Shown here one piece after another: positions 1-64,000 of a stretch of DNA of 64,000 bases; position 1 is the first letter of the stretch; the number at the start of each line of letters is the position of its first letter. Made by a program: the position numbers and the translations under genes. Location: assembly GCF_016793485.1 (NCBI RefSeq), contig NZ_JAEULZ010000010.1:40232-104231 (forward strand), written 5' to 3'. The DNA is from Mesorhizobium sp. (GTDB lineage Bacteria; Pseudomonadota; Alphaproteobacteria; Rhizobiales; Rhizobiaceae). The notes below the pieces were generated by a model, which was given only the letters and a program-made list of their open reading frames with translations, did no database searches and was not told the DNA's origin.

Positions 1-1285
1 TCATGACCAGCATGTCGGGTGCGTCGCCCTTGGCGGTGATGGCGAGACGCTGGTGGACGCCGAAACGGTGCTGCTCGTCGACCACGGCAAGCACAAGGTC
101 GCGGAACTTCACCTGCTCCTGGAAAAGCGCATGCGTACCCACCACGATGTCGATCGACCCGTCCTCGAGCCCCGCCAACGTGGTGCTGCGTTCTCGGCCT
201 TTCTCCCGGCCGGTAAGCACCGCGATCCTGAGACCGGCGTGCTCGGCGAGCGGTGCGAGCGTCGCAAAGTGCTGGCGGGCGAGGATTTCGGTCGGCGCCA
301 TCAGCGCCGCCTGTCCGCCAGCCTCGACCGCGCGCGCCATGGCGAGCAGGGCGACCACCGTCTTGCCCGAACCAACATCGCCCTGCAGCAGGCGAAGCAT
401 GCGCTCCGGCTCGGCCATGTCGGCGTTGATCTCAGCCAGAGCGAATTCCTGCGAGCCGGTCAGCGAATAGGGCAGCGCGCTACGGATCGCATCCTCGATC
501 TTGCCGTCGCCCGTCAGCGGCCTGCCTGAAAGCCTGCGCAGGTTGGCGCGCATGAGGGCAAGCGAAAGCTGCCCTGCAAGGAACTCGTCATAGGCAAGCC
601 GGCGCCATGCAGTAGCTTCCGGCGAAACGGCGAGCGGGTCCGGCGGATCATGTAGTCGTTTCAGTGCATCGGCGAAGGACGGGAAGCTCTGCTTCCTGGC
701 AACGCTCGGCTCGAGCCAGTCGGGCAGGGCAGGCAGCCTGTCCAGCGCCTGCCCGATGGCGCGCCGCAAGACCTTTCCCGACAGGCCCGCCGTCAAGGGA
801 TAAACGGGCTCTACCAACGGCAGGCTGTCGGCCCCCGACAACGGCGCGATGTGGTCGGGATGGACCATCGACGGCCGACCGTTGAACCATTCCATGCGAC
901 CGGAGACGACGACGTGTTCGCCGACCGGCATCTGCTTCTCCAGGTAGGCGGCATGCGCGTGGAAGAAGGTCAGCGCAATCTCGCCTGTGTCGTCGTGAGC
1001 GAAGACGCGATAGGGCACCGATCGATTCCCGCGTGGCGGCGGCTGGTGGCGGTCGATGCGCACTTCAAGCGTGACGATGGCTCCTTCCGCAGCGCCCGCG
1101 ATGCCCGGCCGGTTGCGCCGGTCGATGACCGAATGCGGCAGCGTGAACAGCAGGTCGCCGACGCGCGCCGGTCGATCGCCTAGATCGGCCGGCACGACCT
1201 TCTCTATCAGCGCGGCCACCTTCGGCCCAACGCCTTCCAGCGCGGTGACCGGCGCAAACAGCGGATCGAGGAGGGACGGTCTCAT
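1..1285 (-). CDS. recG: ATP-dependent DNA helicase RecG (3' end cut off by window edge)
   Basis: RecG is a superfamily 2 helicase that remodels stalled replication forks and Holliday junctions. About 428 N-terminal residues of a usual ~700 are present; the reading frame leaves the window at base 1. The protein starts MRPSLLDPLFAPV. It continues with the wedge/OB domain (roughly residues 50-190), a Walker A motif GDVGSGKT near residue 300 and the DEQH box followed by RFG near residue 400. The helicase C-terminal lobe lies outside the window. The gene diverges from sdhE and mfd, an arrangement typical of Rhizobiales. Identification is firm; only the missing C-terminus is unverified. Confidence 0.95.
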   Translation of the reverse strand, partial: MRPSLLDPLFAPVTALEGVGPKVAALIEKVVPADLGDRPARVGDLLFTLPHSVIDRRNRPGIAGAAEGAIVTLEVRIDRHQPPPRGNRSVPYRVFAHDDTGEIALTFFHAHAAYLEKQMPVGEHVVVSGRMEWFNGRPSMVHPDHIAPLSGADSLPLVEPVYPLTAGLSGKVLRRAIGQALDRLPALPDWLEPSVARKQSFPSFADALKRLHDPPDPLAVSPEATAWRRLAYDEFLAGQLSLALMRANLRRLSGRPLTGDGKIEDAIRSALPYSLTGSQEFALAEINADMAEPERMLRLLQGDVGSGKTVVALLAMARAVEAGGQAALMAPTEILARQHFATLAPLAEHAGLRIAVLTGREKGRERSTTLAGLEDGSIDIVVGTHALFQEQVKFRDLVLAVVDEQHRFGVHQRLAITAKGDAPDMLVM

Positions 1286-1369
1286 GGCGGGAACTTAGGC
1301 AGGAATGGTCCTTCCGCAAAGCTGACAACTGCCGATGTCCACGTTATACCCGCCTCGCAAAGGGACTGG

Positions 1370-1651
1370 ATGATGACCGGCACGGCATTTGCGGGCGAGG
1401 GATTGGATCAGCGACGGCGCAAGCTGCTGTTCCGTTCGTGGCATCGGGGGATACGCGAGATGGACCTGATCCTCGGCGGTTTTGCGGACACGGGCCTCGC
1501 GACCTTGACCGACGCCGAACTCGACCAATATGAGCATTTGCTGGAGTTGCAGGATGCCGACCTGCTCGCCTGGGTCACCGGCACGCAACCCGTCCCCGCC
1601 GCATTCGATACGCCCCTTTTGAAGAAGATCATGGCCTCTCGGGCCACCTGA
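1370..1651 (+). CDS. sdhE: SdhE/YgfY FAD assembly factor
   Basis: This 93-residue protein belongs to the SdhE (Sdh5/YgfY) family, small helical cytoplasmic proteins that promote covalent FAD attachment to the succinate dehydrogenase flavoprotein. The diagnostic RGxxEMD motif is seen as RGIREMD at residues 26-32, followed by the usual acidic helical tail. The start has an AGGGA ribosome binding site just upstream, and a second ATG follows directly, so initiation could be one codon later. It ends 13 bases before mfd on the same strand, so the two may be cotranscribed. Length and motif fit the family well. Confidence 0.9.
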   Translation: MMTGTAFAGEGLDQRRRKLLFRSWHRGIREMDLILGGFADTGLATLTDAELDQYEHLLELQDADLLAWVTGTQPVPAAFDTPLLKKIMASRAT

Positions 1652-1664
1652 AGACATTGATTTC

Positions 1665-4600
1665 ATGAGCCTGCTCGAAAAAATCGGCCTCCCGAAAGGC
1701 CGGACCGGTCAGTTTATCGTCGACGGCGTCGCGGACGGATTCGAGGCCTTCGCGCTCGCGTCCGTCGTTGCGGAAGCCGCGCCCGACGGTCCGGTGCTCT
1801 TCGTCGCGCGCGACGGCCAGCGCCTGCCGGCGATCATCGACGCGCTCGCCTTCGTCGCGCCTGATCTGCCGGTGCTGGAATTTCCGGCCTGGGACTGCCT
1901 GCCCTACGATCGGGTTTCGCCCGGCGCGGACGCTGCGGCCCGGCGTCTGGATGCGCTGGCGGCGATGGCTGCCTTGCGAAAGGCACCGCACCGGGCCCTA
2001 ATCCTCACAACCGCCAATTCGCTGCTGCAGCGCGTACCGCCCGCCGAAGTGATCGAGGCGCAGGGTTTTCGGGCCAAGCCCGGCAATCAGGTCAACATGA
2101 ACGAGTTGATCTCGCGGTTGGAGAAATCCGGCTTCGAGCGCGTGCCGACCGTGCGCGATGTCGGCGAGTTCGCCGTGCGCGGCGGCATCCTCGATCTCTA
2201 TGCGCCAGGCGCGGACGAGGCGCTGCGGCTCGATTTCTTCGGAGACACGTTGGAGACGATCCGCGCCTTCGATGTCGCGACGCAGCGTACGACCGGTGCA
2301 CGGCCGCAGGTCACGCTCCAGCCAATGACCGAGGTCACACTGACGCCTGAGACGATCAGCCGTTTCCGGCGCAACTACATCGAGGCGTTTGGCGCGCCGT
2401 CTCGCGACGACGGGCTTTACGCGGCCATCAGCGAGAGCAGGCGCTTTGCCGGCATGGAGCACTGGCTGCCCTTCTATTACGAGCGGCTGGACACGCTGTT
2501 CGACTATCTCCCGGGCGCTCCGGTTGTGTTCGACCATCTCGCCAAAGAGGCGCTGGACGAGCGCAACAAGCTGATCCTCGACTACTACGAGGCGCGCCGC
2601 CAGCAGGCTAGCGCGGCGCTCAAGGAAGCGGTGCCGTACAAGCCGACGCCACCCGGCTTGCTGTACCTGACGCCCGATGACGTCGCTGCTGCGCTCCCCG
2701 ACCATCTGGCCATCGAGTTCACGCCCTTCGATACGCCCGATGCCGGTCCTCGCAAGGTCCTGCACGCGGGGTCGCGCGCCGGACGCTCCTTTGCTGAGGA
2801 ACGGGCTGACCCCAACGCCAATGTCTTCCAGGCCGCGGTCGATCACATCTCTTCCGTCCGCGCAGCCAAGCGTCGCGTCGTAGTCGCCGGCTGGAGCGAC
2901 GGCTCGCTCGACCGGCTGACGCAAATTCTGGTCGAACACAAGCTCGGCAACCTCAAGTCGGTCGCCACGCTGGCCGACATCGAGAAACTCGAGGCCGGGC
3001 AGGCGGGCGCGGCCGTTTTGCCGCTGGAGGCCGGTTTCGAGACCGACCGGCTGGTGGTCGTCGCAGAACAGGACATTCTGGGCGACCGGCTCGTGCGGCG
3101 CTCCAAGCGACGCAAGAAGGCGTCCGATTTCATTGCCGAGGCGGCATCGCTGTCGGCCGGCGACATTGTCGTGCATGCCGACCATGGCATCGGGCGGTTC
3201 ATCGGCCTGAAGACGATCGAGGCGGCCGGCGCGCCGCACGATTGCCTCGAAATCCACTACGCTGCGGACGGGCGGCTCTACCTCCCAGTCGAGAACATCG
3301 AACTGCTGTCGCGCTACGGGTCGGACTCCGCCGAGGCGCAGCTTGACCGGCTGGGCGGCGGCGCATGGCAATCGCGCAAGGCCAAGCTGAAGCGACGCCT
3401 GCTGGAGATGGCGGGCCAACTGATCCGCATCGCGGCAGAGCGCAAGATGCGCACCGCAAAGGCTTTCAACGCGCCGGAAGGACTCTACGGCGAGTTTTCG
3501 GCCCGTTTCCCATACGAGGAGACCGACGACCAGCAGAACGCGATCGACGCCGTGCTGGACGATCTGTCGCTCGGCCGTCCTATGGATCGCCTGATCTGCG
3601 GCGACGTCGGCTTCGGCAAGACAGAGGTCGCCTTGCGCGCCGCCTTCGTCGCGGCGATGGAAGGCGTGCAGGTTGCGGTCGTGGTGCCGACCACCCTGCT
3701 GTCGCGCCAGCACTTCAAGACGTTCTCGCAGCGCTTCGCCGGGCTGCCGATTACGGTGCGACAGGCGTCGCGCCTTGTCGGGACTAAGGAGCTCGCCGAA
3801 ACCAAGAAAGGGCTTGCCGATGGCACGGTGGACATCGTCGTCGGCACCCATGCGCTGCTCGGCAGCTCGATTTCCTTCAAGAATCTCGGCCTGCTGATTG
3901 TCGATGAGGAGCAGCATTTCGGCGTCAAGCACAAGGAGCGGCTGAAGGAACTGAAGAGCGACGTGCATGTGCTGACGCTCTCGGCGACGCCTATCCCGCG
4001 CACGCTGCAACTGGCGCTGACGGGCGTACGCGAGCTGTCGCTGATCGCAACGCCGCCGGTTGACCGCATGGCGGTGCGCACCTTCATCTCGCCCTTCGAT
4101 CCGCTTGTCATCCGCGAGACGCTGCTGCGCGAACGCTATCGCGGCGGCCAGAGTTTTTACGTCGTGCCGCGCATCGCGGATCTGGACGAGGTCGGCAGCT
4201 TCCTGCGCGAGCAGGTGCCGGAACTGAAATTCGCCACCGCCCACGGCCAAATGCCGCCCGGCGAACTCGACGACATCATGAACGCGTTCTACGACGGTCA
4301 GTACGATGTCCTGCTGTCGACCACGATCGTGGAATCCGGCCTCGACATCCCGACCGCAAACACGCTGATCGTGCATCGCGCCGACATGTTCGGACTGGCG
4401 CAGCTCTACCAGCTGCGCGGGCGGGTAGGGCGATCCAAACTGCGCGCATACGCGCTGTTCACCCTGCCTGCCAACCGCAAGCTGACCGATACGGCCGACC
4501 GCCGCCTGAAGGTGCTGCAGTCGCTCGATACGCTCGGCGCCGGCTTCCAGCTTGCCAGCCACGATCTGGACATTCGCGGCGCGGGCAACCTGCTTGGCGA

Positions 4601-5162
4601 GGAACAGTCCGGCCATATCAAGGAAGTCGGCTTCGAGCTCTATCAGCAGATGCTTGAGGAAGCGGTCTCAGAAATCCGCGACACCGGCGAGGCTGTCGAT
4701 GGCGGCTGGTCGCCGCAGATCACCGTTGGCACGGCGGTTATGATCCCGGAGGGTTATGTACCGGATCTTCAATTGCGCCTGGCGCTCTATCGCCGCCTCG
4801 GCGATCTGGAGACACCAGAAGAGATCGACGCGTTCGGGGCGGAGTTGATCGACCGGTTCGGCCCGCTCCCCGACGAGGTCCAGCACCTGCTGAAGATCGT
4901 CTTCATCAAGGCACTGTGCCGTCAGGCCAACGTCGAGAAACTGGATGCCGGCCCGAAGGGCGTCGTCATCCATTTCCGCGAGAAGAAGTTCCCCGACCCG
5001 GCCGGGCTGGTGCGCTACATCGGCGAACAGGGCTCGCTTGCAAAAATACGGCCGGACCACAGCATCGTCTTCATCCGCGATTGGCCGAATGCCGAGAAGC
5101 GGCTGGCCGGCTCCGCTGTGGTGATGACCCAGCTTGCGCGCATGGCGTCGAAGGCAGCCTGA
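1665..5162 (+). CDS. mfd: transcription-repair coupling factor Mfd
   Basis: Mfd removes RNA polymerase stalled at DNA lesions and recruits UvrA for nucleotide excision repair. The 1165 residues match the family length. Visible in order are the UvrB-like N-terminal region, the CarD-like polymerase-interaction domain (GDIVVHADHGIGRF near residue 500), Walker A GDVGFGKTE near 645, the DEEQHFG box near 747, the RGRVGR helicase motif near 920 and the TRCF C-terminal domain from about 1025. The stop is followed after one base by the next gene. No frameshift or missing motif was seen. Very long antisense frames opposite this gene are a by-product of high GC content. Confidence 0.97.
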   Translation: MSLLEKIGLPKGRTGQFIVDGVADGFEAFALASVVAEAAPDGPVLFVARDGQRLPAIIDALAFVAPDLPVLEFPAWDCLPYDRVSPGADAAARRLDALAAMAALRKAPHRALILTTANSLLQRVPPAEVIEAQGFRAKPGNQVNMNELISRLEKSGFERVPTVRDVGEFAVRGGILDLYAPGADEALRLDFFGDTLETIRAFDVATQRTTGARPQVTLQPMTEVTLTPETISRFRRNYIEAFGAPSRDDGLYAAISESRRFAGMEHWLPFYYERLDTLFDYLPGAPVVFDHLAKEALDERNKLILDYYEARRQQASAALKEAVPYKPTPPGLLYLTPDDVAAALPDHLAIEFTPFDTPDAGPRKVLHAGSRAGRSFAEERADPNANVFQAAVDHISSVRAAKRRVVVAGWSDGSLDRLTQILVEHKLGNLKSVATLADIEKLEAGQAGAAVLPLEAGFETDRLVVVAEQDILGDRLVRRSKRRKKASDFIAEAASLSAGDIVVHADHGIGRFIGLKTIEAAGAPHDCLEIHYAADGRLYLPVENIELLSRYGSDSAEAQLDRLGGGAWQSRKAKLKRRLLEMAGQLIRIAAERKMRTAKAFNAPEGLYGEFSARFPYEETDDQQNAIDAVLDDLSLGRPMDRLICGDVGFGKTEVALRAAFVAAMEGVQVAVVVPTTLLSRQHFKTFSQRFAGLPITVRQASRLVGTKELAETKKGLADGTVDIVVGTHALLGSSISFKNLGLLIVDEEQHFGVKHKERLKELKSDVHVLTLSATPIPRTLQLALTGVRELSLIATPPVDRMAVRTFISPFDPLVIRETLLRERYRGGQSFYVVPRIADLDEVGSFLREQVPELKFATAHGQMPPGELDDIMNAFYDGQYDVLLSTTIVESGLDIPTANTLIVHRADMFGLAQLYQLRGRVGRSKLRAYALFTLPANRKLTDTADRRLKVLQSLDTLGAGFQLASHDLDIRGAGNLLGEEQSGHIKEVGFELYQQMLEEAVSEIRDTGEAVDGGWSPQITVGTAVMIPEGYVPDLQLRLALYRRLGDLETPEEIDAFGAELIDRFGPLPDEVQHLLKIVFIKALCRQANVEKLDAGPKGVVIHFREKKFPDPAGLVRYIGEQGSLAKIRPDHSIVFIRDWPNAEKRLAGSAVVMTQLARMASKAA

Positions 5163-5163
5163 T

Positions 5164-5571
5164 ATGCCCGGCGAAACGAACTTGCAGAAACTGCTCGGCT
5201 CGATGTCGCCCGAGCTGTTGCCGGATGTATTCGTCTTTGTGACCTTGCCGCAGGAAGCTGCTATACCAGATGGCGTCGCGCCTCTCATGACCTTCCGGGA
5301 GAGGGAGGGTCTGACTCTTATCGTTCGAGAAAGCGAGGCGAGGGCGTTTGAACTCCCCTTTGCCTTCCCGAGCCGCATGATCACCCTGAACGTGCATTCC
5401 TCGCTGGAGGCCGTAGGGTTCCTGGCCGTCATCACGACGCGGCTCGCTGCGGCCGGAATGGGCGTGAACCCCATTTCCGCCTATTTCCACGACCATCTCT
5501 TCGTCCCGTCTGAGCGGGCAGATGAAGCGATGCAGCTGCTTCTGCGATTGGTCGACGACAACAGGAAGTGA
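5164..5571 (+). CDS. ACT-domain protein (COG3602-like)
   Basis: A 135-residue cytoplasmic protein that looks like a stand-alone tandem ACT-like fold. Its C-terminal half (LNVHSSLEAVGFLAVITTRL, then GVNPISAYFHDHLFVP) resembles the COG3602 family of small predicted amino-acid-binding regulators. There is no enzymatic domain. The ATG lies one base after the mfd stop, so translation is probably coupled to mfd. A longer in-frame start inside mfd exists but is less likely. Ligand and partner cannot be told from sequence. Confidence 0.75.
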   Translation: MPGETNLQKLLGSMSPELLPDVFVFVTLPQEAAIPDGVAPLMTFREREGLTLIVRESEARAFELPFAFPSRMITLNVHSSLEAVGFLAVITTRLAAAGMGVNPISAYFHDHLFVPSERADEAMQLLLRLVDDNRK

Positions 5572-5659
5572 ACGCCATATTCAACTGACTATAGCGTGAC
5601 TATCGTGGTAGTCTGGCATGCGGCAAAAGCTGTCGCCGAAAGCAACATTGGAGACCGAA

Positions 5660-5866
5660 ATGAAGATCAGCGCGCGCAACCTGCTCAAGGGCAAGGTTCT
5701 GGAGATCACCAAGGGTGCCACCACGGCGCACGTCAAGCTCGACGTTGCCGGAACCAGCGTCACCGCGTCCGTCACGAACGAGGCCGTCGACGAACTGAAG
5801 CTCAAGGTTGGCCAGCAAGCCTACGCGGTCATCAAGGCGTCGGATGTGATGATCGCCGTGGACTGA
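5660..5866 (+). CDS. Mop/TOBE-domain molybdenum-binding protein
   Basis: A 68-residue single-domain protein of the TOBE/Mop (molbindin) family. It starts [13 protein letters not shown] and contains the typical [11 protein letters not shown] strand and a C-terminal [13 protein letters not shown]. Family members assemble into small oligomers that bind molybdate or tungstate and buffer it in the cytoplasm. The GGAGACCGAA sequence before the ATG supplies the ribosome binding site. The stop overlaps the trmO start (TGATG). A periplasmic molybdopterin-fold gene lies nearby on the other strand, which gives a weak shared molybdenum theme. Binding of molybdate is inferred from the family. Confidence 0.85.
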
Positions 5867-6360
5867 TGGTTCGCCTGAACGAGATCCGCGAGAACGAGAT
5901 CGCGGTCGACGCGCCGGCGCCGACCGACGCAGGGCTGGTATTCATCGGGCGCATCCATACGCCATGGACATCGCGCCTCGAATGTCCACGCCAGGGAAGG
6001 GCGGACGGGCCGATGTGCACCGTGGAGGTATTTGACCCGTGGACCGAGGCGCTCGACGGCGTCGAGGCGTTTGAACGGCTGGAAATTCTCTACTGGCTGC
6101 ACGAGTCCAGGCGCGATCTCGTGAAACAGAGCCCGGCCAATGACGGCACTGTGCGCGGGACGTTCGCGTTGCGAACTCCGGTTCGTCCCAACCCGATCGG
6201 AACTTCTGTCGCCACGTTTGTATCTCGCGATGGAAATCGGCTTCTCGTCCGCGGCATGGATTGCCTCGACGGAACGCCGTTGCTCGACCTGAAGCCGGAC
6301 AGGACGTTGTTCACGCCCATCGCCCCGCCGCAGAAAGGTGATTTCGAAGTCGGCGGCTGA
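5866..6360 (+). CDS. trmO: tRNA (N6-threonylcarbamoyladenosine37)-N6-methyltransferase TrmO
   Basis: A 164-residue TrmO/TsaA-like (YaeB/VirR family) protein. TrmO uses S-adenosylmethionine to methylate t6A37 in certain tRNAs. Family hallmarks seen are the N-terminal FIGRIHTPW strand, [13 protein letters not shown] in the middle and the [13 protein letters not shown] signature near residue 100. The ATG overlaps the stop of the Mop gene by one base. Reading the frame farther upstream would run through the Mop gene in a wrong frame, so the overlapping ATG is preferred. Alternative annotations use TsaA or SAM-dependent methyltransferase. Confidence 0.85.
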
Positions 6361-6363
6361 AGG

Positions 6364-6852
6364 CTACTGCACTTCGATCTTCACGACATCGCGCACGTAG
6401 CGCGCGCCGCGCTTGTCGCCGGGCACCACCAGCCTGTATCCTTCCGTATTCGCGATCGGTTCGCCATCTCGACCCGTCGCAAGCTGGATCGGGGCGTTGC
6501 CGAAACTCGGATCGATCTCGCCGACCGAGAAAACGATGCGATATCCGTCGCGCCCTTCCACGACGAGGCTGTGCTTCAGTTGTTCGTTGTGGCCCGGCAG
6601 TTCGGCGATCCCGCGCGATTGCAGAATGCTCCACAGCAGTGGGCCAGTGTACCTGCCGCGCTCTTCTCCCTTCGACGTCTGGTAACGCACGTTCTGTTCG
6701 ACAGCAGGAAGGCTTGACAGTTCATCAAAACTCATCACGCCCGTCGTAACTGCCACGCCCGCGATCTCGATCCCGTGCGGCGGCTTGTCCTGTCCCGTTG
6801 CGAAGGACGAGAGTGCTACTACCAATGCGAGTGCGGCAACGAAAATCTTCAT
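6364..6852 (-). CDS. periplasmic molybdopterin-domain (SUOX-like) protein
   Basis: A 162-residue exported protein resembling the oxidoreductase molybdopterin-binding fold seen in sulfite-oxidase-like proteins. The start at MKIFVAALALV gives a clean signal peptide (cleavage near SSFATG) and has GAGG upstream; longer in-frame starts would bury the signal. Visible landmarks are YTGPLLWSIL, VEGRDGYRIVFSVGEIDP and GYRLVVPGDKRGARYV. The domain is much shorter than a full enzyme and I see no obvious cofactor cysteine, so catalytic activity is doubtful. It lies downstream of rne behind a strong terminator and converges with trmO, with 3 bases between the stops. Confidence 0.65.
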   Translation of the reverse strand: MKIFVAALALVVALSSFATGQDKPPHGIEIAGVAVTTGVMSFDELSSLPAVEQNVRYQTSKGEERGRYTGPLLWSILQSRGIAELPGHNEQLKHSLVVEGRDGYRIVFSVGEIDPSFGNAPIQLATGRDGEPIANTEGYRLVVPGDKRGARYVRDVVKIEVQ

Positions 6853-6922
6853 CGGAAATCGGCCTCGGAGCGATATATCCGAACGTATCGTACGGTGACG
6901 CGCCGGACAATGCGGCGCACAA

Positions 6923-6952
6923 AAAAGGCGCGGTGTCAGCACCGCGCCTTTT
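6923..6952 (-). terminator. strong rho-independent terminator after rne
   Basis: A perfect 13-bp stem (AAAAGGCGCGGTG paired with CACCGCGCCTTTT) with a TCAG loop lies between the rne stop and the next minus-strand gene. A T-run follows on either strand, so it can act in both directions; its position suits rne termination. Confidence 0.85.
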
Positions 6953-6990
6953 CATACCTTTTGGCGAGCCACAGAAACGTGGCTACGGCC

Positions 6991-9864
6991 TCAGAAGAAG
7001 CCGCGCCTCTGCCACCAGCCGCCCTTCTTGGGCTGATCGTCGGCCGGCTTGGCCTGATCTTCGGACAGGGTGGACGAAACGACCGGTTTGGACGGCTCAC
7101 CGTTGGAAGGCTTGGAAGCGGGAGCGCTTTCCGCCGCTGCCGGAGCGACGATGGGCCCCGGTTCGGCGACAGCCACAGTGGTCTCCTCGACGGCGACCTC
7201 GATCGTCGCTGCTGCCTCGGGTTCGGCAACCTTTTTCTTGGCCCTGGAAGCACGCTTCGGCTTCTTCGGCGGCTCTTCAGCCACCGCTTCCGATGCCTCG
7301 CCGACAGGCTCGGCTGCAACAGCTTCCACCACTTCTTCCGTCACAGTCTCGGCGACGATTTCAGGCTCCTCGCTCGAATCTCCCAACGAGCCAGCTTCGA
7401 TGTCCGCCTCTTCACCTTCTCGACGGTTTCGCTTGCCGCCACGCTTGCCGCGACGACGCTTCTTGGCCTGCCCGTCGTCCGCGACCACGGCAGTACCTGC
7501 TTCCGCCTCTGCGACAGCTTCGGCCTCGGAACCCTCGACATCCACATCGCGATCGGATTCGCTGGCCGCGAATTCGGCCTCTGCCGATGAAGCGGAAGGG
7601 GCGTCGGATTCTGCTACGTGCGGAGCACCGTTCTGGTCGTGCTCGCGATCACGTCCGCCACGCCGACGCCGACGGCGGCGACGCTTGCGGTGACCTTCGT
7701 CGCCGTTCTCGCCTTGCCTCTGCTGGTTCTGCTGCGGCCTCTGCTCGACAGCTTCCTCATCCGCCTCGGCTTCGATGACGATATCGTCGTCGTCTTCCTC
7801 GATTGGAGGAGGCGCCAGGAACTGGTGTTCCTGGAAGCCAACAGGCTTTTCGGCAACCGCTCCGCGCATGATCATGTAGTGCTGCGAACCGACCGTCTCG
7901 TCGACCTCGATGGTGATCGTCAGTCCGAAGCGGGTTTCGAGCTCCGTCAGCGTGCTGCGCTTGTGGTTGAGCACATAGAGCGCCGTCGACGCGGGCGTCT
8001 TGACGATGATGTGGTTGCGCGAGTCCTTGAGCAGGAATTCCTCGATGGCACGCACCACCATCAGCGCGACGGACGAATCCGAACGCACATGACCGGTCCC
8101 GCCGCAATGCGGGCAGGGCTTCATCGTCGATTCCAGCACGCTTGCGCGGATGCGCTGGCGGCTCATCTCCATGAGGCCGAAATGCGAGATGCGGCCAAGC
8201 TGGATGCGCGCCCTGTCGTTCTTCAGATGGTCCTTGAGACGCTTCTCGACCGCGCGGTTGTTGCGGTTCTCCTCCATATCGATGAAGTCGATGACGATCA
8301 GACCCGCAAGGTCGCGCAGGCGCAATTGACGGGCGACTTCCTCGGCTGCCTCGAGGTTGGTGTGGAGCGCCGTCTCCTCGATCGAATGCTCGCGCGTCGA
8401 GCGTCCCGAGTTGACGTCGATCGAGACGAGAGCCTCGGTCTGGTTGATGATGAGGTAGCCGCCGCTCTTAAGCGTCACCTGCGGTTGCAGCATCTTGTCG
8501 AGCTGGGCCTCGACGCCGAAACGGGCGAAGAGCGGGGTCGTCTCGCGATGGGGCTGGACGACCTTCGCGTGGCTCGGCATCAGCATCCGCATGAAGTCTT
8601 TTGCTTCGCGATAGCCCTCGTCGCCGGCGACCAGAATCTCGTCGATATCCTTGTTGTAGAGGTCACGCACGGACCGCTTGATCAGCGAGCCTTCCTCGTA
8701 GACGAGGGAAGGGGCCGACGATTTCAGGGTCAGCTCGCGGACATTGTCCCAGAGCCGCATCAGATATTCGTAGTCGCGCTTGATCTCCGCCTTGGTGCGG
8801 CTCTCGCCGGCCGTGCGCAGGATGACACCCATGCCCTGCGGCACCTCCAGGTCGGAAACGACTTCCTTCAGCCGCTTGCGGTCCTGGGCATTGGTGATCT
8901 TGCGGGAGATACCCCCGCCGCGCGCCGTGTTCGGCATCAGCACGGAATAGCGGCCGGCTAGCGACAGGTACGTGGTCAGCGCAGCGCCCTTGTTGCCGCG
9001 CTCTTCCTTGACGACTTGCACGAGCAGGATTTGCCGGCGCTTGATGACTTCCTGGATCTTGTAATGGCGACGCGGTGGCTTGCGACGATTGCGCACTTCC
9101 TCAAGCGCATCTTCCGCGCCGACGGATTCCACCTCGTGTTCGTGTTCGTCGTCGTGATGCGCGGCGTGGACTTCCTCGACCACTCCGCGGGCATCGCTCT
9201 CCGCGTCACCCTCTTGGCTGTCCGACGGTGAGGGCAGCTTTTCCGAGATGACATCGACCTCGACTTCCGCCGCGATCGACTTCGGGCCGCCTTCCTCGGG
9301 CTTGTCCTCGTCCTCGGCTGCCGAGCCGTTTGCATCGCCTTCCGGTTCGACCGCCGGCTCCGCTACGACCTCATCGAGCGCTTCGTCGACAGTAGCGGAC
9401 GCCTCTTCGGTGGACTGTTCTTCGTCGTGAGGAACCTCTTCGGTTGCGGTGGCTCCCGCTTCGGCTGCCACCTTGGTTCCTTCATCGCCCCTGTCGCGGC
9501 TGCGACCGCCGCGCCGACGCCGGCGATTGCCGCGGCTGCGCTCGCGTTCCTCGCCGTCCTCGTCCTCGTCGTCTTCCTCCTCGGCCTCTGCGCGCAGCAG
9601 CGCCTGACGGTCGGCAACAGGGATCTGGTAATAGTCCGGGTGGATTTCGCTGAAGGCGAGGAAGCCGTGACGGTTCCCGCCATATTCGACAAAGGCAGCC
9701 TGAAGCGACGGCTCTACGCGGGTGACCCGCGCAAGATAGATATTTCCTTTGAGCTGCTTCTTGTCCTGTGATTCGAAATCGAATTCTTCGATACGGTTAC
9801 CGCGAACGACGACAACCCGTGTTTCCTCCGGGTGGGAGGAGTCGATAAGCATCTTGTTGGGCAT
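6991..9864 (-). CDS. rne: ribonuclease E
   Basis: RNase E is the endonuclease of the RNA degradosome, acting in mRNA decay and in rRNA and tRNA processing. The protein has 957 residues. An S1 domain begins near residue 35 and is split by a long Glu/Asp/Arg-rich insertion (about residues 95-275), a feature of alphaproteobacterial enzymes. The DNase I-like catalytic segments SIDVNSGR (near 481) and IVIDFIDM (near 521) carry the metal-binding aspartates. The Zn-link CPHCGGTG sits near 583. The C-terminal third is a disordered, charge-rich tail likely to bind RNA and degradosome partners. GGAGGG precedes the ATG. A strong terminator follows. Confidence 0.95.
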   Translation of the reverse strand: MPNKMLIDSSHPEETRVVVVRGNRIEEFDFESQDKKQLKGNIYLARVTRVEPSLQAAFVEYGGNRHGFLAFSEIHPDYYQIPVADRQALLRAEAEEEDDEDEDGEERERSRGNRRRRRGGRSRDRGDEGTKVAAEAGATATEEVPHDEEQSTEEASATVDEALDEVVAEPAVEPEGDANGSAAEDEDKPEEGGPKSIAAEVEVDVISEKLPSPSDSQEGDAESDARGVVEEVHAAHHDDEHEHEVESVGAEDALEEVRNRRKPPRRHYKIQEVIKRRQILLVQVVKEERGNKGAALTTYLSLAGRYSVLMPNTARGGGISRKITNAQDRKRLKEVVSDLEVPQGMGVILRTAGESRTKAEIKRDYEYLMRLWDNVRELTLKSSAPSLVYEEGSLIKRSVRDLYNKDIDEILVAGDEGYREAKDFMRMLMPSHAKVVQPHRETTPLFARFGVEAQLDKMLQPQVTLKSGGYLIINQTEALVSIDVNSGRSTREHSIEETALHTNLEAAEEVARQLRLRDLAGLIVIDFIDMEENRNNRAVEKRLKDHLKNDRARIQLGRISHFGLMEMSRQRIRASVLESTMKPCPHCGGTGHVRSDSSVALMVVRAIEEFLLKDSRNHIIVKTPASTALYVLNHKRSTLTELETRFGLTITIEVDETVGSQHYMIMRGAVAEKPVGFQEHQFLAPPPIEEDDDDIVIEAEADEEAVEQRPQQNQQRQGENGDEGHRKRRRRRRRRGGRDREHDQNGAPHVAESDAPSASSAEAEFAASESDRDVDVEGSEAEAVAEAEAGTAVVADDGQAKKRRRGKRGGKRNRREGEEADIEAGSLGDSSEEPEIVAETVTEEVVEAVAAEPVGEASEAVAEEPPKKPKRASRAKKKVAEPEAAATIEVAVEETTVAVAEPGPIVAPAAAESAPASKPSNGEPSKPVVSSTLSEDQAKPADDQPKKGGWWQRRGFF

Positions 9865-10437
9865 TATGAGTTTTCCCTCCGGCGGCCATCGACCGTCGCG
9901 TCAGGGAAAAAGCCCTGCGCCGCGTGCCTGATGGGATGCCGGAAATTGTGTCCGAGCGGAGCTGGCTTTCAGCCATGGCGGTGCCGCCCGCGGCCAAAAC
10001 GGCGCGGTATCCTGCGGACCTTTCCATGATATTATTCGAAGCCATGCTTCCCTAGCGGAACCCTTTGAACCTAAGCCCGGCCTGGCCGGACCAGCTTGTT
10101 TGCTCTCGATGAGCCGGCGCGGATCCTTCGTCTTCCGGCCGTATTGCTTTGCGACAGGGACTCCGCGCCACCGGGGCGCCCTGACGAAATCCTCAGGGAT
10201 CAGCCATGCCTTCATCGCCAGCTGCGATTGGAGCCGCCTTTGTCCGCCGTCAGACTAACCTTTGGGAGTGGCGGAGGGGTTCCGGGCATATAATGATCCA
10301 GCACCGCTTTTATGATTTGGCGAAGTTTTAGGCAACCCTGATTTCTGACGCCGGCAAGTCAAATGGATAGATCAGCAGCAGATTGGTTTTTTCGACTTTA
10401 TATCGACTAACCATTTGATTTTATTAAAGACGCTTGC
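9865..10437. other. 573-base non-coding region upstream of rne
   Basis: No credible gene is seen on either strand here; the short open frames lack ribosome binding sites and recognisable sequence. The part next to rne is GC-rich and self-complementary (for example around 9985-10015), while 10300-10430 is AT-richer. It must hold the rne promoter and probably a long 5' leader. RNase E autoregulates through a long leader in other bacteria, so a regulatory leader is a reasonable inference but not demonstrated. Confidence 0.5.
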
Positions 10438-11112
10438 TTAAGCCGGAAGTTCGCCGCGTTTCTTGGCTTCCGCGATCTGCTGTATCGCATCGGCCAGCGT
10501 GGCGGTTTCCTGTGCTCCCATGACCGCATATTTGCCCTCGAGCAGGAAACAGGGAACGCCCGTTATGCCCATCCGCGAGGCCGTCGCCGCCTCTTCGGTG
10601 ACCGCGCTCCGGTCAGAGTCGCTGGCAAGCAGGCTGCCCACCACGGGTCCGTCCATGCCGCTGTCTTGCGCCGCTTTAACGAGGACGGTGTGGTCGCCGA
10701 TATTATGGCCCTGCTCGAAATAGAGCCGGAAAAGTTGTCGGACCAGTTTGTTCTGTACATCCGGCCCGGTCGCGCCGGCCCAGCGAATCACGCGGTGGGC
10801 ATCGAGCGTATTGGGCGCCACCTTGATGGCGTCGAAATCGTAGTCGATGCCGACGGCCTTTCCGAGTTCCTCGAGTCGGATATGCGCGTCTCGCAAGCGA
10901 GACTCGTCGCCGAACTTGGCCTTCATATACGCCTTACGATCCATGCCTGCGGCCGGAATCGTCGGATCGAGCTGATAAGGCCGCCACGCGACAGCGACAT
11001 CAACGTCGGGCGAGGCGGCAATCGCTGCGTCGAGCCGCTTCTGCCCGAGGAAACACCAGGGGCAGACGACGTCTGAGACCACGTCGATCCGGATCGTTTG
11101 TCGTTCGGACAC
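10438..11112 (-). CDS. DsbA-family oxidoreductase (FrnE-like)
   Basis: A 224-residue cytoplasmic thioredoxin-fold protein of the DsbA/FrnE family (COG2761). The redox motif CPWC occupies residues 17-20 in the context DVVCPWCFLG. GITGVPCFLLEGKYAV carries the cis-proline loop near the C-terminus, and AWRPYQLDPTIP is a family landmark. I chose a GTG start that has GAGAGG about nine bases upstream; a longer frame reaching into the upstream gene lacks support. It begins 11 bases after the stop of the YejA-like gene, suggesting cotranscription. No signal peptide is seen. Substrates are unknown. Confidence 0.85.
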   Translation of the reverse strand: MSERQTIRIDVVSDVVCPWCFLGQKRLDAAIAASPDVDVAVAWRPYQLDPTIPAAGMDRKAYMKAKFGDESRLRDAHIRLEELGKAVGIDYDFDAIKVAPNTLDAHRVIRWAGATGPDVQNKLVRQLFRLYFEQGHNIGDHTVLVKAAQDSGMDGPVVGSLLASDSDRSAVTEEAATASRMGITGVPCFLLEGKYAVMGAQETATLADAIQQIAEAKKRGELPA

Positions 11113-11123
11113 CTCGGAACCTC

Positions 11124-12923
11124 TCAATTTGCCTGATACCACCATGTCGGCAACTGCGCGCCCTGCAATGGCACGACCTCTGGCCGCTCTATGCGCTTCC
11201 AGCGGGCGATCCACTGCTCCGGCTTGAAATAGAGCGGAACCACGTATGCGCCACTCAGAAGAACGCGATCGTAGGCCCGAACCGCGTCCACGAAATCCTC
11301 ACGGGTGCGGGCATTGATCAGCGCCTCGATCATCGCATCGACCGCGGGATCGGCGACGCCGGCATAATTGAAGGTGCCCGGTTTTTCCTTTGACGACGAG
11401 CCCCAACGGTTCAGTTGCTCCACGCCCGGCGAAAGCGACGCCGTGTAGTTGAAGAACATGGCATCGAAATCATAGTTGATCTGCCGCTGCAGGAACTGCG
11501 CCGCATCGACCGAGCGGATGGACACGTCGATGCCGAGCTTGCCTAGCGTCTGCTGGTAGGCGACGGCGACCTGCTGGTTCTCGTTGCTTTTCAGCATGAT
11601 CTCGAAGGCGACAGGCTTTCCATCAGGCGCAAGAAGGCGACCGTCCTTCAGCACGTAACCCGCTTTTTTCAGCTTTTCGAAACCGGCGCGCATAAATGCG
11701 CGGTCCAGCCCACTGCCGTCGGATACAGGCGGCGTCCAACCGTTCGCCATGATTTCGGGCGTCACGGCGTCAGCAAATGGTGCCAGCAGGGCCCTTTCAT
11801 TTTCGCTCGCCGGCCTGTCGGCGGAGGACAGATCCGAGTTGTCGAAAAAGCTGCGGGTGCGGGTGTAGGAGCCGGAAAACAGCGTACGGTTTGCCCATTC
11901 GAAGTCGAACAGATCGATCAGCGCGGCGCGTAGCGCCGTATCCTCAAACACTGGCCGCCTCGTGTTCAGCACGATACCGAGCATTCCCGACGGCAGCCTC
12001 GTCTTTATCGTTTCCTTGACGATGTCGCCGCGCGTCACGGCCGGGAAATCATATTGGCTGGCCCAGCGCCCGCTGTTTTCATCGAGGAAAACGTCGACCA
12101 GCCCCTTCTTGAAGGCCTCGAACATCGCGTTCTCTTCACGGAAATAGGTCAGCGTGATCGTGTCGTAGTTGTCGAAGCCGCGCTTGGACGGGATATCCTT
12201 CGCCCAATAGTCGGGATTCCTGCGGAACGTCAGGGAATCGCCGGCCTTGACTGACTCCAACCGGTAGGGGCCGCTGCCGATCATCGGATTGAGCGTCGAC
12301 TTGTCGAAGCTGTCGGCGTTGATCGCATGCTGCGGTAGAACCGGGAACAGACCGAGGATAAGGGGCAGTTCGCGGTCCGGCCGCTTGAACGAGAAGCGGA
12401 CGCCGTTCGTCCCGACCTTTTCGACCTTCTCGACCTTGGCGGCGGTGACGCCGTAACGCGGAAAACCCTTCTCCGCGAGAAGGTTGAAGGTGAAGATCAC
12501 GTCCTCGGGCTTTACCGGCTCGCCATCGGAGAATTTGGCGCGCTCGTCCAGCGTGAATTCAACAAATGTCCGCTCGTCATCCGTCTCGATTGATTTTGCC
12601 AGAAGCGGATAAAGCGAAAACGGCTCATCAGCCGAACGCATCATCAGCGTCTCGAAGACATTGTTGCCGAAGACGAGGTCGATGCTGCCCCGCGCGCCAC
12701 TGCCCTGAACGATGAACGGATTGATGCTGTCGAAGGTGCCAGGCCATGCATAATTGATGGTGCCGCCCTTCGGGGCTTCCGGATTGGCGTATGGGAAATA
12801 CGCGAAATCGGCGGGCAATGCCGGCTCGCCATGCATGGCGATGGCGTGCGATGGCTGCGCCGCGGCCACGCCCGTCAGTATCGCATATATGCCCAGGAAC
12901 AGGCTGATCAGCATGCGTGCCAT
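11124..12923 (-). CDS. YejA-type ABC transporter peptide-binding protein
   Basis: A 599-residue extracellular solute-binding protein, family 5. Residues 1-22 form a signal peptide (MARMLISLFLGIYAILTGVA). Family landmarks include PEAPKGGTINYAWPGTFDS, SIDLVFGNNVFETLM, IGSGPYRLESVKAG and NPDYWAKD, as in YejA, the periplasmic receptor for microcin-C-like and oligopeptide uptake. No permease or ATPase genes are adjacent, so it probably works with components encoded elsewhere; in many Rhizobiales YejA-like receptors are scattered in this way. The gene diverges from ialB across a 248-base intergenic region. Confidence 0.88.
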   Translation of the reverse strand: MARMLISLFLGIYAILTGVAAAQPSHAIAMHGEPALPADFAYFPYANPEAPKGGTINYAWPGTFDSINPFIVQGSGARGSIDLVFGNNVFETLMMRSADEPFSLYPLLAKSIETDDERTFVEFTLDERAKFSDGEPVKPEDVIFTFNLLAEKGFPRYGVTAAKVEKVEKVGTNGVRFSFKRPDRELPLILGLFPVLPQHAINADSFDKSTLNPMIGSGPYRLESVKAGDSLTFRRNPDYWAKDIPSKRGFDNYDTITLTYFREENAMFEAFKKGLVDVFLDENSGRWASQYDFPAVTRGDIVKETIKTRLPSGMLGIVLNTRRPVFEDTALRAALIDLFDFEWANRTLFSGSYTRTRSFFDNSDLSSADRPASENERALLAPFADAVTPEIMANGWTPPVSDGSGLDRAFMRAGFEKLKKAGYVLKDGRLLAPDGKPVAFEIMLKSNENQQVAVAYQQTLGKLGIDVSIRSVDAAQFLQRQINYDFDAMFFNYTASLSPGVEQLNRWGSSSKEKPGTFNYAGVADPAVDAMIEALINARTREDFVDAVRAYDRVLLSGAYVVPLYFKPEQWIARWKRIERPEVVPLQGAQLPTWWYQAN

Positions 12924-13171
12924 AGGAAGTCTTCCGCGTCCTGGCCGGATCGGGGGCCGGGTTGATTCGTGGCCGGAACCCTACCACGCGTCGGGCGCAT
13001 GCCGGTCAGCTTGCCTGAAAATTGATCTCTCTGGCCATGCCCGGACTGGATTCACGCGGGGCGTCGGTGTAGACGCTGGCAAAGTCATCCTGTTGCCTCA
13101 TTTGGCCAACAGGTAGCACGCATGGACGGCGTTGGCCGCTCTTCCGGATCAGTTGAGAGGAATCGAACGAG

Positions 13172-13807
13172 ATGACAAGCCTGAAAACCGACGCTTACCG
13201 TGTCTCGGTGATGGCCGCCGGTGTCGTGGGCGTGCTTGCCGCCGGGCTTCTGCCTGTCGCGGCCCAGCAACAGCAGCAGCCGCAGATTCCGAAAGGCTGG
13301 TTCAAGGCCTGCGCCAAGCAGGAAGATGTCGACATCTGCAACGTCCAGAACATCATGACCGCAAATACCGGTCAGGTCATCACCGGAATCAGCCTGCTCG
13401 AACTCAAGGGGAAGGTGAACCGCAAGGTCTTTCAGGTAACCGTTCCCACTGGCCGCCTCGTACCTCCCGGCATCGGCCTGCAGATCGACGGCGGCAAGGC
13501 CCAGAAGCTGGATTACGTGCTCTGCTTCCCCGACCGTTGCATCGCCGAGGCCCAGCTTTCCGACCAACTCGTCGGCTCGTTCAAGAAGGGCACCGAGTTG
13601 ACGCTGACCTCCGTCAATTCGCAGAACCAGGCCAATCCGGTGAAGGTGTCGCTGGCTGGCTTCACCGCCGCCTTCGACGGTGCGCCGCTGCAGCAGTCCG
13701 ACATCGAGGACCGCCAGAAGAAGCTTCAGGAGTTCGTGGCGAAGAACAACGAGGACTTCGCCAAGAAACTCAAGGAAGAGCAGGACAAGGCCAAGGCGGC
13801 GAACTGA
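13172..13807 (+). CDS. ialB: IalB-family secreted protein
   Basis: A 211-residue protein of the invasion-associated locus B family, common in Rhizobiales and named from Bartonella, where it aids erythrocyte entry. The N-terminus is a signal peptide (cleavage near PVAAQ), followed by a short glutamine run. The domain shows cysteine pairs (ACAKQEDVDICNV and CFPDRCIAE) likely to form disulfides. The C-terminal 40 residues are a charged helix rich in Lys and Glu. The GAGAGGA ribosome binding site supports the start. In non-pathogenic relatives its job is unknown, so the name does not imply virulence. Confidence 0.85.
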   Translation: MTSLKTDAYRVSVMAAGVVGVLAAGLLPVAAQQQQQPQIPKGWFKACAKQEDVDICNVQNIMTANTGQVITGISLLELKGKVNRKVFQVTVPTGRLVPPGIGLQIDGGKAQKLDYVLCFPDRCIAEAQLSDQLVGSFKKGTELTLTSVNSQNQANPVKVSLAGFTAAFDGAPLQQSDIEDRQKKLQEFVAKNNEDFAKKLKEEQDKAKAAN

Positions 13808-13827
13808 TCGGCGCCTTACTGGTGAGA

Positions 13828-13856
13828 AAAAAAGCGGGGCAGGACCCCGCTTTTTT
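13828..13856 (+). terminator. bidirectional terminator between ialB and hspQ
   Basis: A 12-bp stem (AAAAAAGCGGGG with CCCCGCTTTTTT) around a five-base loop lies between two convergent genes, 20 bases after the ialB stop. The A/T runs on both sides allow termination from both strands. Confidence 0.85.
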
Positions 13857-13877
13857 GTTGCCCGGAAAGCCGGAAGA

Positions 13878-14210
13878 TCAGTGGCGCGTGCGCACCTTTG
13901 GCGCGTACTGTCCGTCCGACCCCAGGTCGAACAGTTCCTGCAACTGCGGATGCCTCACGGGCTCGCCTGAATCGTCCTCCAGCAAATTCTGCTCGGAGAC
14001 GTAGGCGATATATTCCGACTCCGAGTTCTCCGCGAGCAGGTGATAGAATGGCTGGTCCTTGCGCGGACGCACATCCTTCGGAATTGCCTCGTACCATTCC
14101 TCGGTGTTGTTGAACTGCGGATCGACATCGAAGATGACGCCCCGAAACGGGAACAGCCGGTGGCGCACCACCTGGCCGATTGCAAACTTAGCTGTCTTTA
14201 TATCGTTCAT
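13878..14210 (-). CDS. hspQ: heat shock protein HspQ (YccV-like)
   Basis: A 110-residue HspQ/YccV-family protein, known in enterobacteria as a hemimethylated-DNA-binding and Lon-specificity-enhancing factor. Family motifs seen are AKFAIGQVVRHRLFPFRGVIFDVDP at the N-terminus (residues 7-31), the QPFYHLL segment and EYIAYVSEQNL near residue 75. Length is normal. It is convergent with ialB and divergent from the AEC transporter gene. Confidence 0.88.
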   Translation of the reverse strand: MNDIKTAKFAIGQVVRHRLFPFRGVIFDVDPQFNNTEEWYEAIPKDVRPRKDQPFYHLLAENSESEYIAYVSEQNLLEDDSGEPVRHPQLQELFDLGSDGQYAPKVRTRH

Positions 14211-14326
14211 GATCCAAGCCTTGCGTCATATTTGGCGCAGTGCAACATGCAATTCAATCCCGGAGGCTCTTTGTGCAAGGGAACTGTGAGGCCGATAGCG
14301 CCCCGCAGCGGCAGGAAAAGTTGTAG

Positions 14327-15289
14327 ATGCTGGATGTCATCGGCCTTGTGCTGCCGTTTTTCGGATTGATTTTCCTCGGTTTTTTCGTAGCACGCATCAC
14401 CCGACAGCCGGTCGAGGCGCTCGGCTGGATGAATACGTTCATCGTCTATGTAGCCTTGCCAGCGCTGTTCTTCCAATTGCTGGCAAAGACGCCGTTCGAG
14501 CAACTGACGGAATGGACGTTCATCCTCGGCTCGGTGCTGTCGACCTATTTCATCTTCACGCTGATGTTTGCCGGATCGAGGCTGATCGAAGGAAGCAGCA
14601 TCGCGGAATCCACCATCAAGAGCCTCGCGGCCGCCTACGGAAACATCGGGTACATGGGGCCGGGACTGGCGTTGCTGGTGTTCGGCCCCGAGGCTGCGGT
14701 GCCGGTTGCGCTGATCTTCTGCTTCGAAAACATCCTTCATTTCGCCGTCGCGCCGATGATGATGGCGCTCTCTGGTGGCGAAACGCAGCCGCCAGCCCAA
14801 CTCCTAATGGGCGTCCTGCGCAAAATCGTCCTGCACCCGTTCATCATCGCGACCGCCGTCGGCGTCGCAGCCGCATATTTTCAGTTTCGACCGCCGCTAC
14901 CAGTCGAGCACCTGCTGGAATATCTCTCTGCCGCAGCCGCCCCTTGCGCGCTCTTCGCCATGGGCGTGACGCTGGCGCTGCGGCCACTGAAGCGGGTGCC
15001 GAAGGAACTCGGCCCCATCGCCTTCCTCAAGCTGATCCTGCACCCGCTGGTCTGCTATGTCGTGCTGAGTTGGGTCAGCAATTTCTCGGAAATCTGGCTG
15101 TTTTCCGCTGTTCTGCTGGCAGCGCTGCCCACGGCAACCAACGTCTTCGTGCTTGCGCAGCAATATCATGTCTGGGTCGAGCGGGCCTCTGCAAGCATAC
15201 TGCTCACGACCTGCTTTTCGGTCGCGACGGTAACCGGGCTCATCTACCTGATCAGCAGCGGGACGCTACCGCCCGACCTGTTCCCGTAG
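14327..15289 (+). CDS. AEC-family (auxin efflux carrier) transporter
   Basis: A 320-residue integral membrane protein with about ten hydrophobic segments in two five-helix repeats, as in the auxin efflux carrier family that exports malonate, malate and other organic anions. Landmarks are FIVYVALPALFFQLL in the first repeat, YGNIGYMGPGLALL before the linker and LPTATNVFVLAQQY in the second. AGGA lies 11 bases before the ATG. Its 3' end overlaps the convergent UbiH-type gene by 24 bases. The substrate cannot be predicted. Confidence 0.85.
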   Translation: MLDVIGLVLPFFGLIFLGFFVARITRQPVEALGWMNTFIVYVALPALFFQLLAKTPFEQLTEWTFILGSVLSTYFIFTLMFAGSRLIEGSSIAESTIKSLAAAYGNIGYMGPGLALLVFGPEAAVPVALIFCFENILHFAVAPMMMALSGGETQPPAQLLMGVLRKIVLHPFIIATAVGVAAAYFQFRPPLPVEHLLEYLSAAAAPCALFAMGVTLALRPLKRVPKELGPIAFLKLILHPLVCYVVLSWVSNFSEIWLFSAVLLAALPTATNVFVLAQQYHVWVERASASILLTTCFSVATVTGLIYLISSGTLPPDLFP

Positions 15290-16483
15290 GTCATTGAAGA
15301 CGCGAGCCAGCCCGCTGCCGGGCTGGAGTCCTTCGCGCATGAAGAGCGCGCGGAGCGGGGCAAAACCGCCCACGGTGCCGAGCGCCAGGCTTCGAGCGAG
15401 TTGCGCCGGCAACATGCCAGACAGCAGCGAGACGTTCAGCAGATTGACTGCAGCCGAGCGGGCAAGCACGTCCGGCCTGCGGCGACGATCATAATCGTCG
15501 AGCGCGATTTTCGAGCCACAATCACTCGTATTTTTTTCAATCACATCAATAAGATCGCGAACATCTCTAATGCCAAGGTTTAATCCTTGTGCGCCGATCG
15601 GCGGAAATACGTGCGCAGCTTCTCCGACCAACGCCACCCGACTTCGTGCGAAGCGCGCCGGTAGCGTTGCGCCGAGTGGATAGACCTGTCGGCCTGGCTC
15701 GATGGTTACGCGCCCGAGCAGCGACTGCATCTTCTCTTCGACCAAGGCGGACAGAGCGTCGTCCGAAATTTCGGACAGCTCCCGGGCTTTTTCCGGCTTG
15801 AGGACCCAGACGAGGCTCGATCGGTTGCCAGGCAGCGGAACCTGCGTGAAGGGGCCTGTTTCCGTGTGGAACTCGGTCGAGATGAAGCCGTGGCCGCGCG
15901 CATGCGAAAAATTGAGGACCAATGCAGCCTGCGGATAGGAGCGACCTGTCGTCTTGATGCCTGCAGCATCGCGCGCCGGCGAATGCCTTCCGTCCGCTGC
16001 AACCACCAGCGGCGCCTCGACCTCCGAACCGTCGTTGAGCCGCGCCGTCACTTCATTCTCGCCGATTGCCCAGGACTCGACCAGACTACGTCGCCACTCG
16101 ATAGCCGGGTGCTTCGAGACCGCAGCTTCGAGAATGGCGTTCAGGTCGCGGTTCGGCATGTTCAGCCCGAACCGCTCCTCGCCAATTTCGGCAGCGCGGA
16201 ACGTCACGACCGGACTGCGGACAAGACGCCGCGTGGCATCCACGATGCGCATCACCTTCAGCGGAGCCGCGCGCGGCTCCAGAGAACCGAGCACACCCAG
16301 TCGGTCGAGAAACGCCAACGCAGGCGTCATCAGTGCGGTGGTGCGGCCGTCCGAGGTAGAAGCGGGCGGGCCGACGAGTGTCACGGGCACTCCGATGGTG
16401 CCCAACGCCAGCGCGGCAATCAGGCCGGCCGGACCCGTGCCTGCCACGATGACCGATCGGTCGCCCATGCTCATATTGTCCAT
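15266..16483 (-). CDS. UbiH/UbiF-family FAD-dependent hydroxylase
   Basis: A 405-residue flavin monooxygenase of the ubiquinone-biosynthesis hydroxylase family. It has an N-terminal dinucleotide-binding motif (VIVAGTGPAGLIAAL), the DG motif (VVAADGRHSPAR) and the second FAD motif as GEAAHVFPPIGAQGLNLG, with Glu where Asp is usual. Members hydroxylate the aromatic ring of ubiquinone precursors. Start sites at three nearby Met codons are possible; the first (MDNMSMGDRS) is given. Longer frames upstream lack similarity. Which ring position is used cannot be decided from sequence. Confidence 0.82.
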   Translation of the reverse strand: MDNMSMGDRSVIVAGTGPAGLIAALALGTIGVPVTLVGPPASTSDGRTTALMTPALAFLDRLGVLGSLEPRAAPLKVMRIVDATRRLVRSPVVTFRAAEIGEERFGLNMPNRDLNAILEAAVSKHPAIEWRRSLVESWAIGENEVTARLNDGSEVEAPLVVAADGRHSPARDAAGIKTTGRSYPQAALVLNFSHARGHGFISTEFHTETGPFTQVPLPGNRSSLVWVLKPEKARELSEISDDALSALVEEKMQSLLGRVTIEPGRQVYPLGATLPARFARSRVALVGEAAHVFPPIGAQGLNLGIRDVRDLIDVIEKNTSDCGSKIALDDYDRRRRPDVLARSAAVNLLNVSLLSGMLPAQLARSLALGTVGGFAPLRALFMREGLQPGSGLARVFNDLREQVGR

Positions 16484-16666
16484 GACCTTAGCTATAGGCA
16501 GGCCGCCCGGTTCGATCAATGCGACCGTGAGACGCCATCGGGAAGTCGGATCGTTGTGGGTGGATTGCGGCACGACACGGCTTGTGCCTGACGCAAGCCT
16601 GCTATTACTGTCACGACCATCTCGCCGGCCTCATGGTCGACGCCACAAGGGGGGCTCGGGCGGCCG

Positions 16667-17443
16667 TTGAAACCCAGAAGAAAAGTCACATGGCCGCAGG
16701 CCCGCGCCTTTTCGGTCCATCTGCTGACCGCATCCGGTTCGTTTCTGGCGTTCCTGTCTCTCGTGGCCGCAAGCGAAGAACGCTGGACCGCGATGTTCTG
16801 GTGGCTGGGTTTGGCCCTCTTCGTCGATGGCATCGACGGTCCGATCGCGCGCAAGCTTGACGTGAAGGAGGTCTTGCCGACCTGGTCCGGCGAACTTCTC
16901 GACAACATTATCGACTACGTCACCTACGTCCTGATCCCCGCCTTCGCGCTCTACCAGTTCGGGCTGATGGGCGAGGGGCTCTCCTTCCTGTCCGCAGCGA
17001 TCATCGTCGTGTCGAGCGCCGTCTACTATGCCGACACTGGCATGAAGACGAGGGAGAACTTCTTCAAGGGCTTCCCCGTCGTCTGGAACATGGTGGTCTT
17101 CACGCTCTTTGTCATCGAGCCCGGCGAGTGGGTGTCCTTCGCCGTGGTGCTGACGGCAGGTATCCTCACTTTCGTTCCGGTGTTTTTCCTGCATCCGGTG
17201 CGGGTCAAGCGACTGCGTCCGCTCAATCTCGGCGTGACATTGGCATGGTGCGCTTTCGGGGCGCTGGCGCTGGCGGAATCCTACCTTGCCCAGTTCTACA
17301 CGCAGATCGGCGTGCTGGCTGAAAACGTCAGCGCCTTCACCAAGATCGGCATCGGCGTCACCGGCGTCTACCTTTTCTGCATTGGCGGCATCATGCAGCT
17401 TTTTCCCAAACTCGGCGCGAAACCCGAGGCCCAGGAGGCCTGA
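16667..17443 (+). CDS. pcs: phosphatidylcholine synthase
   Basis: Pcs condenses choline with CDP-diacylglycerol to make phosphatidylcholine in the inner membrane, typical of host-associated alphaproteobacteria. The 258-residue protein has about eight hydrophobic segments. The CDP-alcohol phosphotransferase signature is intact: D57 G58, A61 R62, G75, D79 and D83. Characteristic segments include FWWLGLALFVDGIDGPIAR and FLHPVRVKRLRPLNLG. The likely start is TTG, with AAGGGGGG upstream; no in-frame ATG near the N-terminus fits. It abuts the next gene with no spacing. Confidence 0.93.
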   Translation: MKPRRKVTWPQARAFSVHLLTASGSFLAFLSLVAASEERWTAMFWWLGLALFVDGIDGPIARKLDVKEVLPTWSGELLDNIIDYVTYVLIPAFALYQFGLMGEGLSFLSAAIIVVSSAVYYADTGMKTRENFFKGFPVVWNMVVFTLFVIEPGEWVSFAVVLTAGILTFVPVFFLHPVRVKRLRPLNLGVTLAWCAFGALALAESYLAQFYTQIGVLAENVSAFTKIGIGVTGVYLFCIGGIMQLFPKLGAKPEAQEA

Positions 17444-18421
17444 ATGTCGAAGGCGATCCGCATCCACGCCCATGGCGGCCCTGAGGTCCTTTCCTGGGAG
17501 GACGACAACCCAGGCAGCCCCGGGCCAGGTCAGGCGCTGGTTCGCCAAACCGCAATCGGGCTCAATTTCCTCGATACGTACTATCGTACCGGCCTTTACG
17601 CCGCTCCGAACGGCCTGCCGCTCATCGCGGGTGCCGAAGCCGCCGGAACGGTAGTCGAGGTTGGAGAGGGCGTCGACTGGCTAAGGCCCGGCGACCGTGT
17701 CGCCTATTTCACGGCGATCGGCGCCTATGCGCAGGAGCGCGTGGTCGCAGCCGACAGGCTGGTGAAAGTCCCGGACGGCATATCGGAGGAACTCGCAGCC
17801 GCCATGATCCTGAAGGGCATGACGGCCGAGTTCCTGCTCAGGCGTACATTCGCGGTGAAGCCCGGCGACACCCTCCTCTGCCACGCGGCGGCTGGCGGTG
17901 TCGGCCTCATCCTCGGCCAATGGGCGAAGCATCTCGGGGCGAATACGATCGGCACCGCCGGCTCACCGGAAAAGGTCGAGCTAGCCCGGGCGCATGGCTA
18001 CGATCACGTCATCAACTACCGCGAGCAGGATTTCGTCGCCGAAGTGAAGAAGATCACAGGCGGCAGGATGTGCGACGTCGTCTACGACTCCGTCGGCAAG
18101 GATACGTTTCCGGGTTCGCTCGACTGTCTGCGGCCTCTCGGCATGTTCGTCTGCTTCGGCCAGTCGTCCGGGCCGGTCCCACCCTTCAGCCTGTCTATGC
18201 TGGCCCAGAAAGGTTCGCTTTTCGCGACCCGGCCTACTCTCTTCACCTACACGGCCAAGCGTGAGGATTTGGAAAAGGGCGCAGCCGCGCTGTTCGACGT
18301 GGTCCTGTCGGGCAAGGTCGAGGTCCGGATCAACCAGCGTTACGCCCTGCAGGATGCCGCGCGTGCCCATGCCGACCTCGAAGGACGCAAGACGACCGGC
18401 GCGACCATTCTGATTCCGTGA
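17444..18421 (+). CDS. NADPH:quinone oxidoreductase (zeta-crystallin type)
   Basis: A 325-residue medium-chain dehydrogenase/reductase of the quinone oxidoreductase subgroup. GLNFLDTYYRTGLY and the GAEAAGTVVEVGEGV segment are in the GroES-like domain. The Rossmann motif HAAAGGVGLILGQWAKHLGA starts near residue 146. Zinc-binding cysteines are lacking, as expected for Qor-type enzymes that reduce quinones with NADPH. Its ATG follows the pcs stop directly, so it is likely in the same transcript. Confidence 0.88.
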   Translation: MSKAIRIHAHGGPEVLSWEDDNPGSPGPGQALVRQTAIGLNFLDTYYRTGLYAAPNGLPLIAGAEAAGTVVEVGEGVDWLRPGDRVAYFTAIGAYAQERVVAADRLVKVPDGISEELAAAMILKGMTAEFLLRRTFAVKPGDTLLCHAAAGGVGLILGQWAKHLGANTIGTAGSPEKVELARAHGYDHVINYREQDFVAEVKKITGGRMCDVVYDSVGKDTFPGSLDCLRPLGMFVCFGQSSGPVPPFSLSMLAQKGSLFATRPTLFTYTAKREDLEKGAAALFDVVLSGKVEVRINQRYALQDAARAHADLEGRKTTGATILIP

Positions 18422-18448
18422 ACAATCGTCCGCGTTGCCCTCGAAAAA

Positions 18449-18465
18449 CTTGAAAATCTTTCAAG
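18449..18465. promoter_or_regulatory. perfect 7-3-7 palindrome upstream of BMP transporter operon
   Basis: CTTGAAAATCTTTCAAG, two 7-base arms around ATC, lies about 90 bases before the first gene of the ABC importer operon in a 133-base intergenic region. There is no T-run, so it is not a classic terminator. An operator for a local or purine-responsive regulator is possible; this is inference. Confidence 0.35.
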
Positions 18466-18554
18466 GCTCGTCCTAGTTTGCGTTGCAACAAGACGACGGC
18501 TACGATGCCCTTGGGAACAAAAGAACATAACTGGCTAAAAGTCCGGGAGGCACG

Positions 18555-20120
18555 GTGAGTGCTGATACCGCCGCGGTGAACCTGCTCGAGGTTCGCGGCC
18601 TCACGAAGATTTTCGGATCGCTGAAGGCTTGCGATGCGGTCGACCTGACCATTCGCAAGGGCGAGATTCACGCGTTGCTCGGCGAGAACGGCGCCGGCAA
18701 GTCGACGCTGGTCAAGATGCTGTTCGGTTCGCTGGAGCCTTATTCGGGCGAAATCCGCTGGAACGGCCAGCCGGTCAAGATCGCCAACCCGAACGCCGCC
18801 AGAAAGCTCGGCATCGGCATGGTCTTTCAGCATTTCTCGTTGTTCGAAGCGCTGTCGGCGGCTGAGAACATAGCGCTGTCGCTGGACGACCAGACGCCGA
18901 TCTCGACCATCGCCGCCAAGGCGCAGGCGTTGTCCTACAGCTACGGTCTGCCGCTCGACCCTTACTCCCTGGTCGGCGACCTCTCTGTCGGCGAGCGCCA
19001 GCGTATCGAGATTATCCGCTGCCTGCTACAGACGCCGGACCTGATCATCCTCGACGAACCGACATCCGTGCTGACGCCGCAGGAAGCGGACAAGCTCTTC
19101 GAGACGCTGGAGCGGCTTCGCGCCGAGGGCAAGTCGATCCTCTATATCTCGCACCGCCTCGAAGAGGTGAAGCGCATGTGCGATGCTGCCACCGTGATGC
19201 GCCATGGCAAGGTGGTCGCGCATTGCGACCCCCGGCAGGAAACGGCGGCGTCGCTGGCGCGCATGATGGTGGGCAGCGAGGTTCATGCTGTCGTGCGCGC
19301 GCCGATCGAAGGCATCGAGACGGCCGAGGCACTGCTCGAGGTCAGGAACCTCAGCCGCAAGCCCGCGACCCCTTTCTCCATGCCGCTGAAGAATATCTCG
19401 CTCAATGTCAGGGCCGGAGAGGTCATCGGCATCGCTGGCGTGGCGGGCAACGGGCAGGGGGAGTTTTTCGAGGCCGTATCGGGCGAAGCCATGCAACTGG
19501 AGGCCGGCACGGTCCGTATCCGCGGCCAGGATGCCGGAAAGCTTTCCATCACCGGCCGCCGGCTGCTCGGCGCCGCCTTCGTTCCTGAAGAACGGCTCGG
19601 GCATGGCGCCGCGCCGCGCATGAAGCTTTCGGAAAACCTGTTCCTGTCCCGCTATGCCACGGACAGCAAGGCCTTCCTGGGCCCCGGCGGTGTCGTCAAG
19701 GAAAGCGCCATCGACGCGGCCACACAGCGCATTGTCCAGGAGATGGACGTCCGGAAAAGCGCGCGCGACCCCGAAGCGGCGGCGCTCTCGGGCGGCAATC
19801 TGCAGAAATTCATCATCGGACGCGAGCTGGACCGCCGCCCGACCGTCATGGTGGTCAACCAGCCGACATGGGGCGTGGACGCCGGCGCGGCGGCCAAGAT
19901 CCGGCAGTCGCTGATCGAGCTCGCGCGATCTGGATCGGCCGTACTGGTCATCAGCCAGGATCTCGACGAGCTGTTCGAGATATCCGACGCAATCTCGGTC
20001 ATGCACAACGGCGAACTGTCCAGGCCGCTTCCACGCGCCGAGGCGACGCTGGAGAAGATCGGCCTCTTGATGGGCGGTGCCGAGCCGGGGCATGTCGACC
20101 ACGGGCTGGAGAGCGTCTGA
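18555..20120 (+). CDS. BMP-type ABC importer, double ATPase subunit
   Basis: A 521-residue ATP-binding protein with two ABC domains, as in sugar/nucleoside importers (YufO/RbsA type). The first domain has Walker A GENGAGKST, signature LSVGERQRIE and Walker B DLIILDEPTSVLT. The second has the degenerate P-loop GVAGNGQGEF, signature LSGGNLQKFI and the VNQPTWGVD segment. The GTG start has GGGAGG close upstream. Its stop overlaps the next gene by one base. With the two permeases and the BMP-family receptor it should form one importer, probably for purine nucleosides; the substrate is inferred from the receptor class. Confidence 0.92.
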   Translation: MSADTAAVNLLEVRGLTKIFGSLKACDAVDLTIRKGEIHALLGENGAGKSTLVKMLFGSLEPYSGEIRWNGQPVKIANPNAARKLGIGMVFQHFSLFEALSAAENIALSLDDQTPISTIAAKAQALSYSYGLPLDPYSLVGDLSVGERQRIEIIRCLLQTPDLIILDEPTSVLTPQEADKLFETLERLRAEGKSILYISHRLEEVKRMCDAATVMRHGKVVAHCDPRQETAASLARMMVGSEVHAVVRAPIEGIETAEALLEVRNLSRKPATPFSMPLKNISLNVRAGEVIGIAGVAGNGQGEFFEAVSGEAMQLEAGTVRIRGQDAGKLSITGRRLLGAAFVPEERLGHGAAPRMKLSENLFLSRYATDSKAFLGPGGVVKESAIDAATQRIVQEMDVRKSARDPEAAALSGGNLQKFIIGRELDRRPTVMVVNQPTWGVDAGAAAKIRQSLIELARSGSAVLVISQDLDELFEISDAISVMHNGELSRPLPRAEATLEKIGLLMGGAEPGHVDHGLESV

Positions 20121-21241
20121 TGCGCATCGAGCTCGTACGGCGTCCGCAGCATTCGGCGCTCTTTTCGGCCCTGTCGCCCTTCATCGCGCTCGGGCTGACG
20201 CTGGTCGCCGGCGCCATCATGTTCTCGGTTCTGGGCAAGAACCCGGTCGAGGCGCTTTATTACTATTTCATCGATCCGCTGACGGGCATCTGGGACCCGA
20301 GCAATCGTTGGCAGTTGCATGAACTGGCCATCAAGGCGGCCCCGCTGATCCTGATCGCGGTCGGTCTGTCGGTCTGCTACCTCTCCAACAACTGGAACAT
20401 CGGGGCCGAGGGCCAGTTCATAGCCGGCGCCATCGTCGGCTCGTTCATACCGGTGGTGTTTCCGGGCTTCCATTCATGGATCGTGTTGCCGCTGATGTTG
20501 ATCCTTGGCATGGCAGGTGGCGCGGCCTATGCCGCGATACCGGCCTTCTTCAAGGTCAGGTTCAACACCAATGAAATCCTGACCAGCCTGATGCTCGTCT
20601 ATGTGGCGCAGCTCTTCAACGACTGGCTGGTACGCGGCATCTGGCGCAATCCGGAAGGCATGAGCTTCCCCGGCACGATCCGCTTCAGCGAATGGGCCAT
20701 CCTGCCGCAAATCTGGCCCGACTCCGGACGCGCGCATTGGGGTTTCGTCTTCGCGCTCGTCGCCGCCGTCGTTGTATGGTTCATGCTCTCGAAGACGCTG
20801 AAGGGGTTTGAGGTAAAAGTACTCGGACAAAGCCCAAGGGCAGGGCGCTTCGCGGGCTTCTCCTCCGGAAAGGTCGTATTTTTCGCCTTCCTTCTCTCCG
20901 GCGCGCTTGCCGGTCTTGCCGGCATCAGCGAGGTTGCCGGTCCCATCGAGCACCTGAACGAGAAGATTTCGATCGGCTACGGATTCACCGCGATCATCGT
21001 CGCGTTCCTCGGCCGGCTCAACCCGCTCGGCATCGTGGCCGCGGGCATTATCCTCGCGCTCACCTATCTCGGTGGCGAGTCCGCGCAGATTGCGATCGGC
21101 GTTTCCGACAAGGCCGTACGCGCGTTCCAGGGCATGCTGCTATTCTTCGTTCTCGCCTGCGACACGCTGATCCATTACCGCATCCGGTTTGTCGGCGCGC
21201 CGGCAATGAAGGCCGAAAGCGGCAAGGCGGGGACTGCCTGA
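20120..21241 (+). CDS. BMP-type ABC importer permease 1
   Basis: A 373-residue inner-membrane permease of the BPD_transp_2 (YufP-like) family with about nine hydrophobic segments. Landmarks are NWNIGAEGQFIAGAIVG near residue 93, RFNTNEILTSLMLVY and the GFTAIIVAFLGRLNPLGI stretch after the conserved cytoplasmic loop. It starts at an ATG overlapping the ATPase stop (TGATG). It pairs with the second permease gene, which begins one base after its stop. Confidence 0.9.
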   Translation: MRIELVRRPQHSALFSALSPFIALGLTLVAGAIMFSVLGKNPVEALYYYFIDPLTGIWDPSNRWQLHELAIKAAPLILIAVGLSVCYLSNNWNIGAEGQFIAGAIVGSFIPVVFPGFHSWIVLPLMLILGMAGGAAYAAIPAFFKVRFNTNEILTSLMLVYVAQLFNDWLVRGIWRNPEGMSFPGTIRFSEWAILPQIWPDSGRAHWGFVFALVAAVVVWFMLSKTLKGFEVKVLGQSPRAGRFAGFSSGKVVFFAFLLSGALAGLAGISEVAGPIEHLNEKISIGYGFTAIIVAFLGRLNPLGIVAAGIILALTYLGGESAQIAIGVSDKAVRAFQGMLLFFVLACDTLIHYRIRFVGAPAMKAESGKAGTA

Positions 21242-21242
21242 C

Positions 21243-22157
21243 ATGATCGAGCAGATACTCATCACGATCGCCACCGCCGCAACGCCCCTGCTGATCGCCG
21301 CGATCGGCGAACTGGTGGTCGAGCGGTCGGGCGTGCTCAACCTCGGTGTCGAAGGCATGATGATCATGGGCGCCGTCACAGGCTTCGGCGTGGCGCTCAC
21401 CACCGGGTCGCCATGGCTCGGCGTCTTCGCGGCAATCCTGGTCGGTGCGCTGTTCTCGCTGCTGTTCGGGTTCCTGACGCTGACATTGGTGACCAATCAG
21501 GTCGCGACCGGCCTGGCGCTGACGCTGCTCGGCCTCGGCCTTTCAGGGATGATCGGCGAGGCCTTCGTCGGCCAGCCCGGCGTCAAGCTGGCCGCCATAT
21601 ACATTCCAGGCCTGACCGACATCCCATTCGTTGGCAGGCTGCTCTTCGGGCAGGATCCGCTGTTCTACGTCTCGATCCTGCTCACCGTTGGCGTCGCCTG
21701 GTTCCTGTTCAGGACACGCGCGGGCCTGACGCTCCGCTCCGTCGGCGACAATCACGGCTCGGCGCACGCGCTCGGCATCAATGTCATTGGAATTCGCTAT
21801 TTGGCTGTGATGTTCGGTGGCGCCTGCGCCGGGCTTGCCGGTGCGTTCCTGTCGCTGGTCTATACAACGCAATGGATCGAGAACATGAGCGCGGGGCGCG
21901 GCTGGATCGCGCTGGCGCTGGTGGTGTTTGCATCCTGGCGACCGCTGCGCGTTCTTGCCGGCGCCTATCTGTTCGGCGCGGTTTCGATCGGCCAGCTTCA
22001 TGCGCAGGCGTTGGGCATAGGCATACCCTCGCAACTGCTCTCCGCGCTTCCTTATCTGGCTACAATCCTCGTTCTTGTTCTAATCTCGCGGAACAGGCGG
22101 CTGACTATGATCAACACACCGGCTTCACTGGGGCGGCCGTTCGTGCCAGATCGCTAG
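21243..22157 (+). CDS. BMP-type ABC importer permease 2
   Basis: A 304-residue permease of the YufQ-like branch, with about eight membrane segments. The typical GELVVERSGVLNLGVEGMM motif is near residue 21 and VTNQVATGLALTLLGLGLSG in the middle. It lies directly after the first permease in the operon and 56 bases before the receptor gene. The two unequal permeases fit the heterodimeric pore of this importer family. Confidence 0.9.
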   Translation: MIEQILITIATAATPLLIAAIGELVVERSGVLNLGVEGMMIMGAVTGFGVALTTGSPWLGVFAAILVGALFSLLFGFLTLTLVTNQVATGLALTLLGLGLSGMIGEAFVGQPGVKLAAIYIPGLTDIPFVGRLLFGQDPLFYVSILLTVGVAWFLFRTRAGLTLRSVGDNHGSAHALGINVIGIRYLAVMFGGACAGLAGAFLSLVYTTQWIENMSAGRGWIALALVVFASWRPLRVLAGAYLFGAVSIGQLHAQALGIGIPSQLLSALPYLATILVLVLISRNRRLTMINTPASLGRPFVPDR

Positions 22158-22213
22158 ACAAACATAAAGACGGGAAGAGACCCCAAAGAAAGAACCTCAA
22201 GAGGATCATCACT

Positions 22214-23290
22214 ATGAAAACCAGATTTCTGACACTTGCAGCCGCGGCGGCAGCGCTCGCCTTCGGCACGATAGCCGCGGAGGCCAAGGTCAAGGCTTGC
22301 TTCATCTATGTCGGCCCGATAGGCGACTTCGGCTGGTCCTATCAGCACCATCAGGGCGCGCTCGAGGCGCAGAAGGCGCTCGGCGGCGAGGAGCAGGTCG
22401 AACTCGCTTATCTCGAAAGCGTGCCGGAAGGCGCCGACGCCGAGCGCGCCCTCGAGCGTTTCGCGCGGTCGGGCTGCAACATCATCTTCACGACGTCCTT
22501 CGGCTACATGGACGCCACCAACGCCGTGGCGAAGAAGTTCCCCGACGTGAAGTTCGAGCACGCCACGGGCTTCAAGCGCGAATCGCCCAACGTCTCGACC
22601 TATAACTCGAAGTTCCACGAAGGCCGCTACGTCCAGGGAATCATCGCCGCCAAGATGTCGAAGGCTGGCGTCGCGGGCTACATCGCTTCCTTCCCGATCC
22701 CGGAAGTCGTGATGGGCATCAATTCCTTCCTCCTCGGCGCGCAGTCGGTCAATCCGGACTTCAAGGTCAAGGTCGTCTGGGCCAACACCTGGTTCGACCC
22801 CGGCAAGGAAGCCGACGCAGCCAAGGCGCTGATCGACCAGGGCGTCGACATCATCACCCAGCACACGGACTCGACCGCACCGATGCAGGTAGCCAGTGAG
22901 CGTGGCATCAAGGCGTTCGGCCAGGCGTCCGACATGATCAAGTTCGGCCCGGAGACGCAACTCACCTCGATCGTCGATGACTGGGGTCCGTACTACACCA
23001 AGCGCATCAAGGCCGTTGCCGACGGAAACTGGGAACAGATCGACGTCTGGGGCGGCATGAAGGACGGCCACGTCGTCATGGCTCCCTACACGAACATGCC
23101 CGACGACGTGAAGGCCGCGGCGGAAGCTGCGCAGGCCAAGATCACCTCCGGCGAGTTGAACCCCTTCACCGGGCCGATCAACAAGCAGGACGGGACCGAA
23201 TGGCTGAAGGCTGGCGAGGTCGCGCAGGACGGCGTGCTTCTCGGCCTCAACTTCTATGTCGCCGGCGTGGACGACAAGCTGCCGCAGTAA
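22214..23290 (+). CDS. BMP-family substrate-binding lipoprotein-like receptor
   Basis: A 358-residue periplasmic receptor of the basic membrane protein (BMP/Med/PnrA) family, many of which bind purine nucleosides. The signal peptide is MKTRFLTLAAAAAALAFG with cleavage near AAEAK; no lipobox cysteine is visible. Characteristic strings are YVGPIGDFGWSYQHHQG, IIFTTSFGYMDAT and ITQHTDSTAPMQVASERG. The ribosome binding site is AGAGGA. A terminator follows. As the last gene after a larger gap it may be expressed above the membrane components. Confidence 0.92.
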   Translation: MKTRFLTLAAAAAALAFGTIAAEAKVKACFIYVGPIGDFGWSYQHHQGALEAQKALGGEEQVELAYLESVPEGADAERALERFARSGCNIIFTTSFGYMDATNAVAKKFPDVKFEHATGFKRESPNVSTYNSKFHEGRYVQGIIAAKMSKAGVAGYIASFPIPEVVMGINSFLLGAQSVNPDFKVKVVWANTWFDPGKEADAAKALIDQGVDIITQHTDSTAPMQVASERGIKAFGQASDMIKFGPETQLTSIVDDWGPYYTKRIKAVADGNWEQIDVWGGMKDGHVVMAPYTNMPDDVKAAAEAAQAKITSGELNPFTGPINKQDGTEWLKAGEVAQDGVLLGLNFYVAGVDDKLPQ

Positions 23291-23313
23291 GCGACAGGTG
23301 CATCGCAGACGGG

Positions 23314-23338
23314 AAGGGCGCCTTCGGGCGCCCTTTTT
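23314..23338 (+). terminator. UUCG-loop terminator of BMP operon
   Basis: A 9-bp stem (AAGGGCGCC with GGCGCCCTT) closed by a stable TTCG tetraloop and followed by a T-run lies 23 bases after the receptor stop. Confidence 0.9.
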
Positions 23339-23466
23339 CATGATTGCACTGCGCAGAGAGGCCTGGATATGAAACTTGTGCTATGTATTCTTTTCCATAA
23401 TAACTTACATTTACGCGGCTGCTATTTCGTGCCAAATTTTTTCGGTAGTCATGATAGGAGAATAAT

Positions 23467-23727
23467 ATGAAGACTCTTGCTTTCGTATCATTCTTTCTAC
23501 TGCTGATCGCGGCACCAACCTCTGCTGACGAGAAAGTTCCGCTTTTGAAGATTGGCATGCCAAAAGGGGAACAGAATTTTACCCCGATCCCGACAAGAGA
23601 TTTGCTTAAAATCTCTTGCACTGCGGATTTTGATCCATGCGCTAGCGCATCCGAATGCTGCTCCGCGGGAGCAGAATGCACAAAAGTTGGTGGAAATCGC
23701 GAAAACGTATGTTGGCCAAAAACCTAG
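23467..23727 (+). CDS. small secreted six-cysteine (knottin-like) protein
   Basis: An 86-residue protein I do not recognise as a named family. It has a clear signal peptide with cleavage near APTSA and a strong AGGAG ribosome binding site. The C-terminal 36 residues carry six cysteines spaced C-x6-C-x5-C-C-x5-C-x10-C. This is the cysteine framework of inhibitor-cystine-knot peptides. Base composition is visibly AT-richer than the neighbours. It sits alone after the BMP terminator and is convergent with the adenylate cyclase gene. An extracytoplasmic disulfide-rich role is inferred; no target can be named. Confidence 0.65.
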   Translation: MKTLAFVSFFLLLIAAPTSADEKVPLLKIGMPKGEQNFTPIPTRDLLKISCTADFDPCASASECCSAGAECTKVGGNRENVCWPKT

Positions 23728-23736
23728 AGCGGTAGG

Positions 23737-25041
23737 TTAGCCTATAGGCTCCAGCGTCCAGACTCTTGTCGGCCCCTTGCCCTTCACCTCGATCGTCGCC
23801 GGCCCGCTGAAAGCAAAAGCGTCGCCGAGCGCCGTTCGCACTTCGTCCGAAACGGTGATCCTGTTCGCCGTTCCGGATGCCTCCAGCCGGCTCGCAGTGT
23901 TGACCGTGTCGCCCCAAACGTCGAAGGCGAACTTCGCCTGTCCGATGACACCGGCGGTGACGGGGCCGGCATGCAGGCCCATGCGCAGGCTGAGCGGCTT
24001 GCCGTCTGGCGTAAGCACTTTGGCGGCTTCGGCCTGCATTTCGAGCGCGGCTGCCGTCATGCGCTTCAAGTGATCGGAATCTGGGTTCGGCAACCCTCCG
24101 GCGACCATGTAGCAGTCGCCGATCGTCTTGATCTTTTCAAGTCCATGGCGCGCGACGATGGAGTCGAAGCGCTGATAGAGGTCGTTCAGCATCGTTACGA
24201 CCTCGGTTGAGGAAAAGCGTGAGGAGAGGGGCGTGAAGCCCACGACATCGGCGAAGAGCAGGCTAGCCTGGGCATAGGTATCGGCTATCGGGCTTTCGCC
24301 TGCGAGCTTGCGATCTGCGATGACCGGCGGCAGCATGTTGTAGAGCATCGACCGTATCTCCTCCTGCGCAGCGATCAGGTCCAGTTGTCTGAGCCAGGCT
24401 ACGCGTTGGGTGCGGTCGAGAAGGTAGAAACCCAGACCGGCAAACGTAGCGGTCGTCAGCATCCACGCCGATTGATAGATGATGTCGACCGCCGACTGCG
24501 GCCTCAGATAGATAACCGCCAAGTAGTAGAAAGCGATCGCTACCGCCGCCAGCCTGACACCCTCCCAGAAGGTGACGCCGACAAGCGCGAACGCCATGAC
24601 CGCAGTCATGGTGAAGACGGTGGCCGGCGTGAAATGCTCGGCGATCTCAGGGGTCGTATAGGCCGTCAGGAAAAGAAGAACGCAGAAATTCACGAGAAGG
24701 ATCAGCACCCCGACTGTTTCGACCCAACGGCCGGGTTTCAGCAGGAAGTGCAGCCCGAACATGCCAAGCATCCATACGAAAGCGACTCTTGTGGTCAGTT
24801 CGATGATTTGGGCCGGCTGTTCGTCCAGGAGCAGACCCAGCACGATGAACGCGGCCCAGGCGATGGCCCCGGCCAGTGCGCTGATACGGCCGGCCACGTA
24901 CCGGGAGCGGAGCCGCGCGTCGTGGTAGTGGCGCTCCAGCGTCCGATCGGCAAAACGCAACGTGACCGGGTGCATCGTCTGTTGACGCATCGGAAATGCG
25001 CCCGGTCTCACCACATCTCGAGCGATCTGTTGATCGGTCAT
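23737..25041 (-). CDS. membrane adenylate/guanylate cyclase (class III)
   Basis: A 434-residue protein with about six hydrophobic segments (roughly residues 50-215) followed by a class III nucleotide cyclase domain. The catalytic domain begins LLFADVVGFT with a metal-binding Asp and continues KTIGDCYMVAGGLP, GLHAGPVTAGVIG and FDVWGDTVNTASRLEASG. These elements are intact, so activity is likely. It makes cAMP (or cGMP) in response to an unknown membrane or redox signal. A GTG codon directly upstream could be the start instead of the ATG. Multi-copy families of such cyclases are usual in rhizobia. Confidence 0.88.
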   Translation of the reverse strand: MTDQQIARDVVRPGAFPMRQQTMHPVTLRFADRTLERHYHDARLRSRYVAGRISALAGAIAWAAFIVLGLLLDEQPAQIIELTTRVAFVWMLGMFGLHFLLKPGRWVETVGVLILLVNFCVLLFLTAYTTPEIAEHFTPATVFTMTAVMAFALVGVTFWEGVRLAAVAIAFYYLAVIYLRPQSAVDIIYQSAWMLTTATFAGLGFYLLDRTQRVAWLRQLDLIAAQEEIRSMLYNMLPPVIADRKLAGESPIADTYAQASLLFADVVGFTPLSSRFSSTEVVTMLNDLYQRFDSIVARHGLEKIKTIGDCYMVAGGLPNPDSDHLKRMTAAALEMQAEAAKVLTPDGKPLSLRMGLHAGPVTAGVIGQAKFAFDVWGDTVNTASRLEASGTANRITVSDEVRTALGDAFAFSGPATIEVKGKGPTRVWTLEPIG

Positions 25042-25115
25042 CACGTCTCGCGCTTTCAGGTCAATCTATGGCCTGACGCCGAAAGCACAACCTCGACCGT
25101 CGAACTGATGTTCGC

Positions 25116-26429
25116 TCAGACGGCGGTGCCGTAGAGGTCGTAGGCGTCGGCCCGGTCGATCTTGACGGTAACGATGTCGCCGGTCCGGAGCGGCCTGCGC
25201 GACTGGATATGGACCGAGCCGTCGATCTCCGGCGCGTCGTATTTGGTGCGCCCCTTGGCGGCGTTGCCGTGCGCCTCGTCGATTATGACGGGCAGGCGCT
25301 TGCCCACCTTCTTCTGCAGGAGGCCAGCCGAAATCTTCTGCTGGCGCTGCATGAAGCGATGCCAGCGCGCTTCCTTGATCTCCTGCGGCACCTGCTCAAG
25401 GCCCAGGTCGTTGGACCGCGCGCCATCGACCGGCTCGTACTTGAAACAGCCGGCGCGCTCGATCTTGGCCTCGTCCAGCCAATCGAGCAGCATTTCGAAG
25501 TCCTCGTCCGTCTCGCCGGGAAAGCCGACGATGAAGGTCGAGCGGATGGCTAGGTCGGGGCAGATGTCGCGCCAGCCGCGGATGCGCTCCAGCGTCTTCT
25601 CGCCATGCGCGGGACGGCGCATGTTCTTCAGCACCTGCGGCGAGGCATGCTGGAAGGGAATATCGAGATAAGGAAGGATCTTGCCCTCGGCCATCAGCGG
25701 GATGACGTCGGCGACGTGCGGGTAGGGGTAGACGTAGTGCATGCGCACCCAGATCCCCATCTCGCCCAGTTCCCTGGAGAGGTCGAGGAACTTCGCCTTC
25801 ACCTCGCGGTCGTGGAACAGGCTCGTCTGGTACTTCACGTCGATGCCGTAGGCGCTGGTGTCCTGCGAGATCACCAGCAATTCCTTGACGCCGGCTGCGG
25901 CAAGCTTTTCCGCTTCGCGCAGCACGTCAGCGGCCGGCCGAGAGACGAGATCGCCGCGCAGCGCCGGGATGATGCAGAAGGTACAGCGGTTGTTGCAGCC
26001 TTCCGAAATCTTGAGATAGGCGTAGTGGCGGGGCGTCAGCTTCACGCCCTGCGGCGGCAGCAAGTCCACGAACGGGTCGTGGGCCGGAGGCGCGGCCTCG
26101 TGCACGGCCGCCATGACGCTTTCGTAAGCCTGGGGCCCCGTGATCGCCAGCACGTTGGGGTGCTTTTGGCGGATCAGCTCGGGCGTGGCGCCCATGCAGC
26201 CGGTGACGATGACCTTGCCGTTCTCCTTCATCGCGGTGCCGATCGCGTCGAGAGACTCGTCGCGGGCGGAATCAAGGAAGCCGCACGTGTTGACGACGAC
26301 CAGGTCGGCGCCATCGTGCTTGCGCGAGATTTCGTAACCCTCCGCACGCAGGCGCGTCAGGATACGCTCGGAATCGACGAGCGCCTTTGGGCAACCGAGA
26401 CTGACGAAACTGACGCGTGGCGCGGCCAT
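25116..26429 (-). CDS. rimO: ribosomal protein S12 methylthiotransferase RimO
   Basis: RimO is a radical-SAM enzyme that methylthiolates Asp89 of ribosomal protein S12. The 437-residue protein has the N-terminal UPF0004 domain ([14 protein letters not shown], with cysteines NTCGF and TGCMGA), the radical-SAM cluster motif CNNRCTFC and a C-terminal TRAM domain ending in [23 protein letters not shown] and the CMGA variant favour RimO over MiaB. The cluster ligands are all present. Confidence 0.93.
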
Positions 26430-26565
26430 TCAAAGCTTCCGGTGGATCAGGAAAGGCGGCGCAGTATCACAATTTCTGCGGATTGTAATCACCGCCGTGC
26501 GACAGGATCGCGGCCGGCGAGGGCGCAACGAGCGCCACAATGGTTGCCGCCTTGGCTCAATGTCC

Positions 26566-27258
26566 CTACTTGCCGCCGAACCAGAAGTCGAGGAAGGCGA
26601 ACTGTTCAGGCCATTGGCCGTACGCGCCCTTAAGCGTCATCTCGATCGCGACATAGACGATAACCGCCAGGCCAAGATAGGCGATCCAGCGATGCTTGTG
26701 CAGGAGCTTGGCGATGAAGGTGGCGGCAAAGCCCATCAGCGCAATCGACAGTCCGAGACCGATGATGAGGACCGTCGGATGGTCCATCGCCGCGCCGGCG
26801 ACGGCAAGCACGTTGTCGAGAGACATCGAAACATCGGCGATGACGATCTGCCACGCTGCCTGCGCGAAGGTCTTGCGCGGCCTGGTAGAGGCAACCTTGC
26901 TGCCGTTGGCGACGTCTCCGCCGTATGTGGCTTCTGCCAGCGCTTCAGCGGCCGCATGCTCTTCGTGATGGGGCGTGCGCAGTTCGCGCCACATTTTCCA
27001 GGAGACGTAGAACAGCAGCAGACCGCCAGCCACGAGCAGGATCGGACCGATCTGCAGCAATTGCTGGGTGATCAGCGCGAAGCCGATGCGCAGTATCGTC
27101 GCCGCAATGATGCCGACCAGGATCGCCTTCTTGCGTTGTTCGGGCGGCAGGCCGGCCGCCGCAAGGCCGATCACGATGGCATTGTCGCCCGCGAGAACGA
27201 GGTCGATCGCGATGACCTGCAGGAGCGCGGCAAAACCGGCGGCGGTAAAGATTTCCAT
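26566..27258 (-). CDS. TerC-family membrane protein
   Basis: A 230-residue inner-membrane protein with about seven hydrophobic helices, of the TerC/YjbE family. Conserved acidic membrane motifs are VIAIDLVLAGDNAIVIG in the first half and IADVSMSLDNVLAVAG in the second. Relatives export or handle manganese or other divalent metals. The MEIF start has GAAGGAA just upstream and is preferred to longer frames. I looked for a yybP-ykoY manganese riboswitch upstream and did not see one. Confidence 0.85.
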   Translation of the reverse strand: MEIFTAAGFAALLQVIAIDLVLAGDNAIVIGLAAAGLPPEQRKKAILVGIIAATILRIGFALITQQLLQIGPILLVAGGLLLFYVSWKMWRELRTPHHEEHAAAEALAEATYGGDVANGSKVASTRPRKTFAQAAWQIVIADVSMSLDNVLAVAGAAMDHPTVLIIGLGLSIALMGFAATFIAKLLHKHRWIAYLGLAVIVYVAIEMTLKGAYGQWPEQFAFLDFWFGGK

Positions 27259-27417
27259 GAATTCCTTCGCCTCGGCAGTTGGGCCGTGGATGGGAGAGCA
27301 GGGCCTACAAGCGCCGCTGCTTCCCGTCAAGTGGAGTGCGAAGGCAAGCTGCAAGCGGTCAATGTTTGCCCGAAACGCCGCAGGTACAATCTGCAGGGTG
27401 GCGCAACTTGTTCCTGA

Positions 27418-27945
27418 TCACCTCGGTAGCTGGACAAGAAGCCTTTCCATGACGAGATCGGTCTGCCTGTCTTCGCCCACCGGGAAAACTTCGGTTCCGA
27501 TCACGGAAAATCCGGCTTTCTTGTAGAATGCGACCGCCCTGGCGTTTTTCTCGTAAACGGTCAATTTGATCCGCTCCGCGCCCAGCCCTCGAGCCTTGCC
27601 GACAACTTCTGCGAGAAGAGCTGAACCCACCGCCTTACCTTTCCAGGACTGCTCCACGTAGATGCGGTTCAGGAACGCAGATGGTGTCAAACCTGCCTGG
27701 AATTCGACATGGGCAAAGCCAACAATTTTCTCGCCAATGGCCGCGATCAGCACATCACTGCCAGAATGCGTGATCTCCTCGGACTGCTTTTCGGCGGTGA
27801 AGTTTTCGGAAATATAAGCCTCCAGGTCTGGGGCTGGCGTGTCGGCGCTATACGTGGCTCTGAATTGCTGGGATGCGAAGTCAGAGAGGGAAGCGGCATC
27901 CGACGGCGATGCAGCCCGGATTACAAATTGCCGATCCAAGCGCAT
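27418..27945 (-). CDS. GNAT-family N-acetyltransferase
   Basis: A 175-residue acetyl-CoA-dependent acetyltransferase of the GNAT superfamily. The acetyl-CoA loop is degenerate but recognisable as EQSWKGKAVGSALL near residue 100. The conserved motif B region is KLTVYEKNARAVAFYKKAGFSVIGTE. The acceptor substrate cannot be told. An ATG and a preceding GTG are adjacent; the ATG is used. It stands alone upstream of terC on the same strand. Confidence 0.8.
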   Translation of the reverse strand: MRLDRQFVIRAASPSDAASLSDFASQQFRATYSADTPAPDLEAYISENFTAEKQSEEITHSGSDVLIAAIGEKIVGFAHVEFQAGLTPSAFLNRIYVEQSWKGKAVGSALLAEVVGKARGLGAERIKLTVYEKNARAVAFYKKAGFSVIGTEVFPVGEDRQTDLVMERLLVQLPR

Positions 27946-28146
27946 CACTCCCTGGGCTTGCCAACGTTAGCGGCTGCAGCTTAGCCCAAAACGCGTGCAT
28001 CATACGACCTGCATCTCGGTTCGTAAGCCACATACAAATGTCGCATAAGATATATTATGGAACTTATGGATCAATATAAGCCGTATCGAAGCCTGCGCTG
28101 GCGCATCCTGGCAATCGACTCTATCTCAAAGCCGCAGCGGATTGAT

Positions 28147-28959
28147 TCAAAATGGAATCTCGAAGGTCATGCCGTCATACGCCGGATCGACATTGTCCGG
28201 CGTCTCGGCGCAGACCGTCGCGTAGTCCAGCGGCGTGTGCATGTGGGTCAGCACAGCGCGGCCGGGCCTCAACCGTTCAATCCAGCCCAGCGCTTCGCCG
28301 AGCGAGAAATGGCTCGGATGCGTGTTGTACTGCAGCGCGTCGATGACCAGCACATCGAGGCCGCCGAGCCGCTCGACGGTCGCGGCGGGAAAGTCGCTGA
28401 CGTCAGGGCAATAGGCCAGCCGGCCGGTGCGAAAGCCGAGCGACATGATATCGCCGTGCACATGCGGCAGCGGCTCAAAGGTGAGGGGTCCCCCCTCTCC
28501 TTCCACCGTGAACGCCGCCGGCGTGTCGATCAGGCGTCCGCGCACGATTGGCGGGTAGGAGCCTCCGGGCGGGGTCTCGAAGCAGTAGCCGAACGCCTGT
28601 TTCAATCTCGTCAGCGTCGGCGCATCGGCATGGACGTCGATGAGCTTGCGCTGTTCGAGCCAATAGCCGCGCAGATCGTCGATGCCGTGGATATGGTCGG
28701 CATGTGGGTGAGTATAGGCCACGGCGTCGATCCGCTTGACGCCGGCCACGATCATCTGGGTCCTGAAATCCGGGCCGGTGTCGATAACAACGCGCGTGAC
28801 GCGACCATCTGGCGCCACACGCTCGACCATCGCGGCGGTGCGCGTGCGGCGATTTTTGGGATTGGTTAGGTCGCAGTTACCCCAGTCTCCGGTGATGCGT
28901 GGAACGCCGGGTGACGAGCCGCAGCCCAGAATGGTAAGGCGCAGGATGTCGCCGGCCAC
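28147..28959 (-). CDS. MBL-fold metallohydrolase (PhnP-like)
   Basis: A 270-residue metallo-beta-lactamase-fold hydrolase of the PhnP-like group. TILGCGSSPGVPR opens the fold; the metal-binding motif is THPHADHIHG, with further ligands in PHVHGD and in ALTHMHTPLDY near the end. It is probably a phosphodiesterase or nuclease of unknown substrate. The GTG start lies two bases after the tatD stop; a longer GTG start inside tatD is possible. The order metG-tatD-MBL is a recurring rhizobial arrangement. Confidence 0.82.
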   Translation of the reverse strand: MAGDILRLTILGCGSSPGVPRITGDWGNCDLTNPKNRRTRTAAMVERVAPDGRVTRVVIDTGPDFRTQMIVAGVKRIDAVAYTHPHADHIHGIDDLRGYWLEQRKLIDVHADAPTLTRLKQAFGYCFETPPGGSYPPIVRGRLIDTPAAFTVEGEGGPLTFEPLPHVHGDIMSLGFRTGRLAYCPDVSDFPAATVERLGGLDVLVIDALQYNTHPSHFSLGEALGWIERLRPGRAVLTHMHTPLDYATVCAETPDNVDPAYDGMTFEIPF

Positions 28960-28960
28960 G

Positions 28961-29755
28961 TCAGGCAGCCTGTGTGACGGCCGCACCCGCCTTCGAAAAC
29001 AGTCGGAAGAAGTTTTCTGTCGTTATTGTCCTTATTTCTTCTTTGCTTACACCGACAACCTCAGCCAAAACATTCGCCGTATTGACCACAAGTGACGGCT
29101 CGTTCCGCTTGCCGCGCATGGGCACAGGAGCAAGGTAGGGCGCATCGGTCTCGACCAGCAACCGGTCATGCGGCACCTCGGCCGCAATGGACCGCAGCTC
29201 CTCGGAATTCTTGAACGTCAGGATGCCGGAGAACGAGACATAACCGCCCAACCTCACGCCGATCCTAGCCAACTCCCGACCCGACGAGAAGCAGTGCAGA
29301 ATGAATGGAAACGCGCCCTTCCCGGTTTCGTCTTCAAGCGTCGCGGCAACATCCTCGTCGGCATTTCGCGCATGGATCACGAGCGGCAGGCCTGTCCGGC
29401 GCGCCGCCTCGATGTGCGTCCTGAAACCCTTCATCTGGTCGTCGCGCGGCGACTTGTCGTAGTGGTAGTCAAGCCCCGCCTCGCCAATCGCAACCACCTT
29501 TGGATGAGCCGACAGCCGGACCAGGTCGTCGGCGGTAACGTCCGGTTCCTCAGCCGCGTTGTGCGGATGCGTGCCGACCGAGCAGAAGACGTTGTGGAAC
29601 TCTTCCGCTATCGCGAGCACCTGGTCGAAGCGCCGGACCCTGGTCGAGATCGTGACCATGTGGCTGACGCCGGCAGCGACCGCGCGCGCCACCACTGCCG
29701 CTCGCTCCTCGGCGAAATCCGGAAAGTCGAGGTGGCAGTGGCTGTCGACAAGCAT
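28961..29755 (-). CDS. tatD: TatD-family deoxyribonuclease
   Basis: A 264-residue metal-dependent TIM-barrel nuclease. The first metal site is DSHCHLDF at residues 4-11. Others are IGEAGLDYHYD, VIHARNADED, HCFSSG and VETDAPYLAPVP, all conserved. TatD enzymes act as 3'-5' exonucleases in DNA repair or tRNA quality control. Its ATG overlaps the metG stop by one base. Confidence 0.9.
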   Translation of the reverse strand: MLVDSHCHLDFPDFAEERAAVVARAVAAGVSHMVTISTRVRRFDQVLAIAEEFHNVFCSVGTHPHNAAEEPDVTADDLVRLSAHPKVVAIGEAGLDYHYDKSPRDDQMKGFRTHIEAARRTGLPLVIHARNADEDVAATLEDETGKGAFPFILHCFSSGRELARIGVRLGGYVSFSGILTFKNSEELRSIAAEVPHDRLLVETDAPYLAPVPMRGKRNEPSLVVNTANVLAEVVGVSKEEIRTITTENFFRLFSKAGAAVTQAA

Positions 29756-31302
29756 CAGGCTTCCTCAGCCTGCTCAACGTAGCGCGGGAAGACCGGTGTC
29801 GGAGCCGGCAGCGCCGTGCCCGATACGAGACCATGCGCGTCCGATATATGGGCGAAGCTGCGATCCTCTTCCTTGACCGCCAGCAGATCGAGGAGTTTTG
29901 CAGCCGATGTCGGGATGTAAGGCTGGCAGAGGATGCCGACGCGCCGCAGAACCTCGGCGGTCGTCCAGAGCACCGTCTCCATGCGCACCGGATCTGTATT
30001 CTTCAGCGCCCAGGGCTCCTGCCCTGCGAAATAGCGGTTGGCTTCGGCGACGACCCCGAAGATCGCGGCCAACGCCTGGTGGATCGCCTGCTCGCCCATC
30101 GCCTTGCGCGAGGTGCCAAGCGCATCGTCTGCCTGCTTGAGGATCGCGGCATCCGCTTCCGCCAGCGCGCCGTTGGCGGGCACCAGACCGCCGCAGTTCT
30201 TCGCGATCATGGACAGCGAGCGCTGTGCCAGATTGCCAAGGTCGTTGGCGAGATCGGCGTTGGTGCGGTTGACGATCGCCTCGTGGCTGTAGCTGCCGTC
30301 CTGGCCGAACGGCACTTCGCGCAGGAAGAAATAGCGCACCTGATCCAGACCGTAGTGCTCGACCATGGTGAAGGGATCGACGACGTTGCCGACCGACTTC
30401 GACATCTTCTCGCCGCGGTTGAACAGGAAGCCGTGCGCGTAAACGCGCTTGGGCAGTTCGATGCCAGCCGACATCAGGAAGGCGGGCCAGTAGACGGCAT
30501 GGAAGCGCACGATATCCTTGCCGATGATGTGCGTCGCCGGCCAGTAGCTCCATTTTTCGGCGCTGGTGTCCGGGAAACCGGCCGCCGTGATGTAGTTGGT
30601 CAGCGCATCGACCCAGACATACATCACGTGCTTGGAGTCGCCGGGCACCGGCACGCCCCAGTTGAAGGTCGTGCGCGAGACCGAAAGATCCTGCAGCCCT
30701 GACTTCACGAAACTCATCACCTCGTTGCGGCGCTCCGACGGCCCGACGAAATCGGGATTGTTCTCGTAGAGCGCGAGAAGCTTGTCCTGATAGGCCGAGA
30801 GGCGGAAGAAATAGCTTTCCTCCTCGTTCCATTCGACCGGCGAACCAAGCGGTTCGCGCCTGACGCCGTCGTCGCCGAGGGTCGTTTCCTTCTCATCGAA
30901 ATAAGCTTCCTGCCGCACCGAATACCAGCCGCTGTAGCGGTCGAGGTAGATGTCGCCATTGGCGGCCATGCGTTCCCACAGCGCCTGGCAGGCCTTGTGG
31001 TGCCTGTCCTCGGTCGTTCGGATGAAGTCGTTGATGGACGCGCCGAGCACTGCCTCCATGTCGCGGAAGATCGCCGAATTGCGGTCGGCGAGCTGCTTGG
31101 GCGTCACGCCTTCCTTCTCCGCCGTCTGCTGCATCTTCAGGCCATGCTCGTCGGTCCCGGACAGGAAGAACACGTCCTTGCCGTCGTGACGCTGGAAGCG
31201 CGACAGCGCATCGCTGGCGATGACCGTGTAGGCGTGGCCGATATGCGGCTTGCCGTTGGGATAGAAGATCGGAGTGGTGAGGTAGAACTTTTCGCGGGAC
31301 AT
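29755..31302 (-). CDS. metG: methionyl-tRNA synthetase
   Basis: A class I aminoacyl-tRNA synthetase of 515 residues that charges tRNA-Met. The HIGH motif appears as PHIGHAY near residue 20 and the KMSKS motif as [10 protein letters not shown] near residue 300. It lacks the C-terminal EMAP-like tRNA-binding domain, as usual for the short alphaproteobacterial form. It overlaps tatD by one base and lies 143 bases after holB. Confidence 0.96.
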
Positions 31303-31445
31303 GATGGACGCCGTTCAGGAATGCGGAAACAAAGTGGGGCGGAGATAGCGCATCGGGACGATGGAAGCCACCCGGTCGGGCATCGGACCTGAAAACATGA
31401 AAAGCTTCGGCAAAATCCGTCGAGGCGCTCGAAATCAGCGCAGCT

Positions 31446-32498
31446 TCACATTCGGAACGTGTCTTGCAGCCGGACGATCATGTTCAACGCATGTTGTTTG
31501 CGGTCGAGATTATAGGTTTCCGTCTCCGCGATCGCAACCCGCGAGTCCTCCCAGCCCTGCGACAGCCGGTCGGCGAGTCTCGCGTCGCCTCGCAGGGCGG
31601 CCGCCGATGCCGCGTTGGCGAAGAGGTCCAGCGCATGCCGGTTGAAGATGTCGAACTGGATCGCCGCGTCGCGTCCACCGACCGCCTCGGCAACGCGATG
31701 CGCGCCGGCGACATCGAGGCTTGGCGCCTGCACGATGCGGTCGGTCGCCTCGGCGATCTCGAGCCCGCCATATTGCGTGAGCAGGATTGCCATGCGAACG
31801 CTGCCCCCTGCCCGTTCCGCCAGTGCATCCTGCGAGGCGTCATCGGCAGGTTGCGCAAGATCGAATTGCGACAGCGCCGCAAACAAATCCTGCCGACCGA
31901 GAGGCGCAAGCCTGACGGTCTGGCAGCGCGAGCGTATGGTCGGAAGCAACCCGCCGGGCGAATGCGCGATCAGGATGAAGACGGTGCGCGACGGCGGCTC
32001 CTCCAGGTTCTTCAGGAGCGCGTTCGCCGCGTTGGTGTTCATGTCGTCGGCGGGATCGACAATGACGACGCGGTATCCGCCGTCGTGGGAGGTCATCGAC
32101 AGGAAGCGGTTGACGCGCCGGATCTCGTCCACGGTCACGACCGTCTTGAAACCCTTCGTCTTCTCGTTGAGCGGACGTGTCAGGTGCAGGACGGAAGGAT
32201 GCGCACCGATGGCGATCTGCCGGAACAGGGCGGATTCGACGTCCGGCGTCGAGAGCGTGTCGGGCGCGCGACCTGGCTCCGGATATTTCAACAGATGATA
32301 GGCGAGATGAAAGGCAAGCGTCGCCTTGCCGACCCCGGTCTGGCCAGCAAGCAACAGCGCATGCGGCAGCTTTCCACCGCGATGGGCCGATGCGAGCATC
32401 GTCGCCACGCCGCCATGCCCGAAAAGATGTGGGTTCTCCGCCGGCTCCGGAATGCCGTCGAGCGTGTCGTGCTGTTCAGGGGCCATGCGCTCGAACAT
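31446..32498 (-). CDS. holB: DNA polymerase III delta' subunit
   Basis: A 350-residue clamp-loader subunit. An AAA+ domain opens with LLAGQTGVGKATLAFHL (Walker A near residue 46), followed by VIVDPADDMNTNAANALLKNLEEPP and the SRC motif (RSRCQTVRL), all hallmarks of delta'. The MFERMAPEQ start lies four bases after the tmk stop. Longer frames upstream run through tmk and are not used. The tmk-holB pair is conserved across bacteria. Confidence 0.92.
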   Translation of the reverse strand: MFERMAPEQHDTLDGIPEPAENPHLFGHGGVATMLASAHRGGKLPHALLLAGQTGVGKATLAFHLAYHLLKYPEPGRAPDTLSTPDVESALFRQIAIGAHPSVLHLTRPLNEKTKGFKTVVTVDEIRRVNRFLSMTSHDGGYRVVIVDPADDMNTNAANALLKNLEEPPSRTVFILIAHSPGGLLPTIRSRCQTVRLAPLGRQDLFAALSQFDLAQPADDASQDALAERAGGSVRMAILLTQYGGLEIAEATDRIVQAPSLDVAGAHRVAEAVGGRDAAIQFDIFNRHALDLFANAASAAALRGDARLADRLSQGWEDSRVAIAETETYNLDRKQHALNMIVRLQDTFRM

Positions 32499-32502
32499 CC
32501 GC

Positions 32503-33174
32503 TTAGGCTCCCTGGACCGCTTTGGGCTCGACATGCGAACGGACCGGCAGAGCGGCAAAAACCGCCTGCGTGACCGCGTCCTCCACAAGGTCGGCATCCG
32601 GCGTGGCGTCGATTACGACGCATCGTCTCGGCTCCTTGAGCGCAACGTCCAGGAATGCCTGCCTTCGCCGCCTGTGAATGGCGAGCGTCTCGCGCTCGAA
32701 GCGATCCACCTCGCCGTTACCGCGGCGCGCCGACGCTCGCCGCAAACCCTCCTCGGGGTCGAGATCGAAGATCAGGGTCAGGTCCGGCATCACGCCGTTC
32801 AGCGACACGTGCTCCATCTCCGCCATGAGGGCCGGATCGATATTGTCCTGATAGACGCGCCAGGAATCGACGAAACGGTCGCACAGGACGATCTTGCCGC
32901 GCCTCAGCGCCGGCCGGATCAGGTGCTCGATATGGTCGGACCGCGCAGCCGCGAAAAGCAGCGCTTCCATGGTCGGCCCGAAAGGCTCAGCCGCGCCGGA
33001 GAGGATGACATGGCGGATCGCCTCGGCTCCCGGCGAACCGCCCGGCTCACGTGTCACAGTGACCGCATAGCGCTTGTCGCGGAGCTTCCTGGACAGGCGC
33101 TCGATCTGCGTCGACTTGCCCGCGCCCTCCCCGCCTTCAAACGTGATGAAAAAGCCGCGCGCCAAATTCCGCAT
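32503..33174 (-). CDS. tmk: thymidylate kinase
   Basis: Tmk phosphorylates dTMP to dTDP. The 223-residue protein has the P-loop [12 protein letters not shown] near residue 12, the catalytic DR motif in LCDRFVDS and the LID region [11 protein letters not shown]. It opens a tmk-holB pair, and the dacF-like gene lies upstream on the same strand after about 100 bases. Confidence 0.95.
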
Positions 33175-33278
33175 TCCGTGTCGGTCGGCGCTCCAGACGC
33201 GCCGATGACGGTATTTAGAGCATTGATCGCCCGGATGAAATCAATTCCGCTGTTTGGCGAACCAGCAACAGCCTGAAA

Positions 33279-34448
33279 TCAGCGGAGCCAGCCGACCATC
33301 AACTCGCCGACCGCGTCCAACGCGCGCTGCTGCAGGCTTCCCAGTTCGACGGTCTCGGCGGCATAGAGCGGCGTTTCCTGGCTCATGTTGTCGCCGATCC
33401 AGACCCGCAACACGCCGACGGGCGTACCTTCCCGCACCGGCGCGGCGATCGGACCCTGATAGACGATCCGCGCGACCAGCCGATCCGTATTGGTCAGCGG
33501 AATGAACATACTGATCGGCCCTTTGGCTTTTACGGCGACGCCCGACTTCGTACCGCCGAACACCTTCGCCTCGCCGATCACCTCGTCGGCTTCGAAAAGC
33601 TGCGTCTTCTCGAAGGCGCGCAGGCCCCACTCGAGCAGCTTGCGTGCTTCCTCGCCACGCTCCTGTTCGCTGGCCATGCCGCTCATCGCGGCGAACACGC
33701 GATTGCCATCGCGCTGCACCGAGCCGACAATCGCGTAGCCGGAGGCGTCGGTAAAGCCCGTCTTCATGCCGTCCGCGCCGATTTCCATGCTCAGCAAGGG
33801 GTTACGGTTAGGCTGGGTGATCTTGTTCCAGGTGAATTCGCGAATGTTGTAGAAGCGATAATATTCGGGATATTCCTGCCAGATGTGACGGCCGAGTTGC
33901 ACCAGTTCGTTCATGGTGACCAGTTGGCCTTCCGCAGGCAGCCCGTTGGAATTCTTGAACACGGATTGCTTCATGCCGATCTGCCGCGCCCGCTCGGTCA
34001 TAAGCTGCGCGAAGTTCTCTTCCGTGCCAGCGATGCCTTCGGCGAGCGTGATGCAGGCATCGTTCGCCGATTGAACGACAACAGCCTTGATCAGATCCTC
34101 GACCCGGATTTCCGAATTCACCTTGGCGAACATGGTCGAGCCGCCTGACTTGGCCCCACCCTTGGTCCAGGCGTTCTTGCTGACGGCGAACGTGTCGTCC
34201 ATCGTCAGCCGGCCGACCTTCAACGCATGGAAGACGACCTCCATGGTCATGAGCTTTGCCAGCGACGCCGGCGGAATCAGCTTGTCCCCATCCTTCGAGT
34301 AGAGGATCGTGCCGGTTTCGGCGTCGATCATCACCGCCTGCTTGGCGCGCGTCTCGAACAACTGGGACTTGGCCTGCGACCAGCCGGCGCCGGTCGAGCC
34401 AAAGACGATCGCAAGCGCGATAAGAAAGGAAAATGCGCGTGTTGCCAT
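33279..34448 (-). CDS. D-alanyl-D-alanine carboxypeptidase (DacF/DacA type)
   Basis: A 389-residue penicillin-binding protein 5-like enzyme that trims peptidoglycan stem peptides. It has a signal peptide (MATRAFSFLIALAIVFG) and the three active-site motifs SxxK (PASLAKLM), SxN (QSANDAC) and KTG (GMKTGFTD). The C-terminal PBP5-associated domain carries GVAVKAKGPISMFIPL. An earlier in-frame Met is possible but would precede the signal peptide. It lies between rlpA and tmk. Confidence 0.92.
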   Translation of the reverse strand: MATRAFSFLIALAIVFGSTGAGWSQAKSQLFETRAKQAVMIDAETGTILYSKDGDKLIPPASLAKLMTMEVVFHALKVGRLTMDDTFAVSKNAWTKGGAKSGGSTMFAKVNSEIRVEDLIKAVVVQSANDACITLAEGIAGTEENFAQLMTERARQIGMKQSVFKNSNGLPAEGQLVTMNELVQLGRHIWQEYPEYYRFYNIREFTWNKITQPNRNPLLSMEIGADGMKTGFTDASGYAIVGSVQRDGNRVFAAMSGMASEQERGEEARKLLEWGLRAFEKTQLFEADEVIGEAKVFGGTKSGVAVKAKGPISMFIPLTNTDRLVARIVYQGPIAAPVREGTPVGVLRVWIGDNMSQETPLYAAETVELGSLQQRALDAVGELMVGWLR

Positions 34449-34569
34449 GAGCGCGATGTCCTGCAGGATTGCGGCTGAGATGTGAAAACTATCAGCCTGC
34501 AATGCCGGCAATCAACAGCCAGCCTGCAAAAATCGCGTGTTTGTGTTCAGTTTTGATGTGTCGTCGGAT

Positions 34570-35751
34570 TTAGTCGCGCACCACAATCGCATCCGGGGCG
34601 CCGTGCGACCAAGCCGCCTCAAGCAGATCGTCGACCGACTGGCGGCCATCAGCCCTGAGATTGACGCCGTACCACATGACGTTGTCTATCTCGGTCTTCT
34701 CGACCTCGGCGCGCCCGTAGCGTCCAAGCTGCTTTGCCAGCCTGTCTGCCTCGGAGGCGTCGGTGAAGCTGGCCGCTGCGACGTAGTTTTCTCCGGCGGG
34801 CACCAGGCTGCCGTTCATGCGCTTCCAGGATTGCGAGATCGCATCGGGCGTCAAGCTGCCCAGCGCCGCAAAAGCCCCAGCGGAGCGGTCATCCTTGTCT
34901 TCAGCATAGGAAAGAGAAGCCATGGCGACCTGCATCTCTCCCAGGCCACCCAAGGCCGGACGTTCGGGAGCGATCGGACCCTCGGCAGGCAGCGCCAGGC
35001 CGCTCGCGATAATGTCGAATGGCGCGCCGGACGACCCGACATCGGTGGTCGGCGTCGGGCCGTTCATGGCGATCATTACGCCAGTCGGCATGCCGTCAGA
35101 CGGGTCCGGAGCGCGGTTGCCAGGGCGGTAGGACGCCATCAGATATTGATCGTCCTCTCCGTCCAGGGGCGCCCGGCCGACATACTCGACCCTTACCTTG
35201 GCGGTGCCTGTTTCGGTGTAGTCCAGCATCTCCGCAGCGCGCTTCGAGAGATCGATCAGGCGGTTGTTTGAATAAGGTCCGCGATCGTTGACGCGCACAA
35301 CGACCGAACTGCCGTTTGCGAGATTGGTGACGCGGGCATAGCTCGGCAGCGGCATGGTCGGGTGCGCCGCCGTCAGGTTCGTCATGTCATAGATTTCACC
35401 GTTGGCGGTCAGGCGTCCATGGAATGCGTCGCCGTACCAAGAGGCAAGGCCGGTTTTCTTGTACCCCTTCTCTTCCTTCGGGTAGTAGACCTTGCCCTTG
35501 ATCTTGTAGGGCTTGCCGATCTGGTCCCGACCGCCGCCGCGCGGCAGGTTGGATTCTTTGGCTGTAACGCGTGGGCTTGCCTTCACGCCGTATTCCGATT
35601 CGGCGAAATACTCTTTCGACTGCTTCTTGACGTTGACCATTGCCTTTGGCTGGGTCGATGTGCACGCGGCCAGAAAGCCTGCGGTGGCGGCAATAGCAAC
35701 GACAGTGCTGGCGCTGCGCAGGCGCGAGCGCCCCAGAATCAGAATTCTCAA
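34570..35751 (-). CDS. rlpA: RlpA-family septal lytic transglycosylase lipoprotein
   Basis: A 393-residue outer-membrane lipoprotein. The lipobox is GFLAAC, ending the signal at about residue 26. The double-psi beta-barrel starts GLASWYGDAFHGRLTANGE and includes VVRVNDRGPYSNNRLIDLS. The last 75 residues form a SPOR domain, which targets denuded glycan at the septum. RlpA cleaves such glycans during daughter-cell separation. The likely start is TTG preceded by AGGGG; longer frames upstream give no sensible signal peptide. Confidence 0.88.
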   Translation of the reverse strand: MRILILGRSRLRSASTVVAIAATAGFLAACTSTQPKAMVNVKKQSKEYFAESEYGVKASPRVTAKESNLPRGGGRDQIGKPYKIKGKVYYPKEEKGYKKTGLASWYGDAFHGRLTANGEIYDMTNLTAAHPTMPLPSYARVTNLANGSSVVVRVNDRGPYSNNRLIDLSKRAAEMLDYTETGTAKVRVEYVGRAPLDGEDDQYLMASYRPGNRAPDPSDGMPTGVMIAMNGPTPTTDVGSSGAPFDIIASGLALPAEGPIAPERPALGGLGEMQVAMASLSYAEDKDDRSAGAFAALGSLTPDAISQSWKRMNGSLVPAGENYVAAASFTDASEADRLAKQLGRYGRAEVEKTEIDNVMWYGVNLRADGRQSVDDLLEAAWSHGAPDAIVVRD

Positions 35752-35975
35752 AATCGTCCCCTGCGACCTGCGAAGTCCGCCGCCAAAAACATATCCCTGC
35801 CCCTCAATATGAATGGGAAGAATTAGCAGCCTGTTAAGCGAATATGTCGAGAACGGGGCGGCAATATGGCGGGGCGGCGGCCCCTCCTCGCCCGTCACTC
35901 TTGCCTTGCTCGGACCGCGGTGCCACGGTGAGCGACGCGTGAGATGCAGCGGACATTGGAATTCAGGAGAGGGTA

Positions 35976-36260
35976 ATGCGGTTTTTCTACGCTGCGCTTG
36001 TCTGCTCGATCGCCCTGGCCGGTCCTTTGCCGTCATTTGCCCAGGAGATCGCGCCGGTCTACGTCGATCCAAACCAGCCGCAATGTGAGGGCGAGGAATG
36101 CCCGACGCATCCAGCTGTCACGTGCGAGGGGCAAGATTGCATGCCGCCGCAGGATAATCCGGCGCAGGAGTGCGAAGGCGAGAATTGCATGCCCTCTGCA
36201 AGCGGCCCGATGGAAACATGCAAAGGTCAGGACTGTGAGCTGACCCCGCCAGCCGAATAG
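35976..36260 (+). CDS. small secreted protein with four CxGxxC repeats
   Basis: A 94-residue exported protein with a signal peptide ending near PSFAQ and a strong AGGAGAGGG ribosome binding site. The mature part is acidic and carries four regularly spaced copies of a six-residue motif: CEGEEC, CEGQDC, CEGENC and CKGQDC, about 13-16 residues apart, separated by Pro-rich linkers. I do not know a named family. The pattern suggests either four small disulfide loops or metal ligation in the periplasm; both are inference. It starts a group of plus-strand genes. Confidence 0.7.
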   Translation: MRFFYAALVCSIALAGPLPSFAQEIAPVYVDPNQPQCEGEECPTHPAVTCEGQDCMPPQDNPAQECEGENCMPSASGPMETCKGQDCELTPPAE

Positions 36261-36345
36261 ACGCTGCCCCTTTCTTTCCCAATTCCCGGCCAAGTGACGC
36301 CGCTATCGTGAACGATCCTCCCGGTGTCCACTGGAGGGACGGATC

Positions 36346-36747
36346 ATGTTGAAAACGGCGCTTGTGGCGCTGACGATCGTTGGTTGCGACTGCGACGCGA
36401 AAGTCTGCGAGTTCGTCTCGGAAACGCCGGCCAAGTGGGCGAGTGTCGCCGAATGCGAAGCTGAGATGAAAGCGCAGGTCATTCGCGCGCCAGGCGTCGA
36501 CTATCCGCTCGTCACCGGCATATGCCGCGCCGTCCCAGGCACCGACAAGCCGGAGGAGGCCGAGACGGCGACCGCTTCCCTGGAAAAGGAAGAGGGCCGC
36601 TCGCTTTACAACACTGTCGTCGCCCGCGGTGGCGATGTCCTTCAAAAGACGTCCGACGGCTACGGTTTCGTCAAGGCCGGCGTTGCCTGGACCGCCGCGC
36701 GCGTCACTCCATCGGCACTTGTCGCGTGGCTGCCGGGCATCGAATAG
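36346..36747 (+). CDS. conserved hypothetical protein
   Basis: A 133-residue protein I cannot name. The N-terminus MLKTALVALTIVGCDCDAKVC is hydrophobic and then cysteine-rich, so it could be a short signal or lipoprotein-like leader; four cysteines lie in residues 14-45. The C-terminal half is amphipathic (GGDVLQKTSDGYGFVKAGVAW). GGAGGG precedes the ATG. It follows the CxGxxC protein by 85 bases on the same strand. Confidence 0.65.
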   Translation: MLKTALVALTIVGCDCDAKVCEFVSETPAKWASVAECEAEMKAQVIRAPGVDYPLVTGICRAVPGTDKPEEAETATASLEKEEGRSLYNTVVARGGDVLQKTSDGYGFVKAGVAWTAARVTPSALVAWLPGIE

Positions 36748-36808
36748 CCAAAGGCTGATCTTCCCCGATCCGGCTGCTATACTCCCGACATTCCGGGAGA
36801 AAGCGCGC

Positions 36809-37432
36809 ATGATCTTCGACGGACCATCGGATGCCTGGGCAACGATCCTGCTTGCGCACGGCGCCGGCGCGCCGATGGATTCGCGCTCCATGACCACGGC
36901 CGCCGAAGCGCTCGCCTTAGTAGGGTTTCGTGTTGCGCGTTTTGAGTTCGGCTATATGGCTGCACGACGCTCAGGCATCCGCAAGCCGCCGCCGCGCGCC
37001 GAGACGGTCGTTCCCGAATATGTCGCGGCCATCGACGCGCTGAATGCCAAGGGGCCGCTGATCATCGGCGGCAAATCGATGGGCGGACGCGTCGCCAGCA
37101 TGATGGCGGACCATGCCTTCGGCGAGGGCAAGATCGCTGGCCTGCTCTGCCTCGGCTATCCCTTCCATCCCCCGGGCAAGCCTACTCAGCTCAGGACAGC
37201 ACATCTCGAACACCTGAAGACCCCTGCCCTGATCGTCCAGGGCACTCGCGACGAGTTCGGCAGCAAGGAAGAAGTAGCGACCTACGCCCTTTCCGACAAG
37301 ATCGAGATGTTGTGGCTCGAGGACGGCGACCACGACCTCAAGCCCAGGAAAACCATATCCGGGTTCTCGGCGGTCGATCATCTCAAGACCATGGCTGACG
37401 GCGTGGCGAGCTGGGTGCGACGCAGCATCTGA
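36809..37432 (+). CDS. alpha/beta hydrolase (KANL3/Tex30-like)
   Basis: A 207-residue alpha/beta-hydrolase-fold protein of the Tex30/KANL3-like family found widely in proteobacteria. It has LLAHGAGAPMDS near the start, the nucleophile elbow GGKSMGGR and a likely catalytic His in EDGDHDLKP. The ATG is preceded by GGGAGA. The substrate is unknown. Confidence 0.78.
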   Translation: MIFDGPSDAWATILLAHGAGAPMDSRSMTTAAEALALVGFRVARFEFGYMAARRSGIRKPPPRAETVVPEYVAAIDALNAKGPLIIGGKSMGGRVASMMADHAFGEGKIAGLLCLGYPFHPPGKPTQLRTAHLEHLKTPALIVQGTRDEFGSKEEVATYALSDKIEMLWLEDGDHDLKPRKTISGFSAVDHLKTMADGVASWVRRSI

Positions 37433-37501
37433 CCATGCCGCAGGCGCGCGGTAGCTGCAGATTACGGATCCTAGGCGTCGCGCAATCCCTGGCAACCGGC
37501 C

Positions 37502-38290
37502 TTACGCGCTTATCTTGATGAACCGGTCGAGCATGGCGTTCACCTGATCCGGCACCTCCAGTTGGCAGAAATGCCCGGAACCAACGGTCTGCCCAACCAT
37601 CAGTTGCGGCGCGAGTTCAAGCAGCCCGGGCATGTAGGAGCGCGGCACCGGCTCGTCCGCCATGATGAAGAGGCTGGGCACAGTTATCCGACCTCGGGCG
37701 TAGGAGGGATCGTAGTCGCGCAATCCTTCCATCGCGCCCAGCATCACATGCGCCGGCGCATTTCCCATGCGCTTGAGGATATCTCTCTTGCGCTCGGGAT
37801 CGTCGGTAGCGATGAACAGCGCCGAGCTGACATAGTTCTGCGCGACGGCCACACGATCCGGCCCAGCAAGCTTTTCGCAGATCCCGCCGATCGCCTTCAG
37901 CGCACCGGCCGAGCGCACCACTGCGGAATCGATCATCACGATCGCGCTGGCCAGATCGGGATACCGCGCCGCCAGGTCGAATGAGATGATGCCGCCCATG
38001 CTGTGGCCGACGACGACAGGCCGATCGACCGCCAGTTGCCGCAGGCACCAGGCGACATCATCCGTAAACACCTCCATCGAATAGGCGCCGTGCGGAGCGT
38101 CGCTCTCGCCATGCCCCCTGAGGTCAAGCGCGATCGCGCGGTGGCCAGCCGCGACGAGGTGGTCGAATTGCGGCCGGAAAAAGCTCCGGTCGCAGCACCA
38201 GCCATGGACAAGCACGACCGATCGTCCCGATCCGCCGCTGTCCACGCAGGCCAGCGTTACCCCATCGCGCTCCAGCAATCGCGTTTTCAA
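37502..38290 (-). CDS. alpha/beta hydrolase
   Basis: A 262-residue alpha/beta hydrolase with oxyanion motif VHGWCCDRS, DLRGHGESD, nucleophile elbow GHSMGG (Ser near residue 96) and a C-terminal catalytic His in GSGHFCQLE. Family members include haloalkane dehalogenase-like and esterase enzymes; the exact reaction cannot be assigned. It is convergent with the Tex30-like hydrolase gene. Confidence 0.82.
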   Translation of the reverse strand: MKTRLLERDGVTLACVDSGGSGRSVVLVHGWCCDRSFFRPQFDHLVAAGHRAIALDLRGHGESDAPHGAYSMEVFTDDVAWCLRQLAVDRPVVVGHSMGGIISFDLAARYPDLASAIVMIDSAVVRSAGALKAIGGICEKLAGPDRVAVAQNYVSSALFIATDDPERKRDILKRMGNAPAHVMLGAMEGLRDYDPSYARGRITVPSLFIMADEPVPRSYMPGLLELAPQLMVGQTVGSGHFCQLEVPDQVNAMLDRFIKISA

Positions 38291-38601
38291 CTGTCCAACC
38301 TCCCTCGCCCCGACAGTTCCGTAACCCGAACAATGATGCCGCAGGGCTCCGTGTCAATGCAGCAAGTTCCGGCGATCTATTTTTGGAATCGGCCGTCCCC
38401 CGTGGATTTCCCTCTCCAAGATGGCAATTGCATATCCCCAATCGTCCCCCTGGGTTGAATTGGATTGCAGCCTGCCGGCCCCCGAGCTAAATCAGGGATG
38501 GGCTTGGTTTTGGATGACAAATTGATGAGTCGCTATGGACAACTGGTCTAGGGCGACAACCAACCGGAGCCGAAGCAGCCAAGCGCCTGCTGAACAACGT
38601 G
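38291..38601. other. 311-base divergent intergenic region, no gene seen
   Basis: The region separates a minus-strand hydrolase from a plus-strand glycosyltransferase-like gene and must contain both promoters. I see no tRNA, terminator or convincing small gene in it. Confidence 0.5.
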
Positions 38602-39408
38602 ATGCCCCCTCCGTCAGCCGACCAGCAGATTGCGGCCGCCATGGCTTCGGCCAACCAGATGGCGGTGAAACCCGCCTACAGCATTGGAACTCTGGTTACC
38701 GACTGGGGCCTCTATGAGAAGATGCGCGAGTCCATGCGCCAGCACGGCTTTGGAGACGACTGCGAATTCCTGACGATCGACAATTCGGCCTCAAACCAGG
38801 CCGACGCCTATTCCGGACTGAACCGGATTTTGAACGAGGCGCGTGGTCGCAGGATCATCCTCTGCCATCAGGACATCGAACTGGTCGATGACGGCCGCGA
38901 GCAGTTCGAGTTGTGTCTCGCTCACCTCGACAGGATCGACCCTGCATGGGCAGTCGCAGGAAATGCCGGCGGTTCCGGCTTTCGCCAGCGGCACGTCCAC
39001 ATAACCGACACGTTCGGCGTTTTTCGGTCACCGGGTCTGCCCGCCCGTGTCTTCAGCCTTGACGAAAACTTCCTCGTCCTGAAGCCGGAAGCACGCCTTT
39101 CCTTCTCTCGTGACCTGACCGGGTTCCACATGTATGGCCCGGATATCTGCATGATCGCAGACGTCCTGGGTTGGTCTGCTTATGTGATCCCATTCCACCT
39201 CTTGCACTCAGGCGAGGCGAAAACGGGCAAGCCCTTTGCGGACGCGAGGGCGGCGTTTATCGCGAAATGGCGGCGTGCGCTACGCCATCGCCCGATGCAG
39301 ACAACAGTCACCTACGCCCTGCTGGTCGGTGAAAACTGCCCGATCTGGTATGCGCGGCTGAAACAGCGATGTCTCAGGATCGCAGTGCGATGGAGTAGCA
39401 CTCGTTGA
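38602..39408 (+). CDS. StrF-like glycosyltransferase family 2 protein
   Basis: A 268-residue protein resembling the StrF/Glyco_tranf_2_5 group of GT-A glycosyltransferases. Seen are FLTIDNSASNQADAYSGLNR, the ILCHQDIELVDDG segment (DxD-like) and AWAVAGNAGGS. No membrane segment is present. The GTG-ATG pair at the start leaves one codon of doubt. It could decorate a surface polysaccharide; no other sugar genes are adjacent. Confidence 0.7.
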   Translation: MPPPSADQQIAAAMASANQMAVKPAYSIGTLVTDWGLYEKMRESMRQHGFGDDCEFLTIDNSASNQADAYSGLNRILNEARGRRIILCHQDIELVDDGREQFELCLAHLDRIDPAWAVAGNAGGSGFRQRHVHITDTFGVFRSPGLPARVFSLDENFLVLKPEARLSFSRDLTGFHMYGPDICMIADVLGWSAYVIPFHLLHSGEAKTGKPFADARAAFIAKWRRALRHRPMQTTVTYALLVGENCPIWYARLKQRCLRIAVRWSSTR

Positions 39409-39671
39409 ACGGAGGATGTCCCATGCCTCCGGGCCACGGAGCCCTTCAGCTTAGTCGCGCACCCACCGGGCTCTCGGTGTCGAAGCGAACGTCCAATAAT
39501 AGCGACATGCGCGAGCACAGTACGCGCAGCCAAACGCCGCTGAAAAAGTTGACGGCGCGCTCCTCACCGCTATAAGCGGCAGTTGAGGAACCAAATAGTT
39601 GCAAATCGCGTAGCGAACGGCTTTTTCGGGACAGTCCGCCAAAGCTCAATTGTGCGGTTTTTCAACTCGTT

Positions 39672-39761
<90 letters not shown>

Positions 39762-39787
39762 CTTGCCCCCGCGAAAGCGTTCTCCCG

Positions 39788-39811
39788 ATCCGGCTGCGGC
39801 CGGATTTTTTT
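39788..39811 (+). terminator. rho-independent terminator after tRNA-Ser
   Basis: The stem ATCCGGC/GCCGGAT with loop TGCG is followed by seven T residues, 26 bases after the tRNA. Confidence 0.85.
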
Positions 39812-40029
39812 GTTGTTTTCGGGGGTTATGCGGGATGGGCTGTCAACTGGCCCGGGTGTCAGCGAGGCTGAATGCGGTCTCTCAGGGCGGTTGTTCTCTG
39901 GACCCGTCAACCACCCCCAAATAGTTCAGCGGGTTAAACCTATGATTTCGTTCACCTAAAATGCTAGTTGTGCGGCAACCGTTCTCGAGTTCCATTCGCA
40001 TGCAAAGCGGACCGTGATCCAACCCCGCT

Positions 40030-43000
40030 TCATCCATTCGCCTCAGGTTCCCCTTGGGTCAGCGTATGCTGGGAAGTGGCACGGCTGCCGCTGTTCTGAG
40101 CCTCAGCCGAGGTGTTGAGCTTGCGATAAGCCTCCGAAGACAGCCAACCAGTCACGACCTTCTGGAACGATTTGTCGTTCATAAACCGCGCGAAGATCTC
40201 CTCGTTCTGATCCATGCGTTCAACGAACAGCGCCTCAAGCAGGTTCTTAAAGACGAGTTCAAACTTGTCGCCAGGATTGACGGCCGCCGCCTGCCTCAAA
40301 GCTGCATCGGAGATCGCTGCTTCTACGATCTGGTCAAAGAAGAGCTGATCCGCCTGATTGAAGTCAGTACCGAACCGGTCGTTGACGACATCGATGAGCC
40401 GCGACAACGGAACCGCTTCCTCGTGCAGCACACCGCTCCCAACCTCGGACGGGCCATCAAGCCTGTTAGCCTGGCCATCGCTCAGGCTGATCGAGCCTTC
40501 GCTAATCTTCTGCAACCGGTAGTATTCGAGCCGTACCTCGTCATCGAACTGGTAGGACGGGCCAGCGCCGCGCTTCGGCAGCTTGGTCGCGAGATGCCGC
40601 AGGAACACGTACAGGCGTTCGAGGTCGGTGTCCTGATAAGGAATGATTTGGCTTAGGAACCCATAGAGGCTGCAGAAGGCCATAAGCTTACCGCGCCAAA
40701 GCTCGGCCTCGTCGGTTTTGACCTGCTGAAGCTCTTTGAAACGGGCAACACACGGATCAAGTGCAGCATTCATCAACTGATGATCGTTCGGGCTCTGGCG
40801 CTGGCGAGGCTTGAAATAGACGGCGCTGAAGCAGTCAACGTCCGCGATGACATAGATGCCCTCGGCGTCGAGTTCGCTCTTGATCTCGTACATTCGGGCC
40901 GGATCGACGTCCTCGCCGACCTCCGCGCCTTCGAAATAGGTCTTGAACGCCTCGCGGATTTCATCGCGCTCGTTGACGAAATCGAGGACGAAGGTGTCCT
41001 CCTTCAGGGGGTGGATTCGATTCAGGCGAGACAGCGTCTGCACCGCCTGGATGCCGGCGAGCCGCCGGTCGACATACATCGTGTGCAGCAAGGGTTGATC
41101 GAAGCCGGTCTGGTATTTCTCGGCGACGAGCAGCACTTGATATTCCTGTGTGGCAAAGACCTCCGGCAGTTCCCTTTCACGGACGCCGAGGTTCATGCCC
41201 TCCTCCGTGTAGGCGACATCCTTCAGCTTGTCGTCCGTGACTACGCCTGAGAAGGCCACCAGCGATTTGATGGCATAGCCCTTCTCCTTCACGTAGCGAT
41301 CGAAACTTTGCTTGTAGCGAACGGCCTCGAGGCGCGAGCCCGTCACCACCATGGCTTTGGCACGGCCACCGATCTTGTGCTGGGTAGCGGCGTGGAAATG
41401 CTCGATCATCACCTCGGTTTTCTGGGCGATGTTGTGCGGATGCAGCTTAAGGAACCGCGCCAGGGCGCGTGCCGCCTTCTTCCGCTCGACGTTCGGGTCC
41501 TCCTCGCTCTCCTTGAGTAGCCGGAAATAGGTCGCATAGGTCGTGTAGTGCTTCAGCACGTCGAGGATGAAGCCTTCCTCTATCGCTTGGCGCATCGTGT
41601 AGCGATGGGCAGGCTTGCCGTCGCGCCCAAACACCTTGAGCGTCTTGTGTTTCGGTGTTGCAGTGAACGCGAAGAAACTGAGGTTTGCCTGCCTTCCGCG
41701 TTTCGCCATGGACCGATAGAGCTCGTCCATGGCGTCCTCGTCATTCGCGGCCATGGCTCGCGCAGCCTCTTCGCGAAGGCCTTGCCCGCCGAGAACTTCC
41801 TTCAGGTCGGTTGCCGTCTCGCCGCCCTGCGAGCTGTGCGCCTCATCAATAATCACTGCACAGCGGCGCATCTTCAGCACACCACCGTCGGCCTCGCCTC
41901 GTTCTTCGGCGATCTTGGCCAACTGACGCGAGACGAATGGAAACTTCTGAAGGGTGGTTATGATGATCGGTACGGCGCTTTCGAGTGCCTCCGCCAGCTG
42001 GCGCGAGTTCTCGTCAATCTTCTGGACAACGCCGTGCTTGTGTTCGAACTGGTAGATCGTGTCCTGTAGCTGCTTGTCCAGGACCACGCGGTCAGTGATG
42101 ACGATCACACTATCGAAAACCCGCGCGTTCACGTCGTCATGCAGCGATGCAAGCCTGTGGGTCAGCCAGCCGATGGTGTTGCTCTTTCCGCTGCCGGCCG
42201 AGTGCTCGATCAGATAGTTGTTGCCCACCCCTTCTCTTAGCGCTTGCTCGACCAGCGACCGGACCGCTTCAAGCTGGTGGTAGCGCGGAAAGATCATTGT
42301 CTCCTTCTTGACCCTTCGCCCTTGGTCGTCGCGCTTATCTTCGATCTGGAGATGGATAAAGCGCGCGAGGAGGTCGAGCAGACTGTCTCGCTGCAGCACC
42401 TCTTCCCACAGATACGCCGTACGGTAGCCGCGCCCCTTGCGATCGGGCGCATTACCGGCGCCACCGTTGTTGCCCTTGTTGAAGGGCAGGAAGTGGGTGG
42501 CCGCACCTGCAAGCCGCGTGGTCATGAACACCGTGTCCGTGTCGGCCGCAAAGTGGACCAGCATACGCCGCTTGAACTCGAAGATCGGCTCGCGCGGGTC
42601 GCGATCATGCCGGTACTGGTGCAAGGCGTGCTCGACCGTCTGTCCTGTCATCGGGTTCTTGAGTTCGACCGACACAACGGGAATGCCATTCACGCTCAGT
42701 GCGACGTCCAGCGACTTTTCGGAAGTTCTCGAGAAGTGCAACTGCCGCGTGAGCCCGACCCGGTTGGCTGCGTAGCGAGCTTCCAGCTCCGGGTTCAGCC
42801 CATGCGCCGCCTTGAAGAATGCCACGCGCAGGGTCTTGCCGTAGCACTTGAAGCCGTGACGTAAGGTGGCCAGAGAGCCTTCTCGGTCCATCCACTTGGT
42901 CAGATCGGCAAGGACTTGCGCGCCGGTCTTTTCCCCATGGAGTGCCTCCAGAGCTTTCCATTCCTTCGGCTGTGTGTCGCGGATGAAGGTAAGAACGGTC

Positions 43001-43122
43001 TCGGGGAAGATGGCGCGATCACGGTCGAACCCTGACGCAGGTTCCGGCAAGGCACCATTCGCCAGCATAGTGGCTTCGATGACGGTTTCGAATGCGCCTT
43101 CTGAATGCCTAGCGTGGTTCAT
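40030..43122 (-). CDS. hsdR: type I restriction endonuclease subunit R (HsdR)
   Basis: A 1030-residue motor and nuclease subunit. The PD-(D/E)xK-type nuclease core appears at SLDVALSVNGIPVVSVELKN (near residue 150). The SF2 motor shows Walker A in HSAGSGKSNT near residue 312, IIDEAH near 430 and SFFAFTATP near 485, followed by the second RecA lobe and a helical C-terminal part that binds the methylase. With HsdM and HsdS it translocates and cuts unmodified DNA. It lies 11 bases after ptuB, unusually separated from hsdS by the Septu pair. Confidence 0.95.
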   Translation of the reverse strand: MNHARHSEGAFETVIEATMLANGALPEPASGFDRDRAIFPETVLTFIRDTQPKEWKALEALHGEKTGAQVLADLTKWMDREGSLATLRHGFKCYGKTLRVAFFKAAHGLNPELEARYAANRVGLTRQLHFSRTSEKSLDVALSVNGIPVVSVELKNPMTGQTVEHALHQYRHDRDPREPIFEFKRRMLVHFAADTDTVFMTTRLAGAATHFLPFNKGNNGGAGNAPDRKGRGYRTAYLWEEVLQRDSLLDLLARFIHLQIEDKRDDQGRRVKKETMIFPRYHQLEAVRSLVEQALREGVGNNYLIEHSAGSGKSNTIGWLTHRLASLHDDVNARVFDSVIVITDRVVLDKQLQDTIYQFEHKHGVVQKIDENSRQLAEALESAVPIIITTLQKFPFVSRQLAKIAEERGEADGGVLKMRRCAVIIDEAHSSQGGETATDLKEVLGGQGLREEAARAMAANDEDAMDELYRSMAKRGRQANLSFFAFTATPKHKTLKVFGRDGKPAHRYTMRQAIEEGFILDVLKHYTTYATYFRLLKESEEDPNVERKKAARALARFLKLHPHNIAQKTEVMIEHFHAATQHKIGGRAKAMVVTGSRLEAVRYKQSFDRYVKEKGYAIKSLVAFSGVVTDDKLKDVAYTEEGMNLGVRERELPEVFATQEYQVLLVAEKYQTGFDQPLLHTMYVDRRLAGIQAVQTLSRLNRIHPLKEDTFVLDFVNERDEIREAFKTYFEGAEVGEDVDPARMYEIKSELDAEGIYVIADVDCFSAVYFKPRQRQSPNDHQLMNAALDPCVARFKELQQVKTDEAELWRGKLMAFCSLYGFLSQIIPYQDTDLERLYVFLRHLATKLPKRGAGPSYQFDDEVRLEYYRLQKISEGSISLSDGQANRLDGPSEVGSGVLHEEAVPLSRLIDVVNDRFGTDFNQADQLFFDQIVEAAISDAALRQAAAVNPGDKFELVFKNLLEALFVERMDQNEEIFARFMNDKSFQKVVTGWLSSEAYRKLNTSAEAQNSGSRATSQHTLTQGEPEANG

Positions 43123-43133
43123 GCTGAATTACC

Positions 43134-43748
43134 TCAAAGTTTCTGCCGCAGAAACCAGATCGCTACTGGACTAAACGGCTGATACTCCGCCGCGTTGTTA
43201 CGAAAATTGATCTGTTGTTGGGCCTTCTGTCGAGCGTTCGGTGTGGATCGCCACCACTGCAGTACGGAATCCAGTACGGCCTTCCGACTACTTTTCAAGT
43301 AGCCGAAATTCAGACCTAGAACCTGAGTCAATTGTATATTGAATTCCTCGTCCGTGCTTACAACTGTGCCGTCGGCGAGGTACTTCAGCCTTGATTCAAT
43401 AGCATGAGCGGCGTCTGCCGGATTCAATTTGAGATCATGATTAGCCTTCCTGGTGTCGCAGTGCTGTTCGGCCGGAGACTTCCCTTCACCGCCAAGGCAT
43501 GCGCCAAGCAGGTTTCCGTAGGCGAGCTGTTGATGGGGATAGTTCGTTTGACATTGCCAGTGTTCGATCTTCATTGCGGTCGACACCGAGCGAATACGTC
43601 CGGTGCAGTAACAGCAAAGGCCCTTTTGCTCGCTGACCAGCGCGGCTCGGAGGTCGTCTTTCTGGGCATAGTTGTCGTAGTCGCTGTGCGCCTGAGCCCG
43701 ATGCTGCGTGAGACTGTTTGGCTCGGCGCCCTTAGTGATCATCCTCAC
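43134..43748 (-). CDS. ptuB: PtuB-like HNH nuclease (Septu effector, TIGR02646-like)
   Basis: A 204-residue HNH-fold protein of the TIGR02646/PtuB type. The core is [11 protein letters not shown] (CxxC ligands), then MKIEHWQCQ with the first conserved His, [10 protein letters not shown] and a final HCDTRKAN element. PtuB is the nuclease partner of the Septu ATPase PtuA and is thought to cleave DNA once activated. It overlaps ptuA by 4 bases and is followed by hsdR. The upstream frame could start one Met later (MRM). Confidence 0.82.
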
Positions 43749-45064
43749 GCATCCCCCTCCAGGAAGTCGAGAAGGGTTTTGGCGCGCGTTATCTCAGGAT
43801 CATCATCTCCGATCTCCGCGGACAACTTCTTGATTGCTGCTCGTGCTTCCTCGGCTTTGCCGTCACCGATGAGCCTGGCGATATTTCCGATAGCGTCCTC
43901 GACACCTGCGTTGCGCGATCTTGTGCCCATGACCTCTTCGAGAACACGGCTAGAGTCGATTCCAAAAGAGCGCGACGGTGAGTATACCTTGCCCTCCGTG
44001 ATCATCTGAATCTTGTCGTGCGCGACTTCGCCAATAACCTGCGGTGAGTGCGTGGTGGCGATGAACTGGCAGTTCGGAAAAGTTTTTTCGAGATTGCCTA
44101 CGATCTTGCGTTGCCATTGCGGGTGAAGGTGGAGGTCGATCTCGTCGATAAGGATCACGGCTTCTGCGCTGGTCAGCGGATCATCAATCCGAGGGTTCGC
44201 CTGCGCGAGTCGTTTCGCGATATCCAGAATAAGCGCCAATACGGAGCGCTCGCCATCCGACAGCTGGCGTACATCAAGTGTGGTACCGTTGATGTCGATC
44301 TCGACCCGTGAAGCGCTTTCACCTGATGGCCGCAAGTTCGAATAGCCAGGCAGAAAACGCTCAAGCGCCATACTGATCCCATCAACCAGATGCCGCGAGG
44401 TGGGGCGTTCAGAAGCCAGTTCGATCTGGGCGCGCAACCAGTCCGCAAACTGGCGGAGGCTCAGGGTGTTCGACTGGAGCGCGTTTACATAGGCAAGCTG
44501 GCTCGTCCCGGCTGCCGACTTCCGTTCTGCTTGCTCGTTCATGAGCGACCGGGCGGTGGAGTAGTGGATCATCAACGGCGCGCTGGCTTCGCTAGTTGCC
44601 CGAGCCTTGAGTTCGTTCTTTGACGGATAAAAGAAGACGGGTTCTGCGGGTGAGACTGTTTCCTGCAACTCTCGCAGCTGGTTGCGAAGACGGTCCCTTG
44701 GGCGTGTGGTTTCGAGTATTCTCCGTCGCAACTGCTCGACATTCTCCATGTTATCTGTAGCGAATTGGGTCCGCCATTCACGTAGACGAACAAACCCGTC
44801 AGCCTCATCACTGAAGCTAAGGTACAGCGCTGCCTCGGCGAAGGGAGCGTTTCCATGAATGTCATGAGCGTCGAAACCGAATGCTCTGAACGGCATTTTC
44901 TGAACTGCAGACAAAATATGCGAGCCGCTGAATCGGATCGCATCTAGCGCCGTACTCTTGCCCGCGCCGTTTATTCCTATGATCAGATTGAAGCCAGGAT
45001 TGAATTCAAATTCGGCCTCTTTAAAGGCCCGCACGTTATCAAGTGAAAGCCGACTTATTTTCAT
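43745..45064 (-). CDS. ptuA: PtuA-like AAA/ABC-type ATPase (Septu sensor)
   Basis: A 439-residue SMC/ABC-like ATPase. Residues 1-50 carry [13 protein letters not shown] and the Walker [14 protein letters not shown]. The signature is [20 protein letters not shown]; Walker B is [16 protein letters not shown]; the switch His is [12 protein letters not shown] coiled middle region (roughly 100-190) separates the lobes. PtuA ATPases assemble with PtuB and respond to phage-associated nucleotide changes in known Septu systems. It overlaps hsdS upstream and ptuB downstream by 4 bases each. RloA-like R-linked ATPases are the main alternative name. Confidence 0.82.
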
Positions 45065-46335
45065 ACCGCCTCCGGGATCTCGAGCTGGCCGGTCACAGCG
45101 GCTGCGATCAGGGCTGCGCGGCGCTCTTTCAGCAGGGCGATGGAGTTCTCGATCGCGGTGCGCAGGCGGTCGATCTTGGTGGTTTCGGCGCTGATGTGCT
45201 CGACGATCTGTTGCTGTTCATCCAGCGGCGGCACGGGCCACCAGGTCTCAAAGAAACCCTCGGGGTAGAGCCGCAGGCGCGAGGACCAGACGCCTTTGGA
45301 GTAGCGGGTTACTTCCTGAGCGAACACGGGGATCCTGACCAGCGCATCGACGTAATCGGGCAGCAAGCGCGGACCTGGGGTGTAGACGTTGTAGGCGGGG
45401 CTAACGATGCCATCGACGCGGGCCGTGCCCATGGCACCCATCCAGGCCCAGAGGGTGTTGATGGCCAGGTCCCCGGCGAAGCACAGCTTGTAGCCAGCCG
45501 TGCTTTCGGCCTCGAACATGTTCACGTCCTTCTCGGACCGAGGGGTGACGCCGGTCAGGTGAGAGACCGTCAGCATTTCCTCTTCGCCGGTCTGGGACCG
45601 CTGGTCGCGTTCGGTGAACAGCCAGCGGGAGCGCTCCACTTCCCAATGCGCGGGGATGTCGCCGAGCCAGTCAGTGCCAGAGGGACGCAATGGGGTCGAA
45701 GGGTCGAGGCCGCGCATGACGGCCTCGGCCACAATGGCGCGCCGCTTCTCGGCCATCAAATCGAGCAGCTTCTGCTTGGCGGCGATCAGGGCGTCGATGT
45801 CGGCGGTTTCGCGGTTGAGATGTGCTACGATGCCTTTCTGCACGTCGATTGGTGGCAGCGGAATCTCGGTGGACGCCATGAGATCATATTCGATGCTCTC
45901 TACTGTCGCGCCTTCTTTGCTCCATTGCCTCAATAGTTCTGTCTGAAAACCGCGGATCAGGCAGGCCAGAAATCCAACCTCCAGACAATCGTGCGGCAAG
46001 ATCGCGCGCATGTCTTGGTTGAGCGCGACTGGAACAAGGTTCACTGCCACCGGAATTGAGTGACGCAGAATTCCTGAGCGGACGACAATCAATGCCGCGC
46101 CAGGTTCCACTAGATTGGTGGCGCTAGAGTTCAGACCCTCGGTGGTGATGTGGTCCTCTGTGTCGAGGATTTCATCAGTCTTCATGTCCTTTGGCGAAAC
46201 CCAGGGGATGTCGCCATTCCAGAACTCTTGCTTAGACTTGTCTGGCGTTCCGCCACCAACAAAATCTGCCACGTACTTGAGCTTTTTTCGTCTCCAGCCT
46301 TCCGGCGCAGTATTGAACCAAGTGGTGTCAGTCAT
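45061..46335 (-). CDS. hsdS: type I restriction specificity subunit S (HsdS)
   Basis: A 424-residue DNA-recognition subunit with two target recognition domains. TRD1 starts [17 protein letters not shown]; the central conserved helix is [23 protein letters not shown]2 begins [15 protein letters not shown]; and the distal conserved helix [16 protein letters not shown] is followed by [13 protein letters not shown]. The two halves define a bipartite target that cannot be read from sequence. It overlaps hsdM and ptuA by 4 bases each. Confidence 0.93.
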
Positions 46336-48335
46336 TCCGTCACCTCCTGCAGGAGCCTCAGGATTTCGTCCTCCGCACTCTTCAGGTCCGCGTCGATCTC
46401 GGTCAGCCGGCGGGGCGGCGTGAACTGATAGAAGTGGCGGTTAAAGTTGATCTCGTAGCCGACCTTGTCCTTGCTGCGGTCCATCCAGGCATCCGGCACA
46501 TGCGGCAGAACCTCACGCGCGAAGTAGGCGTCGATATCCTCTTTCAGGGGCACGTTCTCGAAGTCGCGCAGGTCGGGGTCGGCCTCGAAGCCCTTGCCGT
46601 CCTTGACGCGCTCGGCATCCGCGTCCTTTTCGGTGAACACGTTGCGGAACAGCTTGACCTCCGGCGCGCGCCATCGGGACTCGCGCTTTTTCAGCAGCTT
46701 CTCGATGCTGCCCCAGACCTTGCTCCAGTCCAGTTCCGGCTCGCGCCCCAGCGCCTGGTCGATCGCCTGAATATCGTCGAGCAGATGGGGTGCCGCGTCG
46801 AGGAACCGGGCCTTGTCCTCCACCGTCATCCGGTAGCGCAGCCGCAACGGACGCTCGACGGTGACGCGGGTGTAGCCGAATTCGGCGTTGTCGAAGATCT
46901 TGGACTTGGCGTTCTGGGCGTAGCCACCGTAGAGCCGCACGATCTCGGCGATCTGATCGGGTTCGTCCGGGCGATCATCCCCTTCTGGTGCCTTGCCCGC
47001 ACCGATCTTGCGGCGCTTGTCGCCCTGGCTGCGACCCATCGGCATCCAGATGTCGCGCGCGTCGACCAGCTGGATGGTGCCCTTTCGATGGCCGGGCTTG
47101 TTGTTGGTGACGATCCAGATGTAGGTGCCGATCCCGGTGTTGTAGAACATCTGTTCCGGCAGTGCGACGATGGCCTCGAGCATGTCGCGTTCGATGATCC
47201 ATTTGCGGATGTTGCTTTCGCCACCGCCTGCGCCGCCAGTGAACAGTGGTGAGCCGGAGAACACGATGGCCGCCCGCGAGCCGTACTTCTGCGCCTTGGG
47301 ATCGACCTCCTCGAACTTCGAGATCATGTGCTGCAGGAACAGCAGGGAACCGTCATTCACGCGCGGCAAGCCTGCGCTCCACGGGCTGTCCTGCGGGGCC
47401 TTCTCGTGCCGCCGGACGATTTCCTTTTGCTGCTTCTTCCAGTCCACGCCGAAGGGCGGGTTGGCGATGAAGTAGTCGAAGGTCTGTCCCTCGAACTTGT
47501 CGTCGGTGAAGCTGTCGCCGTACTGGACGTTCTCACCGCCGCCGTTGTGGTCAACCTGCTTCATGAGCATGTCGGATGCGGCCGTCGCGAAGGCCCTCTT
47601 GTTGTAGTCCTGGCCGTAGACGTAGAGCTTCGCTTCCTTGTGGTGGTCGCGCATGTAGCGCTGCGCCTCGGCGAGCATGCCCCCCGTGCCGCATGCCGGG
47701 TCGAGCATGCGCATCACCGTGCCGGGCTTGCTGAGCACGTCGTCGGCTTCCATGAAGAGGAGATCGACCATGAGGTGGATCACCTCGCGTGGCGTGAAGT
47801 GATCGCCCGCGGTCTCGTTGGCCAGTTCGTTGAAGCGCCGAATAAGGTTTTCGAATACAAGGCCCATCTGATCGTTCTTCACCCGGTCGGGATGAAGGTC
47901 GACCTTCAGGAACTCCTTGAGCACGAGGTATAGGATGTTCGCCTCGTTCATCTTCTCGATTTCGTTGGTGAATTCGAAATACTCGAAGATCCTGCGAACG
48001 TTCGCCGAGAAGCCACTGATGTAAGATTGAAGGTGACCCGCGAGGTTCGGGGTATCGCCGATCATCGTCTGGAACGTCATTGGCGAACGATTGTGGAAGC
48101 GGTGCCCGGATGCCTTGTTCAGAATCCGGTCGAGAGCATCATCCTCCAGCTTCCCACCCTTGCGCCGCTCATACTCCGCCAGAACCTGGTCCTTGGTATC
48201 GGCCAGCACGCAATCGAAGCGGCGCAGAACGACCAGCGGCAGCATGACGCGCTCATACTGCGGCGGGCGATAGGGCCCGCGCAGAAGGTCCGCGATCTGC
48301 CAGATCAAGTTCGCCAGGTCCGAGTGGCTTGCCAT
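46332..48335 (-). CDS. hsdM: type I DNA methyltransferase subunit M (HsdM)
   Basis: A 667-residue N6-adenine methyltransferase. The N-terminal HsdM helical domain precedes the SAM motif MLDPACGTGGMLAEA (near residue 213) and the catalytic NPPF motif in FDYFIANPPFGVDW (near residue 290). The C-terminal third is long and contains a coiled region for HsdS contact. It starts 46 bases after the antitoxin-like gene, on the same strand. Confidence 0.95.
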   Translation of the reverse strand: MASHSDLANLIWQIADLLRGPYRPPQYERVMLPLVVLRRFDCVLADTKDQVLAEYERRKGGKLEDDALDRILNKASGHRFHNRSPMTFQTMIGDTPNLAGHLQSYISGFSANVRRIFEYFEFTNEIEKMNEANILYLVLKEFLKVDLHPDRVKNDQMGLVFENLIRRFNELANETAGDHFTPREVIHLMVDLLFMEADDVLSKPGTVMRMLDPACGTGGMLAEAQRYMRDHHKEAKLYVYGQDYNKRAFATAASDMLMKQVDHNGGGENVQYGDSFTDDKFEGQTFDYFIANPPFGVDWKKQQKEIVRRHEKAPQDSPWSAGLPRVNDGSLLFLQHMISKFEEVDPKAQKYGSRAAIVFSGSPLFTGGAGGGESNIRKWIIERDMLEAIVALPEQMFYNTGIGTYIWIVTNNKPGHRKGTIQLVDARDIWMPMGRSQGDKRRKIGAGKAPEGDDRPDEPDQIAEIVRLYGGYAQNAKSKIFDNAEFGYTRVTVERPLRLRYRMTVEDKARFLDAAPHLLDDIQAIDQALGREPELDWSKVWGSIEKLLKKRESRWRAPEVKLFRNVFTEKDADAERVKDGKGFEADPDLRDFENVPLKEDIDAYFAREVLPHVPDAWMDRSKDKVGYEINFNRHFYQFTPPRRLTEIDADLKSAEDEILRLLQEVTE

Positions 48336-48381
48336 GTCGTTCAGTCTCCTGCCGGTTTGTCCGGTTTGTTGTTCTGTTGGA

Positions 48382-48585
48382 TCAGTCGTCTTGTCCGGCG
48401 CGCTTGTCCGATGCGGCAGAAGCCAGCTGCTTCTTCGCCTTTGCCGTCAGCCGCTCGAATTCTTCAACGGCAAGCACCACGACGACAGACCGGCCATACT
48501 TCTCGATGGCGACAGGCTCCGCCCTCGCCATGTCGATCAGCCGCCCAAAGGCGTTCTTGGCATCGCGCGCCGACATGCTTTGCAT
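48382..48585 (-). CDS. Phd/YefM-type antitoxin without visible toxin
   Basis: A 67-residue Phd/YefM-family protein. The SARDAKNAFGRLIDMARAEPVAI segment with the later VVVVLAVEEFERL helix is typical of the DNA-binding N-terminal domain of such antitoxins. No RelE/Doc-like toxin frame is found next to it. It lies directly upstream of hsdM in the same orientation, so it might act as an autoregulator of the defence operon, or be a remnant of a toxin-antitoxin pair. Confidence 0.75.
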   Translation of the reverse strand: MQSMSARDAKNAFGRLIDMARAEPVAIEKYGRSVVVVLAVEEFERLTAKAKKQLASAASDKRAGQDD

Positions 48586-48644
48586 GATGAGCTCCTCCCC
48601 GAGTTGGAGCTACTTTAGCCAAGATGTGAGATGATGGATAGACG

Positions 48645-49046
48645 CTAACGTGCTGAGCCAAATGCCGAAGACATCGCCCGTTGCGCTTCCCAATCCGATG
48701 GAAAATCCGCTTGCAAGGCCGCTCTAAGGAACTCAGTTTCGTGCCACCCCGCGAGCGCGCCCTCCACGATGTCGGGAGCCAAAAGGGTCAGGCGGAGGAT
48801 GCGCGCGAGATATGTGGTGGAGATCCCCTCCTTGCGTGCAAGTTCTGACACGGTCGAAAACTCACCCGTGTCGAGGAGTTGCTTCCAGCGGAACGCTCGG
48901 GCCAGTGCCTTGATGACCGTTGCGGGTGGTTGCCGCGGGACAGTCTTTCCGGCGGGCACGAGCATCTCCTTCCGCCCGCCGCGCTTCACGATGCGGAACG
49001 GCACGTGCAACGTGACGGTGTCGGGAATCGGCGCGCTGCGGGTCAT
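48645..49046 (-). CDS. HTH-containing protein of recombinase cassette
   Basis: A 133-residue protein that starts MTRSAPIPDTVTLHVPF. It contains KRGGRKEMLVPAG and then a helix-turn-helix-like segment FSTVSELARKEGISTTYLARILRLTLLAPDIVE (residues about 64-96), similar to ParB/KorB-type DNA-binding turns. I recognise it only as a frequent companion of this alphaproteobacterial recombinase. It overlaps the recombinase stop by 4 bases. A role as recombination directionality or DNA-binding factor is inferred. Confidence 0.65.
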   Translation of the reverse strand: MTRSAPIPDTVTLHVPFRIVKRGGRKEMLVPAGKTVPRQPPATVIKALARAFRWKQLLDTGEFSTVSELARKEGISTTYLARILRLTLLAPDIVEGALAGWHETEFLRAALQADFPSDWEAQRAMSSAFGSAR

Positions 49047-50368
49047 GCGGCCTCTCTGTCGTTCGAAGCCCGCATTTCGCGGTAGAGACTCCCGAGGCCA
49101 TCAACGCGGAGCCGGACGTTGAGCCCGTCAGAGCCGATGTCCACGCGCTCGACCAGCAGCGCCACGATGCGCGCCTGCTCGGCAGGGAATAGTTCGTCCC
49201 ACAGCGGGTCGAGCTGCTGAAGCGCTGCCCGTGCGTCGGCCTCGGTGATCTCCTCGTCATGCGCCCGAGCCGCTCTCAACGTGCCCGCCACGATCTCGGG
49301 CTGGCGAAATACGGCGCGAAGCTGGTCGATCACGGCGGCCTCGATCTCCCCCGCAGGCACGCGGCCGACCGGGCACGACCCCGCGCCATGCTTCAGCACC
49401 GTCTGGCTGACGTAGTAGCGGTAGAGCCTATCGCCCTTGCGCGTATGCGTCGGGGAGAAGGCCGCGCCATCTGGGCCGAACAGCAGGCCCTTCAGTAGCG
49501 CAGGCGTGTCGGCACGGGTGCGTGCAGCGCGTTTGCGAGGACTCTCCTTAAGGATGGCGTGGACCCGGTCCCACGTTTCACGGTCGATGATTGCATTGTG
49601 CTCGCCGGGATAGCTGTCGCCCTTGTGGACTGCCTCGCCGATATAGGCGCGGTTGTTCAGCATCCGGTACACATACTTCTTGTCGATCCGGTTGCCCCGC
49701 GGGGTGCAGATGCCGCGCGTGCTGACCTCCCTCGCCAGTTTCGTGCAGGACCCGACCTCGAGGAAGCGTGCGAAAATCCAGCGCACATTCGCGGCGCTCT
49801 CCTCGTCGACCAGCAGCTTGCGGCTGTCGACGCGATACCCGAGGGGCGGCACGCCCCCCATCCACATCCCCTTCTTGCGGCTGGCCGCGACCTTGTCGCG
49901 GATGCGTTCGGCCGTTACTTCCCGCTCGAACTGGGCAAAACTGAGCAGGATGTTCAGCGTCAGCCGCCCCATCGACGTGGTCGTGTTGAACGACTGCGTC
50001 ACCGAGACGAAGGTGACCCCGTTGCGGTCGAACACCTCCACCAGCTTGGCGAAGTCGGCGAGCGAGCGGCTCAGCCGGTCGATCTTGTAGACCACCACCA
50101 CGTCGACCAGCCCGTCCTCGATATCCTCCAGCAGCCGCTGCAGGCCGGGCCGCTCCAGCGTCCCGCCCGAAATGCCGCCGTCGTCGTACTGATCGCGGAC
50201 CAGCACCCAACCCTCGGACCGCTGGCTGGCGATGTACGCCTCGCAGGCCTCGCGCTGGGCATGCAGGCTGTTGAATTCCTGCTCGAGTCCCTCCTCGGAG
50301 GATTTCCGGGTGTAGACCGCGCAGCGCAGCTTGCGGACGACCTTCAATTTTTCGGGGGGCTTCGTCAT
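49043..50368 (-). CDS. large serine recombinase/integrase
   Basis: A 441-residue serine recombinase. The resolvase domain includes YTRKSSEEGLEQEFNSL with the catalytic Ser (near residue 20), YDDGGISGGTLERP, VYKIDRLSRS and FEREVTAERIRDKV. The recombinase domain has GVPPLGYRV and MLNNRAYIGEAVHKGD. The zinc-ribbon position LLKGLLFGPDGAAF lacks the usual cysteine pairs; only one CPVG cysteine follows. This subtype is common in rhizobial and rhodobacterial mobile elements. It is the probable integrase of the element. The ATG overlaps the DUF2924 stop by 4 bases. Confidence 0.9.
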   Translation of the reverse strand: MTKPPEKLKVVRKLRCAVYTRKSSEEGLEQEFNSLHAQREACEAYIASQRSEGWVLVRDQYDDGGISGGTLERPGLQRLLEDIEDGLVDVVVVYKIDRLSRSLADFAKLVEVFDRNGVTFVSVTQSFNTTTSMGRLTLNILLSFAQFEREVTAERIRDKVAASRKKGMWMGGVPPLGYRVDSRKLLVDEESAANVRWIFARFLEVGSCTKLAREVSTRGICTPRGNRIDKKYVYRMLNNRAYIGEAVHKGDSYPGEHNAIIDRETWDRVHAILKESPRKRAARTRADTPALLKGLLFGPDGAAFSPTHTRKGDRLYRYYVSQTVLKHGAGSCPVGRVPAGEIEAAVIDQLRAVFRQPEIVAGTLRAARAHDEEITEADARAALQQLDPLWDELFPAEQARIVALLVERVDIGSDGLNVRLRVDGLGSLYREMRASNDREAA

Positions 50369-50817
50369 GTCCGCCCCCTGTGGTTCTTGAGCCCGAAGAA
50401 CACCCAGCCGTTCCAGCGCGTGCCCGTAATGGCGCGGGCGATAGCGGACAGCGACTTGTAGGGGCGACCCTGCCATTCGAATCCATCGGCGGTGACGGTG
50501 ACGATCTGCTCGACGCCCTGCCACTCGCGCAGCAGCCGCGTGCCCGCTATCGGTTTGAGGTCGGCACGGATGCGGCGGGTGGTAATATTGCCGCCATCAA
50601 GCTGCTCGCCGAGGGCTTCAAGGCGCCTCACCGTCTCGGGCTTCAGGCCGCCGTAGGCGAGTTCCTGGATGCGGTATGCCAGCCGGCTCTCAAGGTAGCG
50701 GCGGTTGAAGGCTGGCGGCTCCGTCTCAAAGAGTTCGCGCCACTGCTGTTTCAGTTCGGGAGTCGGCGTGGTCTTCAGCGCCGCGAGGCGCGCGGGGATC
50801 GGATCGAGATTGGTCAT
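50365..50817 (-). CDS. DUF2924 protein of recombinase cassette
   Basis: A 150-residue DUF2924 protein. Landmarks are LKQQWRELFETEPPAF with RRYLESRLAYRIQELAYGG and the C-terminal block KPIAGTRLLREWQGVEQIVTV, SAIARAITGTRWNGWVFFGL. The last part looks like a DNA-contacting winged segment. Function is unknown; the family is found next to serine recombinases. GGAG precedes the ATG and it overlaps both neighbours by 4 bases. Confidence 0.85.
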   Translation of the reverse strand: MTNLDPIPARLAALKTTPTPELKQQWRELFETEPPAFNRRYLESRLAYRIQELAYGGLKPETVRRLEALGEQLDGGNITTRRIRADLKPIAGTRLLREWQGVEQIVTVTADGFEWQGRPYKSLSAIARAITGTRWNGWVFFGLKNHRGRT

Positions 50818-51008
50818 GCGTTGCTCCGCTGAGTTGCGGTTGCATGACGGCATTGGTCTGACGACAAGTGTAGGCAACTTTCTCCAATATGGTCAGAGAC
50901 TTCCCTCTGCTCACGCATGCGCAGCCGGACGAGCCCGCGGCCGAGAATCGCGCAAAGTGCTGAGCGGCGCTCAGCTGGGCTCATTCGGTCCGGGGAAAGT
51001 GGATTCAT
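50814..51008 (-). CDS. 64-aa protein heading recombinase cassette
   Basis: A 64-residue small protein beginning MNPLSPDRMSPAERRSALCAILGRGLVRLRMRE. Its stop overlaps the DUF2924 start (ATGA), which argues that it is real and translationally coupled. The AERR, ILGRGLVRL helix resembles short helical proteins in other recombinase loci. The tail is rich in Ser, His and Cys without a clear fold. Function unknown. Confidence 0.6.
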   Translation of the reverse strand: MNPLSPDRMSPAERRSALCAILGRGLVRLRMREQREVSDHIGESCLHLSSDQCRHATATQRSNA

Positions 51009-51132
51009 GCCTTCGATTGCCTCCGTCTTGCGGAGAAGCAATCACGCAAAAATCAAAAGGAACAGCAAAAACAGGAGGATAGAGAAGTTGCTAGAAAACA
51101 AAAGCAGCGTCGAGCGTTGTTGCGCAATCCGC

Positions 51133-51408
51133 TTACGAAGACTTGGCTCTACGCTCTTCCTCGTCAACAATCGCTTCGACCACCTCGAAGTTCATTGGCG
51201 CATCACTGATTCTGGCAACTTCGGCCGCGACACGCGCCCAATGCATAAAAGCATGACCATCACCTGAAAAGCGGGCGCGAGCGGCGGCACGTTGAGCATC
51301 ATAATAGGCAGTCAGTGGATTTCGGTCGATAAGCTGGCGCGCATCATCCCGACAAAGCCGCCTCAACTCGCGGTGTCTTTCAAACCATCCCGAAATAGCC
51401 GAAAACAT
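51133..51408 (-). CDS. small conserved hypothetical protein
   Basis: A 91-residue protein starting MFSAISGWFERHRELRRLCRD, very rich in Arg and Ala, with ARFSGDGHAFMHWARVAAEVARISDA in the middle and an acidic end. It resembles small hypothetical proteins seen in rhizobial genomes. GGGG lies about ten bases upstream on the minus strand. Its start is only 4 bases from the start of the divergent thermonuclease gene. No function is known. Confidence 0.6.
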   Translation of the reverse strand: MFSAISGWFERHRELRRLCRDDARQLIDRNPLTAYYDAQRAAARARFSGDGHAFMHWARVAAEVARISDAPMNFEVVEAIVDEEERRAKSS

Positions 51409-51412
51409 CCCA

Positions 51413-52132
51413 ATGACCCCACGCGCGTTCTTGCCGTTCATCTTTGCCGCTTTGGCGTTTGTTGCAAGTCCGGCAGTATCGGTGCATGGCGCCGAAAACG
51501 TACAGCCGCTGGTTGGTCGTGCGTCGGTCATCGACGGCGACACAATCGAGATCGCCGGCGAACGCGTCCGGATCAACGGCATCGACGCGCCGGAATCATC
51601 GCAACTCTGCCAAGACCGGCATCAGCGATCATATCGCTGCGGAGCCATTGCGGCAGGCGCACTCGACAAACTGCTGGCTCAATCCCGACCTCTCCGCTGC
51701 GAGTTCGTGGAGCGCGACCAGTACGGTAGGTTTGTGGGTGACTGCTTCCGGGCTGACGGAGTGAACGTGGCAGCTGCGCTAGTGCGGGCGGGAATGGCCC
51801 TGGACTGGCCGCGCTACAGCGGTGGCGCCTACGCGAATGAGCAGTCTGCGGCCGCCGCTGCGGAAGCAGGGATTTGGCAGGGCGAATTTCAGCCACCATG
51901 GGAATGGCGGGCTGAGCAGCGTAGTCTTCCAGCCAGCGCCCCTTTGGCCACGGCGCCTGCATCTATTGGTTGTTTGATCAAGGGCAACATCAGCAGGAGC
52001 GGCAATCGGATCTATCATGTTCCGGGCATGCACGATTACGAGCGGACACGGATCCAGGAGCGCGACGGGGAGCGCTGGTTCTGCAGCGAGGCGGAAGCGC
52101 AAAGCGCCGGCTGGCGGCGGGCGCAACGATGA
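51413..52132 (+). CDS. secreted thermonuclease-family (SNase-like) protein
   Basis: A 239-residue protein with a signal peptide (MTPRAFLPFIFAALAFVASP) and a staphylococcal-nuclease-like OB fold. The active-site region shows VIDGDTIEIAGERVRINGIDAPE and ERDQYGRFVGDCF, with Arg and Asp residues of the family. The C-terminal 60 residues (CLIKGNISRSGNRIYHVPG to WFCSEAEAQ) form the extra domain seen in rhizobial homologues. It is expected to act outside the cytoplasm. No ribosome binding site is obvious before the ATG. Confidence 0.8.
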   Translation: MTPRAFLPFIFAALAFVASPAVSVHGAENVQPLVGRASVIDGDTIEIAGERVRINGIDAPESSQLCQDRHQRSYRCGAIAAGALDKLLAQSRPLRCEFVERDQYGRFVGDCFRADGVNVAAALVRAGMALDWPRYSGGAYANEQSAAAAAEAGIWQGEFQPPWEWRAEQRSLPASAPLATAPASIGCLIKGNISRSGNRIYHVPGMHDYERTRIQERDGERWFCSEAEAQSAGWRRAQR

Positions 52133-52168
52133 GGACCAGCCGCGGCGCCGCGCGTGGCAGAAACTGCC

Positions 52169-53038
52169 TTAGAACCCCGCCGAGGCTCGGTGGATGATGA
52201 GGGCAGCCTCACTCGGCAACTGAGCTGGGGTTTGCGGCGAGCGTAACTTCCGGCCGTGCAGTTCGCCATACTCGCTGTCGTTAAGCCGGGGAGACACCAG
52301 AATCGTTCTCGAGACGGCGTCGATGGCGATCAGGCCGCAATCGAACAGAGTGTGCAAGTCGGCCCGCAAGAGAAGCCCATTTGACACGGCATTGGTCGCC
52401 GCTCCTCGATATGGATAAATGTGCGCCGCCTCGAGGACGTCTGCGATAGCGCAACCGGTCATCGCACAACACCCCCCATAGGCGCTCATCAGTGCGTCGC
52501 GAAACGCACGTTGGCCGCGGCGCTGTGCAATCGAGCGCAGCACTCGTTGCCTTGCATCATCCACGCTGGAAGGATCGAACGCTTCATCATCGGCCTCCTC
52601 GGGTCTGATGACAGCGATTTCCTGACTTTGCCGCCTGAGGACGAAGCTTGTCGGAGAGCTGCCCGAATGGCTGACATAGGCGAATGGGCCAAGATAGCGG
52701 AAGCCGGCCCCTGGGTGTTCGTATTTGCGCTTGCGAAAGAAGACCAGCAATTCAAGATCGCGGGGCTGATGCTCGATGATAAGTGCATCGGTTCGGCCTG
52801 ATGTTTGTCCCTGCCAGTACAGTGTCTCTCCTTCGAGGCGGTCGCGGTACTGCGTGCGATCCGATGTCTTCTCCTCGGTGATGAAGAGCCAGACGGAGGA
52901 CGTATCCTTTGGTCGGAAAACGCCCGTGTTGAGCGTCGCGTCTGTGATGCTGAAAATGCCTCTCAGATCATCGCGCGTGTAGATCTGCTCCAGCGACAAC
53001 TGCTGCGATGTGTATTCAGACAAATGCGCTTCCCCCAT
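52169..53038 (-). CDS. DUF3427-like + HNH endonuclease, probable restriction enzyme
   Basis: A 289-residue two-domain protein. Residues about 10-150 resemble the DUF3427 region of helicase-type restriction factors (YTRDDLRGIFSITDATLNTGVF, later FRYLGPFAYV). Residues about 175-270 form an HNH_2-type nuclease (CAMTGCAIADVLEAAHIYPY, then NGLLLRADLHTLFDCG) with the metal-binding His and Asn positions present. The combination resembles a restriction or DNA-targeting nuclease; whether it reads methylation or sequence is unknown. Its start overlaps the repressor stop by one base (TGATG), so the two are coupled. Confidence 0.75.
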   Translation of the reverse strand: MGEAHLSEYTSQQLSLEQIYTRDDLRGIFSITDATLNTGVFRPKDTSSVWLFITEEKTSDRTQYRDRLEGETLYWQGQTSGRTDALIIEHQPRDLELLVFFRKRKYEHPGAGFRYLGPFAYVSHSGSSPTSFVLRRQSQEIAVIRPEEADDEAFDPSSVDDARQRVLRSIAQRRGQRAFRDALMSAYGGCCAMTGCAIADVLEAAHIYPYRGAATNAVSNGLLLRADLHTLFDCGLIAIDAVSRTILVSPRLNDSEYGELHGRKLRSPQTPAQLPSEAALIIHRASAGF

Positions 53039-53706
53039 CAAATCTCTCGGCCGAACCACCTGATCCGTCCGATGATCTTGATCTCCTCTGCCGTCCGCTC
53101 ATAGGGGCTGTAGAACGTATTGTCGGAGATGATGCGGACCTGTGGCGGGTCGGAGTTTGGAATATGTTCCAGTCGCTTGGCGACCAGGCCCATTCCATCG
53201 AACAGCACAAAGATGCCGGGTGGTGTCGGGAGAGCGCGACCGAGATCGACCAGGACGACATCTCCGTCGTGAAGGGTCGGCATCATGCTGTCGCCTTCGA
53301 CGTGCATGATCCTCAAGTTCGCGGGATTGGCGCGCAGGCTATGGGTGATCCAGGAGCTCTTGAAGTGATAGGGCTCACCGGTTTCCACCTCGTCGGCGAC
53401 GAGCTTGCCGCCGCCCATCGAGGCAGTGACCTCGACCGAGGGGATGGCAACGAACCCGTCCGCTTCCTCGCCCATCACGGGCTCTTCGCCTTCGACCTCA
53501 CCCCTGCCGTGCAGCAGCCAGTTGCGGTCGACCTTCAGAACCCTGGCGATCTTGTCCAGCTTCTCCAGGTTCGGATGCTCTGAGCGTCCGCGCATAATGT
53601 CGTAGACGAACGACCGGTTGACCCGGGCCTTCTCCGCAACTTCGCGCGCGTTCATCGCCATCTGCTGAGCGCGTGCCCTGAGCCGTTCGGCGAGCTTCAT
53701 CTGCAT
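53038..53706 (-). CDS. S24-peptidase (LexA/CI-like) XRE repressor
   Basis: A 222-residue repressor. The XRE-type helix-turn-helix lies in AREVAEKARVNRSFVYDIMRG. The S24 peptidase domain has the serine in VEGDSMMPTLHDGDVV and the lysine in FDGMGLVAKRLEHI. Self-cleavage on SOS-type signals is likely, freeing the divergent promoter. Three starts are possible (53739, 53715, 53706); the one at MQMKLAERL is given because it leaves the dyad and repeats outside the coding region. It is coupled to the HNH nuclease downstream. Confidence 0.85.
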   Translation of the reverse strand: MQMKLAERLRARAQQMAMNAREVAEKARVNRSFVYDIMRGRSEHPNLEKLDKIARVLKVDRNWLLHGRGEVEGEEPVMGEEADGFVAIPSVEVTASMGGGKLVADEVETGEPYHFKSSWITHSLRANPANLRIMHVEGDSMMPTLHDGDVVLVDLGRALPTPPGIFVLFDGMGLVAKRLEHIPNSDPPQVRIISDNTFYSPYERTAEEIKIIGRIRWFGREI

Positions 53707-53720
53707 TGGGTCCATCCAGT

Positions 53721-53756
53721 ATGTGGATAATGTGGACATAGACGGATTGATTCGTC
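53721..53756. promoter_or_regulatory. candidate repressor operator (tandem repeat plus dyad)
   Basis: In the short gap between divergent genes lie two adjacent copies of ATGTGGAYA (53721-53729, 53730-53738) and a near-perfect 16-base dyad GACGGATTGATTCGTC (53741-53756, one mismatch). An S24-type repressor would bind such sites. No footprint data; inference from position. Confidence 0.4.
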
Positions 53757-53811
53757 CGCGTCAAGGAAATAGAACAAAGGCAGAACGAATGGTAGTGGGC
53801 GAGTCCGTGGC

Positions 53812-54501
53812 ATGGCAGGCATCGAGAAGGAGTACTTCGCGCTCGAAGAGCTGGAGGAGCGGTGGGACCTGCCTCACCGCGATCTGGTTTACCTTGCCGA
53901 AAACGGACTCCTGAAAGTCTCGGTGCGCCTCTATGGCGTTCGCCTGGAACAGGGCTGCTACGAGGAGGTGGACAAAGGCCAGTGGTGCAGCGTCCCCGAA
54001 GATCAGAGTCTATTTCACGGGCTTCAGGATCTTAGGGCGCACGACGCCTATCGTCTGTTCCACGAGGGTGCGCTGCGCGTGGAGCGCTTCGATGCTCCCT
54101 CTGGCCGCTACTGCGTGGTGTTGCAGCCGGAGAACGGTATCCTGATTAAGCAGGATGAACTAGTTGTCCGGCGAGATGAGCGGGATCTGGCTGAGGCCAA
54201 GCACGGACTGGCGGGCACGGGGCGCGGCTCGGAGATCGTCTTCGAGCAAAGGGATGATTTCAGCGAGGTCACCCTCGGAGAGCGAACCTACATGCTCGGG
54301 CAGTTCCAGGCTCGCGTCGTGAAGATCCTCCATGATGCGGCCATGAGCGGGTGCCCATGGCAGCACGGCAAGGCGGTGCTGGCGGATGCCGGCTCCTCCT
54401 GCACCCGTCTGTCTGATCTCTTCAAGACGCAGCCCGAATGGCGCAAGCTCATCCAGTCCGATCGGCGGGGCCGATATCGGCTCAACATCAAGTTCTCCTG
54501 A
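53812..54501 (+). CDS. hypothetical protein divergent from repressor
   Basis: A 229-residue protein that I cannot name. It begins MAGIEKEYFALEELEERWDLPHRDLVYLAENG, a possible winged helix-turn-helix, and ends with SSCTRLSDLFKTQPEWRKLIQSDRRGRYRLNI, a basic stretch found in related phage-island proteins. A mid-protein region (VLQPENGILIKQDELVVRRDERD) is charged. The position opposite a CI-like repressor suggests an early gene or regulator. A terminator follows. Confidence 0.6.
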   Translation: MAGIEKEYFALEELEERWDLPHRDLVYLAENGLLKVSVRLYGVRLEQGCYEEVDKGQWCSVPEDQSLFHGLQDLRAHDAYRLFHEGALRVERFDAPSGRYCVVLQPENGILIKQDELVVRRDERDLAEAKHGLAGTGRGSEIVFEQRDDFSEVTLGERTYMLGQFQARVVKILHDAAMSGCPWQHGKAVLADAGSSCTRLSDLFKTQPEWRKLIQSDRRGRYRLNIKFS

Positions 54502-54513
54502 TCCCCCACCACG

Positions 54514-54537
54514 AAGCCCGGTTTAGCCGGGCTTTTT
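54514..54537 (+). terminator. rho-independent terminator after 53812-54501 gene
   Basis: An 8-bp stem (AAGCCCGG/CCGGGCTT) with loop TTTAG and a T-run follows the stop by about a dozen bases. Confidence 0.85.
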
Positions 54538-54705
54538 GCTTTCAACGGCCTGGCTCGTCTGATCCGTATCCCCCAGCCATCCCCCTGGGCTTGGGAAAAT
54601 CATCCTATTTCATCCCCTCACGATCCACTTTCCGTCCCGACGACGCAGTTCTGATCCTTCGCCATCCTCTCCGCAGGTTTTCGACTGGAACCGAAGGACA
54701 GACAG

Positions 54706-54915
54706 ATGGCTACGAAACATCTCAACCAAATTGATCTGGCTGCGCGCTGGAACATCTCGCACCGCACGCTCGAGCGGTGGCGGTGGACGGGCGAAGGCCC
54801 GCGCTTCGTCAAGCTGGGCGGCCGGGTCGTGTACCGGCTGGAGGACATCGAGGAGTACGAGCGCGAGCAGATCCGCGCGAGCACTGCCCGCACCTTCACC
54901 ACTCCAGCGGCGTGA
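54706..54915 (+). CDS. AlpA/excisionase-like HTH protein
   Basis: A 69-residue MerR-like winged-helix protein of the AlpA/excisionase type. DLAARWNISHRTLERWRWTGEGPRFVKLGGRVVYRLEDIEEYE carries the recognition helix and wing. It has GAAGGA upstream. Such proteins assist excision or activate early genes. It opens a run of tightly packed plus-strand genes. Confidence 0.85.
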   Translation: MATKHLNQIDLAARWNISHRTLERWRWTGEGPRFVKLGGRVVYRLEDIEEYEREQIRASTARTFTTPAA

Positions 54916-54926
54916 GAGGTGCGGCG

Positions 54927-55412
54927 ATGAGAGATTCCAATCGCGTTTCACTTGACGATCTCGGGCTCATGCCGCTCGGCGACATCGCCGCTATGCCGGC
55001 CGAGCAACTGGCGCTTCTGCAGGAGGAAGCCGGCGAACGGTTGCGCAGCGTCGAGGCGATCAGCGAGTGGCTCAACGGGGCCATTGCGCTCAAATACACC
55101 GACCGCGCCGCCATGGCGCGCCTGGAGGCCGCAAAGGACACCGGCACCGTACGCCTTGCGGACGAGGACGGCGTCGTCGTTGCCGTGACAACGCCCAAGA
55201 GGGTCGACTGGGATCAGCATATCCTTGCTGCACTCGTCGAAAAGATCAGAGCCGCTGGCGAAGACCCTGCCGAATACGTCAGGACGAAATTCGACATTAC
55301 CGAGCGCGTTTACGCAGCCTGGCCCTCTCACATCCGCAAGATCTTCGAACCGGCTCGTACGGTTCGCACTGGCAAGATGACCTTCAGGCTCATCCGGGCC
55401 GGGGAGGAATGA
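54927..55412 (+). CDS. conserved phage-island hypothetical protein
   Basis: A 161-residue acidic protein beginning MRDSNRVSLDDLGLMPLGDIAAMPAEQL, with mixed helices (LALLQEEAGERLRSVEAISEW) and a C-terminal VWPSHIRKIFEP-like region. It resembles proteins found beside the next P-loop gene in similar elements. No catalytic motif is seen. It starts 11 bases after the HTH gene. Confidence 0.6.
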   Translation: MRDSNRVSLDDLGLMPLGDIAAMPAEQLALLQEEAGERLRSVEAISEWLNGAIALKYTDRAAMARLEAAKDTGTVRLADEDGVVVAVTTPKRVDWDQHILAALVEKIRAAGEDPAEYVRTKFDITERVYAAWPSHIRKIFEPARTVRTGKMTFRLIRAGEE

Positions 55413-55413
55413 A

Positions 55414-56301
55414 ATGACCCTCCCCATCATCTCGGCCGATCAGCGGCTCGCCGAACCGCGTGGCATCAAGGGCGCGATTTTCGGCAAGTCCGGCATCGGC
55501 AAGACCAGTCTGCTGTGGACGCTCGATCCCGCCACCACGCTCTTCATCGATCTGGAGGCGGGCGACCTCGCCATCGAAGGTTGGTCCGGTGACAGCGTCC
55601 GACCGCGTACATGGGCCGAATGCCGCGACTTCGCCGTCTTCATCGGCGGGCCCAATCCGGCCCTCCGGGACGATCAGGTCTACAGCGACGCCCACCACGC
55701 TGCGGTGTGCGATCGCTTCGGCGATCCATCAGGGCTCGACCGCTACCAGACCATATTCATCGACTCGATCACCGTTGCGGCCAGGCTCTGCTTCCAATGG
55801 TGCAAGGGTCAGCCGGAAGCCTTTTCAGAAAAGACCGGCAAGCCCGACATCCGCGGCGCATACGGATTGCACGGCCGCGAGATGATCGCGTGGCTTACCC
55901 ATCTGCAGCACACGCGAACCAAGAACGTCTGGTTCGTCGGGATCCTCGACGAGAAGCTCGACGACTTCAACCGACGCGTCTTCTCGGCGCAGATCGACGG
56001 GTCCAAGACCGGCCTCGAGCTCCCCGGCATCGTCGATGAAGTCCTGACGATGGCCGAGATCAAGGACGAGGCCGGCACGCCGTACCGCGCCTTTGTCTGC
56101 CAGACCATTAATCCCTGGAACTTCCCCGCGAAGGACCGTTCCGGCCGGCTCTTGTCGGTGGAGGAGCCGCATCTCGGCCGCCTCATGGCGAAGATCCGCG
56201 GGCCGATTAAACCCGCTTCCGAGCGGCTCGACTACCGCAGCCCATCACCGGCCGCCACCGCCCCAGGCACTGACACCCCCACCCAATCCGAAAACGCCTG
56301 A
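55414..56301 (+). CDS. phage-type P-loop ATPase (AAA_24-like)
   Basis: A 295-residue ATP-binding protein of the phage nucleotide-binding group. Walker A is GKSGIGKTSLL (near residue 25), and Walker B is TIFIDSITVAARL. It is RecA-like and lacks a helicase signature. Relatives load recombination or replication proteins onto DNA. The start is one base after the preceding stop. Confidence 0.78.
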   Translation: MTLPIISADQRLAEPRGIKGAIFGKSGIGKTSLLWTLDPATTLFIDLEAGDLAIEGWSGDSVRPRTWAECRDFAVFIGGPNPALRDDQVYSDAHHAAVCDRFGDPSGLDRYQTIFIDSITVAARLCFQWCKGQPEAFSEKTGKPDIRGAYGLHGREMIAWLTHLQHTRTKNVWFVGILDEKLDDFNRRVFSAQIDGSKTGLELPGIVDEVLTMAEIKDEAGTPYRAFVCQTINPWNFPAKDRSGRLLSVEEPHLGRLMAKIRGPIKPASERLDYRSPSPAATAPGTDTPTQSENA

Positions 56302-56318
56302 ACGAGGAGAGCCCAGCC

Positions 56319-56906
56319 ATGTCTGGATCCTGGAACGACTTCAACGACGCCAAGCAGAACACCAACATCATCCCCAAGGGCACGCTGGCCAAGGTCCGCC
56401 TGACGATCCGCCCAGGCGGTTTCGACGACCCGGCGCAAGGCTGGACCGGTGGATACGCCACGCGGGGAACGACCGGTTCGGTCTACCTCTCGGGTGAGTT
56501 CACGGTGCTCGAAGGACCCTATGCCCGACGGAAGATCTTCACCCTGATCGGGCTTTACAGCCCTAAGGGTCCGGATTGGGCAAACATGGGCCGCAGCCTG
56601 ATCCGCGGCATGCTGAATTCTGCGCGCGGCATCTCGGACAAGGACCTTTCTGCACAGGCGCAGTCCGCCCGCCGCATCAGCAGCTTCGCCGATCTCGACG
56701 GGCTCGAGTTCGTGGCCAAGATCGACATCGGCACGGACACCAATGGCGACGAGAAGAACGAGGTTCGTGCGGCGGTGACGCCGGACCACAAGGAATACGC
56801 CGCCATCATGGGCGCGGCCGGCACGGTGGCGCCGCCGCAGCCCCCAGCTTTTGCTCCCCAGTCCTCGATGCCGCAGCCGGGCGTGCGCCCCTCCTGGGCA
56901 CAGTGA
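56319..56906 (+). CDS. DUF669-like phage protein
   Basis: A 195-residue protein resembling DUF669, a phage replication-associated family. The core GEFTVLEGPYARRKIFTLIGLYSPKGP and ISDKDLSAQAQSARRISSFADL matches the family outline, and the last 30 residues are Pro-rich. It may bind single-stranded DNA as in related loci. It lies between the ATPase and the helicase. Confidence 0.6.
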   Translation: MSGSWNDFNDAKQNTNIIPKGTLAKVRLTIRPGGFDDPAQGWTGGYATRGTTGSVYLSGEFTVLEGPYARRKIFTLIGLYSPKGPDWANMGRSLIRGMLNSARGISDKDLSAQAQSARRISSFADLDGLEFVAKIDIGTDTNGDEKNEVRAAVTPDHKEYAAIMGAAGTVAPPQPPAFAPQSSMPQPGVRPSWAQ

Positions 56907-56916
56907 GGAGCACGCC

Positions 56917-58608
56917 ATGCTGCTGCGGCCCCGCCAGAAGCAGTTCGTCGAGCGCAGCGTCCGCGCGCTCGGCGAGCATGGAAACACCCTCGGCGTCGCC
57001 CCGACCGGAGCGGGCAAGACGATCATGCTTTCTGCGGTCTCGGGGCGCATGGTGGCCGAGACCGAAGCCAAGGCCTGCGTGCTTGCCCACCGCGACGAGC
57101 TGACAGCTCAGAACCGCAGCAAGTTCGGTCGTGTGAACTCGAGGATCACCACCTCAGTCGTCGACGCCAGCGAGAAATCCTGGGGCGGACAGGTCACCTT
57201 CGCCATGGTGCCGACGCTGGCACGCGCCAGCAATCTCGATCAGATCCCTGCGCTCGACCTCCTGGTGATCGACGAGGCGCATCACGCGGCGGCGGACAGC
57301 TATCGGCGCATCATCGATACCGCGCTGAAGCGCAATCCCATGTGCCGCATCTATGGTGTTACCGCCACGCCCAACCGGGGCGACAAGCGCGGGCTGCGCC
57401 CGGTGTTCTCGAACGTCGCCGACCAGATCCGGATCGGGGAGTTGATTGCCTCCGGCCACCTCGTGCCGCCGCGCACCTTCGTCATCGATGTCGGCGTCCA
57501 GGATCAGCTCACCAGAGTGCGCCGCACGGCCGACGATTTCGACATGGCCGAGGTTGATGCGATCATGAATCGCTCGCCGGTCACGGAGGCGGTCATTCGT
57601 CATTGGCAGGAGAAGGCGAGCGCGCGCCAGACGGTAGTGTTCTGCTCCACCATCGACCACGCCTGCAACGTCACTGACGCTTTCAACGCGGCGGGCATCG
57701 CCGCGGGGTTGATCTACGGCGACATGAGCGATGTGGACCGCAGGGCCACCCTCGCGGCTTATGCCGCTGGTGACCTGCGCGTCGTCGTCAACGTTGCGGT
57801 CCTAACCGAAGGTTGGGATCACCCGCCGACCAGCTGTGTCGTGCTGCTGCGGCCGAGCTCCTACAAGTCGACCATGATCCAGATGGTTGGGCGGGGCCTG
57901 CGCACGGTCTCGCCCGAAGAGCATCCGGGCATCGTCAAGACCGACTGCATCGTGCTCGATTTTGGTACCTCGACGCTGCTGCATGGATCGCTGGAGCAGG
58001 ACGTCGACCTGAACGGCCATGAACCCTCCGGCGAGGCACCCACAAAGGACTGCCCCGACTGCGGCGCCGTCGTGCCGCTCGCCACCACCGAGTGCCCGCT
58101 GTGCGGCCATCTTTGGGAGCGCGCCGAGGGTAGTGAGGCCGCCCCGATCGGCGACTTCGTGATGTCCGAGATCGACCTCCTGAAGCGTTCGAGTTTCCGC
58201 TGGTGCGATCTCTTCGGCGACGATGCTGCGCTTGCCGCCAACGGCTTCAACGCCTGGGGCGGTGTCTTCTTTCTGCGTGGCCGCTGGTATGGCGTCGGCG
58301 GCCTGCAGAAGCAGCGGCCGCATCTGCTGGCGCTGGGCGAGCGCACTGTGTGCCTCGCGGCAGCCGACGATTGGCTCAACGAGCATGAGAGCGACGAGAG
58401 CGCCCACAAGACGCGTCGCTGGCTGAACGAGCCTCCGACAAGCCGGCAACTCGCATTCCTGCCGGCCGAATACCGGCAGGACTTCGGGCTCACCCGCTAC
58501 CAGGCCTCGGCGTTGCTGTCCTTCCGCTTCAACCGGGATGCCATCCGCTCCCTCGTCTTCGGGGCCGCCGACGCTGATCCCGACGCACTGATCGGAGCAG
58601 CGGCGTGA
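56917..58608 (+). CDS. DEAD/DEAH-box phage helicase
   Basis: A 563-residue superfamily 2 helicase. Walker A is GVAPTGAGKTIM near residue 30, the DEAH box VIDEAHHAA near 108 and motif VI QMVGRGLRT near 325. A zinc-finger-like segment CPDCGAVVPL...CPLCG (near residue 380) follows, then a family-specific C-terminal region. GAGGAG precedes the ATG. It is likely to unwind DNA during element replication. Confidence 0.88.
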   Translation: MLLRPRQKQFVERSVRALGEHGNTLGVAPTGAGKTIMLSAVSGRMVAETEAKACVLAHRDELTAQNRSKFGRVNSRITTSVVDASEKSWGGQVTFAMVPTLARASNLDQIPALDLLVIDEAHHAAADSYRRIIDTALKRNPMCRIYGVTATPNRGDKRGLRPVFSNVADQIRIGELIASGHLVPPRTFVIDVGVQDQLTRVRRTADDFDMAEVDAIMNRSPVTEAVIRHWQEKASARQTVVFCSTIDHACNVTDAFNAAGIAAGLIYGDMSDVDRRATLAAYAAGDLRVVVNVAVLTEGWDHPPTSCVVLLRPSSYKSTMIQMVGRGLRTVSPEEHPGIVKTDCIVLDFGTSTLLHGSLEQDVDLNGHEPSGEAPTKDCPDCGAVVPLATTECPLCGHLWERAEGSEAAPIGDFVMSEIDLLKRSSFRWCDLFGDDAALAANGFNAWGGVFFLRGRWYGVGGLQKQRPHLLALGERTVCLAAADDWLNEHESDESAHKTRRWLNEPPTSRQLAFLPAEYRQDFGLTRYQASALLSFRFNRDAIRSLVFGAADADPDALIGAAA

Positions 58609-58620
58609 TGGAGGGTGCTC

Positions 58621-59019
58621 ATGGTCACGCCCGTCTCCGATCGCCTGCGGCTCTGGCATCCGCGTGGGACGCTCTGCGCCGTGTGTCGGCGGCCACCCCG
58701 TGGCTTTGGCTGGTCCGACCCGGTGCGGGGAAAGCAGCCGCGCCCCACAGTGTGGTTCTGCTCGATGGCTTGCCAAGGCTTCTGGACGCGCTTGGCGCGG
58801 GAGCGCTGGGCCATGGTTGACCTCACCGAACACGAGAAGGCGGCGATCCGCGCCGCCATGAAACCGCTCGCCGAAATCATGGAGGAGATCGGCTGGCAAG
58901 CGCGCCTCTCCGACCTCTCAGAGGCGCAGGTGCTGACGCTCATCGAGGTCGCCGTCGGCGGCTTTCAGGACGCCATGCACGGCATGGCGGCGAGCGTCGA
59001 TGCGGAGGTGCCGTTCTGA
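58621..59019 (+). CDS. DUF6511-like zinc-finger protein
   Basis: A 132-residue protein with a treble-clef-like cysteine pattern: CAVC near residue 19 and CSMAC near residue 47. The second half is helical and acidic. GGAGGG lies close to the ATG. Its stop overlaps the next start by one base. Function is unknown; it is conserved beside this type of nuclease gene. Confidence 0.65.
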   Translation: MVTPVSDRLRLWHPRGTLCAVCRRPPRGFGWSDPVRGKQPRPTVWFCSMACQGFWTRLARERWAMVDLTEHEKAAIRAAMKPLAEIMEEIGWQARLSDLSEAQVLTLIEVAVGGFQDAMHGMAASVDAEVPF

Positions 59020-59786
59020 TGCTCGACTACAATCACCGCGCCACCTGCGCGGAACACATCAACACGGTCATCGACCAGGCGATCGTCGCTGAACGAGCGG
59101 CAATCCCGCCACGAACCTATCTCGGGGGCTCTCGCCTCGGACACACCTGCGAGCGCGCCCTGCAGTTCGAGTTTGCCGGAGCTTCGAAGGACGAAGGCGC
59201 CGATTTCGGCGGGCGGACACTGCGGATCTTCGAGATCGGACACGCGCTCGAAGACCTCGCGATCCGGTGGCTGCGCGCCGCCGGGGTCGATCTCTACACT
59301 TGCAAGGGCAATCACCCGGACGGGGAGCAATTCGGCTTTTCTGCCGCCGGCGGGCGTATTCGCGGGCATGTCGACGGGATCATCGCCGCCGCACCAGAGC
59401 CGCTGCAGATCAAGGTTCCGGCGCTCTGGGAATGCAAGACGATGAACGCGAAGAACTGGCGCGACACCGTGGCCAGGGGCGTCGTTCTGGCGAAACCCAT
59501 CTACGCGGCGCAGATCGCGCTCTACCAGGCCTACATGGAAGCGCAGGTGCCGGGCATCTCCGCCAATCCCGCGCTGTTCACCGCCATCAACAAGGACACC
59601 GCCGAACTCCACCACGAGCTCGTGCCGTTCGACGCAGGCCTCGCCCAGCGCATGAGCGACCGCGGCGTGCGGATCCTGCAGGCAACGGACGCAGGAGAGC
59701 TGCTCCCCCGCATCGCCACGACACGCGATTTTCACGAGTGCCGGATGTGCCCGTGGGCGAATCGCTGCTGGGGGCTGCCGGCATGA
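59019..59786 (+). CDS. Cas4-like PD-(D/E)xK nuclease with Fe-S ligands
   Basis: A 255-residue RecB-family nuclease. The catalytic motif is HVDGII (Asp) and LWECKTMN (ExK). Four cysteines, C44 and C241, C244, C250 in HECRMCPWANRCW, match the iron-sulfur ligands of Cas4 and AddB. Such enzymes resect DNA ends in a polarised way. It overlaps the zinc-finger gene by one base and the primase gene by four. It is a phage-type nuclease, and no CRISPR array is near. Confidence 0.82.
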   Translation: MLDYNHRATCAEHINTVIDQAIVAERAAIPPRTYLGGSRLGHTCERALQFEFAGASKDEGADFGGRTLRIFEIGHALEDLAIRWLRAAGVDLYTCKGNHPDGEQFGFSAAGGRIRGHVDGIIAAAPEPLQIKVPALWECKTMNAKNWRDTVARGVVLAKPIYAAQIALYQAYMEAQVPGISANPALFTAINKDTAELHHELVPFDAGLAQRMSDRGVRILQATDAGELLPRIATTRDFHECRMCPWANRCWGLPA

Positions 59787-62068
59787 GTGAGAACAAGGTC
59801 GTCTCCCTCGATGCATGGCGGGATTTCAACGACGCCGCCCCGCAAGCCGATCCCTTCGACATCGAGCCGGATCTCGCGCAGATCGCCGTCTTTCTCGACG
59901 TCGTCTTCGGCTATTGCGACGGCTGGGTGCCGCTGCGGGGCTTCGTCGACAAGGGCCAGGGCATCGACGGCCGTCCCCATAATGCCTGGATCGAGATCGG
60001 CGACAGTTTGCTGGAGAAAGCGACCGCCTTCGCCGGCTGGGCAGCGCGCGAGGGCGCGGCCTTCTATGTGGTGCCGGGGACGGTCGCTGAGACCGGCAAG
60101 GCGAAGGCCGCCGACGTCCGGCAAATGCAGACCGTTCTGGTCGATCTCGACGCGGGCGACGTCACAGCCAAGCTCGATCATCTCATCCGGCATCTCGGCG
60201 AACCGACGCTGCTCGTTGAAAGCGGCGGCCGCACGCCGGATGGTCTGGACAAGCTCCATGTATGGTGGCGCCTGAGCGAACCGGCCGAGGGCGAGGACAT
60301 TGCGCTCCTTTGTCGGCTGCGCGGCGACATCGCGGTCAAGGTCGGCGGCGACACCCATTTTAGATCGGCTCACCAGCCCATCCGTTTGGCCGGTTCGGTT
60401 TATCACAAGGGCGGTTTCAGACGGCTGGTCAACATCCGCCGCCACAGCCCTCGGGTCGAGGTCCATCTGGGCGATTTCGCCGAACTCGTCGCGGACATGC
60501 CGCCGCTGCTAGGTGTTGGTTCGGAGCCCGGACCGGCGACCGACAAACCGTCGATCGACGAGATTCTGAAGACGCCGGTCCGCGAAGGTGGCGCGGACGA
60601 CTGGTCGCGCTTTCAGGGCGCAAGCGCCGCGATCGGTCACTATGTGCGAATGGCCCACGAAGGCCGCATGAGCCGCGATGAGGCCTGGGAGGCGATCTGC
60701 CAGTACAACGTCGCCCAGCTCCGTCCCAGCTGGCCGCTCGACCGACTCGCCTCGGAAGCGCAGCGCCTCTGGCGCCTGCACGAGGAACGCCATGGGCCTG
60801 CGCTCGAACGGCTGTCCGCCCCACCCATGTCGGCATTGCCAGCCTTCAAACTCGGCGCGCTGCTCGATGATCTGAGCCCGATGCCGGAGGACATCATAGC
60901 GCCGCGGTTGCTGACGCCGGGCGGGATGCTGGTGCTCGGCGGCGCGCCGAAGGTCGGCAAGAGCGACTTCCTCATCAGCCTGCTCGTTCATATGGCAGCA
61001 GGCGTGCCGTTCCTCGGTTTCGCGCCTAGCCGCCCGCTGCGGATCTTCTACCTGCAGGCCGAGATCCAGTACCATTACCTCCGGGAGCGTCTCCAGGCCA
61101 TCCGGGTCGATCCCGCCCTCCTGGCTACGGCGCGCGACAATCTGGTCGCCACGCCCAAGGTGCGCATGCTGCTCGACGCCGGCGGCGTCGCTCTCGCCGT
61201 CGCTGCCGCCCGTGCTCATTACGGACACGGCGCACCCGACATCCTCTGCATCGATCCGATCCGCAACCTCTTCGATGGTGGCCCGGACGGAGGTGGCGAG
61301 AACGACAACACGGCGATGCTCTTCTTCCTGCAGGAGCGCATCGAAGCATTGCGCGACGCTGTCGCGCCCGATGCCGGCCTGATCCTTTGTCACCACACGC
61401 GCAAGATCACCAAGAAGCAGCTTGTCGAGGATCCGTTCATGGCGCTCTCGGGCGCCGGATCGCTCCGCAGCTTCTACAGCTCCGGCATCATCATGCACCG
61501 GCCCGACGAGGAGCGCCCGGAGCGGATGTTGCATTTCGAGCTGCGCAATGGGCCGGGCATCGAGCCCATGGTCGTCGACAAGGCCGGTGGACGCTGGGTC
61601 GAGATCGACCGCTCCGGGGAACGGATCGTCCGGCGCGAGTTTGGCGAAAAGCTCGACGCCGAGCGCGTCCGCAAGCACGACGTCATCCTTCAATTGCTCT
61701 TCGATGAAGCGCAGGCCGGGCGGCTCTACACGGCGCTGCAGTTCGCTGAGAGCTTCGAGAACCGCGCTGGGCTCGGCGGCAAGGACACGATCCGCGACCG
61801 GATCAGCGTGCTGTCGACCAAGGGATTCATCAAGTTCGTACGCGACGGCGCACCCTTCGGCCTGCCCACCTCCAAGTCGAAGTTCGGCTATCTCTGCGTT
61901 GAGGACATGGTGTTTCCGACCGGTGACGAGACGGCCGATGTTGAGACCGGCGAGGTCATTCCTGAGCGGATTCCCGTCCTTCCCAGCACGTACAAGTGCC
62001 CCCAGACCGGGGCCGCACTGCCGGTCGAGAACCCTGGCATCTGGGTCTATCCGGAGGGCGCCGAATGA
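59783..62068 (+). CDS. RepA-like primase-helicase
   Basis: A 761-residue two-part replication protein. Residues 1-~280 resemble the RepB/archaeo-eukaryotic primase group (VVPGTVAETGKAKAADVRQMQTVLVDLDAG, HFRSAHQPIRLAGSVYHKGG). From about residue 370 a RecA-like hexameric helicase domain appears, with Walker A LVLGGAPKVGKSDF and CIDPIRNLFDGG. The end is a winged helix-like region (LLFDEAQAGRLYTALQF). It probably primes and unwinds the element DNA. It directly precedes the repeat region. Confidence 0.82.
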   Translation: MSENKVVSLDAWRDFNDAAPQADPFDIEPDLAQIAVFLDVVFGYCDGWVPLRGFVDKGQGIDGRPHNAWIEIGDSLLEKATAFAGWAAREGAAFYVVPGTVAETGKAKAADVRQMQTVLVDLDAGDVTAKLDHLIRHLGEPTLLVESGGRTPDGLDKLHVWWRLSEPAEGEDIALLCRLRGDIAVKVGGDTHFRSAHQPIRLAGSVYHKGGFRRLVNIRRHSPRVEVHLGDFAELVADMPPLLGVGSEPGPATDKPSIDEILKTPVREGGADDWSRFQGASAAIGHYVRMAHEGRMSRDEAWEAICQYNVAQLRPSWPLDRLASEAQRLWRLHEERHGPALERLSAPPMSALPAFKLGALLDDLSPMPEDIIAPRLLTPGGMLVLGGAPKVGKSDFLISLLVHMAAGVPFLGFAPSRPLRIFYLQAEIQYHYLRERLQAIRVDPALLATARDNLVATPKVRMLLDAGGVALAVAAARAHYGHGAPDILCIDPIRNLFDGGPDGGGENDNTAMLFFLQERIEALRDAVAPDAGLILCHHTRKITKKQLVEDPFMALSGAGSLRSFYSSGIIMHRPDEERPERMLHFELRNGPGIEPMVVDKAGGRWVEIDRSGERIVRREFGEKLDAERVRKHDVILQLLFDEAQAGRLYTALQFAESFENRAGLGGKDTIRDRISVLSTKGFIKFVRDGAPFGLPTSKSKFGYLCVEDMVFPTGDETADVETGEVIPERIPVLPSTYKCPQTGAALPVENPGIWVYPEGAE

Positions 62069-62109
62069 TCGCCCTCCACCGATACACATCATGCGCAGGC
62101 TTGCGCAGC

Positions 62110-62122
62110 TTCAAGTTGGGGA
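62110..62122 (+). repeat. 13-mer repeat, copy 1
   Basis: TTCAAGTTGGGGA. With the extra GCGCAG before it, it matches 19 of 20 positions of copy 3 (62248-62267). A degenerate copy, TCAAGTTGGGA, lies at 62188-62198. Confidence 0.8.
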
Positions 62123-62254
62123 GGTTGGGAAAGCGGCGCCCAACTCCCTGCGCTCCCTTCCGCACTGCCGCCTGCGGTTGCGCGGCGTCAAGTTGGGAAG
62201 ACCTCTCCGAACTACCTGCGCTGCTGCTCGTACAGCTTCGATGGGCTGCGCAGG

Positions 62255-62300
62255 TTCAAGTTGGGGAAGCGGTGGCTCCCCAGCCCATCCCCAACTTGAA
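62255..62300. repeat. 13-mer repeat pair in inverted orientation
   Basis: TTCAAGTTGGGGA at 62255-62267 and its exact reverse complement TCCCCAACTTGAA at 62288-62300, 20 bases apart. This makes a perfect 13-bp stem with a GC-rich loop. Confidence 0.85.
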
Positions 62301-62481
62301 ATTTATCAACGTTATCAGGGCCTCACTTGGCCTTCCAAGTTGTGGGGGTGAAAGCCACCCCCTTCAGGGGTGGGGGAGAACGCCGCAGGCGGGCTCTCCC
62401 TCGCCCACCCCCAGGGGCTTCGCGTGCGCATGGCGTGCCGGACCTCTCATTCCCGACAGAACACGAGAAGGATCAACCCGC

Positions 62482-63015
62482 ATGAACATGCATCCATCAC
62501 CCGTCCCTGTAACCGACCTCTCTCCCATGCACGTTGCTTCCGCTTCTGCCGGCAGCACCATCCTCGCTCTCGACCTTGGGACCACCACCGGCTGGGCGAG
62601 CCTTGTCAGCGGGATCGTTCACAGTGGCACCGCGACATTCCGGACCGGGCGCTATGACGGCGGCGGCATGCGGTATCTGCGATTCCAGCACTGGCTCGAA
62701 CAGCTGGCTGACGATAGCGGCGGATTGGCCTCGATCTATTTCGAGGAGGTCCGGCGTCACATCGGGACCGACGCCGCCCACCTCTATGGCGGGTTTCTGG
62801 CAACGTTGACGTCCTGGTGCGAGCGCGAAGGCGTCGCCTATCAAGGCGTACCGGTCGGCACCATCAAGCGGTTCGCCACCGGCAAGGGAAACGCCGGCAA
62901 GGAAGCCGTGTTGGCCGCAATGCGCGAGCGTGGGTTCCAGCCCGCCGACGATAATGAGGCCGATGCAATCGCCATCCTGCTCTGGGCGATGGAGACCCGG
63001 GGAGGTGTGCTGTGA
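62482..63015 (+). CDS. RuvC-like Holliday junction resolvase
   Basis: A 177-residue RNase H-fold resolvase of the phage type. Catalytic acidic positions are seen in ILALDLGTTTGWASL near the start, YFEEV and NEADAIAILLWAM at the end. AAGGA precedes the ATG; a longer frame upstream crosses the repeat region and is not credible. It would resolve branched DNA during replication or packaging. Its end overlaps the next gene by 4 bases. Confidence 0.82.
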   Translation: MNMHPSPVPVTDLSPMHVASASAGSTILALDLGTTTGWASLVSGIVHSGTATFRTGRYDGGGMRYLRFQHWLEQLADDSGGLASIYFEEVRRHIGTDAAHLYGGFLATLTSWCEREGVAYQGVPVGTIKRFATGKGNAGKEAVLAAMRERGFQPADDNEADAIAILLWAMETRGGVL

Positions 63016-63209
63016 GGTGGGCGCCACGAGGTTATGGCGGACAGCGCCGCAGCCCGGAAGAGGTCAAGCGCGAGGGCTGGCGGGAGCAGCGCGTCCTCGC
63101 GGTGTCGCTCGATGATGACCGGCTGACCTGGCCCGAACGTGAACTGATCCGGCAACTCGGCGACAAGCTCTATGGCGATCGCGATCAGGCGAACGAGGCG
63201 CGCCGATGA
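63012..63209 (+). CDS. small conserved hypothetical protein
   Basis: A 65-residue, basic then acidic protein starting at a GTG that overlaps the resolvase stop, and overlapping the next gene by 4 bases. EEVKREGWREQRVLAVSLDDDRLTWPERELIRQLGDKLYG is predicted to be helical. Unknown function. Confidence 0.55.
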   Translation: MRWAPRGYGGQRRSPEEVKREGWREQRVLAVSLDDDRLTWPERELIRQLGDKLYGDRDQANEARR

Positions 63210-63640
63210 CCGAGTGGACACCGAGCCTCGTCGAGGAACGTCTGGCGGAAGCCGCTTACGTGCTCAAGCGACTGCCCGAATCGCGGCGGCAGGGATACTT
63301 CAGCACATGGCCGGAGGTCGTCCATGACTTTGCCGACAAGGTCGGACAGCAGCCGAGGCCGATGCGTATCCTGCCGTCGCCTGCCGCGATCAGCCGGATG
63401 GAGGAAACGCTCACCTGGACGGTGGGGCTCGACCCCGTCGACGGCAAGATCATCTGGCTGCGTGCGCAGGGCGAGCGTTGGAAAACGATCTGCTGGACGG
63501 TAGGTCTGCAGCGGTCGGCGGCTCACGAGCGCTGGCTCTATGCGCTGTGCGTCATTGCGTTCCGGCTCAATGGTCGGCGGCTCAATCGCAGCTACTCGAA
63601 GCGCAAGGTGATCGAACTGGCTAGCGCGGCGCGACGGTGA
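63206..63640 (+). CDS. DUF6362 family protein
   Basis: A 144-residue protein of the DUF6362 type found in alphaproteobacterial phages. It has EERLAEAAYVLKRLPESR, a mid WTVGLDPVDGKIIWLRAQGERWKTICWTVGLQRS stretch that resembles a sigma-factor-like helix-turn-helix, and a basic C-terminus. It might regulate late genes; this is inference from fold hints. No strong neighbour follows in the window. Confidence 0.65.
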   Translation: MTEWTPSLVEERLAEAAYVLKRLPESRRQGYFSTWPEVVHDFADKVGQQPRPMRILPSPAAISRMEETLTWTVGLDPVDGKIIWLRAQGERWKTICWTVGLQRSAAHERWLYALCVIAFRLNGRRLNRSYSKRKVIELASAARR

Positions 63641-64000
63641 GCAGTGGCGAGGAAAGTGTCCGCCGGACAGTTTTCGAACGGACATAAACAGCGGATCAGA
63701 CTAGGTATTCAGCTATCCTCGCGGGAGGCGCGCGCGCCAGGATCCCGACCGGTTCAAGACGAGTTCACGGGTCCTTCCTGGCGATATTCGTATGCTGGCG
63801 GGCGAAGCGCGGAACATCGCCAGCGACAGGGCCGGATTTTTGGGAAGCCACCCGGAAGCCGGAGCCACGCGCGCCCCGCGCAAACACCAATGAACGCTGG
63901 CCTTCCGACCGGACACCGCTGGTGGCCGCTGGACCCCGTGTGGAGTCCGGCCCGGCATCCGGAGTCCGGAAGCCACCGGCATCCACCCGACCGAGGAACC
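63641..64000. other. 360 bases at right window edge, no gene supported
   Basis: One plus-strand frame is open to the edge but has no convincing start or similarity, and the minus-strand frames look like shadow reading. GC-rich CCGGAAGCC-like words recur. A partial gene running past the edge cannot be excluded. Confidence 0.4.

Follow-up and report, generated by a model that had tools for sequence, protein, structure and literature searches.

A Septu-type ptuAB pair nested in a type I restriction-modification operon recurs within one HsdR clade and exchanges its parts between operons

Introduction

The gene prrC of the type IC restriction-modification (R-M) system EcoprrI lies between hsdS and hsdR and encodes an anticodon nuclease. 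Embedded in the type I operon, PrrC is kept in the EcoprrI complex until T4 infection releases it (PMC3874165), and inhibition of EcoprrI by the T4 protein Stp leads to activation of PrrC (PMC12707154). PrrC and PARIS are the guardians named in the literature we drew on. A comparable arrangement is the EPEC island with the order RptR-HsdM-HsdS-DarTG2-HsdR (PMC12255303). The Septu proteins PtuA and PtuB are known from other settings as well: structure entry titles show the PtuAB of type I-A retrons complexed to the reverse transcriptase, and tRNA-Tyr is cut by PtuAB of retron-Eco7 and by Septu EcB88 (PMC11555353, PMC13096335). The occurrence of defence genes inside other defence systems has been termed "guilt-by-embedding", a term attributed to the Payne et al. 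2024 preprint, and Septu in Hma is cited as an example.

Here, we describe a ptuAB pair nested in a type I operon of Mesorhizobium sp., located in a stretch of 64,000 nucleotides (the window) of contig NZ_JAEULZ010000010.1. A first-pass annotation made from the letters of the window had compared this pair with PrrC and RloA/B as back-up systems. The parallel with PrrC is apt in view of its embedding in EcoprrI, its release on T4 infection and its activation by Stp (PMC3874165, PMC12707154), but a back-up role of RloA/B is not borne out by the literature we drew on, in which PMC10440598 reports no more of the RloB family than its presence in type I operons. Nesting of ptuAB in a type I operon was undescribed in the literature searched, which covered neither Li et al. 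2024 (PMC12318543) nor the Payne et al. preprint.

Results

Layout of the operon and identity of its products

On the minus strand of the window, the open reading frames read phd-hsdM-hsdS-ptuA-ptuB-hsdR (Table 1). The hsdM/hsdS, hsdS/ptuA and ptuA/ptuB junctions each overlap by 4 bases, phd is spaced from hsdM by 46 bases and ptuB from hsdR by 11 bases; the coordinates thereby agree with the order, overlaps and ptuB-hsdR gap given in the first-pass annotation. Between hsdS and hsdR there is nothing but ptuA and ptuB. The Pfam matches of the phd, hsdM, hsdS, ptuA and hsdR products all exceed the Pfam cut-offs.

Table 1. Features of the ptuAB-bearing operon and its flanks (positions in the window).
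Feature	Position	Strand	Length	Match or remark
tRNA-Ser(tga)	39672..39761	+		268 bases past hsdR end of unit
hsdR, restriction/translocase subunit	40030..43122	-	1030 aa	HSDR_N + SWI2_SNF2
ptuB, HNH nuclease class I	43134..43748	-	204 aa	PADLOC PtuB1 PDLC00322, 7.6e-72
ptuA, Septu ATPase	43745..45064	-	439 aa	AAA_21; PADLOC PtuA1 PDLC00271, 1.2e-120
PtuA tail, residues 347-439	43745..44026	-		exchanged jointly with ptuB
PtuA junction, residues 338-346 (THSPQVIGE)	44027..44053	-		mosaic switch point, THSP motif
PtuA front module, residues 1-338	44051..45064	-		exchanged separately from tail
hsdS, specificity subunit	45061..46335	-	424 aa	Methylase_S PF01420
hsdM, type I methyltransferase	46332..48335	-	667 aa	HsdM_N + N6_Mtase; PDLC03029, 4.3e-255
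phd	48382..48585	-	67 aa	PhdYeFM_antitox PF02604, 2.5e-11, above Pfam cut-off
Candidate Phd operator GGCTAAAGTAGCTCCAA	48604..48620	-		core GCTA-AAG-TAGC, conserved among phd-bearing loci
ORF between recombinase and phd	48645..49046	-	133 aa	belongs to shared unit
Large serine recombinase	49043..50524	-		Resolvase, Recombinase, Zn_ribbon_recom
DUF2924 protein adjoining recombinase	50365..50877	-		PF11149, 3.2e-52

The pair is of Septu type by PADLOC models and E. coli PtuAB structures, as had been assumed from its sequence. PtuA is an ABC-type ATPase with Walker A, signature, Walker B and H-loop that is related to known PtuA proteins, which are also its best PADLOC matches. It matches PtuA of PDB 8ee4, and its predicted model (pLDDT 84.6) matches the E. 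coli PtuAB structure 8eea; its score stays under the cut-off of the NCBIfam retron PtuA family NF041760. Directly downstream, ptuB encodes an HNH nuclease of the TIGR02646/PtuB family, which passes the NCBIfam cut-off for TIGR02646 (62.9 bits, cut-off 52.15), scores under that for NF041761 (PtuB), matches no Pfam family at 0.01 and matches PtuB of PDB 8ee7. Its motif pattern is of class I (CCYC...EHW...HCD), and E62, H63 and N79 are invariant across 22 aligned sequences. We rejected a retron, since the nine proteins scanned contain no reverse-transcriptase domain and ptuAB alone occupies the hsdS-hsdR gap. The neighbours of the window pair are hsd genes and not Hma genes; Hma-like nesting of ptuAB was seen in two other loci (L011 and L235). 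Hma has three components, a helicase, a methyltransferase and an ATPase, which go by DUF1156/DUF499 names.

HsdM, HsdS and HsdR are all present with their catalytic motifs, as in a type I R-M system. The motifs of the operon proteins are intact in the window and retained in the aligned relatives: DP(A/T)CGTGG and NPPF in 23 of 23 HsdM sequences, and ELK, GSGKS and DEAH in 25 of 25 HsdR sequences. The window proteins score under the NCBIfam cut-offs for TIGR00497 (hsdM) and TIGR00348 (hsdR).

ptuAB is nearly fixed within one HsdR clade

The first-pass annotation had proposed to look for the same order in other genomes and would have been refuted by a single occurrence. We found hsdS-ptuA-ptuB-hsdR in 25 loci of five phyla, on contigs from many genomes, one plasmid and two IMG/VR contigs, after dropping L168 (same contig as L005) and two copies of the window (L001, L012). 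In 23 of these loci hsdM is also seen; L036 and L051 are cut by a contig end. In a tree of 76 HsdR rows, from which L123 was excluded (pieces <600 aa), the 25 ptuAB loci and one locus without the pair form a single clade (SH-aLRT 100), and none of the 50 rows outside carries ptuAB. The label changes twice on this tree, compared with 21.3 times after shuffling, with the caveat that rows found through PtuA carry ptuAB by construction.

Sampling led by HsdR is free of this bias. It showed ptuAB in seven of eight clade genomes and at none of 51 loci outside, including four (L127, L132, L137, L185) where hsdS was not found or is unclear; weak ATPase matches lying off the seat (3e-5 in L200, 1e-11 in L203) were not scored as ptuA. 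One listing behind this sampling gave 55 places: 36 were fetched, one was the window, three were already sampled, and the remaining 15, all at ≤50% identity, were left out. An HsdR search of viral contigs gave two loci only, one a second copy of L005. Within its clade, ptuAB is thus nearly fixed. The exception, L173, carries IetAS instead, and in L172 two genes matching this IetAS pair in size stand beside ptuAB. In other type I families, the same seat holds unrelated cargoes (GmrSD, DarG, PDC-S11 and others).

The first-pass claim that the pair had not simply been placed beside the operon is upheld by these 25 loci in five phyla and one HsdR clade, which also led us to reject a one-off insertion. 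Counted by PtuA gene, nested pairs are in the minority (4 of 20 places in a class sample). A place in this sample was scored as "elsewhere" if the fetched stretch had no hsd or Hma match; four such stretches (L230, L231, L238 and L243) are short contigs or contig ends.

The PtuA front and the PtuA tail with PtuB are exchanged separately

Six operons with 82-96% identical HsdM and HsdR swap the PtuA front and the PtuA tail plus PtuB independently of each other. Compared with L013, the window PtuA is 77% identical in residues 1-330 and 33% in the tail; compared with L171, the values are 38% and 78%. In the predicted model, the tail contains helices at residues 371-378, 386-400, 404-418 and 423-438. 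This separate exchange resembles that of the HsdS recognition domains, and the recognition segments of hsdS indeed differ among otherwise near-identical operons. Between the window and L170, DNA identity in hsdS is 42-57% in both recognition segments and 85% in between, while L005, L006, L013 and L171 diverge from the window in the first recognition segment only. In L018, hsdS is split over two overlapping ORFs.

In Mantel tests on distances (without L036 and L051, which have no HsdM on their contigs), PtuA tail and PtuB are strongly correlated, with r 0.953 over 17 loci and 0.871 over 23; for front and PtuB, the values are 0.094 and 0.214. Over 23 loci, the front follows HsdM (0.626) and HsdR (0.551) more closely than PtuB does (0.291 and 0.317). 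In 47 stand-alone Septus, tail and PtuB are closely linked as well (0.841), so that their link is not peculiar to the hsdS-hsdR seat; with the tail held constant, front and PtuB are nearly unrelated in the nested and the stand-alone set (-0.057 and 0.068, respectively). From the mosaics and correlations, we rejected the idea that PtuAB as a whole had strictly co-evolved with HsdR.

In a 91-row tree of PtuA residues 1-338, 24 of the 25 nested sequences group in a clade of their own, so that the front lineage is nearly exclusive to the hsdS-hsdR seat. The starred branches of the tail tree are compatible with a single origin of the nested label, and those of the PtuB tree force two changes (L037 was excluded from the front and tail trees). 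PtuB falls into deep types, one of which is common to nested and stand-alone Septu. At depth, the PtuA tree branches in broadly the same order as the HsdR tree. No clear block specific to ptuAB-bearing HsdRs was found; such a stretch is mildly suggested at residues 451-475 and 851-875.

A conserved upstream site and the flanks of the unit

Of the 25 nested loci, 13, including the window, have phd in the same position. Upstream of the conserved phd start, all 13 carry the candidate operator listed in Table 1, which is exact in 12 and has one mismatch in L016; in the 5.2-Mb genome it is present as a single copy with ≤1 mismatch allowed. We propose Phd as the repressor of the operon. No toxin partner for phd was recognised among the neighbouring proteins scanned.

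The operon is flanked by a serine recombinase/DUF2924 pair and by tRNA-Ser. The recombinase (61-87% identity) and the DUF2924 protein have relatives in L005, L010, L118, L170 and L171, and the 133-aa ORF has relatives of 28-80% identity in these loci, L013 and L169. A tRNA-Ser(gga) gene lies ~1.2 kb past hsdR in L010, L118 and L171. A search for an attachment repeat by blastn of 39640-40000 against the window gave chance-size matches only, as did blastn on the same side of L010, L118 and L171.

Discussion

Septu keeps the same seat in at least five phyla although parts of it are swapped, which suggests that it is a working component of the restriction machine and not a chance neighbour. At a little under an even chance, we favour PtuAB as a latent back-up to the type I enzyme, comparable to PrrC in EcoprrI, in which the adaptor is fixed and the nuclease head can be replaced. 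The operon would then be a composite type I R-M/Septu system, mobile as a single unit and kept low by Phd bound to the conserved upstream site. As a built-in effector, PtuAB would be silent by default. The PtuA front, comprising the ATPase core and a variable inserted region, may act as adaptor, linked to HsdMSR itself or to the activity of that complex, and the tail would hold PtuB, the nuclease head. If restriction engages but fails, as when a phage inhibits or bypasses the enzyme, the brake on PtuAB would be lifted, and the freed PtuB would cut a vital nucleic acid (tRNA, or DNA) and stop the infected cell. Recombination keeps exchanging HsdS recognition domains, PtuA front and PtuA-tail/PtuB head between operons, so that a single scaffold could answer a changing phage population with fresh specificities and nucleases. 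A broader proposal, which we make tentatively, is a combinatorial immune system with these three swappable cassettes on one scaffold, in which PtuAB guards against anti-restriction and the front lineage evolved with the HsdR/HsdM clade before the spread over five phyla.

Alternatively, the hsdS-hsdR gap could be a mere landing seat, and PtuAB an independent Septu that is co-mobile and co-regulated with HsdMSR but neither senses nor needs it. This is possible, if on the doubtful side. Such a hitch-hiker would account for the unrelated defence genes that other type I families have in the seat, for the IetAS replacing ptuAB in L173 and the same-sized gene pair beside ptuAB in L172, and for the free exchange of ptuAB parts; the authors of PMC12255303 also call the site a potential recombination hotspot. 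A plain hotspot leaves unexplained, however, why one HsdR clade across five phyla retains ptuAB in seven of eight sampled genomes when none of the 51 sampled loci outside has it, and why the PtuA front lineage is almost exclusive to the seat. Flanking homology in hsdS and hsdR alone could explain a closed recombination pool. Several observations count against a back-up effector: the clade member with IetAS and the varied cargoes elsewhere, the tail-PtuB link shared with stand-alone Septus, and HsdRs in which no clear ptuAB-specific stretch was found. Near-free exchange of ptuAB among operons with such similar HsdM and HsdR likewise argues against a tight one-to-one fit with HsdR.

We consider it unlikely that PtuAB instead acts downstream of successful restriction, with HsdR stalling, nicks or broken ends activating PtuA, and PtuB destroying the remaining DNA or shutting the cell down. 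The presence of ptuAB in Hma-kind helicase/methyltransferase operons, which indicates that coupling to DNA motors may be general, fits such a hand-over, as does the response of RloC, a relative of PrrC, to DNA breaks (PMC3874168). For one published Septu, the reported target is nicked DNA rather than tRNA (PMC11555353), which also counts against a back-up effector; two published PtuABs, on the other hand, cut tRNA, contrary to a hand-over. Misassembly or wrong gene calls can practically be dismissed, as 25 loci from varied sources (many genomes, one plasmid, two IMG/VR contigs) share the order.

Were PtuAB coupled to HsdMSR as a back-up effector, the PrrC principle of a killer set off by inhibited restriction would recur with a two-part effector, beyond one E. 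coli enzyme, and PtuAB would be a general nuclease head for varied DNA-sensing machines: the retron reverse transcriptase complex, Hma and the type I enzyme. Natural chimeras whose HsdM and HsdR are nearly identical offer ready swaps for locating the partner-reading and the nuclease-holding part of PtuA.

Embedding as such is already a known kind of arrangement; the lineage tied to one HsdR clade and the modular exchange are new. With type I-A retrons (Eco7/Ec78, Ec83) the operon has the PtuAB effector pair in common, but the partner of the window PtuAB would be HsdMSR. As in other embedded defences, defence genes lie inside another defence system, the host of the window type being one clade of type I R-M. 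The EPEC RptR island likewise combines a small regulator, hsdM, hsdS, an embedded two-gene defence pair and hsdR with a conserved upstream operator; it differs in that DarTG2 is a toxin-antitoxin pair and RptR, which is not named a Phd protein in the sections describing the island, binds TAGCTA repeats. The window PtuA and PtuB resemble Septu in matching its models and the E. coli PtuAB structures, and depart from it in their nesting in a type I operon, in a PtuA front of separate lineage and in the separate exchange, among nested operons, of the front and of the tail with PtuB. The operon resembles EcoprrI/PrrC in that type I genes enclose the gene of an effector with an ATPase domain, in the cutting of tRNA by PrrC and some PtuABs, and, as we infer for PtuAB, in a latent effector firing upon restriction failure; PrrC is one protein, whereas the operon in the window encodes ATPase and HNH nuclease as two genes.

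Identity of the operon genes

The first-pass annotation had read the operon as phd, hsdM, hsdS, ptuA, ptuB and hsdR, and both this order and the gene junctions were confirmed on the minus strand of the window. Pfam and PADLOC agree on the gene identities. PtuB has no Pfam match, yet scores above the cut-off of NCBIfam TIGR02646; the window proteins fall below the cut-offs of the NCBIfam equivalogs of PtuA, PtuB and HsdM and of the HsdR subfamily model. Sequence comparison matches PtuA and PtuB to chains of Septu and retron PtuAB whose structures are solved. The AlphaFold2 model built for PtuA, with a mean pLDDT of 84.6, matches PtuA of retron Ec83, PtuA of Eco7 and E. coli PtuAB (8eea). The HsdR motifs ELK, GSGKS and DEAH are kept in 25 of 25 aligned HsdRs, the HsdM motifs DP(A/T)CGTGG and NPPF in 23 of 23 aligned HsdMs, and the PtuAB motifs are present in the window and conserved across relatives. 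Because of these motifs, both the type I half and the PtuAB half look functional at the sequence level.

Occurrence of nested ptuAB

It had been suggested that the same order be sought in other genomes, and we found hsdS-ptuA-ptuB-hsdR in 25 loci from five phyla (Pseudomonadota, Acidobacteriota, Cyanobacteriota, Gemmatimonadota, Chloroflexota). These are the window, 13 loci from a PtuA-profile scan of species genomes, two IMG/VR contigs (L005, L169), a conjugative Ketogulonicigenium vulgare plasmid (L006), genome G105 (L010) and seven genomes found through HsdR. In the scan, 13 of the best 80 of at least 543 PtuA relatives occupy the gap between hsdS and hsdR, here called the seat (L013-L023, L036, L051; hsdM is off the contig in the last two), and two others of the 80 (L063, L090) are within or next to different type I operons. 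The hsdR-like ORF after ptuAB in L063 is cut by the contig end and matches HsdR weakly (4e-5). Additional sequence or genes occur in the seats of L019, L020, L119 and L172; the larger ORF of the small pairs in L019 and L020 has no PADLOC match at 1e-5.

Loci found through PtuA hold ptuAB by construction, so its frequency has to be estimated from HsdR-led samples. A search of 385 class and 398 phylum genomes separated HsdR relatives into two sets, with at least 67% and at most 56% identity. Seven of eight genomes of the closer set (window excluded) carry ptuAB in the seat, compared with none of the 51 loci fetched from the other, many of which have other cargo or an empty seat (the seat is poorly visible in four, and 15 further places listed by the phylum search were left out). 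The eighth genome (L173) has IetAS instead (PADLOC IetA 1.4e-147, IetS 7e-302). Its sister on the HsdR tree, L172, stacks ptuAB with two genes whose sizes (332 and 874 aa) and order equal those in L173; on these grounds we infer that they are IetAS. In a 76-row HsdR tree, the 25 ptuAB loci and L173 form one clade (SH-aLRT 100), and the ptuAB label changes twice, versus 21.3 times in shuffles. Among the matches listed for plasmids (50 of 761 HsdR records), a PtuA match adjoins HsdR only in four K. vulgare records; PtuA matches at 1e-40 occur in seven plasmid records. Since hsdR is broken in L175 and L123, restriction may have been lost at some of the loci that lie outside the clade.

Of the 385 class genomes, 14 have PtuA with an E-value of 1e-30 or lower, at 20 places (two G640 rows merged as one): four in this type I seat, one in an Hma-like operon and 15 elsewhere. 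In the window's family, three of 297 genomes have PtuA at 1e-20: the window's genome and G105 in this type I seat, and G188 in an Hma-like operon. Septu is therefore mostly found outside the seat, yet the window's HsdR clade nearly always has it.

Coordinates of the window operon and of features in comparison loci
Locus	Position	Feature
Window	40030-48585	phd-hsdM-hsdS-ptuA-ptuB-hsdR, minus strand
L173	3913-7522	IetAS in seat
L172	4566-8181	332/874-aa gene pair
L130	5598-7421	GmrSD, related type I seat
L187	6200-7924	GmrSD, related type I seat
L136	9919-10959	DarG, related type I seat
L126	9938-10912	PDC-S11, related type I seat
L202	9259-10629	HNH_2, related type I seat
L177	6044-7936	Schlafen AlbA_2, related type I seat
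L203	8791-10212	Seat cargo, no Pfam family matched
L122	10448-11035	Seat cargo, no Pfam family matched
L175	2970-6008	hsdR fragmented by stops or frameshifts
L123	1438-4501	hsdR fragmented by stops or frameshifts
L011 (G188)	4351-16330	Hma-like: ptuAB between helicase and DUF1156/DUF499 genes, 4-base overlap at ptuA
L235	4606-16135	Same arrangement and overlap as L011
L069 (Acidicapsa)	4198-10910	DUF6094 methyltransferase, helicase, ptuA, ptuB clustered on one strand
L063	3103-11716	Type I operon; CD-NTase gene (SMODS + AGS_C, CBASS-like), then ptuAB, after hsdS
L019 (cyanobacterium)	11200-11867	Small ORF pair (83 + about 140 aa) adjoining ptuAB
L020 (cyanobacterium)	8214-8887	Small ORF pair (83 + about 140 aa) adjoining ptuAB
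L016 (Roseovarius)	5160-5235	tRNA-Thr immediately upstream of phd

Mosaic exchange within ptuAB

In six operons (window, L005, L006, L013, L170, L171), HsdR is 85-96% and HsdM 82-96% identical. Between the window and L170, both stand at 96%, versus 37% for the PtuA front (residues 1-330), 26% for its tail (345-end) and 31% for PtuB; DNA identity is ~35-60% from the ptuA start and back to ~90% within hsdR. Relative to the window, L013 has a similar front (77%) with a divergent tail (33%) and PtuB (26%), and L171 the reverse (38%, 78% and 77%). The switch point is the conserved THSPQVIGE segment (PtuA residues 338-346). The HsdS recognition segments also vary, both in L170 and only the first in the other four compared with the window.

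The correlation between tail and PtuB distances is 0.953 (17 loci) and 0.871 (23 loci), that between front and PtuB distances 0.094 and 0.214 (117 and 9 of 1000 permutations as high, respectively). In 47 stand-alone Septus, used as a control, the values are 0.841 for tail-PtuB and 0.577 for front-PtuB; controlling for the tail brings front-PtuB close to zero in both sets (0.068 stand-alone, -0.057 nested). The control thus indicates that the tail-PtuB bond is general to Septu and that the front is more strongly uncoupled among the nested loci. HsdM and HsdR distances are tracked better by those of the PtuA front than by those of PtuB.

In a 92-row PtuA tree, weakened by a quick method, long branches and the odd letter make-up of some rows, the 25 nested rows and L069 form one starred group, with a deep order similar to the HsdR tree. 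For the front alone (1-338, 91 rows), 24 of 25 nested sequences form an exclusive clade (SH-aLRT 99); the remaining one, L036, groups with L069. Nested tails (346-end, 91 rows) fall into three groups of 5, 6 and 14 (supports 80-93), whose starred branches are compatible with a single origin of nesting. In the PtuB tree (75 rows), subject to saturation, starred branches set apart a group made up of 14 nested class I PtuBs and stand-alone PtuBs, to which the remaining 11 nested sequences do not belong; the starred branches force two changes.

Regulation and mobility

A candidate site, GGCTA(A/T)A(A/G)T(A/G)GCTYYAA, precedes the conserved phd start in all 13 phd-bearing nested loci, window included, with one mismatch in L016; in L013, L015 and L023 the longest phd ORF overruns it. 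Among 205 loci it has 13 matches, of which two are duplicates (L012 repeats the window and L168 repeats L005); the 5.2-Mb genome has a single occurrence. Upstream of phd, the window, L005, L010, L118, L170 and L171 share DUF2924, a serine recombinase and a 133-aa ORF. A tRNA-Ser lies past hsdR in the window, L010, L118 and L171; a search around this side found no attachment repeat. L010 and L118 come from different families and have nearly identical HsdRs. Given the tRNA-Thr upstream of phd in L016, other tRNA genes may also serve the unit as landing sites.

Possible roles of PtuAB and known systems

Together, the front, tail and PtuB trees and the front distances, which follow HsdM and HsdR, suggest that the bond with the seat lies in the PtuA front, with tail and PtuB as a putative exchangeable nuclease head. 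Against this, homologous recombination needing hsdS and hsdR flanks would likewise favour a closed pool. According to published work, PrrC is kept within the EcoprrI complex (PMC3874165), and inhibition of EcoprrI by T4 Stp activates it (PMC12707154). Two PtuABs, those of retron-Eco7 and of Septu EcB88, are reported to cleave tRNA-Tyr (PMC11555353; PMC13096335), and nicked DNA is given as the target of a different Septu (PMC11555353). Because of the PrrC precedent and these targets, we tentatively favour, as the likeliest of three readings, that PtuAB would guard the type I enzyme through a fixed adaptor and an exchangeable head. Its main rival, that PtuAB hitch-hikes on the type I operon, has perhaps one chance in three, and a hand-over from HsdR to PtuAB appears improbable.

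Our search, whose reach did not extend to the key embedding preprint, found no published description of the PtuAB-bearing HsdR clade or the two-part ptuAB exchange. Embedding of defence genes is itself a known concept (“guilt-by-embedding”), and two reports describe such genes in type I operons: PrrC (PMC3874165) and DarTG2 between hsdS and hsdR (PMC12255303). In the latter, the RptR island of EPEC has a layout similar to the window's phd operon with its upstream site.
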